A program made the translations under genes and the position numbers. Of a DNA stretch of 64,000 nucleotides, positions 1 through 64,000 are shown one piece after another (the first letter of the stretch is position 1; each line of letters begins with the position of its first letter). The stretch covers positions 1 through 64,000 of the IMG/VR virus record IMGVR_UViG_3300045738_001221, one strand, 5' to 3'. The notes beneath the pieces were generated by a model. That model saw only the letters and a list, made by a program, of their open reading frames with translations, was not told the origin of the DNA and ran no database searches. The stretch is from a virus.

Positions 1-1
1 T

Positions 2-382
2 GATGGACAAAAACAAACAGTCAATCATATCTATCACTTCCTGCGTGACCTGCTTTATAAGTATGATACGGGAGACTTTCTATGTAATGGAATGAAACCC
101 TCACAGACAGACTTAAAGAGCATGATACGGTACTTAGAGACTAACTTCCCTCCAGACATGCTGGAGCATGAAATGGGAGATGAAGATGAGGAACAATTAA
201 GGTTATTTGAAAATGAGGGTGGCTCTACTTACTCAGAGCATATGCAAGATAACCTAGAGCCTATAGATGATTCGACAGCAATGGTATCAGGCTGTTGTGC
301 TGTGAAGATTCTTGATGGAGATATTTGCTCTGATTGTAAAGAGCATTGTGAGCCTATTCCAGAAGGAGATGAAGATGGCTAA
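2..382 (+). CDS. Acidic small phage protein with Cys cluster, truncated at left edge
   Basis: The frame is open from base 2, and the first ATG at 92 lies inside it. The residues before that Met read as ordinary protein, so the gene probably begins outside the window. The visible part is about 126 residues and very acidic (MGDEDEEQ). It ends with a cysteine/histidine cluster, CCAVKILDGDICSDCKEHCE, which could bind a metal. I recognise no enzyme family. The stop overlaps the next gene, which starts at 375, as in a tight operon. Confidence 0.7.
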   Translation, partial: DGQKQTVNHIYHFLRDLLYKYDTGDFLCNGMKPSQTDLKSMIRYLETNFPPDMLEHEMGDEDEEQLRLFENEGGSTYSEHMQDNLEPIDDSTAMVSGCCAVKILDGDICSDCKEHCEPIPEGDEDG

Positions 383-584
383 CTTCTGTTACGATTGTAC
401 TAAAGATATTCTTGGTGTAGACCCAACATGGAATGACTTTGCAAGGGGCAGCACGATTCCAGAAGATGAGTTCTGGAAGGTATTGTGTGAGGGTTGCGGG
501 GTAGTAGTTGTAGACAGCAACGGAAAGAAAGTTGATGATATGCTCCTTAAATTTTCACCAAGGATAGATGAAGATGAAAATTAG
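375..584 (+). CDS. Small two-CxxC zinc-binding-like protein
   Basis: Encodes 69 residues. I chose ATG 375 over an upstream ATG at 312 because AGAAGGAGAT sits just before it and because starting at 312 would overlap the previous gene by 71 bases. C5/C8 and C38/C41 form two CxxC pairs, the usual spacing of a structural zinc site. The C-terminus is acidic. It overlaps the genes on both sides by 8-17 bases. Function unknown; a small zinc-ribbon adaptor is the simplest reading. Confidence 0.7.
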   Translation: MANFCYDCTKDILGVDPTWNDFARGSTIPEDEFWKVLCEGCGVVVVDSNGKKVDDMLLKFSPRIDEDEN

Positions 585-699
585 ATGCCCAAGATGCGAC
601 ACTTGTGGATTTGAAGAAGATGAAAACTATGAACATTCCACCTGTTCGGTTTGCTTGGGGATGGGATCACTAGAGATACATGGGGAAGATGAAGAATAG
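568..699 (+). CDS. 43-residue Cys-rich mini-protein
   Basis: Starts with ATG 568 inside the end of the preceding gene, with AAGG a few bases upstream. C7, C10, C13, C26 and C29 form a zinc-ribbon-like arrangement (CPRCDTCG and TCSVCLG). The ends are acidic. It is the third consecutive small Cys-pair protein, so these genes may act together. No family recognised. Confidence 0.6.
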   Translation: MKMKIRCPRCDTCGFEEDENYEHSTCSVCLGMGSLEIHGEDEE

Positions 700-712
700 A
701 GTCATTTTATTC

Positions 713-741
713 TTGACTTTTTCATAGCAACATGGTATAAT
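713..741 (+). promoter_or_regulatory. Sigma70-type promoter
   Basis: TTGACT at 713-718 and TATAAT at 736-741 are separated by 17 bases, a near-consensus housekeeping promoter. A GG dinucleotide precedes the -10, as in other intergenic elements of this window. It lies in the only gap of this region and points at the Tyr-rich peptide gene. Confidence 0.8.
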
Positions 742-784
742 AGAGTATGGTGGTAGATTTCTTTTTATCAACAAGGAGTTCAGT

Positions 785-889
785 ATGAACTATCCAACTT
801 ATAGTAACTATAACTACTATTACGCTCCGCAAGGAGTGTACTACAGTTATTGGGGGTACTATCCATATTACGCAAGTAGGGGAATGTAA
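785..889 (+). CDS. Tyrosine-rich 34-residue peptide
   Basis: The ATG follows an AAGGAG ribosome site about 10 bases upstream and a near-consensus promoter. The predicted peptide has 13 tyrosines in 34 residues (for example YSNYNYYYAP and YYSYWGYYPYY) and almost no charge. No signal peptide or membrane segment is clear. The dedicated promoter and strong ribosome site argue that it is really made. Function unknown; self-associating or virion-surface peptides can have this composition, but that is only a guess. Confidence 0.6.
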   Translation: MNYPTYSNYNYYYAPQGVYYSYWGYYPYYASRGM

Positions 890-891
890 AG

Positions 892-1062
892 ATGCTTAAA
901 TCTGTTGCAATAGACATGAATCCCCCATGCTCCGGCGAAATGATAGAGTATGTCGTCATCGAGATAGAGCATGAGGATGGACGCTGTGAGCATCTGTTCT
1001 TTGATGAAGAAGAACTAATTAATGCTGCTGCGTTGGCAGAGAAAGGCTGTTTACATGATTAA
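892..1062 (+). CDS. Small protein, first copy of a tandem pair
   Basis: Encodes 56 residues. Its C-terminal part (FDEEELINAAALAEKGCLHD) is nearly identical to that of the following gene (LDEEELKNAAILAEKGCLHA), at DNA level as well, so the two arose by tandem duplication. The N-terminal halves both read as short beta strands. The stop overlaps the next ATG. No known family. Confidence 0.7.
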   Translation: MLKSVAIDMNPPCSGEMIEYVVIEIEHEDGRCEHLFFDEEELINAAALAEKGCLHD

Positions 1063-1213
1063 GAAAACTGTAATAGTTAACACTCCCGCCACCAATGAAC
1101 CGCACCTACAGTACCTGACCATAGAGTTTGACGATGGAACATACGTCAATCTTGATGAAGAAGAACTAAAGAACGCTGCTATACTGGCAGAGAAAGGGTG
1201 TTTACATGCCTAA
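1055..1213 (+). CDS. Small protein, second copy of a tandem pair
   Basis: Encodes 52 residues from ATG 1055, which overlaps the previous stop. A longer reading from 1022 would run through the previous gene and is rejected. It shares the DEEEL-NAA-LAEKGCLH tail with the gene before it. The tail codons TGTTTACATG also create the start of the next gene, so the duplication carried its own start-stop overlap. Function unknown. Confidence 0.7.
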   Translation: MIKKTVIVNTPATNEPHLQYLTIEFDDGTYVNLDEEELKNAAILAEKGCLHA

Positions 1214-1529
1214 AGTAGAAGGAACATACTCACACAGCATGACTAAAGAAGAAGCTGTGGACGCATCTAAGAAAGCAATAACCAAGCTGTTTGCTTCTTT
1301 TGAAGCCACAGATACCAGCCTTGTCTCTGACGGTGAAGACAACGTGGGATTTTCCTGTCTCAGTAGAGGTATGAAAATTTCTGGAAAGATTACTGTCGGA
1401 CAGGATGAAGTTAAGGCAACCGTTGATCTACCAATGATGGCGTTTGCTTTTAAGGGATTGGTTCAGGCTGCTATTGACAAACATATTCCGAAACACCTAG
1501 AGAAAGGGATATTGGATGCCAACGAGTAA
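1206..1529 (+). CDS. PHA granule-regulator-like (PF09650-like) protein
   Basis: Encodes 107 residues. The layout resembles the polyhydroxyalkanoic-acid-system protein family: an N-terminal helix after a histidine-serine strand (YSHSMTKEEAVDASKKAI), a central segment MKISGKITVGQDEVKATVDL, and a C-terminal helix after MMAFAFKGLV. Family members are short, as here. In bacteria their role is poorly defined, and I would not infer polyester metabolism in a phage. It overlaps both neighbours. Assignment by motif shape only. Confidence 0.55.
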   Translation: MPKVEGTYSHSMTKEEAVDASKKAITKLFASFEATDTSLVSDGEDNVGFSCLSRGMKISGKITVGQDEVKATVDLPMMAFAFKGLVQAAIDKHIPKHLEKGILDANE

Positions 1530-1701
1530 AGATGAAGCAATTAAAATAAAGCAAATTATAGATGAATACTTAACTAAGGATGAGGCTGTGGAAATTACGC
1601 TTCGACTCTGTAATGAGGTTGGAAAAAACACTGACAATAATTCACTAAAGACCAGTCTATTTATGCTTAAAAAGTTATACGAAGGAGAGCAACGTGAGTG
1701 A
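1516..1701 (+). CDS. Small helical hypothetical protein
   Basis: Encodes 61 mostly helical residues. ATG 1516 overlaps the previous stop, and the end overlaps the next GTG start. The composition (KDEAVEITLRLC, LKTSLFMLKKLYEGE) suggests two amphipathic helices. No recognisable family. Confidence 0.6.
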   Translation: MPTSKDEAIKIKQIIDEYLTKDEAVEITLRLCNEVGKNTDNNSLKTSLFMLKKLYEGEQRE

Positions 1702-2137
1702 ATCGCTAAAAAGAATCGTAGTGGACTGTGATGGTGTTATTGCCGGTAAAGACAATGGTGGAGACTATGCGAAAGCACCACCCTTGAAGCATGGCATAAA
1801 ACAGGTAAACAAACTATATGCTATGGGATATGAGATAGTTCTGTATACGGCACGATACGGCGATAGAGAAGGCGGGAACATTCACATGCAGTATGGTCGT
1901 GGGTATAGAGAGTGGACAGACTGGCTAGAAAAGCATGGGGTTAAATATCATTACGCCTTCATGGGCAAACCAGCGGGGGTTCTTTACATTGATGACAAGG
2001 CGGCTAGGGTCAGAGGAAATGACACAGATGGGTGGTCTGAGGTTTGGAAAGAAGTTGAGGACTTAAAGGGTAGGGATAAGTACGGAAATCACTATACCGA
2101 AGAACAAATAAGTTATTGGGATGGGTTTATTGGGTAA
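1694..2137 (+). CDS. HAD-superfamily hydrolase-like protein
   Basis: Encodes 147 residues from a GTG preceded by GAAGGAGAG. The N-terminal VVDCDGVI is HAD motif I (nucleophile Asp and acid/base Asp). LYTAR is motif II, and the C-terminal YIDDKA is motif IV. The length fits the small capless HAD group seen near sugar or nucleotide genes in phages. The likely reaction is phosphate ester hydrolysis in the cytoplasm; the substrate cannot be told. Confidence 0.75.
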   Translation: MSESLKRIVVDCDGVIAGKDNGGDYAKAPPLKHGIKQVNKLYAMGYEIVLYTARYGDREGGNIHMQYGRGYREWTDWLEKHGVKYHYAFMGKPAGVLYIDDKAARVRGNDTDGWSEVWKEVEDLKGRDKYGNHYTEEQISYWDGFIG

Positions 2138-2154
2138 GGATAGGTGGTTTTGAA

Positions 2155-2337
2155 ATGGAAAATCTCTCAGCTCGGTTCGCACCAAATCAAGTTTTTTGGG
2201 ACGTTCAACATCAGGGCTACTACTTTTGGGATGAGTCCGAGATGCCCGTAGGATGGTGGGATACAAAAGATGAGGCGGTTCTCGCATACGAAGAATACTG
2301 CTACAGCCTCTCTAGGGACGAATCCCCCAAAGAATAG
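2155..2337 (+). CDS. Small aromatic-rich hypothetical protein
   Basis: Encodes 60 residues. I prefer ATG 2155 over 2116 because the upstream start lies inside the previous gene, while GGATAGGTGG precedes 2155. Rich in Trp and Tyr (QGYYFWDESEMPVGWWD). It ends directly before the tRNA. No family recognised. Confidence 0.5.
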   Translation: MENLSARFAPNQVFWDVQHQGYYFWDESEMPVGWWDTKDEAVLAYEEYCYSLSRDESPKE

Positions 2338-2339
2338 GA

Positions 2340-2411
2340 GGGGCGTTAGTTCAACGGATAGAACAGTGGCCTTCTAAGCCTCCGATACAGGTTCGATTCC
2401 TGTACGCCCTA
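2340..2411 (+). tRNA. tRNA-Arg (anticodon TCT)
   Basis: A full cloverleaf can be drawn. The acceptor stem pairs 2340-2346 with 2404-2410 (first pair G-U). The D stem is GTTC/GAAC, the anticodon loop CTTCTAA carries TCT, and the T arm is ACAGG-TTCGATT-CCTGT. The discriminator is A2411, and CCA is not encoded. The anticodon stem has one T-T mismatch. It reads AGA, a codon used often in this window, which fits a phage tRNA that supplements the host pool. Confidence 0.92.
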
Positions 2412-2460
2412 CTTGTATCACCTAATCTATTTTCTTGCAAAGAATCCACCGGAATAATAC

Positions 2461-2802
2461 ATGAAGGCCGAAATATCAAGAGTCCAGCTAGACATTGACT
2501 ATAAATGTCCAAACTGTTACCTGCACTTTCGCCTGAGTAACGATGCGGTTCCCTATAAAGATGAAATCAGAATGGAGTGTGTAGAATGTCGTGAGAATTT
2601 GACGATACCCATTTTAAGCAAGCACAATAAAGAAAATAACGAAGTTAAATCGCGCGCCAGAAATGCTCTGGTCGCTCAGGGTTTTTCTTCTATCGAAGCT
2701 ACGCAACTTATTGATAAATCATATCTCCAAGGTATTTCCGTGGCTGATCTAATCAAGGAGTCAATTAAAAATGTCAGACAATCTTCGACCACAAAAGTTT
2801 GA
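2461..2802 (+). CDS. Zinc-ribbon protein with RuvA domain-III-like C-terminus
   Basis: Encodes 113 residues. C16/C19 and C40/C43 form an N-terminal zinc ribbon. Residues about 66-105 (ARNALVAQGFSSIEATQLID, then a short linker and VADLIKESIK) match the three-helix pattern of RuvA domain III, the part of RuvA that contacts RuvB. The RuvA OB-fold and HhH regions that hold the four-way junction are absent. The stop overlaps the start of the RuvB gene by 32 bases. I infer a phage adaptor that recruits or controls RuvB, with the ribbon replacing RuvA's DNA-binding part. The domain call is by eye. Confidence 0.65.
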   Translation: MKAEISRVQLDIDYKCPNCYLHFRLSNDAVPYKDEIRMECVECRENLTIPILSKHNKENNEVKSRARNALVAQGFSSIEATQLIDKSYLQGISVADLIKESIKNVRQSSTTKV

Positions 2803-3742
2803 TGATCTTATTGGTCAGAGTGAGATTATCAACAACCTGAGAATATCCGTCAAGTCTGCTATTGTTCGACAAGATGTGCTACCTCATTGTCTTTTCTATG
2901 GCGGTGCTGGTCTGGGTAAGACTACGCTTGCCAGAGCCTTGGCCAATGAACTTAATGCTCCCATCCAGATAGCTAACGGGGCAAGCCTCGCAACGAATAA
3001 GGACGTTCTTCCTTATCTTATGAAGGTGGAAAGGGGTTCTATATTCTTTATAGACGAGATTCATAGAGTAGGAAAAAAAGTTCAAGAGTATTTGCTTACC
3101 GTGATAGAGGATTTTAGACTAGACATGGTAATCCCTGCTAGTAAGAATAGTCAAGGAGAAACAATCAGCATTGATATACCTAAGTTTTGCTTTGTCGGAG
3201 CTACGACAGAGATGGGTGATTTAGTTCAACCTTTTCTTGACCGCTTCAAGTTAAAGCATTTCATCAGACCTTATAGTGGAGAAGAACTGTGTAGTTTGAT
3301 TTCTATAAATGCCGAAAAATTAAAAGTTGCCATTTCAGACGACGCAATAAAAATTATTTCTGGAGTTAGCAGGGGAGTGCCTCGAATAGCTAACAATTTT
3401 CTGGAGTGGACTAGAGACTATAAAATAGCGAACAATATAGACTGTCTGCAAGAATCAGAGGTAATTAAGGCTATAGAAATGCAAGGTGTTGACAAAAATG
3501 GACTGAATCCCATAGATAGAAACTACCTTGATGTTCTCAAAAAGTTGTCGCAAGAAGCGCCAGTCGGTGTAAGTACATTATGTAGTGCATTAAATATAGA
3601 CAGACAGACAATCGAGCAGAAAATTGAGCCGTGGCTTATTCAAAAAGGCTACATATCCAAGACGCCGAGAGGTCGCATATTGGTCGGAGAAAAAAAGAGT
3701 GAAAAAGAAAAACTCATTGAACGATTCATGGGACAACATTAA
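2771..3742 (+). CDS. ruvB: Holliday junction branch-migration ATPase RuvB
   Basis: Encodes 323 residues, close to bacterial RuvB (about 330-350). The N-terminal LRPQKFDDLIGQ, Walker A GGAGLGKTT (44-52), Walker B FFIDEIH (92-98), sensor GATTEMGDL, arginine-finger region DRFKL, and SRGVPRIANNFL are all typical. A C-terminal winged helix with PVGVSTLC and IEPWLIQKGYISKTPRGR is present. RuvB hexamers pump DNA through Holliday junctions. No full RuvA and no recognised RuvC is visible in the window, but the preceding gene has a RuvA-III-like domain. Confidence 0.93.
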   Translation: MSDNLRPQKFDDLIGQSEIINNLRISVKSAIVRQDVLPHCLFYGGAGLGKTTLARALANELNAPIQIANGASLATNKDVLPYLMKVERGSIFFIDEIHRVGKKVQEYLLTVIEDFRLDMVIPASKNSQGETISIDIPKFCFVGATTEMGDLVQPFLDRFKLKHFIRPYSGEELCSLISINAEKLKVAISDDAIKIISGVSRGVPRIANNFLEWTRDYKIANNIDCLQESEVIKAIEMQGVDKNGLNPIDRNYLDVLKKLSQEAPVGVSTLCSALNIDRQTIEQKIEPWLIQKGYISKTPRGRILVGEKKSEKEKLIERFMGQH

Positions 3743-3761
3743 TAAAAAAATTATCTTGGGA

Positions 3762-3830
3762 ATGTTGATTCTTCTTCCCCTTGCTCTGCTTGCTATGCTT
3801 GTCTGCTCTCTTTTTATTCGGCTGAGTTAG
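3762..3830 (+). CDS. Possible 22-residue membrane peptide
   Basis: Between ruvB and the dipeptidase, one frame encodes a single hydrophobic segment (MLILLPLALLAMLVCSLFIR). No convincing ribosome site precedes it, and the frame is open upstream inside ruvB. It may be a real micro-protein or chance; I give it low weight. Confidence 0.25.
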   Translation: MLILLPLALLAMLVCSLFIRLS

Positions 3831-3861
3831 ACAATATAGCAACTTGCAAAGGAGATACAAC

Positions 3862-5097
3862 ATGGACTGGGAACAGTTACACAGTGAATCAACGATTGTT
3901 GACTTGCACTCTCATCCTTCTCTAAAGGCTTCTGTTTTTCATCGTGATCTTGGTAGCACTAAAGACAAGTTCCTTTCTAGGTTTTTTAAGGAAAAGTTCT
4001 GGCCGTTCAGTGGCAGGGTTACGTTCCCTAAAATGGAAAAAGGGGGCGTTGACGTTCTGCTGTCTACCGCATATATTCTAGAGCAGGGCTGGATAGATGA
4101 TATATCTCTAATTAAATGGCTGTTCTGGCTATTTCCTAGTGTGAGAGAAAGAATTGTAGACCCTTCATATTTTGACGCAACAAACAATATGATGGATGAC
4201 ATGGAAAACCAGATTTCTTCCTATAACATCAACAGAGATGAGGAGGCACGACACGCTACGCTTGCAACAGACAGAGAGGAACTAGCAGAGGCTATTGCTG
4301 CTGGCGACATGTGTGTCATTCACTCAATAGAGGGCGCACACAGTCTACAGGGAAACGAGGCAGGTAAGGTAATGTCCGATGAAATTATGTCTCATCCAGA
4401 GGCTATTGAGGCAGAAGTGCTAAATAATTTAGAGCATTTCTTTAACAGGGGCGTAGCCTACTTGGGTCTTGCTCATTTTTACCCAAACTATTGCGCATCT
4501 CCCGTTTTTCCTTATCCTGAATACGGGGCCACGCACCTCAAGTGGCGGGAAATCTTGGGAAGGTGGGACGAAACCGAGGGATTGACCCGACTGGGCGTAA
4601 AAGTTGTAGAAAAAATGCTTGAATTAGGGATGCTGATAGACATTTCCCACTGCACCCTTGCTGCCAGAAAGCAGATATATGAACTTGTTGCTCTACACGG
4701 CAAGTCAGAGTGCCTCATGGCTACCCATGTGGGGGCGTTTGAAATAAATCCTGTTTCCTACAACCTACAGGACTGGGAAATAAAATGGTTGGCAGAGCAT
4801 GGGTGTGTTGTGGGTATAATTTTTATGAACTATTGGATTTCTCCGGTTGATAGTGGACTGGGCTTAAAATATATAGAACGAACCCTCAACCATATAATTA
4901 ATGTATGCGGAACCGACACCGCCGCTATCGGCACAGACTTTGATGGATTTACCGACCCTCCCGATGAAATTGTAGATATATCCGAGCTTCCTCGCCTTAC
5001 GAGCTACCTTAAAGGGCTAGATTATAGTGATGATATTGTTGATAAATTTTTAGGGAAAAATGCTCTCCGATTATTGTATAATGGATGGCATCGTTAG
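3862..5097 (+). CDS. Membrane dipeptidase family (peptidase M19)
   Basis: Encodes 411 residues from ATG 3862, preceded by AAGGAGAT; a TTG at 3844 would place that site inside the gene. Metal ligands of the binuclear-zinc M19 family are visible: HSH (H16, H18), bridging Glu in IHSIEGAHS (E157), DISHC (H263), ATHVGAF (H289) and the Asp motif IGTDFDGF (about 359-361). M19 enzymes hydrolyse dipeptides, including those with D-residues. No signal peptide is seen, so the product is likely cytoplasmic. An M19 gene is unusual for a phage. It could salvage peptidoglycan-derived dipeptides, but that is speculation. Confidence 0.88.
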   Translation: MDWEQLHSESTIVDLHSHPSLKASVFHRDLGSTKDKFLSRFFKEKFWPFSGRVTFPKMEKGGVDVLLSTAYILEQGWIDDISLIKWLFWLFPSVRERIVDPSYFDATNNMMDDMENQISSYNINRDEEARHATLATDREELAEAIAAGDMCVIHSIEGAHSLQGNEAGKVMSDEIMSHPEAIEAEVLNNLEHFFNRGVAYLGLAHFYPNYCASPVFPYPEYGATHLKWREILGRWDETEGLTRLGVKVVEKMLELGMLIDISHCTLAARKQIYELVALHGKSECLMATHVGAFEINPVSYNLQDWEIKWLAEHGCVVGIIFMNYWISPVDSGLGLKYIERTLNHIINVCGTDTAAIGTDFDGFTDPPDEIVDISELPRLTSYLKGLDYSDDIVDKFLGKNALRLLYNGWHR

Positions 5098-5121
5098 TAG
5101 CCCAAAGACACTATAACAAGG

Positions 5122-5505
5122 ATGAAGAATATGAAATTTTTTTTGAATTACAGAAAAGTTTTTTTCTTTCTTCTGCTAATCCCTATTTTTGTTTTAGTTT
5201 ATGAAATAAGAACAACATTAATTGATACCAGACAAGCTCAAGGAGAGCTATTTATTCTCAATGCTCAAAGGGCTTCTAACCAACGTACAATTATGGGTCT
5301 GGAAACCAGAATACTTCATTATGTAGAAGATCACGAAGGTTCAGGCTATGTGATGGGTGGATGCCCCTTGTGTTTCAAAAATATGCTTATGGAAAAATAC
5401 GACCATGAGTTAATCAGAAAATTTCTAAGAGAAAATGGGGTGGACGTTCAGGGCTTTATGGATAATGAGTTTGACGAAGAAGAATATCAGGAATCTCTCG
5501 AATGA
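5122..5505 (+). CDS. Single-pass membrane protein with CPxC motif
   Basis: Encodes 127 residues. A hydrophobic anchor at about 12-28 (VFFFLLLIPIFVLVYEI) is followed by a helical stretch, then RILHYVEDHE, a GGCPLC motif and an acidic tail. The gene at 40368 has the same order (anchor, helix, RIHHFAEPH, CPEC), so the two form a small family. ATG 5131 is an alternative start with better spacing from AAGG. Topology probably puts the Cys pair outside or in the periplasm. Function unknown. Confidence 0.65.
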   Translation: MKNMKFFLNYRKVFFFLLLIPIFVLVYEIRTTLIDTRQAQGELFILNAQRASNQRTIMGLETRILHYVEDHEGSGYVMGGCPLCFKNMLMEKYDHELIRKFLRENGVDVQGFMDNEFDEEEYQESLE

Positions 5506-5807
5506 CATATGCTTACAGGGCAAAATTGATTAGGTGTGTGGATGGAGATACGGCAGACTTAGCAGTTGATCTTGGATTTTATTTAACAGCTAAAATAAGG
5601 TGTAGGCTCACTGGAATAGACACTCCCGAAAGAGGAAGGGAGGGCTTCACTGAGGCCACCAAAATGCTAGAGAGCCTAATATCAGAACAATCAGATGAAG
5701 AAGGATATTTTGAAATAACCACTGGGAAAACTGGCAAATATGGCAGGTGGCTCGTTACCATAGACGGAGTAAACACCGTCTTAGCAAAAAAATGGCCCTA
5801 TGTGTGA
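5502..5807 (+). CDS. Staphylococcal nuclease-like (SNase) protein
   Basis: Encodes 101 residues. It shows the SNase core: CVDGDTADLAVDLGF, CRLTGIDTPERGREGF, and TGKYGRWLV, which carry the calcium-binding acidic residues and catalytic Arg/Glu positions of thermonuclease. Shorter than staphylococcal nuclease but of a size common in phages. It likely cuts DNA or RNA, and no signal peptide is seen. ATG overlaps the upstream stop. Confidence 0.85.
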   Translation: MTYAYRAKLIRCVDGDTADLAVDLGFYLTAKIRCRLTGIDTPERGREGFTEATKMLESLISEQSDEEGYFEITTGKTGKYGRWLVTIDGVNTVLAKKWPYV

Positions 5808-5967
5808 ATTTGATGAAAACTTAAAAGACCTTTTTGTTAATCTGCAAAAACTCTCCACAGAATATCCAGATAAGATAGATGTATATGTTGATGATGATGG
5901 AGAGATAGAATTTGAAGTTGAATTTGATTTCTTTTTTGAAAATTTAGAAAAAATCTTTGGATTTTAG
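5800..5967 (+). CDS. Small acidic Phe-rich protein
   Basis: Encodes 55 residues from an ATG that overlaps the end of the SNase gene. Strongly acidic with a run of Phe (EVEFDFFFENLEKIFGF). No family recognised. The overlap and codon pattern support a real gene. Confidence 0.5.
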   Translation: MCEFDENLKDLFVNLQKLSTEYPDKIDVYVDDDGEIEFEVEFDFFFENLEKIFGF

Positions 5968-5988
5968 ATTTTTTTGACTTAAAAAACG

Positions 5989-6063
5989 CTACGGTTGGCA
6001 ACTCACTCGGGGCACGCGAGTTATCCCCTACGGTTCCGTCTTTTGATGGGGCACGCGAGTTTA
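5989..6063 (+). repeat. Two tandem 39-bp repeats carrying GGGGCACGCGAGTT
   Basis: CTACGGTT occurs at 5989 and 6028, and each copy is followed 12 bases later by GGGGCACGCGAGTT (6009-6022 and 6048-6061), a 39-bp period. The core GGCACGCGAG recurs on the same strand at 8508, 14462 and 51651. The element sits in the gap before the virion-like gene and promoter-like sequence, so it could be an operator, recombination site or replication element. Function unknown. Confidence 0.75.
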
Positions 6064-6098
6064 TATCAATAAAGGTCAAACAAAAAGAAAAGAAAAAA

Positions 6099-6107
6099 GG
6101 TATAATA
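6099..6107 (+). promoter_or_regulatory. GGTATAATA -10-like element
   Basis: GGTATAATA lies 36 bases before the start codon at 6142. No good -35 hexamer is present 17 bases upstream. It matches the intergenic element family seen elsewhere in the window. Confidence 0.55.
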
Positions 6108-6141
6108 GATTAGAAACCACTGAGTCATAAGGGACAAAATA

Positions 6142-6723
6142 ATGGCCGATTCACCAGTTACGACGACCGCCACGATAAAGGCAGACGTTGTCTTTAGTCA
6201 GCAACAAACCTACGGATTTTCAGCAAGCAACCTTATGTTACAAGGTTCTACAGATTACTCCGTATCACTTGTTTCAGGTTCTGGCATCGAAGTAAGAGAA
6301 ATAGATTCAATTTTTAACATAGGAGGCTTGTCGATAGCTAGTGGAGCAACCGGAGTATATGACCTGAGAAGTCTGTCTCAGTCCTCCTTCGGCACTTCAT
6401 ATTCTGTTCCTCTCAGCGGCCTTAAGGGACTAATTATAAGAAACCACGCAACTGGCGTGAACGAAATGCTAACATTAAAAGCAACGGGAACAAACGCTTT
6501 TACAAATTTATTTCACGGGGGAACTGGTGGCCCGGTAGGAGTTAAAATACCCCCCGGAGGAGCATATTTCTATAGCGATCCTTTCTGGGGAACGCCGGTA
6601 ACGGCATCAAACAGTGTTTTGAATTTGATTAATGTGGGAAGCGGCTCTGGAATCAATAATTACAATACCGGAATACAAGTAAGTATAATTATAGCCGGAA
6701 CATCCGGCACTGGAGGTTATTAA
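6142..6723 (+). CDS. Virion-type beta-structured protein
   Basis: Encodes 193 residues, rich in Gly, Ser and Thr and in beta-forming stretches, without enzymatic motifs. The segment GLIIRNHATGVNEMLTLKAT, then KIPPGGAYFYSDPFWG and a C-terminal VSIIIAGTSGTGGY resemble small phage capsid-decoration or fibre-associated proteins that read as ligand-free beta sandwiches. Its own promoter-like element precedes it. It directly precedes the glycan module. The structural role is inferred from composition and fold impression. Confidence 0.55.
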   Translation: MADSPVTTTATIKADVVFSQQQTYGFSASNLMLQGSTDYSVSLVSGSGIEVREIDSIFNIGGLSIASGATGVYDLRSLSQSSFGTSYSVPLSGLKGLIIRNHATGVNEMLTLKATGTNAFTNLFHGGTGGPVGVKIPPGGAYFYSDPFWGTPVTASNSVLNLINVGSGSGINNYNTGIQVSIIIAGTSGTGGY

Positions 6724-6725
6724 AA

Positions 6726-7343
6726 ATGAACGACAATAAAAAGACTGCGCTACCCAAGAAAGCGCCCCATAGCGGATACAAAGTATTTGTTTTACAAACA
6801 GATGAAGATGGCAAAAGGGCTATGGAAACCAGAGACAGCATTAAGAGGTACGAAAAAGACTTCAATGTGATGATTATAAAGGAACCCTATGGGCTAGAGG
6901 GCGTTAAGGGTCTAGCCGCAGTTCCTCTTCTTATAAACTTTAATGGAGAAGCGATTGTTGTCACCGATCAGGTTCTTTGTATTGGAAACTTTGCGCCTCT
7001 GTTCTTCAATAAGCCGACCATATCATTTGCTGCCGGTCTTTCTTACAATGTTTGCTTAGTGCAGCCGTGGGGAGGCGACCCGTTGGATATCCACTGGCAC
7101 TTCTCAGAAAAATATTTGGATCTATACAGAAAAAATACGTTAAGTATATTTGAACACATTAAAAACAACTATGACTTTTCAGACATATTCAAGTATAGAA
7201 ATCCTCCTCCCTCCCCAAAAATAGAAAAGCCAAAGGAAAAACCAAGCACCCTTTTCCAAGCCGATGCGAAAAGGAGCCCTGCGGTTGCAATAGAACCAGA
7301 GGTTAATGAAGAAAAGCCTAAGAAGAAGGGGTGGTTTAGGTAA
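6726..7343 (+). CDS. Hypothetical protein with Pro/Lys-rich tail
   Basis: Encodes 205 residues. An N-terminal globular part of about 150 residues (YKVFVLQTDEDGKRAMETRD, LAAVPLLINFNGEAIVV, VCLVQPWGGDP) is followed by a disordered tail rich in Pro, Lys and Glu. It starts 2 bases after the virion-like gene, and its last base overlaps the cupin start. I do not recognise the family. Confidence 0.6.
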   Translation: MNDNKKTALPKKAPHSGYKVFVLQTDEDGKRAMETRDSIKRYEKDFNVMIIKEPYGLEGVKGLAAVPLLINFNGEAIVVTDQVLCIGNFAPLFFNKPTISFAAGLSYNVCLVQPWGGDPLDIHWHFSEKYLDLYRKNTLSIFEHIKNNYDFSDIFKYRNPPPSPKIEKPKEKPSTLFQADAKRSPAVAIEPEVNEEKPKKKGWFR

Positions 7344-7702
7344 TGAACGAAAATAGGAATTTTGTATCCAAAGGATGGGGATACGAGGATTGGATTGTTA
7401 ACAAGGGTGAATATTGCGGCAAAGTTCTTTTCTTTAAAAAAGGAAAGAAGTGCAGTTGGCACTATCATAAACTAAAGGACGAGACATTTTACATCCAGTC
7501 TGGGAAATTAGAAGTAATCTATGGATGGGATGACAGGAAAACAGAAAGTTTTGTTGAAAGGGCAATCTTGGAAGCGGGCGATAGCTTTCATGTCCCAGTA
7601 GGAATGAGGCATCAAATGACTGGGCTTACGGATGTTACTATGTTTGAGTTCTCAACACAGCACTTCGACAGTGACTCGATTAGGATCATGAAAGGGGATT
7701 GA
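7343..7702 (+). CDS. Cupin, phosphomannose-isomerase-type
   Basis: Encodes 119 residues forming one cupin barrel. WHYHKLKDETFYIQSGKLEV gives the His pair and Glu of cupin motif 1, and GDSFHVPVGMRHQM gives motif 2. KGWGYEDWIVN at the start resembles the KPWG motif of mannose-6-phosphate isomerase-type cupins. It probably binds a metal and isomerises or senses a sugar phosphate. It opens the sugar module. Confidence 0.75.
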   Translation: MNENRNFVSKGWGYEDWIVNKGEYCGKVLFFKKGKKCSWHYHKLKDETFYIQSGKLEVIYGWDDRKTESFVERAILEAGDSFHVPVGMRHQMTGLTDVTMFEFSTQHFDSDSIRIMKGD

Positions 7703-8547
7703 TGAAAGTATTATGGATCTCAGACTACGGACTTCATCATCATCAGGGCGGCGCACAAAGAAGTAATTCTTTAATTATAGAAGAAGGCAAAAAAAGAGGA
7801 CATTCTGTAATAGAATTTAATGTCGATAGCGACGACAGACTTCTTCACCCCGAATATGATCTATTGGTTTCTTCCAATCTAGAAGCTCTGTGCCAAAAGC
7901 CACGACTGGTAGAGTGGACATCAACTTTTCCTAACCATGTTAGGATTGAACATGATTCTAATCGCTATCTGTCTGCGAAGGACAGAAAGCTGTTATTTTC
8001 AAGCTGCAAAAAGAGTTTCTTTTTATCAAACTTTCATCTTCAACAATTCATATCATCATATGGAGATTATTTCACAAATGCTGAGATTATTCCAGACCCG
8101 ATTGATACGAATATGTTTTGCGATAAAAAATTAAAAAGAGAAGACAAAACTCTGTATGTGGGATTCATGCACGAACTAAAAGGAACCAACGAGTTCTTTG
8201 CCCATGTCATAGAAAATCCAGAAGACAGTTTTGTTGTTGCTGGATGGTCTAACGACCCTAAGTTTACCCAAACTTGTGAAATGCTTTCGAATGTTGAATT
8301 TCTAGGCAAAGTAGATTTCTCTAAAATGCCCATTCTTTATAATAAATACAGGTCTTTATTTTACAAACCCACCTTCTATGAACCATACTGCCGCTCCGTA
8401 GCAGAAGCAATATTCTGCGGAATGGAAGTAATGGGAAACGATCTAATAGGATGCCTGCACCACATGCAAGAAGTGGGAAAGGATGAAATGGTTTCGCAAT
8501 GCGGCAGGGCACGCGAGTCTTTTTGGGAGTCGGTAGAATGTCTATAA
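7702..8547 (+). CDS. Glycosyltransferase, GT-B fold (GT4-like)
   Basis: Encodes 281 residues from ATG 7702 in a TGATG overlap with the cupin. The C-terminal half has the donor-site pattern of group 1 glycosyltransferases: IPDPIDTNMF, VGFMHELKGTNEFF, VVAGWSN, and YKPTFYEPYCRSVAEAIFCG with the E-x7-E-type region. It is shorter than most GT4 enzymes (about 350). The 3' end contains one of the dispersed GGCACGCGAG repeats (8508). Confidence 0.78.
   Translation: MKVLWISDYGLHHHQGGAQRSNSLIIEEGKKRGHSVIEFNVDSDDRLLHPEYDLLVSSNLEALCQKPRLVEWTSTFPNHVRIEHDSNRYLSAKDRKLLFSSCKKSFFLSNFHLQQFISSYGDYFTNAEIIPDPIDTNMFCDKKLKREDKTLYVGFMHELKGTNEFFAHVIENPEDSFVVAGWSNDPKFTQTCEMLSNVEFLGKVDFSKMPILYNKYRSLFYKPTFYEPYCRSVAEAIFCGMEVMGNDLIGCLHHMQEVGKDEMVSQCGRARESFWESVECL
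8508..8517 (+). repeat. Dispersed GGCACGCGAG copy
   Basis: Exact 10-base match to the core of the 39-bp repeats, extended here to GGGCACGCGAGT and followed by T-rich sequence. It falls in the last codons of the glycosyltransferase gene. Confidence 0.6.
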
Positions 8548-9272
8548 CCGTCATACTTAATGGCTACAGAAGACCTAGAAATCTACCTCTCCAAATAGAG
8601 GCGGTTAGAAATCAGTCAGTAAAGCCAGAAGAGATATGGCTATGGATAAATCACCATGAGGATTTTTATGAAGGCCAGTGGGGGCAAGTAGATTACGACG
8701 TAGACAGGGTTATTAAAAATGATTATAATTGGAAATATTTTGGCAGATTCGCCTTAGCTATGCTTGCTCAAACAGATTTTGTCGCTCTTTTTGACGACGA
8801 TACTGTTCCGGGAAGTCTTTGGTTACAAAATTGCCTAGACACATACGAAAAACAACCCGCCATATTGGGAGGGGTCGGCCTACAGCTTAACAGCCCAGAG
8901 TACTACATGGAACACGATAGATTTGGATGGCCCTCGCACAATGAAGACACGGTAGAGGTAGACCTAGTGGGACACGCTTGGTTCATAAACAAATCTCACC
9001 TTAAACATATCTGGGCAGAGGAACCCTATACATGGGAAACGGGTGAGGACATTCACTTGTCGGCCATGGCTCAAATTCATGGCAATATCCCAACATATGT
9101 CCCTCCCCATCCCCCTCTCGAAACCAGTAAGTCTAGTTCTCTATATGGATATGAACTTGGCGTTGACGACAAGACTACCTCTGTAACGAACCAGCAGGAA
9201 TTCTTTTCTTTAAGAGATAAGTGTATCCAGCACTACATTAAAAGGGGCTGGAAGTTTGTAAAGGAGAATTAG
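8538..9272 (+). CDS. Glycosyltransferase, GT-A fold (GT2-like)
   Basis: Encodes 244 residues from ATG 8538, which overlaps the previous stop; the longer reading from 8499 lacks support. ITVILNGYRRPRNLPLQIEA is the nucleotide-sugar-binding start, and VALFDDDTVPGSLWL carries the DxD-type metal motif. GHAWFINKSHL and ETGEDIHLSAM fit the acceptor side. It probably transfers a sugar to a surface or virion glycan. Confidence 0.75.
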   Translation: MSITVILNGYRRPRNLPLQIEAVRNQSVKPEEIWLWINHHEDFYEGQWGQVDYDVDRVIKNDYNWKYFGRFALAMLAQTDFVALFDDDTVPGSLWLQNCLDTYEKQPAILGGVGLQLNSPEYYMEHDRFGWPSHNEDTVEVDLVGHAWFINKSHLKHIWAEEPYTWETGEDIHLSAMAQIHGNIPTYVPPHPPLETSKSSSLYGYELGVDDKTTSVTNQQEFFSLRDKCIQHYIKRGWKFVKEN

Positions 9273-9273
9273 T

Positions 9274-10149
9274 TTGAATCCACAAGATCCATGCCAATGC
9301 AGCTCTCCCGGATTCTGCGAACGCTATCTCATCGGAGTAGACGAGACAGTTTGGGCCCTGTGCAAAGAAAGAGAGGACTACAGGGAAAGATTTTATGAAT
9401 TGTCTCTGGAAAGGATTGATCTAAAGCGGGAAAGACTAGAGGAAGTAGACAGACTAAGGTCAGAAAACTACTCTTCTTCCGTTGCTGCCATCTTTATGTG
9501 CGATGGAATGTTTGACTTTCTTAGGTCTAGATTTTTTAAAAAAGAACTTTTACACTCTATAGACATATCAATAAAAGGACTTGAAAGATCCGGCACAGGC
9601 TTTATACATGCTTTGCTAGAAAAGAACCTCCTCTCTTCTTCTGTTGGGCAGTCCGAGAAACACCACTTTCCAGAAGATTCAAGCTGCACGGCAAGCAGAG
9701 TTGTTATATGCACCAAGAACCCCTACTCTTGGTATCTTAGCTTTCGTGACTTTGGGCAGACCGGTAGATCTGTAGAGAACGCCCGCAACTACACTTCCCC
9801 AGAAGACTGTATAAAATTATGGAACGACTTTCACAATTCTTGGCTTAATAGTGGGCATGATATTTTTTTGCTAAAATACGAGGATATTCTCGAAGATGAG
9901 CTTTCTTGGATCAAGAACATTGCTTGTTACTTTGGAGTCAGAAATACAGAAAATTATTTTGGAGTCAAAGTCTATGTAAATAACTATGTTAACAGGTTAA
10001 CAACCTTGTTGGCTGGCGATTTTAACAGAAAAGAATATTTTTTGTCAAAAAGTTATGTAAACGAAATGAGAGATGAGGATATAATTTCTATATACAACAA
10101 TTTAGACGACAAAGTTTTAGATATGCTAGGATATTCAAAGGAGCCTTAA
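9274..10149 (+). CDS. Sulfotransferase-like protein
   Basis: Encodes 291 residues from a TTG with GGAG upstream. KGLERSGTGFI resembles the PAPS-binding 5'-phosphosulfate loop of sulfotransferases, RVVICTKNPYSWYLSF resembles the 3'-phosphate motif, and FLLKYEDIL is also typical of the family. About 100 N-terminal residues with a Cys cluster (CQCSSPGFCERY) precede the core. Sulfation of a glycan is the likely role, given the neighbours. No sulfate-activation gene is visible in the window. Confidence 0.68.
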   Translation: MNPQDPCQCSSPGFCERYLIGVDETVWALCKEREDYRERFYELSLERIDLKRERLEEVDRLRSENYSSSVAAIFMCDGMFDFLRSRFFKKELLHSIDISIKGLERSGTGFIHALLEKNLLSSSVGQSEKHHFPEDSSCTASRVVICTKNPYSWYLSFRDFGQTGRSVENARNYTSPEDCIKLWNDFHNSWLNSGHDIFLLKYEDILEDELSWIKNIACYFGVRNTENYFGVKVYVNNYVNRLTTLLAGDFNRKEYFLSKSYVNEMRDEDIISIYNNLDDKVLDMLGYSKEP

Positions 10150-10151
10150 AT

Positions 10152-11156
10152 ATGCTACTCATTTCTTTTGGAACTAGACCGGAATGGATTAAGATAAAGC
10201 CCATAGTAGACGAAATAGAAGGGGAAATTCCCTATAAGATACTGTTTACTGGTCAGCACACTTCTTTAGTTGAAGAGTACTTAGAGGATACTTTCATACT
10301 AAATGATATAGGGGACGGGGACAATCGCCTAGACTCTATTGTCTGCTCTTTGCTAAACAAGGATCACCTCTTCAATAATGTAACCCATGTTCTCGTTCAA
10401 GGTGACACCACTTCTGCATTTGCCGTAGCGCTCGCCGCCTTTCACCGCAAGATTCCTGTTATTCACTTAGAAGCAGGTCTTCGCACGTTTGACACAGACA
10501 ACCCCTATCCAGAAGAGTTTAACCGAACAGCTATTTCAGCCTTGGCCGATATTCACCTTTGTCCCACAGACACATCCGCCTCAAACGTCCTATCTATGGT
10601 TGGACACAATAGTAAAATATATGTTACGGGCAATACAGTTTTAGACAATCTCGTTGGGCTGGAGCCCACAACGAGCGATATTGTCTTGATAACTATGCAC
10701 CGTCGTGAAAACCACGCACGAATGCACGAATGGTTCAAGGCCATAAGCTTTCTTGCTCTCGAAAACCCAGACTTACAATTTGTCCTCCCCCTACACCCCA
10801 ACCCGAATGTTTGCAAGCACAAACACTTACTAACCGATGTAACCGTAATAGACCCCCTTTCATATGGTCAATGCATTGACCTTATAAGAACTTGCAAAAC
10901 TATTATAACAGATAGCGGAGGAATACAAGAGGAGTCCTCTTTTTTCAAGAAAAAATGCATTGTTTGCAGAAAGGTGACAGAAAGAGCAGAAGGAATTGGA
11001 ACTTTTGCTTACATTTGCAAAGAACCCCCAGAGCTAAAGCCCCTATTTGATAGTATAATTTCCAGTGGAGAATTTGTTGTAGAGGAAGAATGTCCCTACG
11101 GAAATGGGCACGCCGCCGACAAGATAATGAAAATATTTAGGCTAGAAAATATTTAA
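10152..11156 (+). CDS. wecB: UDP-N-acetylglucosamine 2-epimerase
   Basis: Encodes 334 residues with the family signatures FGTRPEWIKIKPIV, VQGDTTSAFAVALAAF, HLEAGLRTFDTDNPYPEE, TMHRRENH and TDSGGIQEES. The enzyme interconverts UDP-GlcNAc and UDP-ManNAc in the cytoplasm. It is somewhat shorter than the bacterial protein (about 375) but keeps the active-site motifs. Its stop is in a TAATG overlap with the next gene. GlmS two genes downstream could supply glucosamine for its substrate. Confidence 0.9.
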   Translation: MLLISFGTRPEWIKIKPIVDEIEGEIPYKILFTGQHTSLVEEYLEDTFILNDIGDGDNRLDSIVCSLLNKDHLFNNVTHVLVQGDTTSAFAVALAAFHRKIPVIHLEAGLRTFDTDNPYPEEFNRTAISALADIHLCPTDTSASNVLSMVGHNSKIYVTGNTVLDNLVGLEPTTSDIVLITMHRRENHARMHEWFKAISFLALENPDLQFVLPLHPNPNVCKHKHLLTDVTVIDPLSYGQCIDLIRTCKTIITDSGGIQEESSFFKKKCIVCRKVTERAEGIGTFAYICKEPPELKPLFDSIISSGEFVVEEECPYGNGHAADKIMKIFRLENI

Positions 11157-12046
11157 TGAAAATTTTAGTTACCGGAGGGCGAGGCTTTATAGGAAGCCAC
11201 TTTGTAGAGGAAGCCCTTAAAAAAAACCATGTCATTGTTGACATAGACAAGATGGGATATGCTTCTCATAAAAAATTGCCGTGGGATAGCTCCTCACACT
11301 ATGAACTCATAAAAGAAGACATTAGCACTCTTTTTCACCTCCCGAACTCAGATTTGATCGTCAATTTTGCCGCCGAAAGCCATGTTGATAATTCAATTCG
11401 AGATTCAAGACCCTTCATAGACAGTAGCGTGCTAGGGGTTTGGAATTTATTGGAGTTACTTAGAGGCAAGCCTGAATACAACCGCCCTCTTTTTTTTCAC
11501 ATAAGCACAGACGAAGTTTACGGAGACCGACCGGTGGGCTCTTTTACAGAGAACGACTGTCTTTTACCGAGCAATCCCTACTCGGCTACCAAGGCGGCGG
11601 CAGAAATGCTGGTCGTTGCATACGCTAGAACTTACGGAATAGACTATATAATAACTAGAAGCAGCAATAATTATGGAGAAAGACAATATGAGGAAAAATT
11701 AATTTCCAAATGTATCTCTTCCTTACAGAATAATAAAAAAATTCCCGTTCACGGAGACGGCTCTTACATAAGAGACTGGCTCTATGTAAAGGACAACGTG
11801 GCAGCAATATTTCACATTATTGAAAGCGGAATTAAGAACGACTGTTTCAATGTGGGTGCAGAAAACTACATGACAAATCTAGAGGTAGTTCGTACTGTCA
11901 TCGAGTGGCTTGATAGAGAAGAAGACAGTATAGAGTTTGTTCCCAACCGGTGGGGTCAGGACGTTAGATATGCTATTGACACAACTAAACTGCGGAATTT
12001 GGGATGGTTTCCCTCTTGTCCGCAAGGTCTATTCAAATGGTTCTAA
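11156..12046 (+). CDS. NAD-dependent nucleotide-sugar dehydratase (RmlB-like SDR)
   Basis: Encodes 296 residues. TGGRGFIGSHFVEEAL is the NAD loop, HISTDEVYGD and NPYSATKAAAEMLV carry the Thr/Asp/Glu and Tyr-x3-Lys residues of 4,6-dehydratases, and ITRSSNNYGERQYEEKL is typical of RmlB. The likely reaction is NDP-hexose to NDP-4-keto-6-deoxyhexose. The C-terminus is shorter than usual (about 340). The sugar substrate is not determined by these motifs. Confidence 0.85.
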   Translation: MKILVTGGRGFIGSHFVEEALKKNHVIVDIDKMGYASHKKLPWDSSSHYELIKEDISTLFHLPNSDLIVNFAAESHVDNSIRDSRPFIDSSVLGVWNLLELLRGKPEYNRPLFFHISTDEVYGDRPVGSFTENDCLLPSNPYSATKAAAEMLVVAYARTYGIDYIITRSSNNYGERQYEEKLISKCISSLQNNKKIPVHGDGSYIRDWLYVKDNVAAIFHIIESGIKNDCFNVGAENYMTNLEVVRTVIEWLDREEDSIEFVPNRWGQDVRYAIDTTKLRNLGWFPSCPQGLFKWF

Positions 12047-12047
12047 A

Positions 12048-13733
12048 ATGTGTGGAATTGTAGGATACTGCGGATCACCGGAAGCCCTTCCTTTTTTAAT
12101 TACTGGATTAAAAAGGTTGGAGTATCGTGGCTACGATAGTCGTGGCTTTGCAGTTCAGAACGATGGAGTTACATCCATTCATAAAACTGTAGACCTGCAA
12201 TCCGAAACTCCCCTCCTTGAGGGCGGCCTAGGGGTTGGGCACACAAGATGGGCAACCACAGGCAAGGTCACCGACACAAATGCTCACCCCCACCAACACA
12301 AGGGAATTTCGGTTGTTCACAATGGAATAGTAGGCACCTATAAGGATCTCAAAGAGGAGCTTTTAAAGTTAGGTCACTCTTTTTCTTCAGAAACTGATTC
12401 CGAGGTCATTCCTCATGCTATTTCAGAATGGGGCATCGAGGAAGCCATCAAAAGGCTAGGCGATGACTGTGGTGCATTTTTAGCGATAGACGATTCAGAT
12501 CCAAACAAGATGTGGGCCTACTCAGACGGCGCTCCTCTCCTAATATCCGGTAGATATATTGCTAGCGATATCAATGCGTTGTCAGGATACACCGATCAAG
12601 CGTATAGGATAATTCCCAAAAGACTTCTTGTGATCGAAAAAGACATGAAGACCAAAGACTTCAAAGAAATGTGGCTTAATAATCTTGATCGTGACAATCC
12701 CATAAAAACTTTTGATATGAGAGAAAACGACAAGGGGCCATTTGAACACTACATGCTAAAGGAAATACATGAGCAACCCAACTGCTTGAAAGATATGTCG
12801 GGACGCATGTGTCCTGCCTACATAACGGCTCCTAAATTGCAACGGGCCGTTATACTAGGCTGCGGGACAAGCTATTACGCAGGCTTACTTTTAAAGCGAT
12901 ATCTCAAGGAAACCCATTCAGTAGAAACCTCGGTAGACTATGCCAGTGAGTTTGAATATAATGGTATAGACGATGGCACATACTATATTGCAATAAGCCA
13001 GAGTGGAGAAACTAAAGATGTTATTAATTCCATTAAGGACATACCTGCCCACAGAGTAATAACCTTTCACAATTCGCCCAACTCCACAATTACTAACTAT
13101 TCAAAACATAATAATTACATTCAAGCCGGTCTAGAGATAGGTGTGGCGGCGACTAAAACCTTTACAGCTAGCTGTATGAAGATGTGGCATTTTACGGAAT
13201 GGCTTAAGGACGAGAGCTACCATAAAAACTACGAACTTGCAGAAGATGTTAATTCCGTAATCAACATGTCAGATACGATATTCCATATAGCAGAACAAGT
13301 TTATCAGTACGACAACTTCTTGATTTTAGGATCTAGATATCACTATCCAATTGCCCTAGAGACAGCTCTAAAGATAAAGGAGGTTGCATATGTCCACGCC
13401 GAGGCGATGCCAGCCGCAGAAATGAAGCATGGCCCTTTGGCGCTTGTGGATTCAATGATACCCTCCGTTGTTTTTTGTATGGAGGGAGATGCCCACCAAA
13501 GAATTAAACACAACATTGAAGAAATAAAGAGCCGAGAAGGAAAGGTCTTGGTGATAACCAACTTAGATGACGTTGAAGCCGACTGGGTTATTAAAGTTCC
13601 AAAGAACAAACCCCCTTTGCAGCCCATTATTTCAGTAACGGCAGCGCAATTGCTTTCTTATCATATAGCAACCCTCCGAGGATGCAACGTAGACAGACCA
13701 AGGAATTTGGCGAAATCAGTAACAGTTCTATGA
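12048..13733 (+). CDS. glmS: Glutamine-fructose-6-phosphate aminotransferase
   Basis: Encodes 561 residues. I chose ATG 12048 because mature GlmS begins MCGIVGY with the Cys2 nucleophile; a start at 11937 would bury it. The glutaminase domain has YRGYDSRGF, GHTRWATTG, NAHPH and VVHNGIV. Two SIS domains follow with GCGTSYYAG and the sugar-phosphate serines of AISQSGET. It ends with PRNLAKSVTV. It makes glucosamine-6-phosphate, the entry to amino-sugar synthesis. Slightly shorter than the host enzyme (about 610). Confidence 0.95.
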   Translation: MCGIVGYCGSPEALPFLITGLKRLEYRGYDSRGFAVQNDGVTSIHKTVDLQSETPLLEGGLGVGHTRWATTGKVTDTNAHPHQHKGISVVHNGIVGTYKDLKEELLKLGHSFSSETDSEVIPHAISEWGIEEAIKRLGDDCGAFLAIDDSDPNKMWAYSDGAPLLISGRYIASDINALSGYTDQAYRIIPKRLLVIEKDMKTKDFKEMWLNNLDRDNPIKTFDMRENDKGPFEHYMLKEIHEQPNCLKDMSGRMCPAYITAPKLQRAVILGCGTSYYAGLLLKRYLKETHSVETSVDYASEFEYNGIDDGTYYIAISQSGETKDVINSIKDIPAHRVITFHNSPNSTITNYSKHNNYIQAGLEIGVAATKTFTASCMKMWHFTEWLKDESYHKNYELAEDVNSVINMSDTIFHIAEQVYQYDNFLILGSRYHYPIALETALKIKEVAYVHAEAMPAAEMKHGPLALVDSMIPSVVFCMEGDAHQRIKHNIEEIKSREGKVLVITNLDDVEADWVIKVPKNKPPLQPIISVTAAQLLSYHIATLRGCNVDRPRNLAKSVTVL

Positions 13734-14539
13734 AAAATTTCAAAGAAGAATTTTTTAAAATGCTATCTCTAGTTCAAGGGGGCACCCCTTTCGCCCTCTC
13801 TAGATTTTCTGATGGAGAGGTCACCGTACTTAAAAATAAAAGGCTTGTTCTCGCTGAAAATTATTTTATTCAGGGCGATGTTTATGGAGACAATGCAGTT
13901 CAAGCGCCAATACCCTACATGGAAGAGGAGAGAAAGGAATTTTGTCCAGACCAACATTCTTTTTATCAAAAGAAACTTATAGAATCTTTCAAATTTAGAA
14001 AGAAGAATTACTTCAAGGGAATTCCCGGCACGAACGAGTGGGGTAGCGATTCTTTTCACTACTGCGTAGCTCTTTACGAAGAGGGAGACACAGAGCACCT
14101 TACATTTGCTAATGTTTTGATCAACGGGAATTACGATCTCTTTATGAAGACGATGGTTCCTCAATTCAAGAACAGAAATATAGTAATTGTATGCAACGAA
14201 AATGCTAACTTTGAGGACCTACCCTTTGACATTCAAAAAGACTTTAGGGTGGGATCAAATTGTATGATAAATGACTATGCCCTTATAGATGAGATGAAAA
14301 ATTACATCAGAGAAAATAACATTAAAAACCATGTGTTTCTCTTCTCGGCCGCGACCCTAAGTAATTTTTTAATATATGAACTGTATAAAGAGTTTGACGA
14401 CAACCAATACATCGACATCGGCTCCGCCCTTTCACCCCTTCTCGGTTTGGAGGGCTGGCGAGGCACGCGAGTTTATTTACGTTGTTACTGGGAGGGTGAA
14501 AATAATTCTATCATAAGGCAGGAAGATTCATGGGGCTAA
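13730..14539 (+). CDS. GT-D-type glycosyltransferase-like protein (DUF1792-like)
   Basis: Encodes 269 residues from ATG 13730, overlapping the GlmS stop. FALSRFSDGEVTVL holds the DGE motif characteristic of GT-D-fold glycosyltransferases. The rest is mixed alpha/beta, with VFLFSAATLSNFLIYELYKE near the end. A GGCACGCGAG repeat lies inside the 3' coding end (14462). The fold assignment is by motif only. Confidence 0.6.
   Translation: MKNFKEEFFKMLSLVQGGTPFALSRFSDGEVTVLKNKRLVLAENYFIQGDVYGDNAVQAPIPYMEEERKEFCPDQHSFYQKKLIESFKFRKKNYFKGIPGTNEWGSDSFHYCVALYEEGDTEHLTFANVLINGNYDLFMKTMVPQFKNRNIVIVCNENANFEDLPFDIQKDFRVGSNCMINDYALIDEMKNYIRENNIKNHVFLFSAATLSNFLIYELYKEFDDNQYIDIGSALSPLLGLEGWRGTRVYLRCYWEGENNSIIRQEDSWG
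14462..14471 (+). repeat. Dispersed GGCACGCGAG copy
   Basis: Exact 10-base match to the repeat core, followed by TTTATTTA, much like the second copy at 6050. It lies inside the 3' part of the GT-D-like gene, in a different reading frame from the copy at 8508. Confidence 0.6.
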
Positions 14540-14910
14540 AATTAGTAGATTGCAGCAGAAAGTATTGGGATTTTGTAATGGAGCTTAGGAACGGCCTGAG
14601 AGAAGGGTTTGTTTGTCAAGGCTTAATTGAAAAAGAAGATCATTACAAATATATGGAAAAGTATTCTGATCATTATTACATATGTTTAGAGGGCGAGATA
14701 CCCGTAGGCTGGGTAGGAAGTATAGACCAAGACATTCGAGTGGCTACACATCCTGACCACCAAAAAAAGGGGATCGGTAAATTTTTGATTAACGAGGTAA
14801 TGGTTCGCCATCCAGATGCTTTTGCGAAGGTAAAATTAGATAACGAAGCTAGCATTAGACTGTTTGAATCCTGTGACTTTAAGAAAAAATATTATATCTT
14901 AGAAAAATGA
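14530..14910 (+). CDS. GNAT-family acetyltransferase
   Basis: Encodes 126 residues. The acetyl-CoA loop region IRVATHPDHQKKGIGKFLI has the Q/R-x-x-G-x-G/A pattern, followed by the C-terminal NEASIRLFESCDF typical of GNATs. It overlaps both neighbours by 4-10 bases. In this context it may N- or O-acetylate a sugar, but protein substrates are equally possible. Confidence 0.8.
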   Translation: MGLKLVDCSRKYWDFVMELRNGLREGFVCQGLIEKEDHYKYMEKYSDHYYICLEGEIPVGWVGSIDQDIRVATHPDHQKKGIGKFLINEVMVRHPDAFAKVKLDNEASIRLFESCDFKKKYYILEK

Positions 14911-15827
14911 ATTACGACGGAAAGGAAACATACTCTTGTCACCCTACAGTACTTAATAAATTATTCATAGACTCTTTTGAGCAGCATAAAACGTTAAGAG
15001 ATGCTGACCTTTTAAACCCACGTCTGGTTGGTCCGCGTAAGAACGGATGTTCCTGCAAGGATTGCATAACGATAAACAGCTTTGATGATGATATATTTGT
15101 AGTAATTCAAGGCCACACAGAACACATAGCCGATATTTTACGAAGCTATGGCGGCTATAAAAATATCATTTGGGCTTTAGACGATAAATGTTCTATTAAA
15201 GATTACGATATGATTAGTTCCCATTCGCAGATAAATACTTGCGTGGCTGATGTTGGTGATTTCGGTGGGTTCGGCAATGTAAATTTTCAAACAAGATCGA
15301 CTGTCGCGGGTGTAAAATACGCTAAATCTTTAGGAGCAAAATATTGTATTAAAATACGTTCTGATATGGCGTTCTTTCCCTTGCATAAATTTATTAATAG
15401 TATGAATTTTGATAAATTAGGATTTTTATACCACTCCGATTTTGGATATTTTGATTTTGATAAGCCAGACTATGGCGTCCATCAATACAAAAGGTCTTTT
15501 GTTGAGCATTACGAATTAGAGGATAATCACAACATATCTAACGATTACGTGTGTGATTTCTGTGTGACTGGGCCAGTAGATGAGGTGATTGATTTTTTTG
15601 ATTGGGAAGAATCGACCCTCGTCCCATCTATTGTAGAGTTCAAGCTACTGTGGCATTACATGTTGAGAAAGGGATACTACATGGACACCAGTAAAGAATC
15701 TTTGTTTGAAAAGTTTTATTTTTTTATTGATATGTTACAAAAACAACAAATAGACTTAGTATCGTTTAAGCATAATTATAAAAATCTTACGAACCATAAA
15801 CGACCTCGTGGTTACCTGTATTCCTAA
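14907..15827 (+). CDS. WavE-like lipopolysaccharide synthesis protein
   Basis: Encodes 306 residues. NVNFQTRSTVAGVKYAKSLG and KYCIKIRSDMAFFPL match the WavE family pattern (N-x-Q-x3-S, then KIRSDM). These proteins are believed to be glycosyltransferases of surface polysaccharide synthesis. DDDIFVVIQGHTE precedes the core. The substrate is unknown. Confidence 0.7.
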   Translation: MNYDGKETYSCHPTVLNKLFIDSFEQHKTLRDADLLNPRLVGPRKNGCSCKDCITINSFDDDIFVVIQGHTEHIADILRSYGGYKNIIWALDDKCSIKDYDMISSHSQINTCVADVGDFGGFGNVNFQTRSTVAGVKYAKSLGAKYCIKIRSDMAFFPLHKFINSMNFDKLGFLYHSDFGYFDFDKPDYGVHQYKRSFVEHYELEDNHNISNDYVCDFCVTGPVDEVIDFFDWEESTLVPSIVEFKLLWHYMLRKGYYMDTSKESLFEKFYFFIDMLQKQQIDLVSFKHNYKNLTNHKRPRGYLYS

Positions 15828-15850
15828 TATCACTGGAGTTCTCACTAAGT

Positions 15851-16462
15851 ATGCTTAGAAATCCATTCCAAATAGTCAGATGGTTTGAGGAAGAAATAGC
15901 CCACTACGCAGGGGCCCCTTATGCCATAGCAACCGATAGCTGCACGAACGCCATCTTCCTATCCTGTAAACATTTAGGCGTAGACGGACACACAGTAACC
16001 ATACCAAAGAGAACATACCTTTCTGTGCCACAATCAATTAGACAGGCTGACGGAATTTTACAGTTTGAAGATCTAGACTGGCAAGGAATTTATCAACTGA
16101 AACCATTCCCTATTTATGATGCGGCCAAAAGACTGACTTCCGATATGTACATACCCGGAAGCCTTATGTGTCTATCTTTTCATTTCAAAAAGCATTTAAA
16201 AATTGGGAAAGGGGGAATGATTCTGACTGACGACGTAGTGGCACTCGAACGTATAAAAAGGATGCGGTACGAAGGAAGAACAGAAGGAATTTCTTATCAT
16301 GAAGATATAATAGATGAGGAGGGATGGAATATGTACATGACTCCTGAGCAGGCAGCAAGAGGCCTAATATTGCTGAGTAACTATCCAGAGCACGCAGAGG
16401 ATCAAATTGAAAATCCTCCCTATAGAGACCTGACTGAATTCAATCTATTTAAAGGACTTTAA
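15851..16462 (+). CDS. Short DegT/DnrJ/EryC1-type PLP protein
   Basis: Encodes 203 residues, about half the usual 370-400 of sugar aminotransferases. The part present includes YAIATDSCTNAIFLSCKHLG (cofactor-binding region), PIYDAAKRL and CLSFHFKKHLKIGKGGMI, where the PLP lysine lies. The C-terminal domain is reduced to about 30 residues after TPEQAARG. It may be a minimal enzyme, a regulator or a decayed copy. Confidence 0.65.
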   Translation: MLRNPFQIVRWFEEEIAHYAGAPYAIATDSCTNAIFLSCKHLGVDGHTVTIPKRTYLSVPQSIRQADGILQFEDLDWQGIYQLKPFPIYDAAKRLTSDMYIPGSLMCLSFHFKKHLKIGKGGMILTDDVVALERIKRMRYEGRTEGISYHEDIIDEEGWNMYMTPEQAARGLILLSNYPEHAEDQIENPPYRDLTEFNLFKGL

Positions 16463-16463
16463 A

Positions 16464-17267
16464 ATGAAGAAGTCCAATCCGAAGAAGAAGGTTTCCATAG
16501 ACCTGAGCAACCGAAGAACCTTAGCCCAAAGTCTTAGCAATTCACTTCATGCCCTGCTCCAGCTCAACATCGTGCAGGAAGACCAGCGTGCCATCAACGC
16601 GCAACCGATTATCTACCCGTTCCCGGCGGTTAGTCAGATTTATTCTAAGAGCAGATGGGATCAGCTTTCTGAAAAGCAGCAAGAGCAAAGGATAAATCTG
16701 AGCAACCGAAGAACCTTAGTCCAAAGTCTCAACACAAAAGATTATAAAACAGCGGTTGAAGTCGGAGTTAGGCTGGGATGGTTTAGTAAATATATTCTTG
16801 ACCATACAAGCATGAAGGTATTTTGTATTGACCCTTGGGAAAATAATGCCCAACTTTCAAATGCTGAGAGTGCTTTAAGGGAGTGTTCAGAGAGGCTAGC
16901 TCCCTACGGAGAACGCGCGTCAATGGTAAAAGGTTATAGCCAGCAAGAAGCAGAAAAATTTTCAGATGAAAGTATTGATTTCGTTTATATTGATGGCCTT
17001 CATGATTACGAGTCGGTCAAGGGAGACATTAATGGCTGGTGGAGCAAAGTGTCACAAGGAGGCATTCTCTCAGGGCATGATTTCAACAGGAGAAAGTGGA
17101 AAGGCGTTGTTGTTGCTGTAGAGGAATTTTGCAATGAAAATAATACAAATTGTTATTTAACTGGAACTGTTGGAAATGCTATACAATCTTTTTCTGGAGA
17201 TATAGATGAATATGATGGGGACGAACTTAGTTGGGTAATTATAAAAGGAGACAGTGATGTTGTCTAG
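16464..17267 (+). CDS. SAM-dependent methyltransferase with duplicated N-terminal segment
   Basis: Encodes 267 residues. From about residue 93 it is a class I methyltransferase: TAVEVGVRLGWFSKYIL, VFCIDPWE, DFVYIDGLHDYESVKGDI and SGHDF. The N-terminus has LSNRRTLxQSL at residues 14 and 79; the DNA around 16503 and 16698 is almost identical over about 30 bases. Between them lies a 165-base stretch with more GC and different codon use. That looks like an insertion flanked by a direct repeat. Target unknown. Confidence 0.75.
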   Translation: MKKSNPKKKVSIDLSNRRTLAQSLSNSLHALLQLNIVQEDQRAINAQPIIYPFPAVSQIYSKSRWDQLSEKQQEQRINLSNRRTLVQSLNTKDYKTAVEVGVRLGWFSKYILDHTSMKVFCIDPWENNAQLSNAESALRECSERLAPYGERASMVKGYSQQEAEKFSDESIDFVYIDGLHDYESVKGDINGWWSKVSQGGILSGHDFNRRKWKGVVVAVEEFCNENNTNCYLTGTVGNAIQSFSGDIDEYDGDELSWVIIKGDSDVV

Positions 17268-18027
17268 AGAATGGCTTCAGAAAACTAAACTTTCAGAAAT
17301 AAAAGAGATACCTCCAGAATGTAACAAGTTGTTTATAGACGTAGGGACTGCAATAGACGCCCCTAATTCAGCAGCATGGATTTTTGACTATAAAGAAGCC
17401 TTTGTAATTGGAATAGAGCCAAGCCCTATCAATATGGAGATACTTAAGAAGGGTCGTCCCCATGTGGATAACTTACCGTACTTATGTCTGGACGCAGGGC
17501 ATGCCGTATTAAATGATCAGAAGAAAGAGATAGGAGGCCGGTTTCAATTATTGGAATGTGCTATAGGCAATGTAGAAGACCCTACTCTTTTACCTTTCTA
17601 CTTCACAAACGAAATAAACACAGGATGTTCAAGTTTACTAAAACCCACTATTAAGTTGGATCTAATCTTCGGCACTTCTTGTGTCGATAAGGTTTGTAAT
17701 GTTCCAGTGATTTCGCTAAAAGATGTTTTAGATAATATTCCTTTTAAAGAATTTGGATATGTTACTTATCTAAAAACTGATTGTCAAGGAACTGACCTAG
17801 AGGTAGTCAAAAGCTGCAAAAAATACTTGAAGAGCGTGCTATTAATTCAAATGGAAGTTCAGACAGGCGGACAATACGAAAAAGAACAAAGTATAGAAGA
17901 TATAGATTCTTTCATGCGGTCTGCTGGATTTGTCCAGAAAGCCGAGCACCCTTATGACCGAGTCTATATCAATGAAGACCTTGCAAGATCTGTAGAAGTC
18001 CCAGAAGTGAGATTCATATCAACATAA
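17257..18027 (+). CDS. FkbM-family methyltransferase
   Basis: Encodes 256 residues from ATG 17257 with AAAGGAG upstream. KLFIDVGTAIDAPNSAAW, AFVIGIEPSPINMEIL, FQLLECAIGN and the FkbM tail VTYLKTDCQGTDLEVVKS are visible. FkbM enzymes usually methylate sugars or polyketides. It overlaps the previous gene by 11 bases, so the two methyltransferases are probably co-translated. Confidence 0.82.
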   Translation: MLSREWLQKTKLSEIKEIPPECNKLFIDVGTAIDAPNSAAWIFDYKEAFVIGIEPSPINMEILKKGRPHVDNLPYLCLDAGHAVLNDQKKEIGGRFQLLECAIGNVEDPTLLPFYFTNEINTGCSSLLKPTIKLDLIFGTSCVDKVCNVPVISLKDVLDNIPFKEFGYVTYLKTDCQGTDLEVVKSCKKYLKSVLLIQMEVQTGGQYEKEQSIEDIDSFMRSAGFVQKAEHPYDRVYINEDLARSVEVPEVRFIST

Positions 18028-18028
18028 T

Positions 18029-18907
18029 ATGATTACATTTTACGAGCTTGGAAGTCTAGGTAGACTAGGGAACCAACTATTTCAATATGCTGCACTACGA
18101 GGACTTGGCCTAAAGAGGGGGTATGAAACTAAAATACCCGACCCCAGCAAACGACAATGGCACGGACAGGAGTGTTTGCTAGGCAACTTTAACATCCAGT
18201 CTCCTTATCTGGATGACAATGAAGAAGATTTGTTGCAAATACATAATATGTATTCTGAGCCAAATTCTATGGTTTTTGATGATGGTTTTTTTAATATTCC
18301 AGATAACACTAACCTTACGGGGTTCTTTCAAAGTATTTACTATTTTAAAGACCAACAAGAAGAGATAAAAAAAGAGCTTACTCCTAAAGATTGTCATTTA
18401 AAGAAGGCTACTGAAGAGTTTTTGAAACTAAAAGAGAAATTCCCTGAGCATGAGATCGTTTCACTTCACGTTAGACGGGGGGATAATACAGACAACGTAG
18501 ACCCAAACCAATATTCTTTGAGCGAGTACTACAGTCCTAGTGGGTTATATCATCAGTATTTAGGACAAGCGTTTGAATCCTTTGAAGGTCGTAAGGTCAG
18601 GTACTTGGTATTTACAGGTGGCAAGCGTGGTAGTGAAGACAATGTTAGCGATATTGAATGGGCAAAAGACAGCTTCAGAGGAGATGAGTTTATTTTTTCT
18701 GAAGGCAGAAGTCCTTTGGAAGATTTTTGTTTAATCATGAAATGCAATCATCATATTGTATCTCCTTCCAGTACTTTCGGTTGGTGGGCAGCTTACTTAG
18801 TAACAAGAAAAGAAAAAATTATAATTGCACCTCTTAAATATCAACCGGAACTGGTAGATATAAATTATAGGCCCGGTTTTTATCCAGAGGAGTGGAAACT
18901 ATTATGA
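18029..18907 (+). CDS. Alpha-1,2-fucosyltransferase-like (GT11)
   Basis: Encodes 292 residues with the three GT11 signatures: GRLGNQLFQYAALRGLG near the start, VSLHVRRGD in the middle, and VSPSSTFGWWAAYL near the end. GT11 enzymes add fucose from GDP-fucose to galactose in alpha-1,2 linkage. Two GDP-fucose-synthase-like genes follow at 19838 and 20815, which fits the use of that donor. Confidence 0.88.
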   Translation: MITFYELGSLGRLGNQLFQYAALRGLGLKRGYETKIPDPSKRQWHGQECLLGNFNIQSPYLDDNEEDLLQIHNMYSEPNSMVFDDGFFNIPDNTNLTGFFQSIYYFKDQQEEIKKELTPKDCHLKKATEEFLKLKEKFPEHEIVSLHVRRGDNTDNVDPNQYSLSEYYSPSGLYHQYLGQAFESFEGRKVRYLVFTGGKRGSEDNVSDIEWAKDSFRGDEFIFSEGRSPLEDFCLIMKCNHHIVSPSSTFGWWAAYLVTRKEKIIIAPLKYQPELVDINYRPGFYPEEWKLL

Positions 18908-19845
18908 AAATTGTATCTGACATGAGTGGAGACTACGCAGATGGGGTCACCGCTAATCTGAAACTAGAATATCTTTCTGAAGACAATAGTGAGGAGGTAT
19001 TGTTCTGCGGCTATAACTCTATAATGAATTCTGATCTTCAAGAAAAGTATTCTTCGTACAAGAGAAAAGTGCTATTAAACCTATGGACTCCTACTGATTT
19101 TTTACTTATTGGAGATGACAGAGGAAGAAACGCTATCGAACAGCCAAGCTTTTTTGATGAAATTTATACTATCTGTCCTTATACGATTGACTGGCACCAC
19201 AGACACCACGGAGACAATAGGTATAAATATATTTTTCATCCCTTTGATGGAAGCCATGTGCCAGTGGACTACGAGAAAGATGCAGATGTCTGTTATTTTG
19301 GAGGAATTCATGGGAATGACCACTTAGAGATGATAGAGGGGATGAGGGGATTTAATTACCGCGTAATTTCTATGCTCAACAACCGTTTTGTAACTCATCA
19401 TAATATTCCTCACCATGAAAAATTAAACGTAGTGGCAAAGACTAAGATAAGTTTATGCGTAAACCTGCTGCCCTTAGAACCTAAGCATGTTTTGTATCTC
19501 ACAAATTACGACGCATGGGATAAAAATGTTGCGTTTAGGTCTTGTGAGCAGGGATTAATTCCCCAATATAAATGTAGGGCCGCAGAAGCTGCTTTTTGTA
19601 AAAGCTTACTGCTTGTTAAAAGAGATCCTTGGAATCTAATAGAACACTATTTTGTTCCTGATGAAGAGTTTATTTACTATAGTGATACGCAAGACTTGAA
19701 AGAAAAAATATTTTATATAATAAATAATTATGACCAATTCCAAGTAATGATAGAGAAAGCATATAAGCGATCTTTGAACTACACATCAAAACCCTTGGTT
19801 GATATAATCAAGAGCAAAAAAGAATGGAGACCTTTAAATGTATGA
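18904..19845 (+). CDS. Glycosyltransferase, GT-B fold (CgeB-like)
   Basis: Encodes 313 residues from ATG 18904 (an upstream in-frame GTG at 18892 is less likely). The C-terminal half, KCRAAEAAFCKSLLLVKRD, PDEEFIYYSDTQDLKEKI and a final helix, is typical of CgeB/GT1-type enzymes. The N-terminus is His-rich (DWHHRHHGDNR). It overlaps both neighbours. Confidence 0.65.
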   Translation: MKIVSDMSGDYADGVTANLKLEYLSEDNSEEVLFCGYNSIMNSDLQEKYSSYKRKVLLNLWTPTDFLLIGDDRGRNAIEQPSFFDEIYTICPYTIDWHHRHHGDNRYKYIFHPFDGSHVPVDYEKDADVCYFGGIHGNDHLEMIEGMRGFNYRVISMLNNRFVTHHNIPHHEKLNVVAKTKISLCVNLLPLEPKHVLYLTNYDAWDKNVAFRSCEQGLIPQYKCRAAEAAFCKSLLLVKRDPWNLIEHYFVPDEEFIYYSDTQDLKEKIFYIINNYDQFQVMIEKAYKRSLNYTSKPLVDIIKSKKEWRPLNV

Positions 19846-20785
19846 TGTTGAAAATAAAAATATTTTAATAACTGGGGGCACCGGCTTTGTGGGGAAGAAT
19901 ATTGTTCCCCTTTTGGAAAAAGAAGGAGCCAACGTAACAGCAACGGGCAGAGATTACGACTTGTCAGTTTTTTCCGAGAGTGAAAAGCTCTTTACCTTAA
20001 AAAAATATGATTTGATTATTCACGCTGCTGCCTTTCAGGGCGCTGGGGATTTTCCTTTACGATATCCGGCCGACCAGTTTATGATTAATAACCTTATTCA
20101 TACTCACGCTCTCCATATGTGGAAGGAACATCAGTCGCAAGCGACCTTTGTAGGGATTGGCTCTACTTGTTCATACCCCGGAAATCTGGCTGTTCTTAGA
20201 GAAGAGGATTATTTTACAGGCCCATTGCATGAGTCGGTTGAAACATATGGGCTGACTAAGTGTGTGCTGCAAAAAGGTATCGAAGCCTATAAGAAACAAT
20301 ATGGTTTAAAAGGCACGACCGTGGTATTTGCTACATTATATGGTCCACACGATGAATTTGATCTGGAAAAGAGTCATGTCGTATCCGCTTTGGTAAAGAA
20401 ATTCTGCGATGCAAAACAGTTCGACTTACCAGAGGTTGAGATCTGGGGCGATGGCACCCAAACAAGAGAGCTTATCTATGTAGAAGATCAAATTAAGGGA
20501 CTTTTGGCTACTTGTGAATATGAAGGCGATCTTATAAATATTGGAACGGGAATTGAAACCACCATTAGAGACTTGGCGGAAACAATAAGTAACCTGACTG
20601 GTTTCGCAGGGAGTATAATTTATAATACAGACAAATTTGTAGGCGTTAAAAGAAAAGTGTTAGACGTTTCTAAAGCTGAAAGTTTATACGGGTGGACAAC
20701 AAAAGAGGGTTACGTCTTGATACCGCTAGAAGATGGGCTTGAACGTACTATCACATGGTATAGACGCAACTATCTGGAGAAATAA
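19838..20785 (+). CDS. NAD(P)-dependent sugar reductase/epimerase (GDP-fucose synthase-like)
   Basis: Encodes 315 residues. ITGGTGFVGKNIVPLL is the cofactor loop, followed by HAAAFQGAG, GIGSTCSYPGNL and ETYGLTKCVLQ with Tyr-x3-Lys. It follows the Fcl/WcaG layout but is more divergent than the next gene. The substrate is probably an NDP-4-keto-6-deoxy sugar. Confidence 0.78.
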   Translation: MYDVENKNILITGGTGFVGKNIVPLLEKEGANVTATGRDYDLSVFSESEKLFTLKKYDLIIHAAAFQGAGDFPLRYPADQFMINNLIHTHALHMWKEHQSQATFVGIGSTCSYPGNLAVLREEDYFTGPLHESVETYGLTKCVLQKGIEAYKKQYGLKGTTVVFATLYGPHDEFDLEKSHVVSALVKKFCDAKQFDLPEVEIWGDGTQTRELIYVEDQIKGLLATCEYEGDLINIGTGIETTIRDLAETISNLTGFAGSIIYNTDKFVGVKRKVLDVSKAESLYGWTTKEGYVLIPLEDGLERTITWYRRNYLEK

Positions 20786-20814
20786 ACAAACCCAAATTAC
20801 TGGGAAAATAAAAC

Positions 20815-21771
20815 ATGCCGAATATTAACAAAAACGATACAATAGTTGTTACCGGGGGAACCGGGTTCTTGGGTCGCGCAGTAGTTTCCAAGCTATCAGA
20901 GGAGGGGTATACGAACGTAGTGCCTCTTGGTTCATCTGACTATGATCTTAGAAAATTTGACTCGGTAGAAGCTATGTATAACCATAGGCAGCCTGATGTT
21001 ATAATTCATTTAGCAGCAACGGTGGGCGGCATAGGTGCAAATAAAAAAAACCCCGGAAGATTCATGTATGAAAATCTTATAATGGGGGCCAATCTAATTG
21101 AGGCTGGAAGGCATGAAGATTTAAAGAAGTTTATTATGGTAGGGACTGTGTGTGCTTATCCTAAATTTACTCCAGTTCCTTTTGAAGAAAAAGATATTTG
21201 GAATGGCTATCCAGAGGAAACAAATGCACCTTACGGAATAGCTAAAAAGACCTTGATGCAATTAATCATTTCCTACAAGGAGCAATATGGCTTTAACGGC
21301 ATCAATCTAATTCCAGTGAATATGTATGGGCCACATGATAATTTTGACCCTGAGATAAGCCACGTTATACCTGCTCTTATCCTTAAATTCCATCAGGCAA
21401 CCCTCTCCGATTTGCATTCTCCAATGAACATCTGGGGAACTGGGTCTGCCAGTCGAGAATTTCTGTATTCGGAAGATTGCGCAGAGGCCATAGCGTCCTC
21501 CATGTTGATTCATAATGACCCCCAGCCAGTCAATATTGGAACTGGCGTGGAGATTACTATTAAAAACTTGGCGCATTTGATAGCTGATAAAATGGGTTAC
21601 AAAGGACATATGATATTTGATACCACCAAACCAGATGGACAGCCCCGTAGATGTTTAAACACAGACAGGGCTAGGCGGGAGTTTGGTTTCGTTGCTAAAA
21701 TATCATTTGAAGAAGGCATAGAAAAAACTATAAAATGGTTTAGAAAAAACTATGACGGTAGATATGATTAA
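20815..21771 (+). CDS. fcl: GDP-L-fucose synthase-like reductase/epimerase
   Basis: Encodes 318 residues. VVTGGTGFLGRAVVSKL, HLAATVGGIGANKKNPGRF, GTVCAYPKFTPVPF and TNAPYGIAKKTLMQL are the standard Fcl/WcaG signatures, including Ser/Thr-Tyr-Lys. The enzyme makes GDP-L-fucose from GDP-4-keto-6-deoxymannose. No GDP-mannose 4,6-dehydratase (Gmd) is seen in the window, so the substrate may come from the host or be another sugar, such as a heptose. Confidence 0.85.
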   Translation: MPNINKNDTIVVTGGTGFLGRAVVSKLSEEGYTNVVPLGSSDYDLRKFDSVEAMYNHRQPDVIIHLAATVGGIGANKKNPGRFMYENLIMGANLIEAGRHEDLKKFIMVGTVCAYPKFTPVPFEEKDIWNGYPEETNAPYGIAKKTLMQLIISYKEQYGFNGINLIPVNMYGPHDNFDPEISHVIPALILKFHQATLSDLHSPMNIWGTGSASREFLYSEDCAEAIASSMLIHNDPQPVNIGTGVEITIKNLAHLIADKMGYKGHMIFDTTKPDGQPRRCLNTDRARREFGFVAKISFEEGIEKTIKWFRKNYDGRYD

Positions 21772-21827
21772 GTTAGGTTTTTTGGTTGGCAATTTGTGGC
21801 CCTCAATTAGGATATTATATTAGCAAA

Positions 21828-22793
21828 ATGAAGATATTAATAACCGGAGCCGGTGGCTACATAGGCTCGATGCTAACTTGGTATCTTAAGTCTATTGTTA
21901 CGAACGCTCAGGTCTTTGCGTTTGATAATTTTATATACGGTCAGGGAGCACAGCTATATCACTTGCTGACTAACAAGTCTAAATTTTATCAAGAAGATGT
22001 AAGGCATTTTAGCGACAATCTGAGACGCTGCATAAAAGAAGCCGACGTTATAATTCCGCTTGCTGCAATAGTAGGTGCTCCTGCGTGTGATAAAATACCA
22101 AAGTATGCGGTAGACATTAACTATAGGTGGTACGAGAGGCTTTTGGAAGAAAACATTTCAGAAAAATTAATTATTTATCCCAATACGAATTCTGGGTATG
22201 GCTCTACAGGAGAGGAAATCTGCACTGAAGAAACTCCGTCTAGACCCCTCTCTCTCTATGGGGAGACTAAGCAGAATACAGAAGACTTCTTGCTAAGAAA
22301 CCACCCCAACACAGTCTGCTTTCGCTTGGCTACAGTTTTTGGCTGGTCTTACAGGCCACGCCTTGATCTCCTAGTAAACAACCTAACATACGAGGCCAAA
22401 TTCAATAAACATATTGATGTTTTTGACGGTCACTTTAGAAGAAACTATATTCATATACAAGATATATGCAGGGCGTTTAAGTTTGCTATACGAAATTCCG
22501 AAAAAATGAAAGGTCAGGTATACAACCTTGGCAACGACGACGCCAACATGACCAAAAAGGAATTAGTGGAGCTGGTTTGTGGATTGACGGGGGCTTCCTT
22601 CTCGGAGATTAGCAATCGAACAGACCCGGACAAGCGAGACTATGTAGTAAGCAGCCAAAAGCTCTATGATTTAGGATACTATGCCGCCTTCGGCGTAGAG
22701 AAGGGAGTTAAAGAGATCATTGATTTCCTAGGATATCTATCGCTAGACAAGAAGACACGCCAGTTACAAATCTCCCATATGTTTAACTACTAA
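21828..22793 (+). CDS. NAD-dependent nucleotide-sugar epimerase (SDR)
   Basis: Encodes 321 residues from ATG 21828; the sequence upstream of it is not typical protein. MKILITGAGGYIGSMLTWYL is the cofactor loop, and IPLAAIVGAPACD, NTNSGYGS and SLYGETKQNTE follow. It ends one base into the heptose-kinase-like gene. The position suggests it acts on the same sugar as the next three genes. Confidence 0.8.
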   Translation: MKILITGAGGYIGSMLTWYLKSIVTNAQVFAFDNFIYGQGAQLYHLLTNKSKFYQEDVRHFSDNLRRCIKEADVIIPLAAIVGAPACDKIPKYAVDINYRWYERLLEENISEKLIIYPNTNSGYGSTGEEICTEETPSRPLSLYGETKQNTEDFLLRNHPNTVCFRLATVFGWSYRPRLDLLVNNLTYEAKFNKHIDVFDGHFRRNYIHIQDICRAFKFAIRNSEKMKGQVYNLGNDDANMTKKELVELVCGLTGASFSEISNRTDPDKRDYVVSSQKLYDLGYYAAFGVEKGVKEIIDFLGYLSLDKKTRQLQISHMFNY

Positions 22794-23788
22794 TGATTAT
22801 CACCAGAGTACCCTTTAGACTCTCCCTGTTTGGAGGCTCTACAGATTATGAATCCTTTTACAGTAAGCACGGTTCCCTGTGTATTGGTGCAACTATAGAC
22901 AAATACGTGTACACTTCGATCAGGTTTCGACCCAAGGTTGTTGATCACGAAAGCGTAATAGCTTACTCTAAACTAGAGAGAACTCCAAACCATGCCTCGA
23001 TTGAAAATCCTCTCATTAGGGAATCTCTATTGAAGTTCAATGTCAACAGGGCTGTTGATCTGCACCTTTTCGCAGATATCCCAAGCAGAACGGGGCTCGG
23101 GGGCTCTTCTTCCTGTTGTGTGAGCCTTTGTTATTCAATAAGAAAGCTCCTAGGCCTTCCTGTGGACAAGCGATTGATTGCCCTTGATGCTATTGACATA
23201 GAAAGAAGGTCTCTGGGTGAGCCGGGAGGAATCCAAGATCAAATATGGGCTGCATACGGAGGACTAAACTCTATTGAAATAAAAAAAGATGGTAACTTTC
23301 GTGTTAAACCACTCCCCGTTACAAAAGAATTTATTCAAGACTTCGAGTCTTCTATATTTCTTGTTTATACAAACACGCAAAGAGACACCCACAACATAGC
23401 GGCAAGCCACGACTCAAGAGGCTCATTAAAAGCCAGACTTTTCATTAAAAAATTGGCCTTTGAAGCCTACAGGCTATTCTGCAAAGAAAACATCAAAGAA
23501 ATTGGCGAACTAATGCTGGAGACTTGGAACCAAAAAAAGAAAATATCCAATTCCATATGCACACCAGAGATAGAAAGGCTTGAGGGCTTCTTGTTGTCCA
23601 AGAAAATATATGGCATGAAGCTGCTAGGTAGCGGAGGGAGTGGATTTATTGCGGTTTTATGCAGGAAAAGAAATAAAAAAAGACTGATGAACGCTATAGA
23701 AAAAAAATATGAGGTGTTAGATTTGAGGGTAGAATTTAATGGAGCACAAAGCATCTTAGAGGAAAAAAATGACAACGTTATTTATTGA
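22793..23788 (+). CDS. hddA: GHMP sugar kinase, HddA-like
   Basis: Encodes 331 residues. TRVPFRLSLFGGSTDYESF, the GHMP loop DIPSRTGLGGSSSCCVS, GEPGGIQDQIWAAYGGLN and KLLGSGGSGFIAVL are typical of D-glycero-D-manno-heptose-7-phosphate kinases. It would make the 1,7-bisphosphate with ATP. It is followed at once by a HAD phosphatase and a nucleotidylyltransferase, the order of a nucleotide-heptose pathway. Confidence 0.82.
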   Translation: MIITRVPFRLSLFGGSTDYESFYSKHGSLCIGATIDKYVYTSIRFRPKVVDHESVIAYSKLERTPNHASIENPLIRESLLKFNVNRAVDLHLFADIPSRTGLGGSSSCCVSLCYSIRKLLGLPVDKRLIALDAIDIERRSLGEPGGIQDQIWAAYGGLNSIEIKKDGNFRVKPLPVTKEFIQDFESSIFLVYTNTQRDTHNIAASHDSRGSLKARLFIKKLAFEAYRLFCKENIKEIGELMLETWNQKKKISNSICTPEIERLEGFLLSKKIYGMKLLGSGGSGFIAVLCRKRNKKRLMNAIEKKYEVLDLRVEFNGAQSILEEKNDNVIY

Positions 23789-24113
23789 CATTGATGGAAC
23801 TTTATTTAAACATCAAGGAACATTCAGTGACATTTGCATGAAAGAAGCCACCCTCCTGCCAAATGTTAGAGAAAAAATGAACGAATGGTGCGCCAAGGAG
23901 TATAAAATAATATTGACCACAGCTAGAAGAGAAAGCATGAGGTCAATAACAGAGACGCAGCTCTCTAGGCTTGGTGTACCTTATGATATATTAGTTATGG
24001 GTATTAGCAAGGGGCATCGAATAATTATTAACGACAGGCGTCCCAGTGGAGACAAGACGGCCTTTGCGATAAACGTTGGAAGAGATCATGGTCTTGGAGA
24101 TGCCAACGTATGA
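23769..24113 (+). CDS. HAD-family phosphatase
   Basis: Encodes 114 residues. TLFIDIDGTLF is HAD motif I, ILTTARRES motif II, and INDRRPSGDK motif IV. It overlaps the kinase by 20 bases. Its place between kinase and nucleotidylyltransferase suggests removal of the 7-phosphate of heptose-1,7-bisphosphate (a GmhB-like role), but the sequence itself does not show this. Confidence 0.75.
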   Translation: MTTLFIDIDGTLFKHQGTFSDICMKEATLLPNVREKMNEWCAKEYKIILTTARRESMRSITETQLSRLGVPYDILVMGISKGHRIIINDRRPSGDKTAFAINVGRDHGLGDANV

Positions 24114-24550
24114 GGGTAGTAGTTATATCGGGATACTTTAATCCTTTACACGCAGGGCACTTAGACTACATTAAGGGCGCGTATGAATTAGGAGACAGGC
24201 TTGTTGTTATAGTTAATAACGACGCTCAAGTTGAGGTAAAGGGCTCTACGCCTTTTATGAACGAATCTGATCGCATGCGTATAGTAAGTGCCATTAAAGG
24301 AGTTGACCAAGTAGTTTTATCAAGAGATACTGATTCTTCTGTTGTCCAAACGTTAAGCGCGGTTTATGGTGAATACGCCATTGATTACTTTTTTGATAGT
24401 ATGATATTTGCAAACGGTGGGGATAGAACTAGAGTAGATTCCCCGGAGGAGTCTTATTGTCGGTGGAGAAAAATTAAAACAGTATACGGAGTGGGAGGTG
24501 AAAAGACAGAATCTTCTAGCAGCCTACTAAATAAAAAAATCACAAAGTAA
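24110..24550 (+). CDS. Cytidylyltransferase-like nucleotidylyltransferase
   Basis: Encodes 146 residues. VVISGYFNPLHAGHLDYIKGA holds the HxGH motif of the nucleotidylyltransferase superfamily, and VNNDAQVEVKGSTPFM and NESDRMRIVSAIKGV are also typical (compare TagD and the HldE C-terminal domain). It probably activates the sugar-1-phosphate made by the two preceding genes. Confidence 0.82.
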   Translation: MRVVVISGYFNPLHAGHLDYIKGAYELGDRLVVIVNNDAQVEVKGSTPFMNESDRMRIVSAIKGVDQVVLSRDTDSSVVQTLSAVYGEYAIDYFFDSMIFANGGDRTRVDSPEESYCRWRKIKTVYGVGGEKTESSSSLLNKKITK

Positions 24551-24565
24551 AATAAGGGGATTATA

Positions 24566-24838
24566 ATGACAATAAGTCTGCACGAGATGGGCGAAGGATA
24601 TATACAGAGTCTTAAATACAGAATAGAACGTAGCCAGCAGGAGGTACAGGAGCTTGTCCAACACCTTCAAGAGTGCGAAAATACCTTAAGCTTTGAAAAA
24701 AGTTCCAATCAATTCACCGAATGCTGCAATGCAGAATCTGATAAATACAATAGCACAGAAATCAAAGGGGGCGAAACGGCATCGACTGAGCATGTTGAAG
24801 AATATAAGCATGGAGTGGTTGATCAAGAGGCCACTTAA
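24566..24838 (+). CDS. Small helical protein overlapping the tmRNA 5' end
   Basis: Encodes 90 residues from ATG 24566 with AAGGGG upstream. The first half is coiled-coil-like (YIQSLKYRIERSQQEVQELV). Its last 72 bases lie inside the tmRNA gene, so the C-terminal residues may be incidental. A real gene with an overlapping end is plausible, but the C-terminus is uncertain. Confidence 0.45.
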   Translation: MTISLHEMGEGYIQSLKYRIERSQQEVQELVQHLQECENTLSFEKSSNQFTECCNAESDKYNSTEIKGGETASTEHVEEYKHGVVDQEAT

Positions 24839-25108
24839 AAACTTGATCAAACTAATAATTGCTGAAAAAGAAATTTTAGCGTTAGCTGCCTAGCAGCGGG
24901 GGTCGTGCCAACCCTCTTGCCAAATTGCACCGACTCCGATAATTCGGATAGAGTTCCCCCGCCTTGAATTAAGCAGGGGTGATAGCAATAATTTGCTTGA
25001 CTCAGATAACTCTGATAGCCTTGTTCATTGTGCGAATACAATGCACTAATCATGTAGAAAGTATTTGGATAATGTTACAGGACGCGGGTTCGACTCCCGC
25101 CGCCTCCA
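24767..25108 (+). ncRNA. ssrA: tmRNA (one-piece SsrA)
   Basis: The 5' end GGGGGCGAAACGGCATCGACT pairs with the 3' end CGCCTCC through a 7-base acceptor stem containing the G3-U pair used by alanyl-tRNA synthetase. The T arm is GCGGG-TTCGACT-CCCGC, with CATGTAG and GGACGCGGG upstream as in bacterial tmRNAs. The tag frame from GCT 24861 reads AEKEILALAA and ends with TAG 24891, giving an ALAA degron. The discriminator is A25108 and CCA is not encoded. It rescues stalled ribosomes and tags their products. Confidence 0.96.
24861..24893 (+). other. tmRNA tag-peptide reading frame
   Basis: Ten codons from a GCT resume codon encode AEKEILALAA, followed by TAG. The length equals the Escherichia coli tag, and the ALAA end fits recognition by ClpXP-type proteases. 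Confidence 0.9.
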
Positions 25109-25120
25109 CTAAGGAAAAAC

Positions 25121-25306
25121 ATGAGCGACTATCAAAACAAACGGAAATTCAAAAAAAGGCAAAAGAAGAAAGAGGTGAGAAGAAAGAAGATGATGGCAAG
25201 AAGAAAGTCCATACTGGAAGAAAAGCAAGTGCAAAAGCTTATTGACAAAATGAACTATGAGTCTAGAGAAAGATTACGACCTATTAAAAGCCATAAGGAA
25301 GAATGA
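25121..25306 (+). CDS. Small highly basic protein
   Basis: Encodes 61 residues starting 12 bases after the tmRNA end, with AAGGA upstream. More than a third of the residues are Lys or Arg (KKRQKKKEVRRKK). It may bind nucleic acid; its place next to the tmRNA is suggestive only. An overlapping frame that crosses the tmRNA is rejected. Confidence 0.65.
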   Translation: MSDYQNKRKFKKRQKKKEVRRKKMMARRKSILEEKQVQKLIDKMNYESRERLRPIKSHKEE

Positions 25307-25503
25307 TGCAAAAATTTTTGGTGCGATATCGGGTTGGCAATAAGGCTTTTGAAGAAGAGGTCTTGGCTTCAAGCGAAGGGGAGGCCTCCGACATGACTGA
25401 AGCTCAAGCCGGATGGGAGTTTCCAAAGAAAGAAATAAGGATAATCTCTACGAAGTCTCTGGACAAAACCATTACAAGACTTCGGCCCCCCAGCTTACCT
25501 TAA
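25303..25503 (+). CDS. Small hypothetical protein
   Basis: Encodes 66 residues from an ATGATG with AAGGAAG upstream and a 4-base overlap with the previous gene. N-terminal beta strands (FLVRYRVGNKAFEEEVLA) are followed by a variable tail. No family recognised. Confidence 0.55.
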   Translation: MMQKFLVRYRVGNKAFEEEVLASSEGEASDMTEAQAGWEFPKKEIRIISTKSLDKTITRLRPPSLP

Positions 25504-25595
25504 GAAAAAGCGACAACTCTTTATCTAAGCCTGAGGTTTCGGTGTATAGGACTATATGCTTATTAATATTACTATCCCGCAGCAAGGAGACCAAG

Positions 25596-25682
25596 ATGCC
25601 CCACGACTCAAAAGTAAAAAAGGCAGACCCGGCCCCGAAAAAGGCACCCAAAAAGATAGAGAAGCCCAAAGAAGACAAGTAA
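25596..25682 (+). CDS. 28-residue Lys/Pro-rich peptide
   Basis: ATG 25596 is preceded by AAGGAGACC. The peptide is MPHDSKVKKADPAPKKAPKK followed by an acidic/basic tail. The longer reading from 25413 overlaps another gene and is not supported. Probably disordered; function unknown. Confidence 0.5.
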   Translation: MPHDSKVKKADPAPKKAPKKIEKPKEDK

Positions 25683-25692
25683 GGGTAGAGTA

Positions 25693-26001
25693 ATGCCTCT
25701 CAAAAAATGCTCCGACGACGATAAGAGTGGATGGAAATGGGGAGATTCTGGAAAGTGCTATACTGGTCGGGACGGTAAGAAGAAGGCTATCCAACAGGGA
25801 ATTTCTATTGAAGGCCCAGAGAAGTTTCAGAAGATGGCGTCTGCCGGGGATGTAGGTATTTCCGAATATGATACCCCCTTTGTCTCCTATGCTCTTCATG
25901 ATTTAGGGTATCCACTTGCAACTATAGTGGCTGTCGTAGCCACCATACGAAGAGGTCTATCAGAGGCCAATAAAGAATCGGGGTATCCCCTCTCAGATTA
26001 A
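25693..26001 (+). CDS. Phage protein with WKWGDSGKCYTG motif
   Basis: Encodes 102 residues. The first half, PLKKCSDDDKSGWKWGDSGK then CYTG and KKKAIQQGISIEG, is a small domain I have seen in tailed-phage proteins near head genes; its function is not known to me. The second half has a hydrophobic stretch (YALHDLGYPLATIVAVVATI) that could be a membrane helix. Confidence 0.6.
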   Translation: MPLKKCSDDDKSGWKWGDSGKCYTGRDGKKKAIQQGISIEGPEKFQKMASAGDVGISEYDTPFVSYALHDLGYPLATIVAVVATIRRGLSEANKESGYPLSD

Positions 26002-26146
26002 TATCTATTGATAATTAGGCGTCCTCCGGCGTTTTTTCTTATATTATCATTTTTTTCTGTGTATATAAGTGTAGTAAGCCACTGATATCTTGAGACAAGA
26101 AAAGCAAGATATTACCATAAAACTCTTGACGAAAGGGTCATAGGCT

Positions 26147-26812
26147 ATGTCAAATGATAGAAGAAAATTTTTACAGACTTGCGGTATAGCATCATTCATA
26201 GGAATAAATTTTTCACTTACTAGCGAATTACTGGCCGAGCCTCACAGGAAAAAGGGGGACTGTTTCTGTAATGTCGCCAAAATGGCTCAGGGAAACGCTA
26301 TCCTAGGCAAAGGAAGATGGGGTAGGAAACATCTTAGATACCTTATCTCAGACAGGGATGAACAGGATTTAACAAAAGAAGCTTGGGACAATGAATTTAA
26401 ACTCGCCTTTAGCGCGTGGTCTGAAATCACCCCCCTTACCTTTGAACAGGTCGATGAAGACGGCGTGTATGACATTGTAATATCGGTAGGAGACAAGAAG
26501 TGGGAGGGTTTTGGTCGAGAGGGAGGCATTCTGGCTTGGGCTCAAATGCCGCCGACAAGAAACTTTGATGGGATTCTTTTGTCAAAATTTGACCTAGCGG
26601 AAAATTGGATATTGCCAGAAACAAATGTCATTGCAATTTGGCCACCGACTGGAATTATTCTGAGATCAGTTGCTTGTCATGAAATAGGCCATTTGCTTGG
26701 TCTTCAACATTCCCAAGACCCAAACGCTTTAATGTATCCCTATATTAACAACTCTCTTAAACCGAAAGAAGATGATATTAAAAAGATTCAAAAGCTATAT
26801 GGTAAAAAATAG
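26147..26812 (+). CDS. Tat-exported matrixin-like zinc metalloprotease
   Basis: Encodes 221 residues. The N-terminus DRRKFLQTCGIASFIGINFS is a twin-arginine signal. The catalytic site HEIGHLLGLQHS gives H178, E179, H182 and H188, with the metzincin Met-turn at ALMYP (M196). ITPLTFEQV before it is typical of matrixins. The product would be secreted folded by the host Tat system. A Tat-dependent protease in a phage is unusual; it may act on host surface proteins. Confidence 0.85.
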   Translation: MSNDRRKFLQTCGIASFIGINFSLTSELLAEPHRKKGDCFCNVAKMAQGNAILGKGRWGRKHLRYLISDRDEQDLTKEAWDNEFKLAFSAWSEITPLTFEQVDEDGVYDIVISVGDKKWEGFGREGGILAWAQMPPTRNFDGILLSKFDLAENWILPETNVIAIWPPTGIILRSVACHEIGHLLGLQHSQDPNALMYPYINNSLKPKEDDIKKIQKLYGKK

Positions 26813-26851
26813 CAATTCTCAATTTTTTCTTTCCTCTTTCGCCGCCTTCGA

Positions 26852-26860
26852 GGTATAATA
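26852..26860 (+). promoter_or_regulatory. GGTATAATA -10-like element
   Basis: Lies in the gap after the metalloprotease gene, 56 bases before the start at 26915. No convincing -35 is present. It matches the family listed at 734, 6099, 29963 and 42633. Confidence 0.55.
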
Positions 26861-26914
26861 CTGTGTAGTCGATAAGACACAATACTTAACAAGGATTTTT
26901 ATGAGGAGCGATTC

Positions 26915-27142
26915 ATGAGAACTGCCGAGACCATCAGTTGGTCAACCCTTCTTTCTACCAAGAAGTCTTCAAAGGTTATGTATAACTTTGCGACCGAACG
27001 GTACTCTGTTAAGGACGCCACCATTGCTTTTTCTGGAACAGTATATTCTGGAGAATTTCGTAGACTAGTAAGGACCCACGGAGCTTCCTATGCTCGTCGA
27101 CTGACGCGCAAGGCACTTCGTTATCGTGGTCTTTTAGCTTAA
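26915..27142 (+). CDS. Small basic hypothetical protein
   Basis: Encodes 75 residues with AGGAG upstream. Just before it, an ATG at 26900 with its own AAGGA opens a five-codon frame whose stop overlaps this start, which could couple translation. The C-terminus is Arg-rich (RRLVRTHGASYARRLTRK). No family recognised; its place before ssb and its charge would fit nucleic-acid contact. Confidence 0.55.
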   Translation: MRTAETISWSTLLSTKKSSKVMYNFATERYSVKDATIAFSGTVYSGEFRRLVRTHGASYARRLTRKALRYRGLLA

Positions 27143-27162
27143 CATTTTTAAGGAACTTTATA

Positions 27163-27600
27163 ATGAGCGATATTAACAAGGTTATAATCACCGGGCGAGT
27201 CACTAGAGATAGCGAGTTGCGCCAAACGCCAAATGGAACCTCAGTTACTGATGTTAGTGTGGTTTCTAACAGAATCTGGAACAAAAACGGAGAGCGCCAA
27301 GAAGAAGCAACCTTCGTAGATGTTACCGTCTGGGGCAAACAGGCAGAAACCCTTTCTCCCATGCTTACCAAGGGTCGCCATATTATGGTAGAGGGAAGAA
27401 TGAAGCTTAACAGTTGGGAAACTGACGAGGGCGTGAAGAGAAGTAAGCTCACTGTTGTAGCTGAAAATATCAACTTGACCCCCAATAACCCTAATCCGCA
27501 GGGAAACCAAGGCGCTTCGTCGTCTCGCCAATCCGTGGCGGCAGAGGTCGTGGCGGCAGGGGCCGGGGCATCAGTGACTGAAGAAGAGACCCCGTTTTAG
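27163..27600 (+). CDS. ssb: Single-stranded DNA-binding protein
   Basis: Encodes 145 residues. The OB fold is clear: INKVIITGRVTRDSELRQTP, VTDVSVVSNRIW, EATFVDVTVWGKQAE and LTKGRHIMVEGRMKLNSWE. It ends with EEETPF, an acidic tip that normally recruits other proteins. The linker reads as Ala-rich in this frame, while a neighbouring frame spells repeated Arg-Gly-Gly, hinting at paired frameshifts. It acts at the phage replication fork. Confidence 0.93.
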   Translation: MSDINKVIITGRVTRDSELRQTPNGTSVTDVSVVSNRIWNKNGERQEEATFVDVTVWGKQAETLSPMLTKGRHIMVEGRMKLNSWETDEGVKRSKLTVVAENINLTPNNPNPQGNQGASSSRQSVAAEVVAAGAGASVTEEETPF

Positions 27601-27624
27601 TTTCTGAAATCTATCTATAGAAGA

Positions 27625-27658
27625 GGAAGGAGTGGGGTTCACCCTCCCCTCCTTTTTC
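27625..27658 (+). terminator. Rho-independent terminator after ssb
   Basis: A GC-rich hairpin (GGAGTGGGG, loop TTCA-CCC, CCCCTCC, imperfect) is followed by TTTTT at 27653-27657. It lies directly after the ssb stop. Confidence 0.7.
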
Positions 27659-27677
27659 TTTGCAGCAAGGAAATAAA

Positions 27678-27782
27678 ATGTTTGATATTCTTTTCTGGTT
27701 TTGTGCTTTAGAAACGGAATATGAACTAGAGGAAGAGCAATATTACGATGAAGAATTTGAATATAATGACTCCGATCAATGA
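27678..27782 (+). CDS. 34-residue acidic mini-protein
   Basis: ATG 27678 has AAGGAAAT upstream. A short hydrophobic start (FDILFWFCAL) is followed by an acidic tail rich in Glu and Tyr. Its 3' end overlaps the glycosyltransferase gene by 35 bases. It may serve mainly to couple translation of that gene. Confidence 0.4.
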   Translation: MFDILFWFCALETEYELEEEQYYDEEFEYNDSDQ

Positions 27783-28815
27783 TCTGGGTTATGGCGTAGC
27801 AGGAAGAAACATCTGCAAAAGCCTAAGTTCAAAAGGATACAACCTCTCCCTTTTCCCCATTGGAAATCCATCGTTTTCTTCTCAGGAGGAAGCCAATTTT
27901 TTCAGCTACATGGTTAACAACGGGGCATCTTTCGATGTAGATGCACCATGTTTAAAAATATGGCATGAGTTCAGCATGGCTGAACGCGTCGGAAGGGGAA
28001 GGTTTATTGGATTCCCTTTCTTCGAAATAAATAAATTTAATGATGTAAGAAAGAATCACTTAGCCTCATGTGATGATATTTTTGTTGCCTCTAAGTGGGG
28101 ACAGAATATATTAAAGGAAGAAGTTCCATCGGTCAAATCTCACGTAATTCCACTAGGCGTAGATACAGAATTGTTTGTATCGTCCGACCACCCCTCACCT
28201 CAAGATAAGTTCATTTTCTTCAATTGCGGAAAGTGGGAAAAGCGTAAGGGACACGACCTGCTGTTGCTGTTCTTCCAGCAGGCCTTTAAAGACGAACTCG
28301 ACGTTGAACTTTGGATGATGTGCGACAACCCATTCTTACCGCCAGAGGAAGTCGCTAAGTGGACTATGGCCTACGCCCAAGACCCTCGGGTAAGGTTGAT
28401 TAACAGAGTTCAGTCCCAAGAAGAAATGATCCCCATCATGAACCAAGTGCATTGTGGGGTTTTTCCGAGTAGGGCAGAAGGGTGGAATCTTGAGATTCTG
28501 GAACTGATGTCTATGGGGAAGCATATAATAGCAACAGACTATTCGGCACATACCGAATACTGCAACAACAACAACAGTATGTTGGTTAAGCCAGCAAAAA
28601 CAGAGGCTGCCGAAGACGGCCTTTGGTTTGATGGCTCTGCTGAATGGGCTTCCCTAGAGAATGTCGAAGAGCAGTTTATAGACCACATGAGAGCCATATA
28701 CAGTACATGGAAAGAGGGTAAGTACCAAAAGAATTCGGCAGGTATAGAAACGGCCCACAGATACAGGTGGGATGTCTGCGCAGAAAAAATAAAGGAGGTA
28801 TTAAATGAAAGTTAA
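27748..28815 (+). CDS. Glycosyltransferase, GT4-like
   Basis: Encodes 355 residues. GYGVAGRNICKSL marks the acceptor domain, and VIPLGVDTELFV, FNCGKWEKRKGHDLL and VFPSRAEGWNLEILELMSMG mark the donor site of retaining GT4 enzymes. It stands apart from the two main sugar modules, next to nucleotide genes. ATG 27766 is an alternative start. Substrate unknown. Confidence 0.85.
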   Translation: MKNLNIMTPINDLGYGVAGRNICKSLSSKGYNLSLFPIGNPSFSSQEEANFFSYMVNNGASFDVDAPCLKIWHEFSMAERVGRGRFIGFPFFEINKFNDVRKNHLASCDDIFVASKWGQNILKEEVPSVKSHVIPLGVDTELFVSSDHPSPQDKFIFFNCGKWEKRKGHDLLLLFFQQAFKDELDVELWMMCDNPFLPPEEVAKWTMAYAQDPRVRLINRVQSQEEMIPIMNQVHCGVFPSRAEGWNLEILELMSMGKHIIATDYSAHTEYCNNNNSMLVKPAKTEAAEDGLWFDGSAEWASLENVEEQFIDHMRAIYSTWKEGKYQKNSAGIETAHRYRWDVCAEKIKEVLNES

Positions 28816-29227
28816 AGTGCAGAAGGTGTGCCCGCACATTCCACTCCCCACAAAAAGCCACTCTTCGGATGCTGGCTGGGACTTATATGCGAACGAAGAC
28901 TGCTGCATCTCTAGTAGAACAAGGAGAACCATTGACACCGGAATCAAGCTAGAAATTCCCGATGGTCATGTTGGTCTTATATGGCCCAGATCTGGAATTG
29001 CCACCAAGAGAGGAATAGATGTATTCGCTGGTGTCGTTGATTCAGGATACCGGGGAGTCGTTAAGGTTTGCCTATACAACTCAAGCGACGAGGACTTTGA
29101 AATTAACAGACACGACAGGATTGCTCAAATTATTTTCCAAGAGGTATCTCCATTCTTGATAGAAGAAGTAGAAGAAACCGGGGACTCCTCTCGTAAAGAA
29201 GATGGCTTTGGGAGTACCGGTAAATGA
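28805..29227 (+). CDS. dut: dUTP diphosphatase
   Basis: Encodes 140 residues with all five trimeric-dUTPase motifs: DAGWDLYA, IWPRSGIATKRGIDV, AGVVDSGYRG, HDRIAQIIF and the C-terminal SRKEDGFGSTG. It hydrolyses dUTP to dUMP, keeping uracil out of DNA and feeding dTMP synthesis. It overlaps the genes on both sides. Confidence 0.95.
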   Translation: MKVKVQKVCPHIPLPTKSHSSDAGWDLYANEDCCISSRTRRTIDTGIKLEIPDGHVGLIWPRSGIATKRGIDVFAGVVDSGYRGVVKVCLYNSSDEDFEINRHDRIAQIIFQEVSPFLIEEVEETGDSSRKEDGFGSTGK

Positions 29228-29775
29228 ATCGCCTGAACGGTATGAGGACGTATTTGGCAGGAGCTATGGATAGAGTCCCTGACGGTGGAGTAGAGTGGAG
29301 ACAAAAAATAACACCAACCCTTAATGACTTTGGCATCACGGTGCTAGACCCGTGCGATAAGCCAGCAGAGATTGGAATTGAAGATGACGAGACACGCCTA
29401 GTAATAGACAAGTACAAAAGGGCGGGCGAGTTTGGTAAAATACGAGAAAACTACGGAGTTATTCGCACCCTAGATCTTCGATGTGTAGATATATCCGACT
29501 TTATTATAGCATCCATAGACATGAACGTTCACGCCTGTGGCACCTATGAAGAAATTTCAGTGGCAAACAGTCAGAAAAAACCTGTACTGGTCTGGTGCCA
29601 ACAGGGAAAAGAACGTGCCCCGAACTGGCTTTTTTTCATGCTTCCTCATCAGCATATATTCGGGTCGCTTGGCGACCTCATTGAATATTTGTCTAGCGTA
29701 GACTCAGGAGAAAATAAAAAACACTACAAAAGATGGTTCTTTTTTGATCAGTCTAAAATGTCATGTACGCAATAA
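29224..29775 (+). CDS. Nucleoside 2-deoxyribosyltransferase-like protein
   Basis: Encodes 183 residues. RTYLAGAMDRVPDGGVEWR and ITVLDPCDKPAEIG match the N-terminal fold of the family, and HACGTYEEISVANSQKKPV carries the region with the nucleophilic Glu. The usual reaction moves deoxyribose between bases. Near a dUTPase and a DeoC-like gene it points to deoxynucleoside handling. Confidence 0.72.
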   Translation: MNRLNGMRTYLAGAMDRVPDGGVEWRQKITPTLNDFGITVLDPCDKPAEIGIEDDETRLVIDKYKRAGEFGKIRENYGVIRTLDLRCVDISDFIIASIDMNVHACGTYEEISVANSQKKPVLVWCQQGKERAPNWLFFMLPHQHIFGSLGDLIEYLSSVDSGENKKHYKRWFFFDQSKMSCTQ

Positions 29776-29927
29776 CAGCAGTATCAGTTACAATCGTTTG
29801 TTACCTTATAGCCTCGTTTAGCTGCATAAAAGACAAGGATTATCCACATTCCTTAATGTGGTTCGCCTACTCTTTAGCTAATGTCGCGCTACTCTGGTAT
29901 GAAATTAACAAACAAAAATCTCAATAG
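29763..29927 (+). CDS. Small two-helix membrane protein
   Basis: Encodes 54 residues with two hydrophobic segments (AITAVSVTIVCYLIASF and SLMWFAYSLANVALLWY) joined by a charged loop. It overlaps the preceding gene and ends inside the terminator stem. Function unknown; size and layout would also fit a holin-like or sorting protein. Confidence 0.55.
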   Translation: MYAITAVSVTIVCYLIASFSCIKDKDYPHSLMWFAYSLANVALLWYEINKQKSQ

Positions 29928-29950
29928 CCACCCATGAGGTGGCTCTTTTT
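29926..29950 (+). terminator. Rho-independent terminator
   Basis: AGCCACC (29926-29932) pairs with GGTGGCT (29938-29944) around loop CATGA, followed by CTTTTT. It separates the dUTPase operon from the next unit. Confidence 0.85.
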
Positions 29951-29962
29951 ATGTATAAAAGG

Positions 29963-29971
29963 GGTATAATA
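29963..29971 (+). promoter_or_regulatory. GGTATAATA -10-like element
   Basis: Sits between the terminator and the start at 29976. Its TATAAT ends only 6 bases before that ATG, so transcription from it would give a leaderless message or begin inside the gene. Confidence 0.5.
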
Positions 29972-29975
29972 TTAT

Positions 29976-30410
29976 ATGAAAGACCTTATGCGATACATAA
30001 AAAATTTGATCAAAACAAAAAGGGTAAAGCCCGAAGAGGACTCTCCCCCAGAAAAATCACTAGAGGACTCTCCCCCAGAAAAATCACTAGAGGAAGAATA
30101 CCCCTCTGGCACAATGAAATTGATGTGGGACAGTTCCACCGGAGACTTCGCAGTTGACTTTGATATTTCAGATGCTAGCGACGAATCTTCATACACACTA
30201 GCCCTCCTTCTCTTTTATCTTCAAGGCGGTGAGCTAAACACTTTCATATTAAAATCCCTTGAGCATAGAGACGAAGAGCTACCAGAAGACTTTTATGAAA
30301 GCGTGGTAGACAAATGGAGCGGTATGGTTAACATGGAAGAGCTAATTTCCAAAGCAGGAAGGGCTGTCGTAAGTGCCTCTGAGGTATTTAATTTTAAGAA
30401 CATAAAATAA
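29976..30410 (+). CDS. Hypothetical protein with 9-residue tandem repeat
   Basis: Encodes 144 residues. Residues 21-38 are two copies of EDSPPEKSL, encoded by two identical 27-base units (30036-30089). A basic start is followed by the acidic repeat and a helical domain (SYTLALLLFYLQGGELNTF). The start lies directly behind a -10 element and lacks a ribosome site; Met5 is an alternative. No family recognised. Confidence 0.6.
   Translation: MKDLMRYIKNLIKTKRVKPEEDSPPEKSLEDSPPEKSLEEEYPSGTMKLMWDSSTGDFAVDFDISDASDESSYTLALLLFYLQGGELNTFILKSLEHRDEELPEDFYESVVDKWSGMVNMEELISKAGRAVVSASEVFNFKNIK
30036..30089 (+). repeat. 27-bp tandem repeat, two copies
   Basis: Two identical 27-base units in frame, beginning GAGGACTCTCCCCC at 30036 and 30063. 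They add nine residues each to the protein. Confidence 0.85.
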
Positions 30411-30440
30411 TTGAATAAATCCAGCGAATGGAGGCCTCAG

Positions 30441-30917
30441 ATGATGTCAGAAAATATACCGATCCCCAGCGGATATAACGTTTATTGGGAAAAGTGGGTA
30501 GATGCTTACGAAACAGATGTCGAGAGTCTAGACAAGGAAGAAGAAGAGGAGGACTTTGGGGTTGAAGAGCTAGAGGTTTCCTTTGGGGCTCCTGAAGAAG
30601 ATTTTGAAAACAATATTAAAAATATTCAAACTATCTTCACGCCGTTCGGAGTTCTACCGCTAACAGAACATTCCTTGGCCAGCAAGTACTTTAAGTTTTG
30701 GGTTGGTCACACAAACTTCAAAATAACACAGCCATTTAATTCTATCATATCTAACATAGAGGGGGTTGAGACACTGGACGTATTCACCCCCTACCGCTTC
30801 CGGATCTCCGTAGGAAAACTTTTCAGGGACAGAGATGTAATGGTTAGCATCAAAAATTCTATGGTAAGCCATATGGGAGGAACAAAAGACAACGGTCTCC
30901 CAACGGGGGAGAATTAG
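30441..30917 (+). CDS. Acidic hypothetical protein
   Basis: Encodes 158 residues from ATG 30441, preceded by GGAGG; a TTG at 30411 is the alternative. An acidic stretch (ESLDKEEEEEDFGVEELEV) separates an N-terminal aromatic part from a beta-rich C-terminal part (FGVLPLTEHSLASKYFKFWV). No family recognised. Confidence 0.6.
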   Translation: MMSENIPIPSGYNVYWEKWVDAYETDVESLDKEEEEEDFGVEELEVSFGAPEEDFENNIKNIQTIFTPFGVLPLTEHSLASKYFKFWVGHTNFKITQPFNSIISNIEGVETLDVFTPYRFRISVGKLFRDRDVMVSIKNSMVSHMGGTKDNGLPTGEN

Positions 30918-30941
30918 AATTGTCAGAAAAGATATAGAGAG

Positions 30942-31598
30942 ATGCATCTTGAATACTGCTGCTACAACAAAAGGTTAGTTGGCAAAACAGAAACAGAAAC
31001 ACTGGAGATTTTCAAGTCCATAGGTCTTAATTTTTCAGGAGTATGTCTGCCACTGTGCCTGCTCAGGGAGATCCATAGAGACCTAGTTTACTTAGAAAAC
31101 TTTACTATAGCGTGTCCAATCGACTATCCTCTTGGAATTGGAGACCGAAAGGTGAGGCAGCATGAAGCTCTCGTAGCCCTGAAGGGAGGAGCAAACACGC
31201 TAGATCTCGTAATGAACCCCTACTTGGCAAAAAAAGAAAAACACAAATTAATTAAAAAAGATATTTTGCCCATAATAGATATATCCAAAAGCCGCAATGC
31301 CCAAACCAGACTAATTATAAACTATGACCTATACGACCTACAGGATGCCATGCAAATAGCTGAGACAGCCAGAGACGCGGGCATAGATACCATAATACCT
31401 TCCGGTGGTTTTAGAAACGACGACATATTTGATAACTTGCTTTTTTGTAATTCCGTAGAAGAAAAGCTAGGAGTCAACGCCATTTGCAGTGGAGGAATGT
31501 GGCTCAAAAAGCATTATGACGCCGCAATAAAATCAAAAATATTCGGACTTAGGATCTATTCCTTACACAACCAATTCAGTTTAGGTGTAAGTAATTAG
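30942..31598 (+). CDS. DeoC-like TIM-barrel protein lacking catalytic lysines
   Basis: Encodes 218 residues along the deoxyribose-phosphate aldolase pattern: VCLPLCLL, CPIDYPLG, GANTLDLVMNPY (the Asp position kept), DAGIDTIIPSGGF and GVNAICSGGMW. In DeoC the last two are FIKTSTGF and VKASGGI. Here both lysines, the Schiff-base Lys and its partner, are Ile. Classical aldolase chemistry is therefore unlikely. It may be a binding protein or have another activity. Confidence 0.7.
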   Translation: MHLEYCCYNKRLVGKTETETLEIFKSIGLNFSGVCLPLCLLREIHRDLVYLENFTIACPIDYPLGIGDRKVRQHEALVALKGGANTLDLVMNPYLAKKEKHKLIKKDILPIIDISKSRNAQTRLIINYDLYDLQDAMQIAETARDAGIDTIIPSGGFRNDDIFDNLLFCNSVEEKLGVNAICSGGMWLKKHYDAAIKSKIFGLRIYSLHNQFSLGVSN

Positions 31599-31633
31599 CA
31601 GGACAGGACTTAAAGTGTTTGGAAATACAGGAA

Positions 31634-31652
31634 TATAATTCACCTCTATAAT
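31634..31652 (+). promoter_or_regulatory. Pair of TATAAT elements before a virion-like gene
   Basis: TATAAT occurs at 31634-31639 and 31647-31652, 16-35 bases before the start at 31669. The surroundings match the intergenic element family weakly, and no -35 is evident. Confidence 0.45.
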
Positions 31653-31668
31653 AAAAAAGAGGTATATT

Positions 31669-32283
31669 ATGGCTTTTGTTACTAATCTTGCAGGTACGCT
31701 TAAGTACAACACTTATGTAGACGGCTCCCCTAGCGGTGTCGATAATGATCAAGGCAATATCAGAGCCGGAGGGACGATTGCTGAAACCGACCTCTGGACA
31801 TCGTCCGCGCTTGGAGAAGAGGACCGTTTTGTTATCCTTTCTTCCGGGGCAGGCGGCACAACGGGTGTTATAGCTCCCAGCACAACAACCACCTTCAATC
31901 AATACGATCAATTTGAGGATATTGTTAAGGTTACCACCAGCTTGGCTGGAGTTTCCAACAATGCCCTATTGTTTGGTTCGAGTGATTCGGCGGAGGGCCC
32001 CTCCATTAATCAGCTTGCTGTTATGCGTATATCCGCATATAAACAGGCCATTGTCAATAACAAGTGGAATGAGTACAGTGGGGCGTGGGATACTGGCTAT
32101 CCAGTTAACGCTACGTCTGGTGCTTTAAATATCATTGGTGGCGTTGATCAGTCGTCCAACCTAGTTGGCAACAAGACCGATAAGGCTGCTAATCCTTCGG
32201 CTGCGGAGCCGGGACACCTTACTTACACGTTTGGCGCTCCCCTTCCGACGACCGGTCTCTACGCAAGCAGAAGTATTTGGTAA
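31669..32283 (+). CDS. Virion-type protein
   Basis: Encodes 204 residues rich in Gly, Ser, Thr and Asn, with no enzyme motif. It has its own promoter-like elements, an AAAGAGG ribosome site and a strong terminator, so it is a single-gene transcription unit, as expected for an abundant virion protein. C-terminal stretch LPTTGLYASRSIW. The structural role is inferred. Confidence 0.5.
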   Translation: MAFVTNLAGTLKYNTYVDGSPSGVDNDQGNIRAGGTIAETDLWTSSALGEEDRFVILSSGAGGTTGVIAPSTTTTFNQYDQFEDIVKVTTSLAGVSNNALLFGSSDSAEGPSINQLAVMRISAYKQAIVNNKWNEYSGAWDTGYPVNATSGALNIIGGVDQSSNLVGNKTDKAANPSAAEPGHLTYTFGAPLPTTGLYASRSIW

Positions 32284-32296
32284 AGTTTTGACGCGC

Positions 32297-32328
32297 CCTC
32301 ACCCCCTTCGGGGGGTAGGGTGTTTTTT
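32297..32328 (+). terminator. Rho-independent terminator with UUCG loop
   Basis: CCCCC (32302-32306) pairs with GGGGG (32311-32315) around a TTCG tetraloop, with further pairs outside, then six T. It is a strong intrinsic terminator right after the virion-like gene. Confidence 0.9.
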
Positions 32329-32351
32329 AAACCCATAAACGAAAGGCAAAC

Positions 32352-32672
32352 ATGAAGAGCGCTTTGCTAGCATTTTTACCTCCGCTGTTAGCAGCCTCCG
32401 ATGCAATCCCCGGCTTTCAGTGGGGGACCATTTCTGCAACGGCTCTTCTGGGTTGGTATTTGTGGTACACAACGAAGGTTGTTTTCCCCCACCAGCGCAA
32501 AGAAGTTTCCGAAATGCAAGAAAAGTATGTCGAGCAGCTTACCTCGCAAAGAGGCCACTACGAAGACCTCCTAGAGGACTTGCAGGCTCGACATGACGGA
32601 CGTCACCAGCAAATAGTGGATACTCTTGACAAAATAAGTCAATGCTTAGAAACGAAAAAGAGAAACCAGTAG
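32352..32672 (+). CDS. Membrane-anchored coiled-coil protein (spanin-like layout)
   Basis: Encodes 106 residues. A hydrophobic N-terminal region (ALLAFLPPLLAASDAI, then ISATALLGWYLWYT) is followed by a charged helix (EMQEKYVEQLTSQRGHYEDLL). The order anchor plus coiled coil resembles inner-membrane spanins, and a holin-like gene follows 50 bases later. The role is inferred from layout only. Confidence 0.5.
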   Translation: MKSALLAFLPPLLAASDAIPGFQWGTISATALLGWYLWYTTKVVFPHQRKEVSEMQEKYVEQLTSQRGHYEDLLEDLQARHDGRHQQIVDTLDKISQCLETKKRNQ

Positions 32673-32678
32673 TATAAT
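32671..32678 (+). promoter_or_regulatory. AGTATAAT -10-like element
   Basis: TATAAT at 32673-32678 overlaps the end of the preceding coding sequence and lies 44 bases before the holin-like start. No clear -35 is seen. Confidence 0.4.
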
Positions 32679-32721
32679 TATAAAAGGTACCGATTTTTAA
32701 CCTTCATAAGGAGAATTAGAG

Positions 32722-32895
32722 ATGGTAGATAAGATCAAGGCGATGCTGAAGTCTCGCCGGTTTTGGGCGGCTGTAGGCAGCGTCCTAGTTGTATGTCTAC
32801 AGGATACTCTCGGTCTTCCTGAGGGAACGGCCAATACCATTGTTGCCGTTGGCGTCGCATGGATAGTTGGCGACTCGCTCAGGTCAACAGAATAA
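32722..32895 (+). CDS. Holin-like small membrane protein
   Basis: Encodes 57 residues, with AAGGAG at 32708-32713 upstream of the ATG. A short basic N-terminus (MVDKIKAMLKSRRFW) is followed by two hydrophobic segments (AAVGSVLVVCLQ and TIVAVGVAWIVGDSL). Size and sequence feel match small phage holin-like proteins. No endolysin gene is recognised nearby, so the lysis role is a proposal. Confidence 0.6.
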   Translation: MVDKIKAMLKSRRFWAAVGSVLVVCLQDTLGLPEGTANTIVAVGVAWIVGDSLRSTE

Positions 32896-32919
32896 AATGG
32901 ACTTTATATAAAAGAGAGG

Positions 32920-32947
32920 GGGGGGGATTTTCGTCTCCCCCTTTTTT
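32920..32947 (+). terminator. Rho-independent terminator
   Basis: GGGGGA (32922-32927) pairs with TCCCCC (32936-32941), followed by six T. It closes the holin-like unit. Confidence 0.85.
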
Positions 32948-33008
32948 ATTCCCAACCAAATTTTAACACAAAAATAACCTTAAGAGTATCCTAATGATTG
33001 TTCCGAGG

Positions 33009-33017
33009 TGTATAATA
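33009..33017 (+). promoter_or_regulatory. TGTATAATA -10-like element
   Basis: An extended -10 (TG next to TATAAT at 33011-33016) lies in the non-coding stretch between the holin-like gene and the gene at 33230. A start near 33022 would coincide with the first stem of the structured RNA below. Confidence 0.5.
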
Positions 33018-33020
33018 TGT

Positions 33021-33197
33021 TAGATCAGAGACCATAAAGAACGGAAGTCGCACTTCTTCAAAGTAGCGATCTCTTGTTAAAGCGGCACACCTCTGATTTA
33101 AAGTCTATTCTCAGAACCACATAGTAAAAGATAGAACGTAGATGTTACATACAGTACAGCGTGGTTTCGGCAGAATGGTAAAACGTGCCGCTTTTTT
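33021..33197 (+). ncRNA. Candidate structured non-coding RNA upstream of the reductase operon
   Basis: The 334-base gap 32896-33229 holds no coding frame I can support. In it, 33021-33030 pairs with 33091-33100 (10 bp, one G-U), 33081-33088 (AGCGGCAC) pairs with 33185-33192 (GTGCCGCT) just before a six-T run, and 33115-33120 pairs with 33161-33166. The 5' strand of the second helix lies inside the first, so they form a pseudoknot or alternate. A promoter-like -10 precedes it. It may be a stand-alone RNA or a leader with a terminator. No known class recognised. Confidence 0.55.
33185..33197 (+). terminator. Possible terminator arm of the RNA element
   Basis: GTGCCGCT followed by TTTTT pairs with AGCGGCAC about 100 bases upstream. 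Folding of this arm could end transcription before the gene at 33230. Confidence 0.5.
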
Positions 33198-33229
33198 AAA
33201 TCTATTAAACGACGACTTTTAGAGGAACA

Positions 33230-33442
33230 ATGATGTTTGATAAGGAGAAGGACAAGCTGTCGCCCAAGTTTGAAATAAATTTTATACTGAGAGACAAAGA
33301 TGGAAAGCCTACCGGTAAAACAAAGACCTTCTCCTCTGAAGAAGGTAATGAATTAGCTAAATTCTACAATAGGCATCAAGCCTACAAAGCTAAAGGTCGC
33401 AAGGGGCGTAAGGGAACTGGAAACGGAAAAGGCAAGGGGTAG
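33230..33442 (+). CDS. Small basic protein with Gly/Lys-rich tail
   Basis: Encodes 70 residues from ATGATG with GAGGAA upstream. N-terminal part KFEINFILRDKDGKPTGKTK has beta character, and the tail is Lys-Gly-Arg-rich. It lies just before the ribonucleotide reductase. Function unknown. Confidence 0.6.
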   Translation: MMFDKEKDKLSPKFEINFILRDKDGKPTGKTKTFSSEEGNELAKFYNRHQAYKAKGRKGRKGTGNGKGKG

Positions 33443-33528
33443 GCAAGGACGCTTTCTCATAAAAATTCAACGGAAGCCGCGTGGTTTATATAGTAGTTAG
33501 TGGGAATTTTATATGAGGACAATGGTGG

Positions 33529-35712
33529 ATGTCAATTAGATCGCTGATGGATTACAGCTTCGTTTCTAAATATGCAAGGTGGATACCAGAAAAAAGCAGA
33601 AGGGAGACTTGGCGGGAGTCAGTTAACCGAGTAATGGATATGATGTACGAAAAGTACCCCGAAGTTAACGGGGATATTGCTTGGGCATACAGCATGATGC
33701 ATAAAAAAAGGGTGCTTGGTTCCCAGAGGGCGTTGCAGTTTGGCGGAAAACCAATCTTTAAGCATAACGCTAGGATGTACAACTGCATTGCTTCGTACAT
33801 CGACAGGGTGAGGTTTTTTCAAGAGTGCATGTATCTGCTTCTTTGTGGCTGCGGAACTGGATTCTCTGTTCAGCGACACCACATTGACAAGCTTCCCAGT
33901 CTAGTTAAGGAAAAATCTGGGACAAAAAAGTTTACTATTCCTGACAGCATAGAGGGCTGGTCTGATGCCATTGGGGTGCTTGTTTCTAGCTATTTTCAGC
34001 AAAAAGATTTATTCCCAGAATACAAGGGTAAAAATATAAGCTTTGATTTTTCTCAGATTAGACCAGCGGGGTCGTTTTTAAGCTCTAGTTCAGGAAAGGC
34101 TCCCGGACCAGAGCCCCTCAAGAATGCCCTCTCCAATGTAAAAAGGGTTCTGGATAGGGCGATCAAAGAGAGCAGCCCCGGATCGAGGAGACTAAAGCCC
34201 ATTGATGCATACGACGTTGTTATGCACAGTGCAGACGCTGTAATCAGCGGTGGAGTTCGACGCAGTGCAACGATATGCTTGTTCTCCCCACAAGACGAGG
34301 AAATGGCTAAGGCTAAAACGGGAAACTGGTTTCACGAAAATCCACAGCGCGGAAGATCAAACAACTCTGCACTCCTCCTTAGGGAAAAGACAACTCAAAG
34401 GCAGTTTTCCAAATTGATGCAATCCGTTCGTGAGTTCGGGGAGCCGGGTTTTGTGTGGTCAGACTCCACAGAACTTATCGTCAATCCCTGTGTTGAAATT
34501 GGACTCTACCCAGTAGACGAAGAGACCGGAGAGACAGGCTGGCAGGCGTGCAATCTAAGTACAGTCAACTGCTCTAAGATAGAAACAGAAAGCGACTTCT
34601 ACGAATCTTGCCGAGCCGCAGCAATCATAGGGACGCTTCAGGCAGGCTTTGGAAACTTTCCATATCTTGGTGAAGTTAGTGAACGTATTATATCCAGAGA
34701 GGCTCTGCTGGGGGTTTCTATGACAGGAATTATGGATTGCCCCGGAATATGTCTTGACCCAGAAGTTCAGGTGCGTGGTGCCAAAGTGGTAAGAGATGCC
34801 AATCGAGAGATGGCAAAAAAGATAGGAATAAATATAGCCGCTAGAACAACTTGCATCAAACCAGAAGGCACAACGTCATGCGTACTCGGAACCAGCAGTG
34901 GAATACACCCTCACCATGCCAAGAGATACATAAGGCGTGTTCAAACAAACAAAATGGAACCAATATATCAATACTTTAAAACCGTGAACCCAAGGGCTTG
35001 CGAAGAATCTGTGTGGTCTAATAATGACAGCGATGAAGTGATAGAATTTTGCATAGAGGTTGCTCCGGGGTCTAAAACAAAAAACCAAATCAGCGCACTA
35101 GAGCTATTGGACTATGTAAAGTCGGCCCAAAAAAACTGGGTAATTCCCGGCACGAACAAAAGCAAATGCGTAAAGCCTTGGATTACACACAATGTATCCA
35201 ATACAATCAATGTTAAGTCCGACGAATGGGATGAGATAGAGACTTTTATATACAAAAATAGAAACTTTTTTTGTGGCATATCACTCCTTCCAATCACTGG
35301 AGACAAAGACTATCCTCAAGCACCATTTACTGCAATTTACTTGCCAAGCGAGCAAGTGGGACACTATGGGGACGCATCATTATTCGCTAGCGGCCTAATA
35401 GAAGTGGCCTTGGATCTATGGGAGGACAACCTGTGGGCAGCCTGCGACGCACTGCTCGGCCGGGGGAAAAGACCAAAGGGTGCATCCAAAAAGAAATGGA
35501 TAGCAAGATGCAAAAAGTTTGCCGATAGATACTTTGAGGGAGACATAAGGAAGCTAACTTATTGTATGAAGGATGTTTACAACTGGAAAGAATGGGTTGA
35601 TCTCAACAGAGAATACAAAGCCGTGGATTATACACAGGTAATAGAAAAAGAAAACAACGTTGTACCGGAGCGGGAATGGGCCTGTGCCGGAGGAACTTGT
35701 GATATAATTTAA
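33529..35712 (+). CDS. nrdJ: Adenosylcobalamin-dependent ribonucleotide reductase (class II)
   Basis: Encodes 727 residues, the size of monomeric class II enzymes. MYNCIASY (C86) and CNLSTVNC (about 343) fit the redox pair, NPCVEIG (N319, C321, E323) fits the radical site, and the C-terminal CAGGTC (C719/C724) fits the shuttle cysteines. It reduces ribonucleotides using vitamin B12 and needs no oxygen or partner subunit. The phage must rely on host or environmental B12; I see no B12-riboswitch motif upstream. Confidence 0.92.
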   Translation: MSIRSLMDYSFVSKYARWIPEKSRRETWRESVNRVMDMMYEKYPEVNGDIAWAYSMMHKKRVLGSQRALQFGGKPIFKHNARMYNCIASYIDRVRFFQECMYLLLCGCGTGFSVQRHHIDKLPSLVKEKSGTKKFTIPDSIEGWSDAIGVLVSSYFQQKDLFPEYKGKNISFDFSQIRPAGSFLSSSSGKAPGPEPLKNALSNVKRVLDRAIKESSPGSRRLKPIDAYDVVMHSADAVISGGVRRSATICLFSPQDEEMAKAKTGNWFHENPQRGRSNNSALLLREKTTQRQFSKLMQSVREFGEPGFVWSDSTELIVNPCVEIGLYPVDEETGETGWQACNLSTVNCSKIETESDFYESCRAAAIIGTLQAGFGNFPYLGEVSERIISREALLGVSMTGIMDCPGICLDPEVQVRGAKVVRDANREMAKKIGINIAARTTCIKPEGTTSCVLGTSSGIHPHHAKRYIRRVQTNKMEPIYQYFKTVNPRACEESVWSNNDSDEVIEFCIEVAPGSKTKNQISALELLDYVKSAQKNWVIPGTNKSKCVKPWITHNVSNTINVKSDEWDEIETFIYKNRNFFCGISLLPITGDKDYPQAPFTAIYLPSEQVGHYGDASLFASGLIEVALDLWEDNLWAACDALLGRGKRPKGASKKKWIARCKKFADRYFEGDIRKLTYCMKDVYNWKEWVDLNREYKAVDYTQVIEKENNVVPEREWACAGGTCDII

Positions 35713-35737
35713 TTATTTATATAGGAAAAAACAGAGC

Positions 35738-36199
35738 ATGACCGTCAGGCCCCCGTGGGATCAATATTTTATGGGGCTTGCCCACTACACCTCTATACGA
35801 AGTCACGACGAACAAACCAAGGTTGGTTGTGTCATTGTAAATAATGAAAACCATGTCCTAAGCATGGGGTATAACGGTTTCCCAAAGGGGGTTGATGACT
35901 CCGATCTACCCACGAAAAGGCCCGAAAAGTACCCATTTATGGTACACGCAGAGGAAAACGCCGTGTCCAATCTAGTTACAATTAGCGGGGATGAGCTTAA
36001 AATATATCTCACTCACTATCCGTGTCATCGCTGTGCAAAGCTTTTATGGCAAAATAATGTCAAGAAATGGTTCGTCGAAGAGAAAAATCTGGTTGTTTCC
36101 TATACAAACGACGATAGAAAGGTGTATAATTTATTGGTGGATAACGGTTTGAAAATCGTTGAGATATGCACACATTCCTCTTTAATCATAGGAAGCTAA
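35738..36199 (+). CDS. dCMP deaminase
   Basis: Encodes 153 residues. HAEENAV and PCHRCAKLLW carry the zinc ligands and catalytic Glu, and QTKVGCVIVNNENHVLSMGY is typical of the dCMP deaminase branch. It converts dCMP to dUMP, feeding dTMP synthesis. It follows the reductase by 25 bases, probably in one operon. Confidence 0.88.
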   Translation: MTVRPPWDQYFMGLAHYTSIRSHDEQTKVGCVIVNNENHVLSMGYNGFPKGVDDSDLPTKRPEKYPFMVHAEENAVSNLVTISGDELKIYLTHYPCHRCAKLLWQNNVKKWFVEEKNLVVSYTNDDRKVYNLLVDNGLKIVEICTHSSLIIGS

Positions 36200-36200
36200 A

Positions 36201-37451
36201 ATGCTAGACTTTTATTCAAACAGACGTGACTTTCTAAGGATAGGCAGTATTGGAGCAGGGATGTCCGCTCTAGGGCTTTCTGATATTGCTATGGGTCAGG
36301 AAGAGGCGCAAGAACTTAAAGATAGCTCTGTCGTGTGGGTATGGCTTGGGGGAGGCCCAACACAATTTGAAACATTCCACGCCCCAAAGGAAGACAGTGT
36401 TCCCTCTGAATACAGATCTGTGGGCGGCGCTTTGGTGGACAAGCCAACCGGAATGGCCTTTGGTTCTCATTGGCAAAACCTGATTAAGCAGGCCCCCAAG
36501 CTGAATGTAGTAGACTCCTTCACTCACGGAGACTCTTCTCACAGGCAGGCTACTCACTGGGTAATGACTTCCCACTACAACAAAGAACGAAGTCAAACAT
36601 CTAACTCTATGTTCCCATCTCATGGGTCTATTGTGTCTGCTGTCTATGGTGCCAACAACCCCAAAAACGGAGTTCCTACATATGTTAAACAGGGCAGGAT
36701 AGAAGGTGAAGATCCAGCGTGGTTGGGCGGAGCATACAAACCCTTCGACCCTTCAAATAAAGACAACCTAACCCCCAGAGTAGACATTGAGAGATTTACA
36801 AATAGAAATGAACTATTAAAGTCTCTTGCGGGTGTTAATATTCCTAGTCCATCAGCAGACTCTGTTACCAAATTCAATCAGCAGGCATTTGATGTAATCC
36901 TTGGAACAGCTAAAGACGCATTCAACTTGGACAAAGAAGATACAAAAATGAAGGAGGCTTATGGCGACACCCCAATTGGGAAACAACTCCTTCTTGCTCG
37001 GCGTCTATGTCAGTTTGGAACAAGGTTTGTTACTATCAATTATGGTGGTTGGGACATGCATGGCAACATCGCAAACGCACTTAAGGGAAGAGTTCCCCCT
37101 ATCGACAAAGCTCTTGCGGCTTTTGTAGAAGACGTGCAGCAAAGAGGTCTTAATGAAAAGATTCTCTTGATTGTCACTGGTGAATTTGGCCGTACCAAAC
37201 TTAACGCCAATGCGGGCCGCGATCATTGGCCCTCGATTTCCACAATGCTTATGTCGGGTGGAAGATATGACAGCGGTAGGGTTATAGGGAAGGCCGATAA
37301 GTCTTATACTCCATCGGAAAGTCCCTTTGGGCCTATCGATGTAGCTGCTACTATGTTTGATCATTTTGGCATTAATAAGAATATTCAGAGGGTTGACAAT
37401 GGGGGTCGTCCAAGATATTTGCTGGAAGGTGAAGCGAAAGTTATTTTATAA
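36201..37451 (+). CDS. DUF1501 protein with Tat signal (first copy)
   Basis: Encodes 416 residues. The N-terminus has RRDFLRIGSIGAGMSALGLS, a twin-arginine signal. The core has LGGGPTQFETFH, FTHGDSSHRQATHWVM, YGGWDMHGN, TGEFGRTKLNANAGRDHWPS and FGPIDVAATMFDHFGI, typical of DUF1501, a group in the alkaline-phosphatase/sulfatase superfamily that is abundant in Planctomycetota. The product would be exported folded. Substrate unknown; its presence in a phage is striking. Confidence 0.88.
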   Translation: MLDFYSNRRDFLRIGSIGAGMSALGLSDIAMGQEEAQELKDSSVVWVWLGGGPTQFETFHAPKEDSVPSEYRSVGGALVDKPTGMAFGSHWQNLIKQAPKLNVVDSFTHGDSSHRQATHWVMTSHYNKERSQTSNSMFPSHGSIVSAVYGANNPKNGVPTYVKQGRIEGEDPAWLGGAYKPFDPSNKDNLTPRVDIERFTNRNELLKSLAGVNIPSPSADSVTKFNQQAFDVILGTAKDAFNLDKEDTKMKEAYGDTPIGKQLLLARRLCQFGTRFVTINYGGWDMHGNIANALKGRVPPIDKALAAFVEDVQQRGLNEKILLIVTGEFGRTKLNANAGRDHWPSISTMLMSGGRYDSGRVIGKADKSYTPSESPFGPIDVAATMFDHFGINKNIQRVDNGGRPRYLLEGEAKVIL

Positions 37452-37621
37452 TGAATAAATATATGCAAGCTGTCTATGAATATGTAAAGTCCAAGACTTA
37501 CTATGCGTATGAAGACCCTAGAACTGGGGAGATTTATTATTATAAAAGAAAGGGAGTATACAGAAAGAATGGGCGTGTCCTTGTTCTAGCAAAAGACTCC
37601 GAAGGAGGATCTAGTAAATGA
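37451..37621 (+). CDS. Small basic Tyr-rich protein
   Basis: Encodes 56 residues. ATG overlaps the DUF1501 stop and the end overlaps the next ATG (ATGA). MNKYMQAVYEYVKSKTYYAY and GEIYYYKRKGVYRKNGR. No family recognised. Confidence 0.6.
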   Translation: MNKYMQAVYEYVKSKTYYAYEDPRTGEIYYYKRKGVYRKNGRVLVLAKDSEGGSSK

Positions 37622-37833
37622 CAATTATGCTAAGAAAAGCAGCACTTCTGCTTGGTGTGTTTGGCGTCGGTGCGTGGCTAATGTACTCAGCCCAAAATGG
37701 AAATTATGAAAGGCAAGACCTTCTCAAAGGAATAGCCTTGTGGTCACTTATTGGTTCCTTTGGACTATACATATGTTCGACGGGATTACTCAAGTTTCAT
37801 AGTCGAACTGTTGATAGGAAGGATAACCAATGA
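37618..37833 (+). CDS. Small two-helix membrane protein
   Basis: Encodes 71 residues with GGAGG upstream and hydrophobic segments [17 protein letters not shown] and [20 protein letters not shown]. Overlaps both neighbours by 4 bases. Function unknown; it sits between an exported DUF1501 and an Fe-S carrier. Confidence 0.6.
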
Positions 37834-38153
37834 CAATTAAGTTAACAGAATCCGCAGGAGCAGAGGCTAAGAAATATCTTGAAGATACCGAAGAAAAGTA
37901 TCTAAGGATTGCCGTGGAGGGCGGTGGATGCTCTGGCTTTCAGTATAATTTAACAGTAGTCGATGACTACGATGAAGAAAAAGATACACTGTCTAATCAA
38001 CATGGCGTAGACGTTATCGTAGACAAGAAAAGCGATCTATACTTAGATGGCACCACCTTAGATTATTATACCGACATTTCCAAGCGTGGTTTTATGTTTG
38101 ACAACCCAAACGCAGTTAAATCCTGTGGTTGCGGAAGCAGTTTTCAGGTATAA
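37830..38153 (+). CDS. A-type iron-sulfur carrier (IscA/ErpA/HesB family)
   Basis: Encodes 107 residues. GGGCSGFQY (C34) and SCGCGSSF (C99, C101) are the three invariant cysteines, and the [13 protein letters not shown] start is typical. These proteins pass Fe-S clusters to client enzymes. Possible clients here are the Cas4/RecB-like nuclease (50543) or host proteins. Confidence 0.9.
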
Positions 38154-38188
38154 ATTTAATTTTTAAAAGCAAAAATGGGAGATATACA

Positions 38189-38359
38189 ATGGTAGAAAAA
38201 AAGAAAAGAAGCAAGTTTAAGATCATGCTTATAGCATTGGGAATTGCCGCAATTATAATCTTTAGTAGTCCCAAATATAAGGCTAAGTTCTTAGAGATAA
38301 TCGGAATGGGTGGAGATACTTCCGGTGAAGTGGAGGCCCCAGAGGAAAACGAGGAATAA
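38189..38359 (+). CDS. Single-pass membrane mini-protein
   Basis: Encodes 56 residues from ATG 38189 with GGGAG upstream; the longer reading from 38129 overlaps the previous gene. A basic start (VEKKKRSKFK) precedes one hydrophobic helix (IMLIALGIAAIIIFSS) and an acidic tail. Function unknown. Confidence 0.6.
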   Translation: MVEKKKRSKFKIMLIALGIAAIIIFSSPKYKAKFLEIIGMGGDTSGEVEAPEENEE

Positions 38360-38383
38360 AAGAAACCTAAAAGGAGATAAGTT

Positions 38384-38668
38384 ATGGTTAAACTAGGAGA
38401 TTGGTTACAAAGAACGGAATGTCCGCTTGCGGGGAAAGCTCCGTTTGACTGACATGAATATTCTATCGCACAGGTTGTGCGTATTGACAAGGAGTATGTT
38501 GAGGTCAACTTTGCTTGTAACTGCATGACCTTCGACAGTAGTAATACAAAAATGTGGTATCATGGAGAATATAAGCCCATCGACGACGAATCTTATGTAA
38601 CACATAAGAAATCCCACGATAGTTGCTGCCTATTTGATAAAGAATTAGAGATTGAATATGCAGCGTAG
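38384..38668 (+). pseudogene. Small Cys-rich gene interrupted by an in-frame TGA
   Basis: From ATG 38384, with a strong AAGGAG site, the frame reads 22 codons ending KAPFD, then TGA (38450-38452), then continues in the same frame for 71 codons (HEYSIAQVVRIDKEYVEV, FACNCMTF, HDSCCLFDKELEIEY). TGA could be a mutated TGG. GTG 38477 offers a restart without a ribosome site. Many other genes end with TGA, so a recoded genome is unlikely. Readthrough, mutation or sequencing error remain possible. Confidence 0.6.
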
Positions 38669-39878
38669 AAATTTTATCAAGCACTTATCCTTTCTTCCAG
38701 CTATACCCTTGGTGGAATCCATACGCGCCAACCAGAAGGATATAAAGAAGAGGGGTAAGTCTGCTATTCTTTTATGGATGGGAGGTGGTCCATCTAGTAT
38801 GGATATATGGGACCTGAAGCCGAGAGCCCCTACTGGGGGGCCATTCAGACCTATTTCAACTTCTGGAGACTTACAAATTTGTGAGCACATGCCCCACATG
38901 GCAAAGCAGATGCATAACATGGCCGTCATTAGGTCCATGAGTACTTCTGAGGCCGACCACACTAGGGGCAGCTACTACATGCACACAGGCTACAAGCCCA
39001 ACCCCACCATGGAGCACCCAAGCTACGGAGCTGTAGTATCGCATGAACTAAAGCCGGAGAACTTAAGCATACCCCCCTTTATATCAGTGGGCGGCAATAG
39101 TCTCGGTGGGGGCTTTTTGGGTGTTCGACATGCCCCCTTTGTGGTAAATAGCGACGGTCGCATCAGAAACCTTAACATGAAGGTAGATGCTCGTTTTCAT
39201 CAAAGAGCATTTGCATTAGATGTCCTTGAAGATAACTTTATTAACCAGAACAGAGGGTCTATGGCAAAAGACCATAGAGATATTCTGAAACAAACCTTTG
39301 AGGTTCTTACGAGTGAACAAATGAATGCCCTAAAGGTGGCAGAAGAGCCAGAAAACGTTAAGGAGAGGTACGGTGACAATAGCTTTGGCAAGGGATGCCT
39401 GATGGCAAGAAGGCTTGTTGAGGCGGGTGTTCCGTTTGTTGAAGTAAGTCTAGGGGGATGGGATAATCATCAGAATATTTTCCCAACTTTAAAGGACACG
39501 AAGCTTCCAATGCTAGACCAAGGCATGAGCGCCCTTATTGAAGACCTTGAACAAAGGGGCCTTCTGCAAGACACTGTTATTATTTGGATGGGAGAGTTCA
39601 GTAGAACCCCTCGCATCAATGGTAATGCCGGTAGGGATCACTGGGCCCGAAGCTGGAGCCTTGCTGTGGGGGGCGGTGGAATGAATACTGGCATTGCAAT
39701 TGGAAAAAGCAATGAAGATGGAACGAAGGTAGAAACGACACCATATATGTCACAAGATATTATGGCTTCCGTATGCAAGGCCCTCGGAATACCCCTAAGC
39801 ACAACCTTTACTAGTAAGAATGGTAGACCCATGAAGATAGCTAATTCAGGTAAAATTATTGGAGATTTATTTTCATGA
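38658..39878 (+). CDS. DUF1501 protein with Tat-like start (second copy)
   Basis: Encodes 406 residues from ATG 38658, overlapping the previous stop. N-terminal MQRRNFIKHLSFLPAIPLVE has a twin-arginine pair. The core is classical DUF1501: WMGGGPSSMDIWDLKP, PHMAKQMHNMAVIRSMSTSE, DHTRGSYYMHTGY, GGWDNHQN and GEFSRTPRINGNAGRDHW. It is closer to the planctomycete consensus than the first copy. Exported, substrate unknown. Confidence 0.9.
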   Translation: MQRRNFIKHLSFLPAIPLVESIRANQKDIKKRGKSAILLWMGGGPSSMDIWDLKPRAPTGGPFRPISTSGDLQICEHMPHMAKQMHNMAVIRSMSTSEADHTRGSYYMHTGYKPNPTMEHPSYGAVVSHELKPENLSIPPFISVGGNSLGGGFLGVRHAPFVVNSDGRIRNLNMKVDARFHQRAFALDVLEDNFINQNRGSMAKDHRDILKQTFEVLTSEQMNALKVAEEPENVKERYGDNSFGKGCLMARRLVEAGVPFVEVSLGGWDNHQNIFPTLKDTKLPMLDQGMSALIEDLEQRGLLQDTVIIWMGEFSRTPRINGNAGRDHWARSWSLAVGGGGMNTGIAIGKSNEDGTKVETTPYMSQDIMASVCKALGIPLSTTFTSKNGRPMKIANSGKIIGDLFS

Positions 39879-40354
39879 TAAGCACATTAAAATGCGCTTG
39901 CGTAGCGCTAATGCTATTCGCATTCCCCGTTAGCCATTTGAGCGCCCAGCAAACCCAAGCCGAAGCTCGCATTGACTTACAGATGGAGATAAGCAAAACC
40001 GTTCAAGCCATTAGAGCGGTTACAAGACCAAAAGAAATATCCGACAGATCTAACCTTATGCAGGAGTTCAAAAACTTAGAGTATTCTCCAGCCGCTAGAG
40101 AGCTTGCGGTTGCGCGTAGGAAAGCCTCGCTCGACGGTAGGTTCCTCGGCCAAATGAGGAACTCTGTTGGCTATCGCCCCATTATTTCCTTTTTTCCTCA
40201 AGGAGACATGATGACAGTGGGACCAGTCATCGTTTCACCAGATCGTCGATATGTTAGAATAGGCATTTCAGCGGCCAGAACAGGCATAGGTCATGTCCAT
40301 ACATTTAATTTCTCTACAGGAGAATACCGGAGACTAGACAATAGAGCACCATAA
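39875..40354 (+). CDS. Secreted protein of planctomycete type
   Basis: Encodes 159 residues. MISTLKCACVALMLFAFPVS and SHLSAQQ form a Sec signal peptide. After a helical part comes GYRPIISFFPQGDMMTVGPV and SPDRRYVRIGISAARTGIG, then VHTFNFSTGEYRRL. Segments of this YxPxI...PxG...DRRYVR type are frequent in secreted proteins of Planctomycetota. It overlaps the DUF1501 stop, so the two may work together. Function unknown. Confidence 0.72.
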   Translation: MISTLKCACVALMLFAFPVSHLSAQQTQAEARIDLQMEISKTVQAIRAVTRPKEISDRSNLMQEFKNLEYSPAARELAVARRKASLDGRFLGQMRNSVGYRPIISFFPQGDMMTVGPVIVSPDRRYVRIGISAARTGIGHVHTFNFSTGEYRRLDNRAP

Positions 40355-40367
40355 AAAGGGTGAAAAC

Positions 40368-40715
40368 ATGCGCAGCAAACTAATAATTTTTTTACTATTA
40401 TTGAATCTTATTACTACTTTAACAGTCGGCTATACTCTCTATACCAACGATTCCGAATCGCGTGTCTTGAAAGTCCAACAGGAACATGAAAAATTTAGAA
40501 ACAATGTATATCAAGGGTTAGGTCTTTTGATGAGTGGTCAATCCCAACTAAACATGAATCAAGATAGACTAAATATAGCCCTTTTAAGGATACATCATTT
40601 TGCAGAACCTCACGCTGATGCATTTTATGAAAATTGCCCAGAATGCCAACTGGAAAAGCAAAAAATTCTAGAGGAAGAAAAGGACAGAATTACCGCCAGC
40701 TTAGGAGGAGACTAA
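40368..40715 (+). CDS. Single-pass membrane protein with CPxC motif
   Basis: Encodes 115 residues. A hydrophobic start (LIIFLLLLNLITTLTVGYTL) is followed by a helical stretch and RIHHFAEPHADAFYENCPEC, then an acidic coiled coil. It shares this layout with the gene at 5122. The Cys pair probably faces the outside. Function unknown. Confidence 0.65.
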   Translation: MRSKLIIFLLLLNLITTLTVGYTLYTNDSESRVLKVQQEHEKFRNNVYQGLGLLMSGQSQLNMNQDRLNIALLRIHHFAEPHADAFYENCPECQLEKQKILEEEKDRITASLGGD

Positions 40716-40918
40716 TGGACTTTTTAAATATTACTAAATTTTTAGTTATCTTTGCCTTTTGCACCATCTTCATCTGGGATGTTGCAGTTATGCTTTTTGC
40801 TAAAGACTTAAGTGCTACAATTAGCTATGCAATATATACAATATCTTGTGAACATCCTATAATATCCTTTGCAATTGGCGTTTTATGTGGTCATGTTTTT
40901 TGGCCTCTCAAGTCGTGA
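40715..40918 (+). CDS. Small two-helix membrane protein
   Basis: Encodes 67 residues from ATG 40715 with TAGGAGGAG upstream, overlapping the previous stop; the longer reading from 40634 is not supported. Two hydrophobic segments (FLVIFAFCTIFIWDVAVMLF and IISFAIGVLCGHVFW). Function unknown. Confidence 0.65.
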   Translation: MDFLNITKFLVIFAFCTIFIWDVAVMLFAKDLSATISYAIYTISCEHPIISFAIGVLCGHVFWPLKS

Positions 40919-40925
40919 GAAATAT

Positions 40926-41921
40926 ATGGTTAAAGTTGGCGTAGTCGGATATGGAACAATAGGAAAGCGTGTAGCCGATGCAATACTTCTACAGGACGAC
41001 ATGGAGCTTGTCGGAGTTACTGCAAATACTTATAATTATAGAATTAAAACGGCACACAAAAAGGGAATAAAAATATTTACAATTGATTCCCTTTTACCCA
41101 TATGTTGGCACAGCATAGATATAGCTGGTAACTTTGATGATCTAGTTAAGCGGTCTGATATTATTGTAGACTGCACACCAAAAGGCACTGGCCGCAACAA
41201 CAAAAAACGGTATAAATATTATGGAACTAAAGCCATTTTTCAAGGAGGGGAAGACCCCGACATTGGCAAAAGCTTTGTTTCTCAATGCAACTATGATGAA
41301 GTCGTTGGATCGGACTTCATCCGGGTAGTTAGCTGCAACACTACGGGGCTTTGCCGAACCCTTTATCCCATTGATCAAAACTATGGCATAGATAAAGTCC
41401 ACGCCACCATGATCAGAAGGGCCGCTGATCCTTGGGACATATATCATGGCCCCATCAACGCCCTTGTTCCACATTTGATAGTCCCATCACATCATGGACC
41501 CGATGTTAGAACTATCATTCCCGACTTGGAGATATTTACCACCTCCATATCTGCTCCCACGACGTTAATGCACATGCACAGCATTACTGTTGATCTCAAA
41601 GTGGAACCTACCGTCGAGGAGACCATAAGACTATTTGAGGACACAACAAGGGTTCGCGTCGTACACAATTCCGATGGAATACGGTCAACAGCCGAAATTA
41701 TGGAATATGCTAACGATCTTGATAGGAGCAGGGGCGATATGCCGGAAGTGTGCGTATGGAGCGACACTATTGGGGTGTGGAACAAGAAGCTGTTATATAT
41801 ACAAGCAGTCCATCAAGAAAGCGATGTGATTCCAGAAAACATTGATGCAATCAGGGCGTCGATGGGAATCTGTAATAAAAACGAAAGCATTAGATTAACA
41901 AATTCCAGCTTGGATATATAG
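40926..41921 (+). CDS. gap: Archaeal-type (type II) glyceraldehyde-3-phosphate dehydrogenase
   Basis: Encodes 331 residues from ATG 40926, where the canonical start VKVGVVGYGTIGKRVADAI follows; the longer reading from 40869 is the previous gene in another frame. SCNTTGLCR holds the catalytic Cys (C137), and IRRAADPWDIYHGPINALVP and VPSHHGPDV are signatures of the archaeal NAD(P)-type enzyme, not of bacterial GapA. It oxidises glyceraldehyde-3-phosphate with phosphate. Such a gene in a phage is unusual. Confidence 0.88.
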   Translation: MVKVGVVGYGTIGKRVADAILLQDDMELVGVTANTYNYRIKTAHKKGIKIFTIDSLLPICWHSIDIAGNFDDLVKRSDIIVDCTPKGTGRNNKKRYKYYGTKAIFQGGEDPDIGKSFVSQCNYDEVVGSDFIRVVSCNTTGLCRTLYPIDQNYGIDKVHATMIRRAADPWDIYHGPINALVPHLIVPSHHGPDVRTIIPDLEIFTTSISAPTTLMHMHSITVDLKVEPTVEETIRLFEDTTRVRVVHNSDGIRSTAEIMEYANDLDRSRGDMPEVCVWSDTIGVWNKKLLYIQAVHQESDVIPENIDAIRASMGICNKNESIRLTNSSLDI

Positions 41922-41930
41922 GGAGACTAA

Positions 41931-42605
41931 ATGGCACGAAGAAACAACGGCTCAGTATCGCACCCTAGAAGAAAGCAATTAAAAGCAAAGACGCCCAATC
42001 AAGCCGAATACATCAATGCCATGGAAACATCTTCCGTAACATTTTGTTCAGGGCCTGCTGGTTCGGGAAAAACAAGCGTAGCGGTTGGGCTTGCCTGTAA
42101 ATACCTGCTTTCAGAAAAAGTTAAAAGAATAATAATTACCCGACCCGTGGTTGAATCTGGCAGGGGTCTTGGACACCTTCCGGGCACTATGCTTGAGAAA
42201 ATAAATCCCTACCTAATACCTATACTTGAAGAAATGGACATGTATTTAAGCAATAAAGAAGTTCAGAATTATATGGAAAAAAATATAATAGAACTTTGTC
42301 CCCTTGAATATATGAGAGGAAGAAACTTTCATGAATGCTTCATGATTCTTGATGAGGCCCAAAATGCAACATTCGATCAAATCAAAATGTTTGTTACCCG
42401 AATAGGAAGAAAGTCGAAGGCGGTTATCAACGGTGATCTCAGACAATCTGATTTAGGTAAAATGAGCGGAGGCCTCCACACTTGCATGGGTCGACTTGGG
42501 AACATTGAGGACGTAAGCATCTGCGAGCTTGACTATTCAGATATCGTCCGCAGCGATATCGTTGCTAAGATTTTAATGTCTCTAAATAATGTCCCCCAAG
42601 AATAA
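41931..42605 (+). CDS. phoH: PhoH-like ATPase
   Basis: Encodes 224 residues. TPNQAEYINAMETSSVTFCS, Walker A GPAGSGKTSVAVGLA, RPVVESGRGLGHLPG and Walker B FMILDEAQNAT match the PhoH family. It is common in aquatic phages, with a proposed role in RNA metabolism or phosphate stress that remains unsettled. It opens the replication region. Confidence 0.93.
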   Translation: MARRNNGSVSHPRRKQLKAKTPNQAEYINAMETSSVTFCSGPAGSGKTSVAVGLACKYLLSEKVKRIIITRPVVESGRGLGHLPGTMLEKINPYLIPILEEMDMYLSNKEVQNYMEKNIIELCPLEYMRGRNFHECFMILDEAQNATFDQIKMFVTRIGRKSKAVINGDLRQSDLGKMSGGLHTCMGRLGNIEDVSICELDYSDIVRSDIVAKILMSLNNVPQE

Positions 42606-42632
42606 TTTTTTGGCCGGTAATCCCGTTTCAGT

Positions 42633-42641
42633 GGTACAATA
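42633..42641 (+). promoter_or_regulatory. GGTACAATA -10-like element
   Basis: Lies in the gap after phoH, 33 bases before the start at 42674; one base differs from the GGTATAATA family. No clear -35. Confidence 0.45.
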
Positions 42642-42673
42642 CTGTATGGACCTCTTGATGTTAGGGTAGACAT

Positions 42674-43054
42674 ATGCCAGAGTATAGTTATTTGTGTAAA
42701 ACATGTGATCACAAATGGTCTGTTTTTACCACTCTTTCCAAATACAAGGACAGGATTAAGTGCCCTAGTTGCAAAAAAATAAAAAACGTTCACAGGGACT
42801 TCTCCGAAGACAATGTGTATGGAGGATATAGTTATTCCCTCAGCGAAACACAAACTCTGGGCCATTATGCCGACAAGCAAACAAAAAAATATGGTAAGTG
42901 GAAGTGCGAAGACTTAAAAAGAAGTTTTAAAACAAAGAAAGTTGAAGGGGGCGGAGAGCTACCACAAGGAATGAGTCGTATGGAAAAACCTAAGGAGAGG
43001 CCGCAATGGACAAAGAACGAGAAACCAAAAAAGAGAAGGAACAAGAATAGATGA
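42674..43054 (+). CDS. FmdB-like zinc-ribbon protein
   Basis: Encodes 126 residues. The N-terminal YSYLCKTCDHKW plus IKCPSCKK form the zinc ribbon of the FmdB type. The C-terminus is disordered and basic. Small zinc ribbons of this kind often act as adaptors or regulators. Start has a weak ribosome site. Confidence 0.7.
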   Translation: MPEYSYLCKTCDHKWSVFTTLSKYKDRIKCPSCKKIKNVHRDFSEDNVYGGYSYSLSETQTLGHYADKQTKKYGKWKCEDLKRSFKTKKVEGGGELPQGMSRMEKPKERPQWTKNEKPKKRRNKNR

Positions 43055-43455
43055 GTAATTTTAAGATAAATCCAGACAAGCCTGTGGAAATAACCAACGA
43101 GGACACCGAAGAGGATGTATCCTGTCTTTATTCCGTCATAGGCAAGCACGACTGGCTTGATGAAGAAGGCTTTCCAAGGCTAAACTCAGAAAATTTCGAT
43201 GCCGGACAGGTTCATGCTAAGGTAGTTAGGGCGAAAGACAGAACCCCAAAGTTCTATGTAAAAATGGGCAGGTACGGCAGGTTTTTTAACCCCATTGGAA
43301 TCTACAGCGAAGGCACTGAATACAAACAAAAACGTCACGCTGGACACCCAGAGTGGGAACTCAAGTCGGTTCCTCAAAAGGCGTTCAGCTTTTATATAAA
43401 TTTTTTAAAGACAAAAAATGCCGCTTGGCTTAGTAATGCAGAAAGGGAAGTTTAA
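43051..43455 (+). CDS. Hypothetical protein
   Basis: Encodes 134 residues, overlapping both neighbours. Central part HAKVVRAKDRTPKFYVKMGR and RFFNPIGIYSEG reads as beta strands with conserved-looking aromatics. I do not recognise it. Its place before the recombinase suggests a DNA-related role. Confidence 0.6.
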   Translation: MSNFKINPDKPVEITNEDTEEDVSCLYSVIGKHDWLDEEGFPRLNSENFDAGQVHAKVVRAKDRTPKFYVKMGRYGRFFNPIGIYSEGTEYKQKRHAGHPEWELKSVPQKAFSFYINFLKTKNAAWLSNAEREV

Positions 43456-43456
43456 A

Positions 43457-43762
43457 ATGGGCAAGTTATCTAAAGCAAAATCTCTCACTGAAGCGGAAAA
43501 GTACTGCATAGAGGGCATGTTATATAATGGAATGGGTGCTTCGGAAATTTCAAAAACATTAGGAAGAGACGAAGTCCTCATAGAGGAATTCATCAAGCAA
43601 GAAGAAGAGGGTGGTGGCCCAATGACCATTAATGAAACCGCCTCTGGCAGCAAGGGGGTTACTATTATGACAGAGGCTGGCTCCTATAGGGTAGACGAAG
43701 CAAAGAAAAAAGACTTACCGAAACCCAGCACCGAGACTACCATCCATAAAATTCATGAGTAA
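43457..43762 (+). CDS. Small helix-turn-helix-like protein
   Basis: Encodes 101 residues from ATG 43457; a start at 43418 would lie deeper in the previous gene. LTEAEKYCIEGMLYNGMGAS then EISKTLGRDEVLIEEFI has the spacing of a helix-turn-helix of resolvase or sigma type. The rest is flexible. It could be a regulator. Confidence 0.55.
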   Translation: MGKLSKAKSLTEAEKYCIEGMLYNGMGASEISKTLGRDEVLIEEFIKQEEEGGGPMTINETASGSKGVTIMTEAGSYRVDEAKKKDLPKPSTETTIHKIHE

Positions 43763-44186
43763 AAAAAGAAGCGACAAAAGCAACTATCCCTCTAGGTACT
43801 CCCCTCAGGGATGGGTTTCTGCGCCCCAATACATCACAGAATTTGTCTGCGAGAAAAAGGCAAGAAAAGATAACATAGATCTACCCATTAAATTCTGGGA
43901 GATCAAGGAATGGAAAAATTATTTTCGCTACCAAATTACGTTAGCGAATAAGCTCCTAAAGGAGTTCTCGGAAGACGCTATTATGGCTGCCCTCAAAGAC
44001 AACAGGTGCTGGAAAACCTATTCCTTGCGTTCTCCGTTTCTCCGTAGCATAATTGAAGAGAAGCAAATCGCCACAAAAGAAAGACACTCGGCTGACTATG
44101 AAATTATAGACAAGCAGGAAGTAAGCCACAAAACAAACAACAATAAGAAATCTATTATATCAAAGCTAAGGGAACTCGATGGATAA
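43755..44186 (+). CDS. Hypothetical protein upstream of the recombinase
   Basis: Encodes 143 residues. Basic N-terminus, then helical region (EWKNYFRYQITLANKLLKEF, AIMAALKDNRCWKTYSLR). It overlaps the recombinase gene by 8 bases, so it may be a recombination mediator, as UvsY is for UvsX in T4. That is position-based inference only. Confidence 0.55.
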   Translation: MSKKRSDKSNYPSRYSPQGWVSAPQYITEFVCEKKARKDNIDLPIKFWEIKEWKNYFRYQITLANKLLKEFSEDAIMAALKDNRCWKTYSLRSPFLRSIIEEKQIATKERHSADYEIIDKQEVSHKTNNNKKSIISKLRELDG

Positions 44187-45165
44187 AGACATTATCAAAG
44201 AATATGGTAATGTTCTTCACGACGCTAGCTCAATTACCGAAAGACCTCTAAAGGTAATTTCTATCGGGCCGAAGCTAGACATTGCCTTGGGCGGGGGTGT
44301 CCCTGAGGGGTCTCTCTTCATAATGACAGGGCCAGAAAAGGTTGGAAAAACAGTCACCGCCTTAAGCTTTTGTGCAAACGCCCAGAAGAATCACCAGAGA
44401 GTTATCTATTATGCCAACATAGAGGGAAGGCTGCGGAAGCGTGATTTGGAAGGAATTTCCGGACTTGACCTCGACCCAGAAAAATTGCAAATTATTTCCT
44501 CAACGGAGGGAAATATCCTTTCGGCAGAAAAATATCTGAGCATTGTAGATAACATAGTTCACACGAAGCCCGGCGCTGTAGCTGTTGTTGACTCCTTTTC
44601 CGCACTGTCAAGCGAATCGGAATTGACCGGAGATCTCGAAGACGTTCAGGTCATGAGCGTGCAAAAAATACTTGCAAAGTTTTGCCGACGCATATCAAAC
44701 GCTCTCCCCATCAATAGAGTAACAGTAGTGGGGGTTACCCACCTAATGGCAAACATACAGCGGTTTGGGAGAGGTAAGTCAAAAATTGAAAAGTCTGGAA
44801 GCGCGCTCAAATATCAGGTTGACGTTAAGCTTCACGCAACCCACTCGGTCCCTCTCATGCAGGGGAATACCCAGATCGGCCAAACCATTCATTGGCAGAT
44901 AGCTACTTCGGCCATTGGCCCTCCGGGTCAAAAGGTTGAAAGTCACATTCTTTACGGAAAGGGTATCTGGAAAGAAATGGAGATTGCAGATTTGCTTGTT
45001 GACTTTGGCATAATTTCAAAAGCGGGGGCTTGGCTTAAGCTACCCAACGGTGAAAAGATTCAAGGCAAGACGAATTTAGCAAAATATTTAGAGGATAACC
45101 CAAAGGAATATAACGACTTCAGATCGCAGGTCTTTAAAATGGTGGGATTAAAAGATGAAGGTTAA
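44179..45165 (+). CDS. RecA/UvsX-like recombinase
   Basis: Encodes 328 residues. Walker A MTGPEKVGKTVTALSF, YANIEGRLRK, Walker B VAVVDSFSALS and GVTHLMANIQRFGRGKSKIE (loop 2 region) outline the RecA core. It probably forms filaments on single-stranded DNA for recombination-dependent replication and repair. It is closer in layout to phage UvsX than to full bacterial RecA. Confidence 0.87.
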   Translation: MDKDIIKEYGNVLHDASSITERPLKVISIGPKLDIALGGGVPEGSLFIMTGPEKVGKTVTALSFCANAQKNHQRVIYYANIEGRLRKRDLEGISGLDLDPEKLQIISSTEGNILSAEKYLSIVDNIVHTKPGAVAVVDSFSALSSESELTGDLEDVQVMSVQKILAKFCRRISNALPINRVTVVGVTHLMANIQRFGRGKSKIEKSGSALKYQVDVKLHATHSVPLMQGNTQIGQTIHWQIATSAIGPPGQKVESHILYGKGIWKEMEIADLLVDFGIISKAGAWLKLPNGEKIQGKTNLAKYLEDNPKEYNDFRSQVFKMVGLKDEG

Positions 45166-45529
45166 AACGAAAGAAACTTGTGAGTTCAGAATTTATATAG
45201 GCTCTATTTACGAGCCCAATGGAGTCCCCTTCTATGAGAGTAAGCTGCTTATGGAGATAGGTAAGTTCCAAGACAACTATGGGATACAAATACCCGTCAG
45301 ACTAACTAGAACGTCTTTTGTTTGCGGCCTAGAGTACGGAGAAGATGGCTGGGAAATAGCCATTATAAACTATCCGAAACTGAAAGCTGAGATTGAAGAC
45401 ATTGAATTATTTTCTGAAAGATTAGCAGAATACCTATTGGATGTTTTTCAACAAAAAATAGTCACTCTCGTAACCCCCTTGGTATCTATCATGTATGAGG
45501 AAGATCGTGTGGCCCAACCGATGGAATAG
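45155..45529 (+). CDS. Hypothetical protein
   Basis: Encodes 124 residues. FRIYIGSIYEPNGVPFYESK, LTRTSFVCGLEYGEDGWEIA then a helix pair. Overlaps the recombinase stop by 11 bases. No family recognised. Confidence 0.6.
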   Translation: MKVKTKETCEFRIYIGSIYEPNGVPFYESKLLMEIGKFQDNYGIQIPVRLTRTSFVCGLEYGEDGWEIAIINYPKLKAEIEDIELFSERLAEYLLDVFQQKIVTLVTPLVSIMYEEDRVAQPME

Positions 45530-45531
45530 CA

Positions 45532-45948
45532 ATGAAAATAAGAGACCTAGACAATCAGGTCCAAAACTGGAGGCTCCACGGACACATAGTTCGGGCCAAC
45601 GACAGCAGGCCTAAATCAAAGCTTCATCTGAGGGCAAGAGACCTACTCGTACGGCTATTTCCCACGGTTCAAATTCTAGAAGAGGTAGGCATCCCCATAG
45701 CTAGAAACGAAAAACTGTTTTTGGATTTTTATATCAACACCCTTAAGCTAGCTGTTGAAGTTCACGGACAGCAGCACTATGAATTTAACTCCCTTTTTCA
45801 CACTTCAGCACAGGATTTTCTGAATCAAAAGAAAAGAGACGCCAGAAAACGTGAATGGTGCGAGTATAATAATATTACATACGTGGAGTTACCTTATAAT
45901 GAGGACGCCGTCCAGTGGCATTACAAGATCGAGCAAAGGAACGCCTAG
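45532..45948 (+). CDS. VSR/DUF559-like endonuclease
   Basis: Encodes 138 residues. FLDFYINTLKLAVEVHGQQH followed by KKRDARKREWCEYNNITYVE fits the restriction-endonuclease-like fold with the D...E-x-H/Q arrangement of Vsr and DUF559 nucleases. It may cut branched or mismatched DNA during recombination. The active site is only partly clear. Confidence 0.68.
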   Translation: MKIRDLDNQVQNWRLHGHIVRANDSRPKSKLHLRARDLLVRLFPTVQILEEVGIPIARNEKLFLDFYINTLKLAVEVHGQQHYEFNSLFHTSAQDFLNQKKRDARKREWCEYNNITYVELPYNEDAVQWHYKIEQRNA

Positions 45949-46400
45949 AAGCCGTCGATAGGGTTCTGGACGAATATGAGGGGTCTCTAGGGCTCCCCTC
46001 TTATACGGCAGACTTCCACGACCCTTCTGTGCGAGAATACCTGAGTATGCCCAGAGAGCAAATGGAAAAACTTACGGTAGAGGAATGTGCCGAAGCTGCT
46101 CTCTTGCTGGGCGGCTTCTCTTTCTACTTACAAAGATCCTATAATAGAGAAGTAGCAAGGGTAAATTGGTGTGCTTCCTCAATAAAGACAATGATTTCTG
46201 GCAGAGAGAGCCAGTACTCTGGGTCTTGGGATAGCCAATACCAGCAGGCTGTCCGAGAAGATAGTTACGCATCCAAGATGAACAGAATTAAAGTGTATGC
46301 GCAACAAAGAGCAGACAGGATTACTTATTTGGCCAATTCTGTTAGAAATTTTAGCGACTTATTTGTTAACCTTCAGAAAGCAAAGATAAGCAGGACATGA
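45915..46400 (+). CDS. Helical hypothetical protein
   Basis: Encodes 161 mostly helical residues from a GTG that overlaps the nuclease gene by 34 bases. LTVEECAEAALLLGGFSFYL and AQQRADRITYLANSVRNFSD. No family recognised; phages often place a small helical protein here. Confidence 0.55.
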   Translation: MALQDRAKERLEAVDRVLDEYEGSLGLPSYTADFHDPSVREYLSMPREQMEKLTVEECAEAALLLGGFSFYLQRSYNREVARVNWCASSIKTMISGRESQYSGSWDSQYQQAVREDSYASKMNRIKVYAQQRADRITYLANSVRNFSDLFVNLQKAKISRT

Positions 46401-46876
46401 ACAAAGAAGATTTAAAAAGAGCATTAAAAGAGATGTCCAAGAAAGAACTCATGGAAGTCATTGCAGAAATGCAAGATGATAAAGCTTCTCCCGATCTACA
46501 TTCTATTGACAAAACCAAAAAGAACCGCCGCCGAGGAAAAGGTGGAAGAAAGAAGAAGGCTCGTTCCACCAAGACGTTTGGAGCAAACAAGGGGGATAAA
46601 GCTCGCACCAGTCGTGTTGATACCTCTGGCAATCGTCCTAACAAGTTCGAGGAATTTATGAATAATACGGTTTTGTCGGGAACAGAAATGCGGGAGCTTG
46701 AGGAGGCGACCACCTCAGACAAATCAAACATAGACACCAAAAGGTCTCCACGGGCACGACATTCTTCTATGGTAGAGGTTAAGTGTAGAATATGTGAAAA
46801 AGAAGAAACCGTAGCCTCATCTCTGGTTCACGAAGCTGATCGCTATTTATGCAACAGTTGTTGCTCAAGGAAATAA
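46397..46876 (+). CDS. Basic protein with C-terminal zinc finger
   Basis: Encodes 159 residues. An N-terminal helix is followed by a Lys/Arg-rich disordered region (KKNRRRGKGGRKKKARS) and a C-terminal four-Cys zinc finger (VKCRICEKEE and LCNSCCSRK). Probably nucleic-acid-binding. It is 1 base from the helicase gene, which suggests a helicase-associated role. Confidence 0.6.
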   Translation: MNKEDLKRALKEMSKKELMEVIAEMQDDKASPDLHSIDKTKKNRRRGKGGRKKKARSTKTFGANKGDKARTSRVDTSGNRPNKFEEFMNNTVLSGTEMRELEEATTSDKSNIDTKRSPRARHSSMVEVKCRICEKEETVASSLVHEADRYLCNSCCSRK

Positions 46877-46877
46877 C

Positions 46878-48320
46878 ATGATTCTACAAGACTTGCCTGC
46901 CGAAAGAGCTATTCTAGCAGGCATCTTTCGCTATGGATCTGATGCCTATCTTGACACGGTAGACATCATTGACGAAAACAGCTTTACGCTAGAGTCGAAT
47001 ATGTCCATATACTGTTGTCTTAAACATATTTTAGATAAAGACGATTCTTCAAAAGCCGACATTCCCTCGATACTCTCCACAGCAAAAGAAATCGGTCTAG
47101 ATGATTTCTTTAATACTCAGGAAGTATCACACCTGTCTTCTATCATGAAGTTCCCGGTCCTTCTTGGAAACGTAAGGCGCTTTGCAGCCAAAGTAAGAAA
47201 GCTACAAATAGCCAGAATGATGTATGATCAGCTAGAGCTGACCAAAGAAAAGTATACCGAAATCAAGGGTGACGAGCCCATATCTCAAATACTGGGAATT
47301 GCTGAAGAATCAATATTTGATTTCACCTCAATTCTTTCCGACTCAGACGAAGCCCCCGGCAAGATGTTCGACAACATATCCGAATATCTAGAAGACCTTG
47401 CTAATGACCCAGTGGACCAGATAGGTATATCTACAGGATTCAATAGATACGACTTTGCTATCGGGGGAGGTCTTCGGAAAGGAACAGTCAGTGTCATTGG
47501 GGCTCGTCCAAAGGTAGGAAAAACTCTTTTGGCAGACAATATGGGAGTACACATTGCACAACGAGGAATTCCAGTCCTCAACCTAGATACCGAAATGAGG
47601 AAAGAAGATCATCTTAATCGGCTTATGGCAATGCTTACTGGGGTTCAAATTAATGATATCGAAACTGGCGCGTTTTCCAAAAGTCCGCTCCTGAAACAAA
47701 AGGTTTTCGATGCAGCTCAACATATTAAAGATATCCCCTACTACTTTAAGTCCATTGGGGGAATGCCCTTTGAGGATCAGATTTCCATCATGCGTCGATG
47801 GCTTGCCAAGGTGGTAGGCTTAAATGATAAAGGCAAAGCAAAGGACTGTGTCATAATTTATGATTATTTAAAGCTAATGGACTCCGCCGAGATCAAGGGG
47901 GACATGAAGGAGTTTCAGGTTCTGGGATTTATGATGACGGCACTTCATAACTTTGCTCTGAGATATGAGATTCCAATTTTATCATTCATTCAGTTGAACC
48001 GGGACGGCATCAATAAAGAAACTACAGACACTGCCTCCGGGTCTGATAGAATTATCTGGCTGTGTTCAAATTTCAGCATTTATAAGTACAAGTCGGACGA
48101 AGAGGTCGCAAAGGATGGCCCCGAAAATGGAAACAGAAAGCTTGTTCCCGTCATTTCTAGGCACGGAGAGGGGCTTGAGGACAGAGACTATATCAACATA
48201 AGAATGAACGGAGCCTACGCTAAAATAACCGAGGGTAAAACGGCATTTGAACTAGAGGACAATACACACGAAGATGACCCAGAACAATACTCAACAGAAC
48301 AAGACGTTCCATTCGTATAA
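46878..48320 (+). CDS. dnaB: DnaB-like replicative helicase
   Basis: Encodes 480 residues. An N-terminal helical domain (LPAERAILAGIFRYGSDAYL) is followed by the RecA-fold motor: GISTGFNRYDFAIGGGLRKG, Walker A GARPKVGKT (about 208-216), NLDTEMRKEDH and CVIIYDYLKLMD, then LSFIQLNRDG. It unwinds the fork. The primase gene overlaps its 3' end. Confidence 0.93.
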   Translation: MILQDLPAERAILAGIFRYGSDAYLDTVDIIDENSFTLESNMSIYCCLKHILDKDDSSKADIPSILSTAKEIGLDDFFNTQEVSHLSSIMKFPVLLGNVRRFAAKVRKLQIARMMYDQLELTKEKYTEIKGDEPISQILGIAEESIFDFTSILSDSDEAPGKMFDNISEYLEDLANDPVDQIGISTGFNRYDFAIGGGLRKGTVSVIGARPKVGKTLLADNMGVHIAQRGIPVLNLDTEMRKEDHLNRLMAMLTGVQINDIETGAFSKSPLLKQKVFDAAQHIKDIPYYFKSIGGMPFEDQISIMRRWLAKVVGLNDKGKAKDCVIIYDYLKLMDSAEIKGDMKEFQVLGFMMTALHNFALRYEIPILSFIQLNRDGINKETTDTASGSDRIIWLCSNFSIYKYKSDEEVAKDGPENGNRKLVPVISRHGEGLEDRDYINIRMNGAYAKITEGKTAFELEDNTHEDDPEQYSTEQDVPFV

Positions 48321-49446
48321 ATATGGCGACTTTGGCAAATTAAAACAGTTGTCTAGCCTCGCCGCCCAACACATAGATCAGATCTATGAGTACTTCGGGA
48401 TCAAGACCGGGTACAAAAACGAAATATTAATGAAGTCGTGCTGCCCTATTCATGGTGGCGACAATCCGACAGCCCTTAATATGTATTATAACGGGGACTA
48501 TAAGGTTCACTACAAATGTAGGACACACCAATGTGAAGATATATTTGGCAACAGCCTAATCCACTTTATTCGGGGGTGTCTCTGCAGATTTAAGTATAAC
48601 TGGGAAAAGGAGGGGGACAAGGAGGCCACCTTCGCGGAAGCGGTGGAGTTCTTGCTTGCGTTTCTTAAACAAGACTTTGACTCCCTCAAAAGCGAGACAG
48701 TCAATATAGAAAAAATGAAGTTTGGAAGTCTAGTAAATTCCATATCTTCAAAAAAAGCAAGAGGACTTGGCATAACACAAGAACAATATCGAGAAAAGCT
48801 CCCGACCGTTGCTCAGTACTACATAGATAGGGGTTTTGATGTAAGCATATTAGAAGAATATGATGTGAGGTATTGTGATAACCCCAGAAAACCCATGTAC
48901 CAAAGGGCGGTTGTCCCTGTGTATGATAATGATCACAAATACATAGTTGGCTGCACGGGTAGAAGCATATTCCCAAAGTGTGAACAGTGCAACAATTACC
49001 ACAATCCTAATGAAAAATGTAGACACTTTCCCAAGTGGCTCCACAGCAAAGGGTTTCAAAAGGAAAAGTGGTTGTATAATTACTGGAAGGCCAAAAATCA
49101 TATCCTAGACACTGGAGTTGTTATTCTTGTTGAATCGCCCGGAAACGTATGGAGACTTGCCGAAGCCGAAATACATAATACTGTTGCAATTTTTGGAACA
49201 GCTTTCAACAATGACCAAAAACACTTACTAGATGAGTCAGGAGCGTTGTCTATTGTTTGTCTAATGGACAACGATGAGGCAGGAAGAAAGGCTGCCGCCA
49301 AGATAGAGGATATATGCGGGAGACTTTATCGGCTATATTTTCCCACCTTCGATGCAAATGATATTGCAGAACTGAATACGGACAAAATAACATCTGACAT
49401 TAGACCATGGATAGAAAAAGCTAAAGAATTATATAAAGGAATTTAA
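48274..49446 (+). CDS. DnaG-like primase with zinc and Toprim domains
   Basis: Encodes 390 residues. SCCPIHGGDNPTALNMY with KCRTHQC (about 56-87) resembles the CHC2 zinc domain. The Toprim domain has VVILVESPGNVWRLAEAE and LSIVCLMDNDEAGRKAA. It makes RNA primers together with the helicase. The 47-base overlap with dnaB suggests coupled translation. Confidence 0.88.
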   Translation: MTQNNTQQNKTFHSYKYGDFGKLKQLSSLAAQHIDQIYEYFGIKTGYKNEILMKSCCPIHGGDNPTALNMYYNGDYKVHYKCRTHQCEDIFGNSLIHFIRGCLCRFKYNWEKEGDKEATFAEAVEFLLAFLKQDFDSLKSETVNIEKMKFGSLVNSISSKKARGLGITQEQYREKLPTVAQYYIDRGFDVSILEEYDVRYCDNPRKPMYQRAVVPVYDNDHKYIVGCTGRSIFPKCEQCNNYHNPNEKCRHFPKWLHSKGFQKEKWLYNYWKAKNHILDTGVVILVESPGNVWRLAEAEIHNTVAIFGTAFNNDQKHLLDESGALSIVCLMDNDEAGRKAAAKIEDICGRLYRLYFPTFDANDIAELNTDKITSDIRPWIEKAKELYKGI

Positions 49447-49447
49447 A

Positions 49448-49678
49448 ATGAATGACGTAAAGGCGTTTGCGGTTAGTTACCTGTTTCACAAGGCCATTTC
49501 CGATCAAGAGAAGGCAAAGCTGTCCCTTGAGTTGCTAATGAATAGGTCGGCTGGAATTGGCGACCACTCAACTGGTGATTTTCATCAGAATTTAGACGAA
49601 GCACTCGACCTTCTGGTGGATTCTCGGGATCGTCTAGAGGTGCTACACAGTAGTTATCCAGATTTTTTAACAGATTAA
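49448..49678 (+). CDS. Small helical hypothetical protein
   Basis: Encodes 76 residues. AVSYLFHKAISDQEKAKLSL and FHQNLDEALDLLVDSRDRLE form two helices. One base after the primase stop. No family recognised. Confidence 0.6.
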   Translation: MNDVKAFAVSYLFHKAISDQEKAKLSLELLMNRSAGIGDHSTGDFHQNLDEALDLLVDSRDRLEVLHSSYPDFLTD

Positions 49679-49691
49679 GAAAGGAAGATCC

Positions 49692-50540
49692 ATGACGCAA
49701 ATCTTAGGCTTTGCGGGTAAGAAGCAAAGCGGAAAAAATACAGCGTGTAATTTCATTCTTGCCATGAAGCTCGCAGAGATTGGTGTCTGCAAAACATCTA
49801 GGCTCTCTGATGAAGGAATGGTGGAGATCACAGACATCTTTGGGGAAAAGCCCCCAAATGTTTCCTCAGATTTCTTTCCCTTTGAAGATCCGTATGTAAA
49901 TGTAGGCAGCCTCTTTGACAACGAGCTTGGGGGTTTTGTTAGGCTCTATGCTCTCGCAGACACCCTTAAAGAAATATCGGTTAAGATACTCGGATTGCGT
50001 GAAGAGCAAGCCTTTGGGACAGACGAAGATAAAAACAGCAAAACAAATTTGAGGTGGGAAGACATGCCCGGCATCATATCGCCGGGAGAGTTGAGAAAAA
50101 AGGGATTTACAAAAGACCAAGCGGGCTCCTTGGGACTAACGGTTCACGCAAAGGGAAAAATGACAGCAAGGGAAGTCTTGCAGTATGTTGGTACGGACAT
50201 ATTTAGAAAGATGAATCACAACGTATGGCTAGACTCTTTCGTATCCAAAGTTAATTCGGACGGCTCCGAACTTGCGTTAGTATCTGACGTTAGATTTAAA
50301 AATGAAATAACGGGCATTCAAGACAGAGGCGGCTTTGTGGTGGGCCTCTCAAGAGACATCTACAGCGGTGGAGACCCACACTCTAGTGAATCGGAGTTAG
50401 ATGAAGCACTGTCTTTCTGTGATGCAACCGTGGACAATGGGGACCTAACCATTCCAGAACAAAACGAACAAATATACTATTCGGTAGAACATCTAAAAGA
50501 TGTAATACCTAGGTTTGTAGAGCCTAAGGTAGAAGGCTAA
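49692..50540 (+). CDS. Deoxynucleoside monophosphate kinase-like protein
   Basis: Encodes 282 residues with AAGGAAG upstream. The P-loop LGFAGKKQSGKNTACNFIL, the LYALADTLKEI region, MTAREVLQYVGTDIFRKMN and ALVSDVRFKNEI resemble phage dNMP kinases (T4 gp1 type). It would convert dNMPs to dNDPs, supporting dNTP supply at the fork. Confidence 0.78.
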   Translation: MTQILGFAGKKQSGKNTACNFILAMKLAEIGVCKTSRLSDEGMVEITDIFGEKPPNVSSDFFPFEDPYVNVGSLFDNELGGFVRLYALADTLKEISVKILGLREEQAFGTDEDKNSKTNLRWEDMPGIISPGELRKKGFTKDQAGSLGLTVHAKGKMTAREVLQYVGTDIFRKMNHNVWLDSFVSKVNSDGSELALVSDVRFKNEITGIQDRGGFVVGLSRDIYSGGDPHSSESELDEALSFCDATVDNGDLTIPEQNEQIYYSVEHLKDVIPRFVEPKVEG

Positions 50541-50542
50541 AC

Positions 50543-51604
50543 ATGGGAATTCCGATAGTTTATTTTAGAAGCAGTTCCTTCAACTGCCATAGAATGTGCC
50601 CCATGCAATATTACATAGAATATGGCTTGGGATGGAGGGGCATCTCCGGCAAGAAGGCTGACAAAGGAACTATCGTCCATAAAATTCTTGAGATAACGGC
50701 GGTTTCCAAGAAGGCCCTACAGGAGGGGAAAGCAACAATTAATGATAGCGAAATAGGCAAGATTGAGGTTGCTAATTATGAACCTGACTACTTAGATGGA
50801 ATAATAGACAGGGTTTATGAACATTATACATCAAGGCTCAAGCATCATAAATGGATTCCTAGCGACAAGAAGCATTGTCACGAGTGGGTATGGAAAATAT
50901 TTAATGACCACGACGGAATGTTCGATCCCAAAAACAGAAATATTATAGATGCAGAGCCGCATTTTGATTTCGAGATAAACGAAGAGTGGGCTTCTTACGA
51001 CTATGCTCTTCACGACGGAACTAAGCTTCAAGGTAACCTAGCTTTAAAGGGAACCGTTGACCTTATAACAGACGTTGGTGATGGAGTGTACGAGATCATT
51101 GACTGGAAAACTGGCAAGCGTCTTGACTGGGCAACGGGTAAGGAAAAAACGCCAGCCAAACTGCAAAAGGACATTCAGCTAAGGATGTACCACTTAGCGG
51201 CCAAGAAGCTCTATCCCGATGTAAAAACGTTTCTTGTTACCATCCACTTTATAAACGACGGGGGGCCATTTACAATACACTTCCAAGACAGCGACATATC
51301 GACTACTCTCGAAATGATACGCAAGAAGTATGAGTTAATTAAAGAGACAGAGCTTCCCCAACTTAATAAAAGCTGGAAGTGTACCAAGCTTTGTCCGGCA
51401 GGAAAGAGCACGTTCGAGGGAACCCATATAAAACCCCTAATAGAAAGAAGGTTTGGCGCGGTCACTAAGTATGGAGAATATATGACCAAATGCGAGCAAA
51501 CTAAATATCTCATTGAGAAGCACGGAATTGGATGGGCAACAGAAAATTTAATGGAACCTGATCACGCAATAGGAAAGTATAATGCCCCCGGAGAACTATC
51601 GTGA
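50543..51604 (+). CDS. RecB/Cas4-like PD-(D/E)XK nuclease
   Basis: Encodes 353 residues. SSFNCHRMCPMQYYIEYGLG and GTIVHKILE lead to the catalytic TVDLITDVGDGVYEIIDWKT (D...D/E-x-K). A later CTKLCPAGK adds cysteines that, with the N-terminal pair, could hold an Fe-S cluster as in Cas4/AddB nucleases; this is not certain. It probably processes DNA ends in recombination. Confidence 0.83.
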   Translation: MGIPIVYFRSSSFNCHRMCPMQYYIEYGLGWRGISGKKADKGTIVHKILEITAVSKKALQEGKATINDSEIGKIEVANYEPDYLDGIIDRVYEHYTSRLKHHKWIPSDKKHCHEWVWKIFNDHDGMFDPKNRNIIDAEPHFDFEINEEWASYDYALHDGTKLQGNLALKGTVDLITDVGDGVYEIIDWKTGKRLDWATGKEKTPAKLQKDIQLRMYHLAAKKLYPDVKTFLVTIHFINDGGPFTIHFQDSDISTTLEMIRKKYELIKETELPQLNKSWKCTKLCPAGKSTFEGTHIKPLIERRFGAVTKYGEYMTKCEQTKYLIEKHGIGWATENLMEPDHAIGKYNAPGELS

Positions 51605-52092
51605 TAGAAATTGAAATAACAAAAGAAATGAAAAAACGGGCTTGGAAGAAGGCACGCGAGATGGGAGTCATCTACAACTCCATTATGAAGGGAGGGGGCA
51701 ATATTGCAGGCTTCCTAGGAGAAGAGATTGCAAATTCTCTAATAGAAGGCACAGTAAATAACACCTATGACTACGACATAACTTCCAAAAGCGGAATCAA
51801 GTATGACGTTAAAACTAAAAGGTGTACATCTGCCCCCAAACCCAACTACGAATGCTCTGTTGCAAACTTTAATACCAAACAGAAGTGTGACAGGTACGCA
51901 TTTGTTAGGGTAGAATTTAAAAGCGGAAGGTGGGGAAGGGCTTGGCTTCTAGGCTGGCTAACTCACGAAGAATATTTTGAGAAATCAAAGAAGCTTACTA
52001 AAGGACAGATTGACTCATCAAATGGCTTTGTTGTGCGTGCCGATTGTCACAATGTTGCTATTTCGGAGTTGAGAAAATTTAGGAGAAAGTAA
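51601..52092 (+). CDS. PD-(D/E)XK endonuclease-like protein
   Basis: Encodes 163 residues from a GTG overlapping the previous stop. IAGFLGEEIANSLIEG and YDYDITSKSGIKYDVKTK give the Glu, Asp and D-x-K pattern of restriction-like nucleases. KCDRYAFVRVEF follows. It contains a GGCACGCGAG repeat near its start (51651). Confidence 0.7.
   Translation: MIEIEITKEMKKRAWKKAREMGVIYNSIMKGGGNIAGFLGEEIANSLIEGTVNNTYDYDITSKSGIKYDVKTKRCTSAPKPNYECSVANFNTKQKCDRYAFVRVEFKSGRWGRAWLLGWLTHEEYFEKSKKLTKGQIDSSNGFVVRADCHNVAISELRKFRRK
51651..51660 (+). repeat. Dispersed GGCACGCGAG copy
   Basis: Exact match to the repeat core, but without the T-rich flank found after the other four copies. Inside the nuclease coding sequence. 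Confidence 0.45.
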
Positions 52093-53957
52093 TGAACCTC
52101 TACGTTCCTCTTCATGTGCATAGCGAATATTCATTGCTTGACGGCCTTTCGCAAACAAAGCACATTGCAAAGCGTCTCGAAGAAATTGAAATTGATACTT
52201 GCGCACTTACGGATCATGGCACGGTGTCCGGCGCTGTAGACTTTCATAAAACAATATCGAATGGCTTCAAGCCCATTTTGGGGTGCGAATTTTATCTTTC
52301 TGAACAAGAAGCTACCTTAAAAGATCCAACCAATTCCAAACTAATGCATCAGGTTGTTCTTGCGAAAGACCTAGAGGGATGGAAGAAGCTCTTGTCTATT
52401 GTTTCTGAATCCAACAAACCAGAGCACTTTTACAAGAAGCCAAGAATTGGATTTGAAAAATTCCTTGAGTCTGCGGCAAGTTCAAGAAAAATAGTTTCTT
52501 TTAGCGGCCACCTAGGATCTCATCTCGCAAACGTTGTTTCGGATAACCCGAACTGGAAAAAGGATGGCATCCGAGAAGCACAGAGGCTTCAGGAGGCATT
52601 TGGAAAAGGAAACTTCTATATAGAAATTCAGCTTATTGATTCTTTGATAAACGAAAAAGCAAAAGAAGTGGGCGAAAAACTTCGTGAAATTTCTATCGCA
52701 ACCGGAATACCCTCTGTGGCAACGCCAGACGCACACTATTGCCGCCGAGAAGACGCGCACGATCAGCGAGTGCTTCTTTGTACCGCCATGAGAAAAAGCA
52801 TTGGACAGATTCAGAGTGAAATCAAACAGGGGAAGTCAAAAGTAATGAGTTCGTTCTTCGAGTCAAACAATTATCATATCCCAACCTATGATGATATGAA
52901 ACAATTTCACTCAGATGAAGAACTCGATGCCACTTTGGAAATAGCAAACATGTGTTCTGTTTACGATATACTCGGACCCCCCAACCCCCCTACCTTTGAC
53001 TGCCCCGGAGGCATATCCCCCAACGATTACCTTCGCCACCTGTGCCGTGAGGGGTGGGCGGAAAAAATGGAGCACATAGACAAAGACCATGACATGTTTG
53101 ATGAGTATGGCAAGAGAGTTAATAAAGAAATCGAGATTTTCACAGAAACAAACCTATCGAGCTACTTTTTAATCGTTAGAGATATCTTGCGATATGCCGA
53201 CTCAAAGGGCTATCTTACAGGCCCCGGTCGTGGAAGCGCAGCGGGATGTATTGTATCATATCTCATGGACATAACCAAGATTGACCCCGTTCGCTATAAT
53301 TTAATCTTTGAAAGGTTCTACAATGCCGGAAGAAATTCAGGAAACCGAATATCTATGCCTGACATTGATATAGATGTTCCTAAGTGCGGTAGGTCAGATA
53401 TAATTGAATATATCAGAACGAAATACGGCAAAGACAATGTTGCTCAAATCGTTACATTTCAAACGCTAAAGGGTCGCGCGGCACTCAAAAGGGTCATGGC
53501 AGCCCGTGGAAATATCGGCTTTGATGAACAAAATTCTATAACATCCCACTTACTAGATGAATCCAAAATCGTAGATGAATTACAAGACATGAAAGACGAG
53601 CTAGGAACATCCTCTGTTATCCTTTGGGCCCTTGAGAACAGGAGCGACAAGCTGAGTGATTGGTGCTATATTGATGATGATGGAAATTTGCAGGGACGCT
53701 TTGCTAAAATTTTTGAGCAGGCTATTCGCCTCGAAGACACAAAGATCATTCAGTCTAAGCACGCGGCGGGAGTCGTAGTTTCCCCTCAGCCAATCTCCGA
53801 AGTGTGTCCTATGGTTTTAGACCGCGAGGAAAAAGGCTTACTGGCAGGCTTTGAGGGCCCCAGTTGTGAAGATGTAGGTCTTTTAAAGCTAGATGTCTTA
53901 GGAATTAAGATGCTAGATAAGATCATGGAAGTTCCCAATATTTTAATGGGGGCATAG
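52092..53957 (+). CDS. dnaE: DNA polymerase III alpha, N-terminal half
   Basis: Encodes 621 residues. An N-terminal PHP domain (PLHVHSEYSLLDGL, CALTDHGTVSGAVDF) is followed by the palm with GYLTGPGRGSAAGCIVSYL and SMPDIDIDVP, and GLLKLDVLGIKML supplies the third catalytic Asp (about 601). It stops with ILMGA soon after, where bacterial DnaE continues into the thumb and fingers. The rest is in the gene at 54751. No intein motif is seen at the end. Confidence 0.92.
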   Translation: MNLYVPLHVHSEYSLLDGLSQTKHIAKRLEEIEIDTCALTDHGTVSGAVDFHKTISNGFKPILGCEFYLSEQEATLKDPTNSKLMHQVVLAKDLEGWKKLLSIVSESNKPEHFYKKPRIGFEKFLESAASSRKIVSFSGHLGSHLANVVSDNPNWKKDGIREAQRLQEAFGKGNFYIEIQLIDSLINEKAKEVGEKLREISIATGIPSVATPDAHYCRREDAHDQRVLLCTAMRKSIGQIQSEIKQGKSKVMSSFFESNNYHIPTYDDMKQFHSDEELDATLEIANMCSVYDILGPPNPPTFDCPGGISPNDYLRHLCREGWAEKMEHIDKDHDMFDEYGKRVNKEIEIFTETNLSSYFLIVRDILRYADSKGYLTGPGRGSAAGCIVSYLMDITKIDPVRYNLIFERFYNAGRNSGNRISMPDIDIDVPKCGRSDIIEYIRTKYGKDNVAQIVTFQTLKGRAALKRVMAARGNIGFDEQNSITSHLLDESKIVDELQDMKDELGTSSVILWALENRSDKLSDWCYIDDDGNLQGRFAKIFEQAIRLEDTKIIQSKHAAGVVVSPQPISEVCPMVLDREEKGLLAGFEGPSCEDVGLLKLDVLGIKMLDKIMEVPNILMGA

Positions 53958-54032
53958 TGCCGTGGGCAACAATCGCGGCGATAAGAGCATATTATAGAGA
54001 CCTATGCTCCTGATTCCAAAGAAATTAGCGGT

Positions 54033-54041
54033 GGTATAATT
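54033..54041 (+). promoter_or_regulatory. GGTATAATT -10-like element
   Basis: Lies in the 125-base gap between the polymerase N-half and the exonuclease, 42 bases before the GTG at 54083. It could give the exonuclease and polymerase C-half their own transcript. Confidence 0.5.
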
Positions 54042-54082
54042 GAATAAGCAACAAGCGGTATCGGAGATAAAGGAACTAAAAA

Positions 54083-54754
54083 GTGAACAATAGATGGATT
54101 ATAGTATTCGACTGGGAAACCGATAGCCCAAATCCCCAAACATGCAATCCCGTTGAACTTGCTGCCGTACCGGTAGACCCCAGAACGCTAGAAATAAAAA
54201 AGGATCAGGCGTTCAGGGCGACAATACGACCAGACGGAATCGACAGCGAGGAGTATTTCACAAAGGAGCGTCAGGACACAATTGCGTGGCACTCTAAACA
54301 GCGAGGGGTCAAGACAGAGGAAATTGTCAAGGGCTGGAAAGCGGGGCAAAGCGAGAAGGTGGTGTGGAAAAATTTCTGTAACTATTGTGCTAAATATGAA
54401 GTTGACAAAAAGGCCGGTCAGTGGTATACCGAGCCAATTCCTTCTGGCTATAACATCATAGGGTTTGACCTTGTCATTGCCAATAGGCTCGCTGAAAAAT
54501 ACTCAACAAAATCCCCCTTCTCGAAAGTAACTAAAATTGATATGATGGACATTTTATTTATGTGGTTCGAGAATTTAGATGAGCCGAGTAGCATGAAGCT
54601 CGATGCTTTTCGCAAGTTCTTTGGAATGGAAGCTGCCCAAGCACATGAAGCCCTGTCGGACGCCCTTGATGAGGCCGAGCTTATGGTTAAGTTCATGAAG
54701 TTTCATAGGCGGCAATCTACAGTGGAAAAATTTAAAGGGGCTTTTGCTAGATGA
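54083..54754 (+). CDS. DEDDh 3'-5' exonuclease (proofreading type)
   Basis: Encodes 223 residues from a GTG. IIVFDWETDSPNPQ is ExoI (D-x-E), YNIIGFDLVIANRLAE fits ExoII, and AHEALSDALDEAEL is ExoIII with the His and Asp. It would remove mismatched 3' ends, like DnaQ epsilon. It lies between the two halves of the polymerase and overlaps the C-half start by 4 bases. Confidence 0.88.
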   Translation: MNNRWIIVFDWETDSPNPQTCNPVELAAVPVDPRTLEIKKDQAFRATIRPDGIDSEEYFTKERQDTIAWHSKQRGVKTEEIVKGWKAGQSEKVVWKNFCNYCAKYEVDKKAGQWYTEPIPSGYNIIGFDLVIANRLAEKYSTKSPFSKVTKIDMMDILFMWFENLDEPSSMKLDAFRKFFGMEAAQAHEALSDALDEAELMVKFMKFHRRQSTVEKFKGAFAR

Positions 54755-56385
54755 AAAAATTTGCCTGCGGCTGTGAGTTCGAGGAAGTCAGCGACGGAAT
54801 CATTTTCAAACCAAAAATTACAGAGATCACCCTTGAGTGTTCAGCTACTTGGGATTTAATTTGCGAAGGAAACACAAAGGGTGTTTTTCAGTTAGAATCT
54901 CAGCTTGGCAGGTCTCTTGCAAAACAAACAAAGCCAAAGAGCATAGAGGAGCTATCGGATCTTATTGCTATCATGCGTCCGGGGTGCTTGGAGGCGATGG
55001 TCAAGGGAAAGAGCCTGACCATGCACTATATTGACCGCAAACATCATCGTGAACCACTTGAATATCTGCACGAATCTCTTGAGCCAATACTAAAAAGCAC
55101 GTATGGAATTTTAGTATATCAAGAGCAGGCAATTCTTATAGCCACAGAGATTGCTGGATTCGATCTCCAAGAGGCCGACATCCTCCGCAAAGCCATCGGA
55201 AAGAAAAAGGCAGACGTTATGGCAACGGTAAAGAAGTCTTTCCTAAAGAAGTCGGTTGATAAAGGGGTCGTTACTAGAGAGCAGTCGGAGGAGATATTTA
55301 GCTGGATAGAAAAATCCCAAAGATACTCCTTCAATAAATCACACGCAATTAGTTATGCTCATAACTCCTATCTAACCGCCTACACAAAGGCACATTTTCC
55401 ACATGAGTTTTTTACCTCATACCTAAAGCATGCCGTTGGAAAACCCGACACATTTTGGGAAGTACATGAACTCGTAAACAATGCCAAAATCATGGGCATT
55501 CAAGTCATGCCGCCCAACATCATTCATATGAATGAAGAGTTTAAGCTGATTGGCAAAAACCCAACCTATGGAATGACAAATGTAAAAAATGTAGGGTCCT
55601 CTGTTTTCAAGAAGATGGTAAACCATATCAAAGATAATAATATAAACCTGAGTGAGTGTGACTGGGATTGCTTTCTAATTCTTATATCTCCATTTGTAAA
55701 CAAAAAGGCTTTTGAGTCCCTGATCTTGGCGGGTGTATTTGATTGCTTTAAAATGCCTCGCTCCAAGATGCAGCATCATTTCAATTTAATTAAAGAGTTT
55801 ACCAAAAGAGAAATAGAATGGCTACGTCTCTATAAAGAAAAAAATGACAAAGCCACTGCCCCAGAAGCAATCGGACGCATGATAGAAGAGTCAAGGGTCA
55901 AGAGCAAGAAGCGTCCCATCTTTAGGCAGGACAGAATATCTATAATCGAAGATCTGCTGGCGACTTACAATAATCCCGGATATGAACTATATGATTCCCC
56001 CTCTTGGACCTCGAAGATAGAAGAAGAGCTTTTAGGGATCTCGTTGACATGCAACAAGGTAGACGAATACGATACCAGCAAGTCTAACTGTTCATGTAAA
56101 GAGTTTATAGATGGATTTAACTCAAAGGGCGGCATAGTTTTAGCAGTTAAGATAGACTCAGTGAGAGAGTGGAAAATCAAAAAGGGAAGGTCCAAGGGTA
56201 TGACAATGGGATTTGTCACAGTTAGTGACACAAGTTGCTCTCTTGATAACGTAACAGCCTTTTCTGATGAGTGGGAAAAGTATAAAAAGGTCCTGCACGA
56301 AGGCAATACCGTTCTCCTGAGGGGAATGAAAGACAAAAATAGAGGAAGTTTTTTGATAAAAAAGGTAGAGCAACTAACAAGTTAG
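54751..56385 (+). CDS. DNA polymerase III alpha, C-terminal half
   Basis: Encodes 544 residues. After a Cys-containing start (MKKFACGCEFEEVSDG), NTKGVFQLESQLGRSLAKQT continues exactly where bacterial DnaE leaves off, then LIAIMRPGCLEAM, STYGILVYQEQAILIA, ADILRKAIGKKKADVM and YSFNKSHAISYAHNSY. The HhH and OB-like regions follow. No catalytic Asp is needed here, as all three are in the N-half. The two halves must assemble. Confidence 0.9.
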   Translation: MKKFACGCEFEEVSDGIIFKPKITEITLECSATWDLICEGNTKGVFQLESQLGRSLAKQTKPKSIEELSDLIAIMRPGCLEAMVKGKSLTMHYIDRKHHREPLEYLHESLEPILKSTYGILVYQEQAILIATEIAGFDLQEADILRKAIGKKKADVMATVKKSFLKKSVDKGVVTREQSEEIFSWIEKSQRYSFNKSHAISYAHNSYLTAYTKAHFPHEFFTSYLKHAVGKPDTFWEVHELVNNAKIMGIQVMPPNIIHMNEEFKLIGKNPTYGMTNVKNVGSSVFKKMVNHIKDNNINLSECDWDCFLILISPFVNKKAFESLILAGVFDCFKMPRSKMQHHFNLIKEFTKREIEWLRLYKEKNDKATAPEAIGRMIEESRVKSKKRPIFRQDRISIIEDLLATYNNPGYELYDSPSWTSKIEEELLGISLTCNKVDEYDTSKSNCSCKEFIDGFNSKGGIVLAVKIDSVREWKIKKGRSKGMTMGFVTVSDTSCSLDNVTAFSDEWEKYKKVLHEGNTVLLRGMKDKNRGSFLIKKVEQLTS

Positions 56386-56395
56386 TTTGAGAAGT

Positions 56396-56403
56396 ACTAT
56401 AAT
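56396..56403 (+). promoter_or_regulatory. ACTATAAT -10-like element
   Basis: TATAAT at 56398-56403, 12 bases before the sigma-factor start, with no clear -35. Too close to leave a normal leader. Confidence 0.3.
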
Positions 56404-56414
56404 AAGGAAGAGAC

Positions 56415-56864
56415 ATGGATGATTTGATAGAAAAAAACATGGGGCTCGTTGTCTCCGTGGTCAATTCTTTTAAACCTCAGAATCCGACTGAGCGTGAAGA
56501 CTACATACAGGCTGGCAGAATAGGCCTCTGGAAGGCGCTTAAAAAATACGATCCCTCTAAGGGAGCGGTATTGTCTACATATGCTTGGAACCCAATAAGG
56601 TGGGAAATAATAAAGGAAATCAAGTCTGCAAAAAAGGGAAGATATACCACCCTCACGAGGGCCCGATGCCCTATTTATAAAAGGAGAGACGAGCTGTGGG
56701 AGTTCTTGCCTAGTATACTATCCGAAGAAGAGGTCAATTTTTTAGAATTGAGAAAGATGGGATACAAGCTGGCTGAAATGGCAGACATTACAGGGAAAAC
56801 AAGCTCATATGTAAAAAGAATTTTCTACAGGGCCGTTAAGAGAATAAGGGAAAAGAATGAGTAA
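56415..56864 (+). CDS. Short sigma-70-like factor
   Basis: Encodes 149 residues with AAGGAAG upstream. Region 2 is clear: REDYIQAGRIGLWKALKKYD then GAVLSTYAWNPIRWEIIKEI. A C-terminal region-4-like helix-turn-helix (GYKLAEMADITGKTSSYVKR) follows. Regions 1 and 3 are absent or minimal. It could redirect host RNA polymerase to phage promoters, possibly the GGTATAATA elements. Confidence 0.82.
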   Translation: MDDLIEKNMGLVVSVVNSFKPQNPTEREDYIQAGRIGLWKALKKYDPSKGAVLSTYAWNPIRWEIIKEIKSAKKGRYTTLTRARCPIYKRRDELWEFLPSILSEEEVNFLELRKMGYKLAEMADITGKTSSYVKRIFYRAVKRIREKNE

Positions 56865-58494
56865 AAAAAAGGTTTTGTTTGTTACCGAATCCCACAAGCT
56901 GGCGTCTGGATTTGGAACATATGCAAAACAAGTTCTTCCCAGACTAGCTGCCACGGGCAAATATGAATTAGCCGAATTTGCAAGCTATGGCGATTTTAAT
57001 TCAGTAAATAATTTAGATTGGCTATTCTTTAGCAACTCGCCCAACACTGACGAAGAGAGAAAGCTTTTCGACCAACACCCAGCAAATCACTTTGGTTTGT
57101 GGAGATTCGATAAGGTCGTAATGCACTTTCAGCCTGACATAGTTATTACATACAGAGACCCTTGGATGGATCAGTGGATATCTCAATCTGCAAATCGTCC
57201 CTATTTCCATTGGGTCTGGATGCCGACAGTGGACTCTGCGCCACAGCGGAGAAAGTGGATAGAAAATTTTGGGGAGTGTGATGCTCTGTTTGCATATTCT
57301 GAATTCGGGGCCAAAACACTACTGGAACAATCCAACAACAAGCTAAACGTTATAGGGTGCGCTTCTCCAGCTATAGATCCAACCGTTTACAAGCCGGTTC
57401 CAAGCAAAAAAAGCCTACGAAGATCTCTTGGAATTGATCCAGAAATAAACATTGTTGGAACCGTCATGAGGAACCAAAAAAGGAAGCTGTTTCTAGAGCT
57501 TATGAGATCCTTTAGAATGTTCTTGGACAACGCAGACCCCGAGATAACAAAAAAAACGTTTCTATATCTACATACAAGCTATCCAGAAAAGGCGGGGTGG
57601 GACATATCAGCGGGGGTGCAGGAGTTTGGCCTTCAGAATAAAGTTTTGACTACTTACATTTGCCGGGCATGCTCTCGTTTTTCTTGTGCCTTATTTCAGG
57701 ATGCCATTACCACATGCAAGCACTGCAACGCTCGTTCAGCGGTCATGCCCAGTGTGGCACTAGGGCTTGAAATACCGGACTTAATAAAAATATACAATCT
57801 GTTTGATCTTTATGTTCAATATGCTATATGCGAAGGCTTTGGAATGCCACAAGTCGAGGCCGCCGCCTGCGGCGTTCCGGTCGCCGCTGTGAATTATAGC
57901 GCAATGGAAGATGTAATCAAGTTTACCAAGGGATATCCCATAAGGGTAAAGAGCTTATATAGAGAAATAGAGACTGGGGCCGACCGAGCGCACCCAGATA
58001 ACGAACACTTTGCAAAAATTCTAGCAGAACATTTTTCTCTGTCGGAAAGCAAAAGAAACAAGAAAATGCTAGAAACAAGAAGAGCAACCCTCAAGAGATA
58101 CAACTGGGATCAAACGACCAAAGTGTGGGAAGACTATATTGATTCCTATATACCCACGGGCACTCAAGGCAGGTGGGACGCCCCATACATACACCTTGAT
58201 ATCCCAGAAAAAAGGCCGGAGGAGCTAGCCCCCGAGAACTTGGTTAGGTGGTGCTATGGCACCCTTCTGAAAGATCCGCAGGCTGCATACTCTTATGAGG
58301 CAATTGAACTTACGCAGTCCCTTGCTTTTGGTGCGCACGTAGAGAGCCTAGAGCCCTTTACCGTTAATAGCGTTTGGGAAATAATGATTCAAAAGGCTAG
58401 GAATAAGCTGCTTTGTGAACAAATAAGGACAGGGCAGCAGAAAATGGTTGTTGATGAATTCATCAAGCAAGCCTACCAAAGGAGAAAACAATAA
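56857..58494 (+). CDS. Glycosyltransferase with inserted zinc ribbon
   Basis: Encodes 545 residues, ATG overlapping the sigma stop. The GT4 donor site is in the middle: LGIDPEINIVGTVMRNQKRK and AICEGFGMPQVEAAACGVPV. Between them a CxxC...CxxC unit (C269, C272, C287, C290) is inserted, probably zinc-binding. A 100-residue extension follows. It opens the second glycan module. Confidence 0.82.
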   Translation: MSKKKVLFVTESHKLASGFGTYAKQVLPRLAATGKYELAEFASYGDFNSVNNLDWLFFSNSPNTDEERKLFDQHPANHFGLWRFDKVVMHFQPDIVITYRDPWMDQWISQSANRPYFHWVWMPTVDSAPQRRKWIENFGECDALFAYSEFGAKTLLEQSNNKLNVIGCASPAIDPTVYKPVPSKKSLRRSLGIDPEINIVGTVMRNQKRKLFLELMRSFRMFLDNADPEITKKTFLYLHTSYPEKAGWDISAGVQEFGLQNKVLTTYICRACSRFSCALFQDAITTCKHCNARSAVMPSVALGLEIPDLIKIYNLFDLYVQYAICEGFGMPQVEAAACGVPVAAVNYSAMEDVIKFTKGYPIRVKSLYREIETGADRAHPDNEHFAKILAEHFSLSESKRNKKMLETRRATLKRYNWDQTTKVWEDYIDSYIPTGTQGRWDAPYIHLDIPEKRPEELAPENLVRWCYGTLLKDPQAAYSYEAIELTQSLAFGAHVESLEPFTVNSVWEIMIQKARNKLLCEQIRTGQQKMVVDEFIKQAYQRRKQ

Positions 58495-59543
58495 TGGACA
58501 TTCTTTTCATTGGTCCTTACAGGCAATCCGACGCATGGGGAGCATCCAGCCGAAGCCTAATCAAGTCCATGTCTCTTATTGAAGGGGCAGACTTAACTAC
58601 TAGGCCAATATTTTTGTCAGACAGTATCGAGTCCAGTCTCGACCCGAGCATTTTTAAATTTGAGTCAAATAAAAAGGCAAGCTATGACGTTTTGGTTCAA
58701 CACATGCTCCCTCCTTACATGATATATAGCGGGGATTTTAACAGCGTTGTTGGCATTGCAAACTTTGAAACGAAAGGGAACAGCCAGTGGGATAGCCATC
58801 TTCACCTTCTTGACAAGATACTTGTATCGACTAAAGCTGAAAGACAGTGCGTGTCAGACAATTTAAGGGAAAAAACCTACTCGATAGGGGTTGCCCAAGA
58901 GTCCGACTCTACCAAAAAGAATCCAGCAACCGACAGGTTCGCTTTCTATTCCATAGGAGGAGGCCTAGAGAGCCGGGGAGGGGCAAGGGAAAGCCTTCAA
59001 GCTTACCTTACAGAGTTTCATTTAAACGAAAATGTAAGCTTTATACTGCAAGCAAATGATCCAGAAAGGGCGCAGCTTCTAATTAATGAAGTAACACAAG
59101 AGGTGGGCCTTTATGGACTACCCTACTACCCCCACGTACATCTGGTAGAAAGCGAAAGCGACCTTCACGATAACTGCCATTGCTTTGTAGATGTAGCCTG
59201 TTCTATAGGATTTAATCCGGAAACCGCCAAGGCTCTCCTAAAGGGAAATGCTCCTATAGTTCTTAGAAACTCAGGTAGAGACGAATATGTAAACGACGAA
59301 AACGGTTCTATCGTAGATTCCTTTGAGGATATTTTAATATGCCCAGACCGACCTTTGAGAGATATATTTACTGCTAGAGAAAGTTGCGTTAGGCCCAATA
59401 TCACATCCTTGATGAAGGCCATGAGGGAGAGCTTTGATAACAAAATTGGACTTCTTAGAAAGTCAAGAAAGGGGAGTGAGTCGAAGGAGGCACTGTCCCA
59501 CCAGAGGCAATCCAAAACAATTGAGGAAATACTATGCTCATAA
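58494..59543 (+). CDS. Glycosyltransferase-like protein
   Basis: Encodes 349 residues. MDILFIGPYRQSDAWGASSR at the start and FYSIGGGLESRGGARESLQA in the middle resemble GT-B glycosyltransferases, but the conserved EX7E donor motif is weak (GFNPETAKALLKGNAPIVLR). It overlaps the next gene by 10 bases. Confidence 0.6.
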   Translation: MDILFIGPYRQSDAWGASSRSLIKSMSLIEGADLTTRPIFLSDSIESSLDPSIFKFESNKKASYDVLVQHMLPPYMIYSGDFNSVVGIANFETKGNSQWDSHLHLLDKILVSTKAERQCVSDNLREKTYSIGVAQESDSTKKNPATDRFAFYSIGGGLESRGGARESLQAYLTEFHLNENVSFILQANDPERAQLLINEVTQEVGLYGLPYYPHVHLVESESDLHDNCHCFVDVACSIGFNPETAKALLKGNAPIVLRNSGRDEYVNDENGSIVDSFEDILICPDRPLRDIFTARESCVRPNITSLMKAMRESFDNKIGLLRKSRKGSESKEALSHQRQSKTIEEILCS

Positions 59544-60496
59544 CCTCCAACATAATAAGATCCGCTACCAGAGCTTCTGATAGCCGACCCAAATGTATAT
59601 CTTTTTGCAGAGAAAACGAAAAGTATCTAAAGCTCTTGTCTAAGTGTGACTGCGATATTTATGTGGTTAAGTACGAAGGGCTATCCGACTGGAAAGAGTC
59701 TATTACGAGTTCGCCCGAAAACCTGTTTGTGCTAAATAAAGAGTTACATGAGTGCAATATTTCATTCTTTGATTTTGTAATATGCAATGGGAGGCTCCAA
59801 GAATTCGATGTAGCAGACAGCCTTGCAGCCTCCCTACACGTCCCCCTCATTACGGTGGACCACGTAGGCAAGGGTATCTTCCAAAAACTTCCTCTACATT
59901 CGTCTGTTTCACCTCCGATACCCCTAGAATCAAGAGTGGGAAAAATAAATGTAGCCTTGTCGGATGACATTAAAAAGTCTTGGGAAGCATCTACATACGG
60001 AATATCTATTACAATACCAACAACCGTTGACAGTCGTTTCTTTGAAAAGAAAAAAAAGGAAAAAGAGTTTCTTTTAGACAATAATGTCCCAATGGAAATC
60101 ATGACACACCTTCAGGGGCTTGTTAGTGAGTTCAATTGCTCTCCACGATTTTATCCAGACAAACAAGAAGACCCTCTAGATTTTAAGTTTTATATAAATA
60201 CTTGGAATAACATTGACAATAAAACATTAGAGGCCATGGCCGCTGGATGTATCTCCCTATCCCCCCGTACTCCCGAGACAGAAAGAATAATCACACATGA
60301 GGAAAACGGTCTTTTATTCTCGGACACACAAGACCTGAGAACCCTAATGGAAGATTGTAAAAATGGTAAGTATGCCGAAGTTGGAGACAACGCCCGAGAG
60401 CACGTATCAAATATTTGTTTAGACGAAGAAACGTTTATTAAGAAATGGAAGCAAGTTTTCTCTTACGCTTCCGACTCTTTTTTTATGAGGAATTAA
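59534..60496 (+). CDS. Glycosyltransferase-like protein
   Basis: Encodes 320 residues. The C-terminal part NTWNNIDNKTLEAMAAGCIS, ENGLLFSDTQDLRTLMED is typical of GT4 donor domains. The N-terminal half is divergent. It probably acts with the two preceding genes. Confidence 0.68.
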   Translation: MLITSNIIRSATRASDSRPKCISFCRENEKYLKLLSKCDCDIYVVKYEGLSDWKESITSSPENLFVLNKELHECNISFFDFVICNGRLQEFDVADSLAASLHVPLITVDHVGKGIFQKLPLHSSVSPPIPLESRVGKINVALSDDIKKSWEASTYGISITIPTTVDSRFFEKKKKEKEFLLDNNVPMEIMTHLQGLVSEFNCSPRFYPDKQEDPLDFKFYINTWNNIDNKTLEAMAAGCISLSPRTPETERIITHEENGLLFSDTQDLRTLMEDCKNGKYAEVGDNAREHVSNICLDEETFIKKWKQVFSYASDSFFMRN

Positions 60497-60497
60497 A

Positions 60498-60914
60498 ATG
60501 AAAGCCATTGTTTATGTAGACGGAAAATCCTCTCCACCGTTCGAGAATGAAAAAGAATCTATCTCGCTAGTTAACAGTCTAGAAATAGATTCGCTACCAG
60601 ATGCCGTTTTTGAAGAGGTAGAACTACTAGATGTTCTTGAATTTAGCGATGAGCCAAACATACTAGAGATAGCTATCAAGAAAATCCGTCACGGAGGCAC
60701 ATTAAAGATAACAGGAACAGACGCGTTGCAGGTAATAAAGGGCGCTGCCTTTGGACTGTGCGATCTCCAGCACGCTTCGGAAGCACTGCTTAATGGTCGT
60801 AACAAGCTTGTTTCTGCTCACGATTTAAAGAACAAGCTTTCTTCATTCGGATTAAATGTGTCCTTGGTTGGAATAGTTGGCTATAAATATATTGTGGAGG
60901 CCCAGAGACAATGA
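60498..60914 (+). CDS. Small methyltransferase-like protein
   Basis: Encodes 138 residues. LLDVLEFSDEPNILEIAIKK and IRHGGTLKITGTDALQ resemble the late strands of a class I methyltransferase, but the SAM-binding glycine loop is not visible. It may be a degenerate or partner protein. Confidence 0.5.
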   Translation: MKAIVYVDGKSSPPFENEKESISLVNSLEIDSLPDAVFEEVELLDVLEFSDEPNILEIAIKKIRHGGTLKITGTDALQVIKGAAFGLCDLQHASEALLNGRNKLVSAHDLKNKLSSFGLNVSLVGIVGYKYIVEAQRQ

Positions 60915-61744
60915 AAAAAAATAAAATACATATAGCGGAACCCACAATAAACGAACTGCACACGGCCTGCTTGGGCTGTGTATTTTCCATAAAGGACAAA
61001 CAAACCCAGACTGGGTGTGAATTCAACCGACTGGAGGTCTACAGAAAGGTTGGGGCTGACATAATTAAGGCCTATGACGCTCACAACAATGAGTTTAACG
61101 TGATAAACATGCGTATTTGTATGTACAAGCGGGGAGAAGAGTGGGGATCAGAAGTACCAAAGTCTGAGAGAGAGGAAACGGTTCTCAGGGAACTGCGCAT
61201 CAAATACCATGCCATGATTTATTTTGGGGAGAACGACCCCCTAGAAGGTCTAGATAGATCTATGGTGTCTCTGGAGAATCAAGAAAACCCCCCACGAGTT
61301 GTGAGCATTATAAATAAAAGGAAAGACATCTCCCAAAAAAAACTTGTGGAACATATATCGGCCGCTGATTATAAAAAGATTGAGTGGCGTCTTCAAACGT
61401 TTTTTGATGAAGAGATGGCAGATCGAGAATGCGTTGACATGGTTATCGACAACACAAAGAATGATTATAAAATAATATTTTATATTTGTTTTAATTCTGG
61501 ATTTGAGATTCCTAGCGTCCTTAGTCAAGAGTTACAAAAGTTTTTTGTAGAAGACATGAGTCGTGCGGGATATGCCCATCCCACCAAAGAAGGTAATGGG
61601 GAATTGGTCAATTCTGTTTTGCATCTTAAGCACGGTGGAAATTGCTTCAACATACCTATCGTAGAAAAACTCAAAGAATTTGAAGAAGGAGCTGAAGAGT
61701 ATATACTTAATATAGAAGACATATGTCCAAGCTTAAAAATATAG
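60911..61744 (+). CDS. Cys-containing hypothetical protein
   Basis: Encodes 277 residues. N-terminal CLGCVFSIKDKQTQTGCEF and later RICMYKR give four cysteines that may bind metal. The rest is mixed alpha/beta. Family unknown; it lies among glycan genes, which suggests a link with that module. Confidence 0.55.
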   Translation: MKKNKIHIAEPTINELHTACLGCVFSIKDKQTQTGCEFNRLEVYRKVGADIIKAYDAHNNEFNVINMRICMYKRGEEWGSEVPKSEREETVLRELRIKYHAMIYFGENDPLEGLDRSMVSLENQENPPRVVSIINKRKDISQKKLVEHISAADYKKIEWRLQTFFDEEMADRECVDMVIDNTKNDYKIIFYICFNSGFEIPSVLSQELQKFFVEDMSRAGYAHPTKEGNGELVNSVLHLKHGGNCFNIPIVEKLKEFEEGAEEYILNIEDICPSLKI

Positions 61745-62115
61745 GGGTGGTGAGTCACGTATTGAGGTTGCCAATGCAAGACTACAGCAACATCATTACA
61801 TATTATAATTTACAAAATGAAGATGAAATGCTGATAAAGATTTTTAATAGTCCGACATTTGATATTTTTGGATATCTGCCGCCCGGATTTTTCTTTTCAA
61901 TGCCCGACAACACCCAAAAAATTATGGATGCATTTAATAAAGAGGAAAATTTGAATGTTGTTTTTGCAAGCAACGAGCAAGACGTAAGGCCGTTCTTCAT
62001 AAATAAAAGGACTACTAGATCAAAGGTTTTTTCTATTAATGATATCTTAGATATTGCCAATGATAAAAATCTAAACAGAAGGGTGGTAAACGCTAAATTT
62101 ATTTATGAGCATTAG
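61723..62115 (+). CDS. Hypothetical protein
   Basis: Encodes 130 residues. LPMQDYSNIITYYNLQNEDE and DIFGYLPPGFFFSMPDNTQK. Overlaps both neighbours. No family recognised. Confidence 0.55.
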   Translation: MSKLKNIGVVSHVLRLPMQDYSNIITYYNLQNEDEMLIKIFNSPTFDIFGYLPPGFFFSMPDNTQKIMDAFNKEENLNVVFASNEQDVRPFFINKRTTRSKVFSINDILDIANDKNLNRRVVNAKFIYEH

Positions 62116-62827
62116 ACATACTAAAAAAATAAAGAAGGCGCTCAAGACCATTGGCGACCTAGATATATTGATACCGGCAGCGGGCCTTGGAAAAAGAATG
62201 AAATCTTACGGGCCCAAGTCATTAATAACAATAAAGTACGGGCAGAGCATATTAGGGAGGCAACTCTATCTTATAGATAGTTCTTTCAAAGATTATAATC
62301 TTGTGCTTGTTTGTGGGTTTCAGGCCGACAAACTAATGGAAAGCTCTCCAGCAGAAATAATAAAGGTAGAAAACGAACTATACGAAAGCACAAACGTTTG
62401 CAGAAGCATAGGCTTAGGACTTAGGTCTATACCACGAACAAAGAGACTTTTAATAATAAATGGGGACTTGGTGTTTACTGAGAATACAATTGGCTCCATG
62501 AGTTACGATGGCTCTTGTGTGTTTGTATCAAAACAATCCATGAATGACGGTGAGGTGGGGTGCATTATAAACTCAAAGAGCAACTTGGAGAATTTGATGT
62601 ATGACCTCCCCACTAAATGGTGTCAAATTGCTTACTTTGAGGGAAAGGAGCTTGAAGCCCTAAAGGATATTGCTTGGGACAGGAACAATAAAAAGCTTTT
62701 TGCTTTTGAAGTAATAAATAAAATAATTGATCGTGGAGGGATATTTAAATGTATTGATAATCCTGCTGCAAAAGTGGTGGATGTAGATACGTCTAAAGAC
62801 ATAAAAAGAGCGAGGGAAATAATATGA
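62105..62827 (+). CDS. Sugar nucleotidylyltransferase-like protein (NTP transferase)
   Basis: Encodes 240 residues. LDILIPAAGLGKRMKSYGPK is the nucleotide-binding motif G-x-G-x-R with the following Lys, then LVLVCGFQADKL and LLIINGDLVF. It probably makes an NDP-sugar or similar activated compound for the second glycan module. Confidence 0.78.
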   Translation: MSIRHTKKIKKALKTIGDLDILIPAAGLGKRMKSYGPKSLITIKYGQSILGRQLYLIDSSFKDYNLVLVCGFQADKLMESSPAEIIKVENELYESTNVCRSIGLGLRSIPRTKRLLIINGDLVFTENTIGSMSYDGSCVFVSKQSMNDGEVGCIINSKSNLENLMYDLPTKWCQIAYFEGKELEALKDIAWDRNNKKLFAFEVINKIIDRGGIFKCIDNPAAKVVDVDTSKDIKRAREII

Positions 62828-63618
62828 AGATACTTGTGCAAGCAAAGATTGGCAGGATTGGAGACGGCATAGCCTCTTCCTTATCGTGGGTTCCGGATTT
62901 CCACGTCTCTCAGTGGAGTCGTGAGGAAAAACCGATTATGGATATGTTTGACGAGGTCTCCCCGGATTTTTTGATCGTAACATCTGATGTGCTGGACGAC
63001 AAGGCTTTTAAAATAGCTTCAGGAAGATACCCCCAGACAAAAATTATTTCTGTCGGAGAAGTTAACAACTCAACGGGGGCCCATTTAAGCATATGCAAGA
63101 AAGGCTCTCCCCATCTTCCCTCCATTGTTTTTGAAGACGGTGCCATGCTGGGCAGAATAGGAAGTCCGGCCCCAGAACCGTCGCTAGCGTCTGACGTACT
63201 GTGCATAACAGACTACATAGAAGGCAACTCAGAAGAGATTGGAATTTTGCAGTTTCTTTGCTCAAATTATAACACTAAAATATTCGGAAATCTCCACGTA
63301 AGCGTTCCTAGTTATCTTGGCATCGTCTCTGATCAAGTGAGGGCAAGCGCAATGGCATCTACAAGGGTTTATGTTGATTTGGATGGGGGATCACACTACG
63401 ACCTAGAGTGGCTAAGGAAGAATACGATATCTAAGTTTGAGAATATTCTTGACCTTAAGGGCAAAATAGATGCGGCGCTGAAAAAGGGGGATCAGGAAAT
63501 ATATAGAATATCTGTAAAAAACCAAACATACTTTGATTTATGCAGTCAAATACTGGGTTTCTTCGGGCTAGAAAAAGAAAGCGCCCATCTTATAAAAAAG
63601 AAAGGAGAGCTATCGTGA
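62824..63618 (+). CDS. Hypothetical protein of the glycan module
   Basis: Encodes 264 residues. MKILVQAKIGRIGDGIASSL and FLIVTSDVLDDKAFKIASGR read as Rossmann-like halves. It lacks a recognised donor motif. Overlaps both neighbours by 4 bases. Confidence 0.5.
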   Translation: MKILVQAKIGRIGDGIASSLSWVPDFHVSQWSREEKPIMDMFDEVSPDFLIVTSDVLDDKAFKIASGRYPQTKIISVGEVNNSTGAHLSICKKGSPHLPSIVFEDGAMLGRIGSPAPEPSLASDVLCITDYIEGNSEEIGILQFLCSNYNTKIFGNLHVSVPSYLGIVSDQVRASAMASTRVYVDLDGGSHYDLEWLRKNTISKFENILDLKGKIDAALKKGDQEIYRISVKNQTYFDLCSQILGFFGLEKESAHLIKKKGELS

Positions 63619-64000
63619 TAGGTATACTACTGGGACATGCATTTGATGACCATGTTGTTGAGAGCATCTACAAGAATAACGAAGACTATTGTCTGTTTAG
63701 CACGGGGGCGGTTTCGCAAAAGTATCCCGTACCCTATCTGCAAACCTTGCGCATTTATGACTTTGCGGGCACTGTAATTTCCACAGACATACCAACTTCG
63801 ATACTCACGTCTAAGCTTAAAATGCCATCCAAGAAATACTTTTACATTAGATCTTTGGAGTGGGTTGGATTTCAGCCCCTTATGTATGAAGAACTAAAAA
63901 GTATTTATCTTAATGAAGAGCTAGAGCTTATTGTATCTAATAAAAAAGACTATGATCTTATCAAAAATCTATTTAGAGAACCGAAATATATTGTAAAAGA
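63615..64000 (+). CDS. Partial protein at right edge
   Basis: A GTG at 63615 with AAAGGAG upstream opens a frame that runs off the window after about 128 residues (IGILLGHAFDDHVVESIY, KKYFYIRSLEWVGFQPLMYE). It overlaps the previous stop. The family is not recognised from this part. Confidence 0.6.
   Translation, partial: MIGILLGHAFDDHVVESIYKNNEDYCLFSTGAVSQKYPVPYLQTLRIYDFAGTVISTDIPTSILTSKLKMPSKKYFYIRSLEWVGFQPLMYEELKSIYLNEELELIVSNKKDYDLIKNLFREPKYIVK

Follow-up and report, generated by a model that had tools for sequence, protein, structure and literature searches.

Architecture and surroundings of the tmRNA gene

The DNA analysed here (the window) is a stretch of 64,000 nucleotides from a 76,366-base IMG/VR record, and it carries on its plus strand a complete phage-borne, one-piece tmRNA (ssrA) gene at 24767-25108, that is, 342 nt to the discriminator base. 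ARAGORN reports a tmRNA of standard form with the tag AEKEILALAA at 24767-25109, and the Rfam covariance model RF00023 (gathering score 47) matches the locus over model positions 1-374 with 130.6 bits (E = 8.1e-51), a score far above chance. The form called by ARAGORN and the collinearity of the Rfam match both indicate no circular permutation, and no riboswitch was found with this tmRNA in the Rfam search. The initial annotation, made from the letters alone, had proposed a complete tmRNA in a phage genome, with a 7-bp acceptor stem including a G3-U pair, a T arm, a resume codon, a ten-residue tag closed by TAG and a 3' end at 25108; all of these features are present, and the covariance model supports the gene as a whole.

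The acceptor stem is formed by GGGGGCG (24767-24773) and CGCCTCC, the latter followed by the discriminator A (25101-25108), giving 7 bp with G3 opposite U70. The bases directly 3' of 25108 are CTA, so that CCA is not encoded and must be added. The T arm (GCGGG-TTCGACT-CCCGC, 25084-25100) is paired in 100% of the aligned cells, and the alanine identity of the tRNA-like domain (G3-U70, discriminator A and T arm) is invariant in all 12 sequences aligned. The inner H2 helix has its 5' strand GCATG at 24808-24812 and its partner at 25051-25055; it is paired in 60 of 60 cells, with two-sided changes at two positions. In pseudoknot PK1 (24814-24848) both stems pair, as the initial annotation expected of a genuine tmRNA: stem a joins AGTGG (24814-24818) to CCACT (24831-24835) and stem b joins GATCAAG (24821-24827) to CTTGATC (24842-24848). 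The tag reading frame (24861-24893), which was also aligned with those of the relatives, starts at the resume codon GCT at 24861 and comprises ten codons, the last three specifying a hydrophobic residue and Ala-Ala, before the stop codon TAG at 24891-24893. This stop codon lies at the loop of helix H5 (GCTGC/GCAGC, 24885-24897), whose pairing is partial in the alignment. Modules PK2 to PK4 look structured and covarying by eye and with RNAalifold; they are divergent from the Rfam consensus and have low posterior probability there.

Genes are tightly packed around the tmRNA, and at 9 of 11 further distinct loci 0-18 nt separate it from the end of the coding gene upstream. In the window, a 90-aa ORF on the plus strand (24566-24838) has its last 72 nt within the tmRNA, whose 5' end coincides with the junction of codons 67 and 68 (a codon boundary is expected by chance one time in three). 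Over 45 aa, the N-terminal half of this ORF shares 36% identity with an ORF of the related record G021 whose end lies upstream of the tmRNA there. On the other side, a small Lys/Arg-rich gene had been noted 12 bases downstream, and an ORF of 61 aa with 39% Lys+Arg indeed starts at that distance past 25108 (25121-25306, plus strand). The protein found no relative as a single-sequence query; a search with the protein-family alignment gave six loci, three of them in records that were already part of the analysis. The family (58-69 aa) is conserved downstream of phage tmRNAs, with a gene within about 0.5 kb of the tmRNA in six loci. A profile search of 37 records added one copy only, beside a tRNA-Arg(TCT) in a record where no tmRNA was detected. 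The association between gene and tmRNA (Fisher p = 0.007) is weakened by the initial detection of these six genes next to tmRNAs and by the relatedness of the records. The protein is possibly RNA-binding.

A tRNA-Ile(TAT) and a tRNA-Arg(TCT) often flank the tmRNA block; the latter, which stands beside the tmRNA in several relatives, is found in the window at 2340-2412 on the plus strand. Scans for promoters and terminators gave no more hits than in shuffles. Just upstream of the tmRNA lies a long sugar-nucleotide and glycan block (7343-24550) with epimerases, a GHMP kinase, a HAD phosphatase and cytidylyltransferase-like and glycosyltransferase-like proteins, and a matrixin-type (M10) metallopeptidase with a twin-arginine-like N-terminus is encoded at 26147-26812.

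Related tmRNAs, covariation and tags

Whole-record scans of related phage records, chosen by their ribonucleotide reductase (RNR), revealed a tmRNA in 9 of 46, and in 7 of the 14 RNR-relative records of at least 60 kb. A search limited to 10 kb around the relatives' RNR had found none, a misleading result in view of these nine. A T-arm scan yielded three further tmRNAs (G047, G048 and G049), and another of the family sits on a phage contig that forms part of a SAR202 MAG (G051). ARAGORN missed or misread the tmRNAs of L205, L208, L212 and L213, which were read with cmscan and by hand. Since half of the long relatives, whose records are fragments, have no detected tmRNA, the gene is not essential to the phage group. 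The initial annotation had described phage tmRNAs as known but rare. That they are known is correct; "rare" is an overstatement given the proportion among the long relatives, the 402 of 18,146 phage genomes (2.3%) reported to carry a tmRNA (PMC9004378), and at least 120 IMG/VR loci matching one strict T-arm pattern, a count to which two-piece tmRNAs and perhaps some host DNA contribute.

The tmRNA of this phage group is under selection, because related phages show compensatory changes in its base pairs. In an alignment of 12 tmRNA sequences (A1), the 41 tested pairs of H2, PK1, H5 and the T arm form in 92.2% of the cells, and two-sided changes occur in 23 of them, more than in any of the 500 shuffles or any of the slid controls. 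The observed covariation score of 0.427 compares with 0.194 for shuffled and at most 0.08 for slid alignments; relatedness is not removed by the shuffle control and is kept by the slid control, whose values stay below the observed one. Both stems of PK1 covary, with both sides changed at six of the seven positions of stem b. The acceptor stem of G039 has been rewritten to GGGCCGG/CCGGTCC with G3-U70 retained, and the conservation of this pair and of discriminator A throughout the 12 sequences is as one would expect if alanyl-tRNA synthetase (AlaRS) charges the RNA.

The tag frame is retained in all relatives. Their tags are AEKQFALAA (three records), AEKQYALAA, AESNLAIAA, AEKNFSLAA, AEKNFALAA, AEHSFAMAA, AEPSLAMAA, AEPSFAIAA and GVTQLALAA (three near-identical records), so that within the group the sequence is variable and the end, a hydrophobic residue followed by two alanines, is constant. 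The records with GVTQLALAA (L209, L210 and L211) use a Gly resume codon and have a rewritten acceptor stem that still contains G3-U70. A tag of ten residues is unique to the window among these relatives and stems from an in-frame insertion of 3 nt.

The phage, its likely host and the age of the gene

The record encodes a phage-type RNR, a replicative helicase, a primase, DNA polymerase III-like subunits, a sigma factor, a UvsX-like recombinase and PhoH. A terminase search of the record matched the PhoH gene only, and the genes scanned revealed neither a terminase nor a capsid protein, so the record is probably a fragment. A tailed phage is the best reading, since relatives of its RNR are encoded in 567 viral stretches and a terminase-like gene is present in the related record G015. 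The DNA polymerase III alpha-like protein is split between two ORFs (52092-53957 and 54751-56385), which correspond to consecutive portions of phrog_405 and are separated by an exonuclease-like ORF. A RuvB-like Holliday junction helicase (2771-3742) and an IscA/HesB-type iron-sulphur assembly protein (37830-38153) are also encoded.

The host is likely a member of the Planctomycetota, as judged from sequence similarity. Proteins from 20 Planctomycetota MAGs, most of them marine Pirellulales, share 61-72% identity with the DUF1501 protein at 38652-39878, and the phage tags look like those of Pirellulales. We keep this assignment at "likely" because contigs of the phage family also occur in the SAR202 MAG; the DUF1501 match in that MAG is ambiguous for the same reason and was set aside as host evidence. 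These contigs belong either to a phage of SAR202 or to a binning error. The phage is probably marine. Two further observations concern the same material: the phage has a second DUF1501 protein (36201-37451), the family being typical of Planctomycetota, and the contigs in question (MAG VFHP01; L263 and L271, corresponding to G051 contigs C13 and C7) bring their own tmRNA with the tag AEKNFALAA.

A FastTree analysis, which combined the 12 phage tmRNAs with those of Pirellulales and with other viral ones, unites 11 of the 12 in one clade (0.998) apart from Pirellulales ssrA, and the G039-type tmRNA groups with the viral locus L116 (0.999). We rely on these two groupings only, as tmRNA alignments are noisy at such distances. 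The separation from Pirellulales ssrA indicates that this is an old phage gene.

Proposed role and comparison with known systems

We consider it highly probable that the gene specifies a functional one-piece tmRNA which frees stalled ribosomes together with host factors. It would probably be co-transcribed with phage genes and released from the operon transcript by RNase P at 24767 followed by 3' trimming, after which the host would add CCA and host AlaRS would charge the RNA with alanine via G3-U70. No SmpB was found in the window's record or in 15 related phage records, which points to dependence on host SmpB, and SmpB is encoded by a Pirellulales MAG that contains a close DUF1501 relative; with host SmpB, the tmRNA could enter ribosomes that stall during infection on broken or degraded messages, append AEKEILALAA to the unfinished protein and free the ribosome, leaving the tagged fragment to the ordinary host protease for ssrA tags (ClpXP type). 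The phage would gain by keeping ribosomes available. As the host has an ssrA of its own, this gain is unproven; host SsrA persists while T4 infects the cell (PMC9697503), which fits the idea that phages profit from rescue.

The initial annotation had suggested that a tag of its own could direct stalled proteins to a chosen protease. That the tmRNA mainly retargets tagged proteins in this way, or protects them, would be in keeping with a tag that is one residue longer than those of the relatives, that is encoded nowhere else in the viral or genome collections in any codons, and that belongs to a set differing between related phages. It is nevertheless decidedly unlikely, and the suggestion is left unsupported, because AEKEILALAA, compared with tags of candidate hosts as had been proposed, resembles them: it shares the A-E-x start and the ALAA end with Pirellulales AEDNLALAA and AEKDLALAA (ADNNLALAA is a third tag of similar appearance), and the hydrophobic-Ala-Ala end recurs in all phage tags. 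The RNA might instead act as a decoy, titrating SmpB or AlaRS and so blocking host rescue. Such a role has been proposed for the TLD-only RNA of phage DS6A, which is similar to a molecule with demonstrated inhibition of tmRNA (PMC4131195), and SmpB was not found in the present phages; a decoy, however, has no need of a maintained tag frame and PK1, yet both are kept in all relatives, which makes this role very improbable. Hardly credible, finally, is a functionless passenger, either a recently captured host ssrA or a relic of an ssrA attachment site. Integration at ssrA is common, and one origin proposed for phage copies of the gene is imprecise excision (PMC9004378). The gene here, however, is full length and untruncated, the phage tmRNAs occupy branches of the tree separate from Pirellulales ssrA, and compensatory changes speak of long selection, so that covariation largely refutes this origin.

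An extension of the preferred reading, ribosome rescue with host factors, takes in the neighbouring genes. ArfA is known for self-limiting expression; by analogy, release of the tmRNA by RNase P would cut the ORF at 24566-24838 after codon 67, leaving a non-stop mRNA whose product would be tagged by the same tmRNA, and the Lys/Arg-rich protein would serve the phage tmRNA as an RNA-binding helper. Such a rescue module strikes us as unlikely.

Phage tmRNAs are already known, ten of them being listed in PMC4131195, and among the one-piece phage tmRNAs surveyed in PMC9004378 only 2.5% were marine. The marine Methylophilales myophage Melnitz (PMC9004378) likewise has a complete tmRNA, with a proposed role in maintaining the hijacked translation machinery, but that tmRNA is permuted, two-piece and accompanied by a glutamine riboswitch. 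The tmRNAs of actinobacteriophages (the mycobacteriophage Bxz1 and Streptomyces phage Karimac groups) are one-piece like the window's, and the T-arm region of the Karimac group is about 87-90% identical to it over about 48 nt; beyond this universal 3' region there is no similarity, the tags differ (e.g. ANSNVASAYALAA), and the phages and hosts are others. The chromosomal ssrA of Pirellulales (Planctomycetota) shares the one-piece form, the mostly absent CCA and the tag type, whereas it measures about 354-360 nt without CCA, has other PK2-PK4 sequences and occupies a separate branch of the tree. A megablast of 24 kb of the window against INPHARED phages returned nothing. The window's tmRNA thus represents a new, well-supported lineage: an old one-piece phage tmRNA carried by a widespread group of phages whose hosts are probably Planctomycetota. 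Relatives with and without the gene open the question of why phages carry tmRNA to comparison and to laboratory tests.
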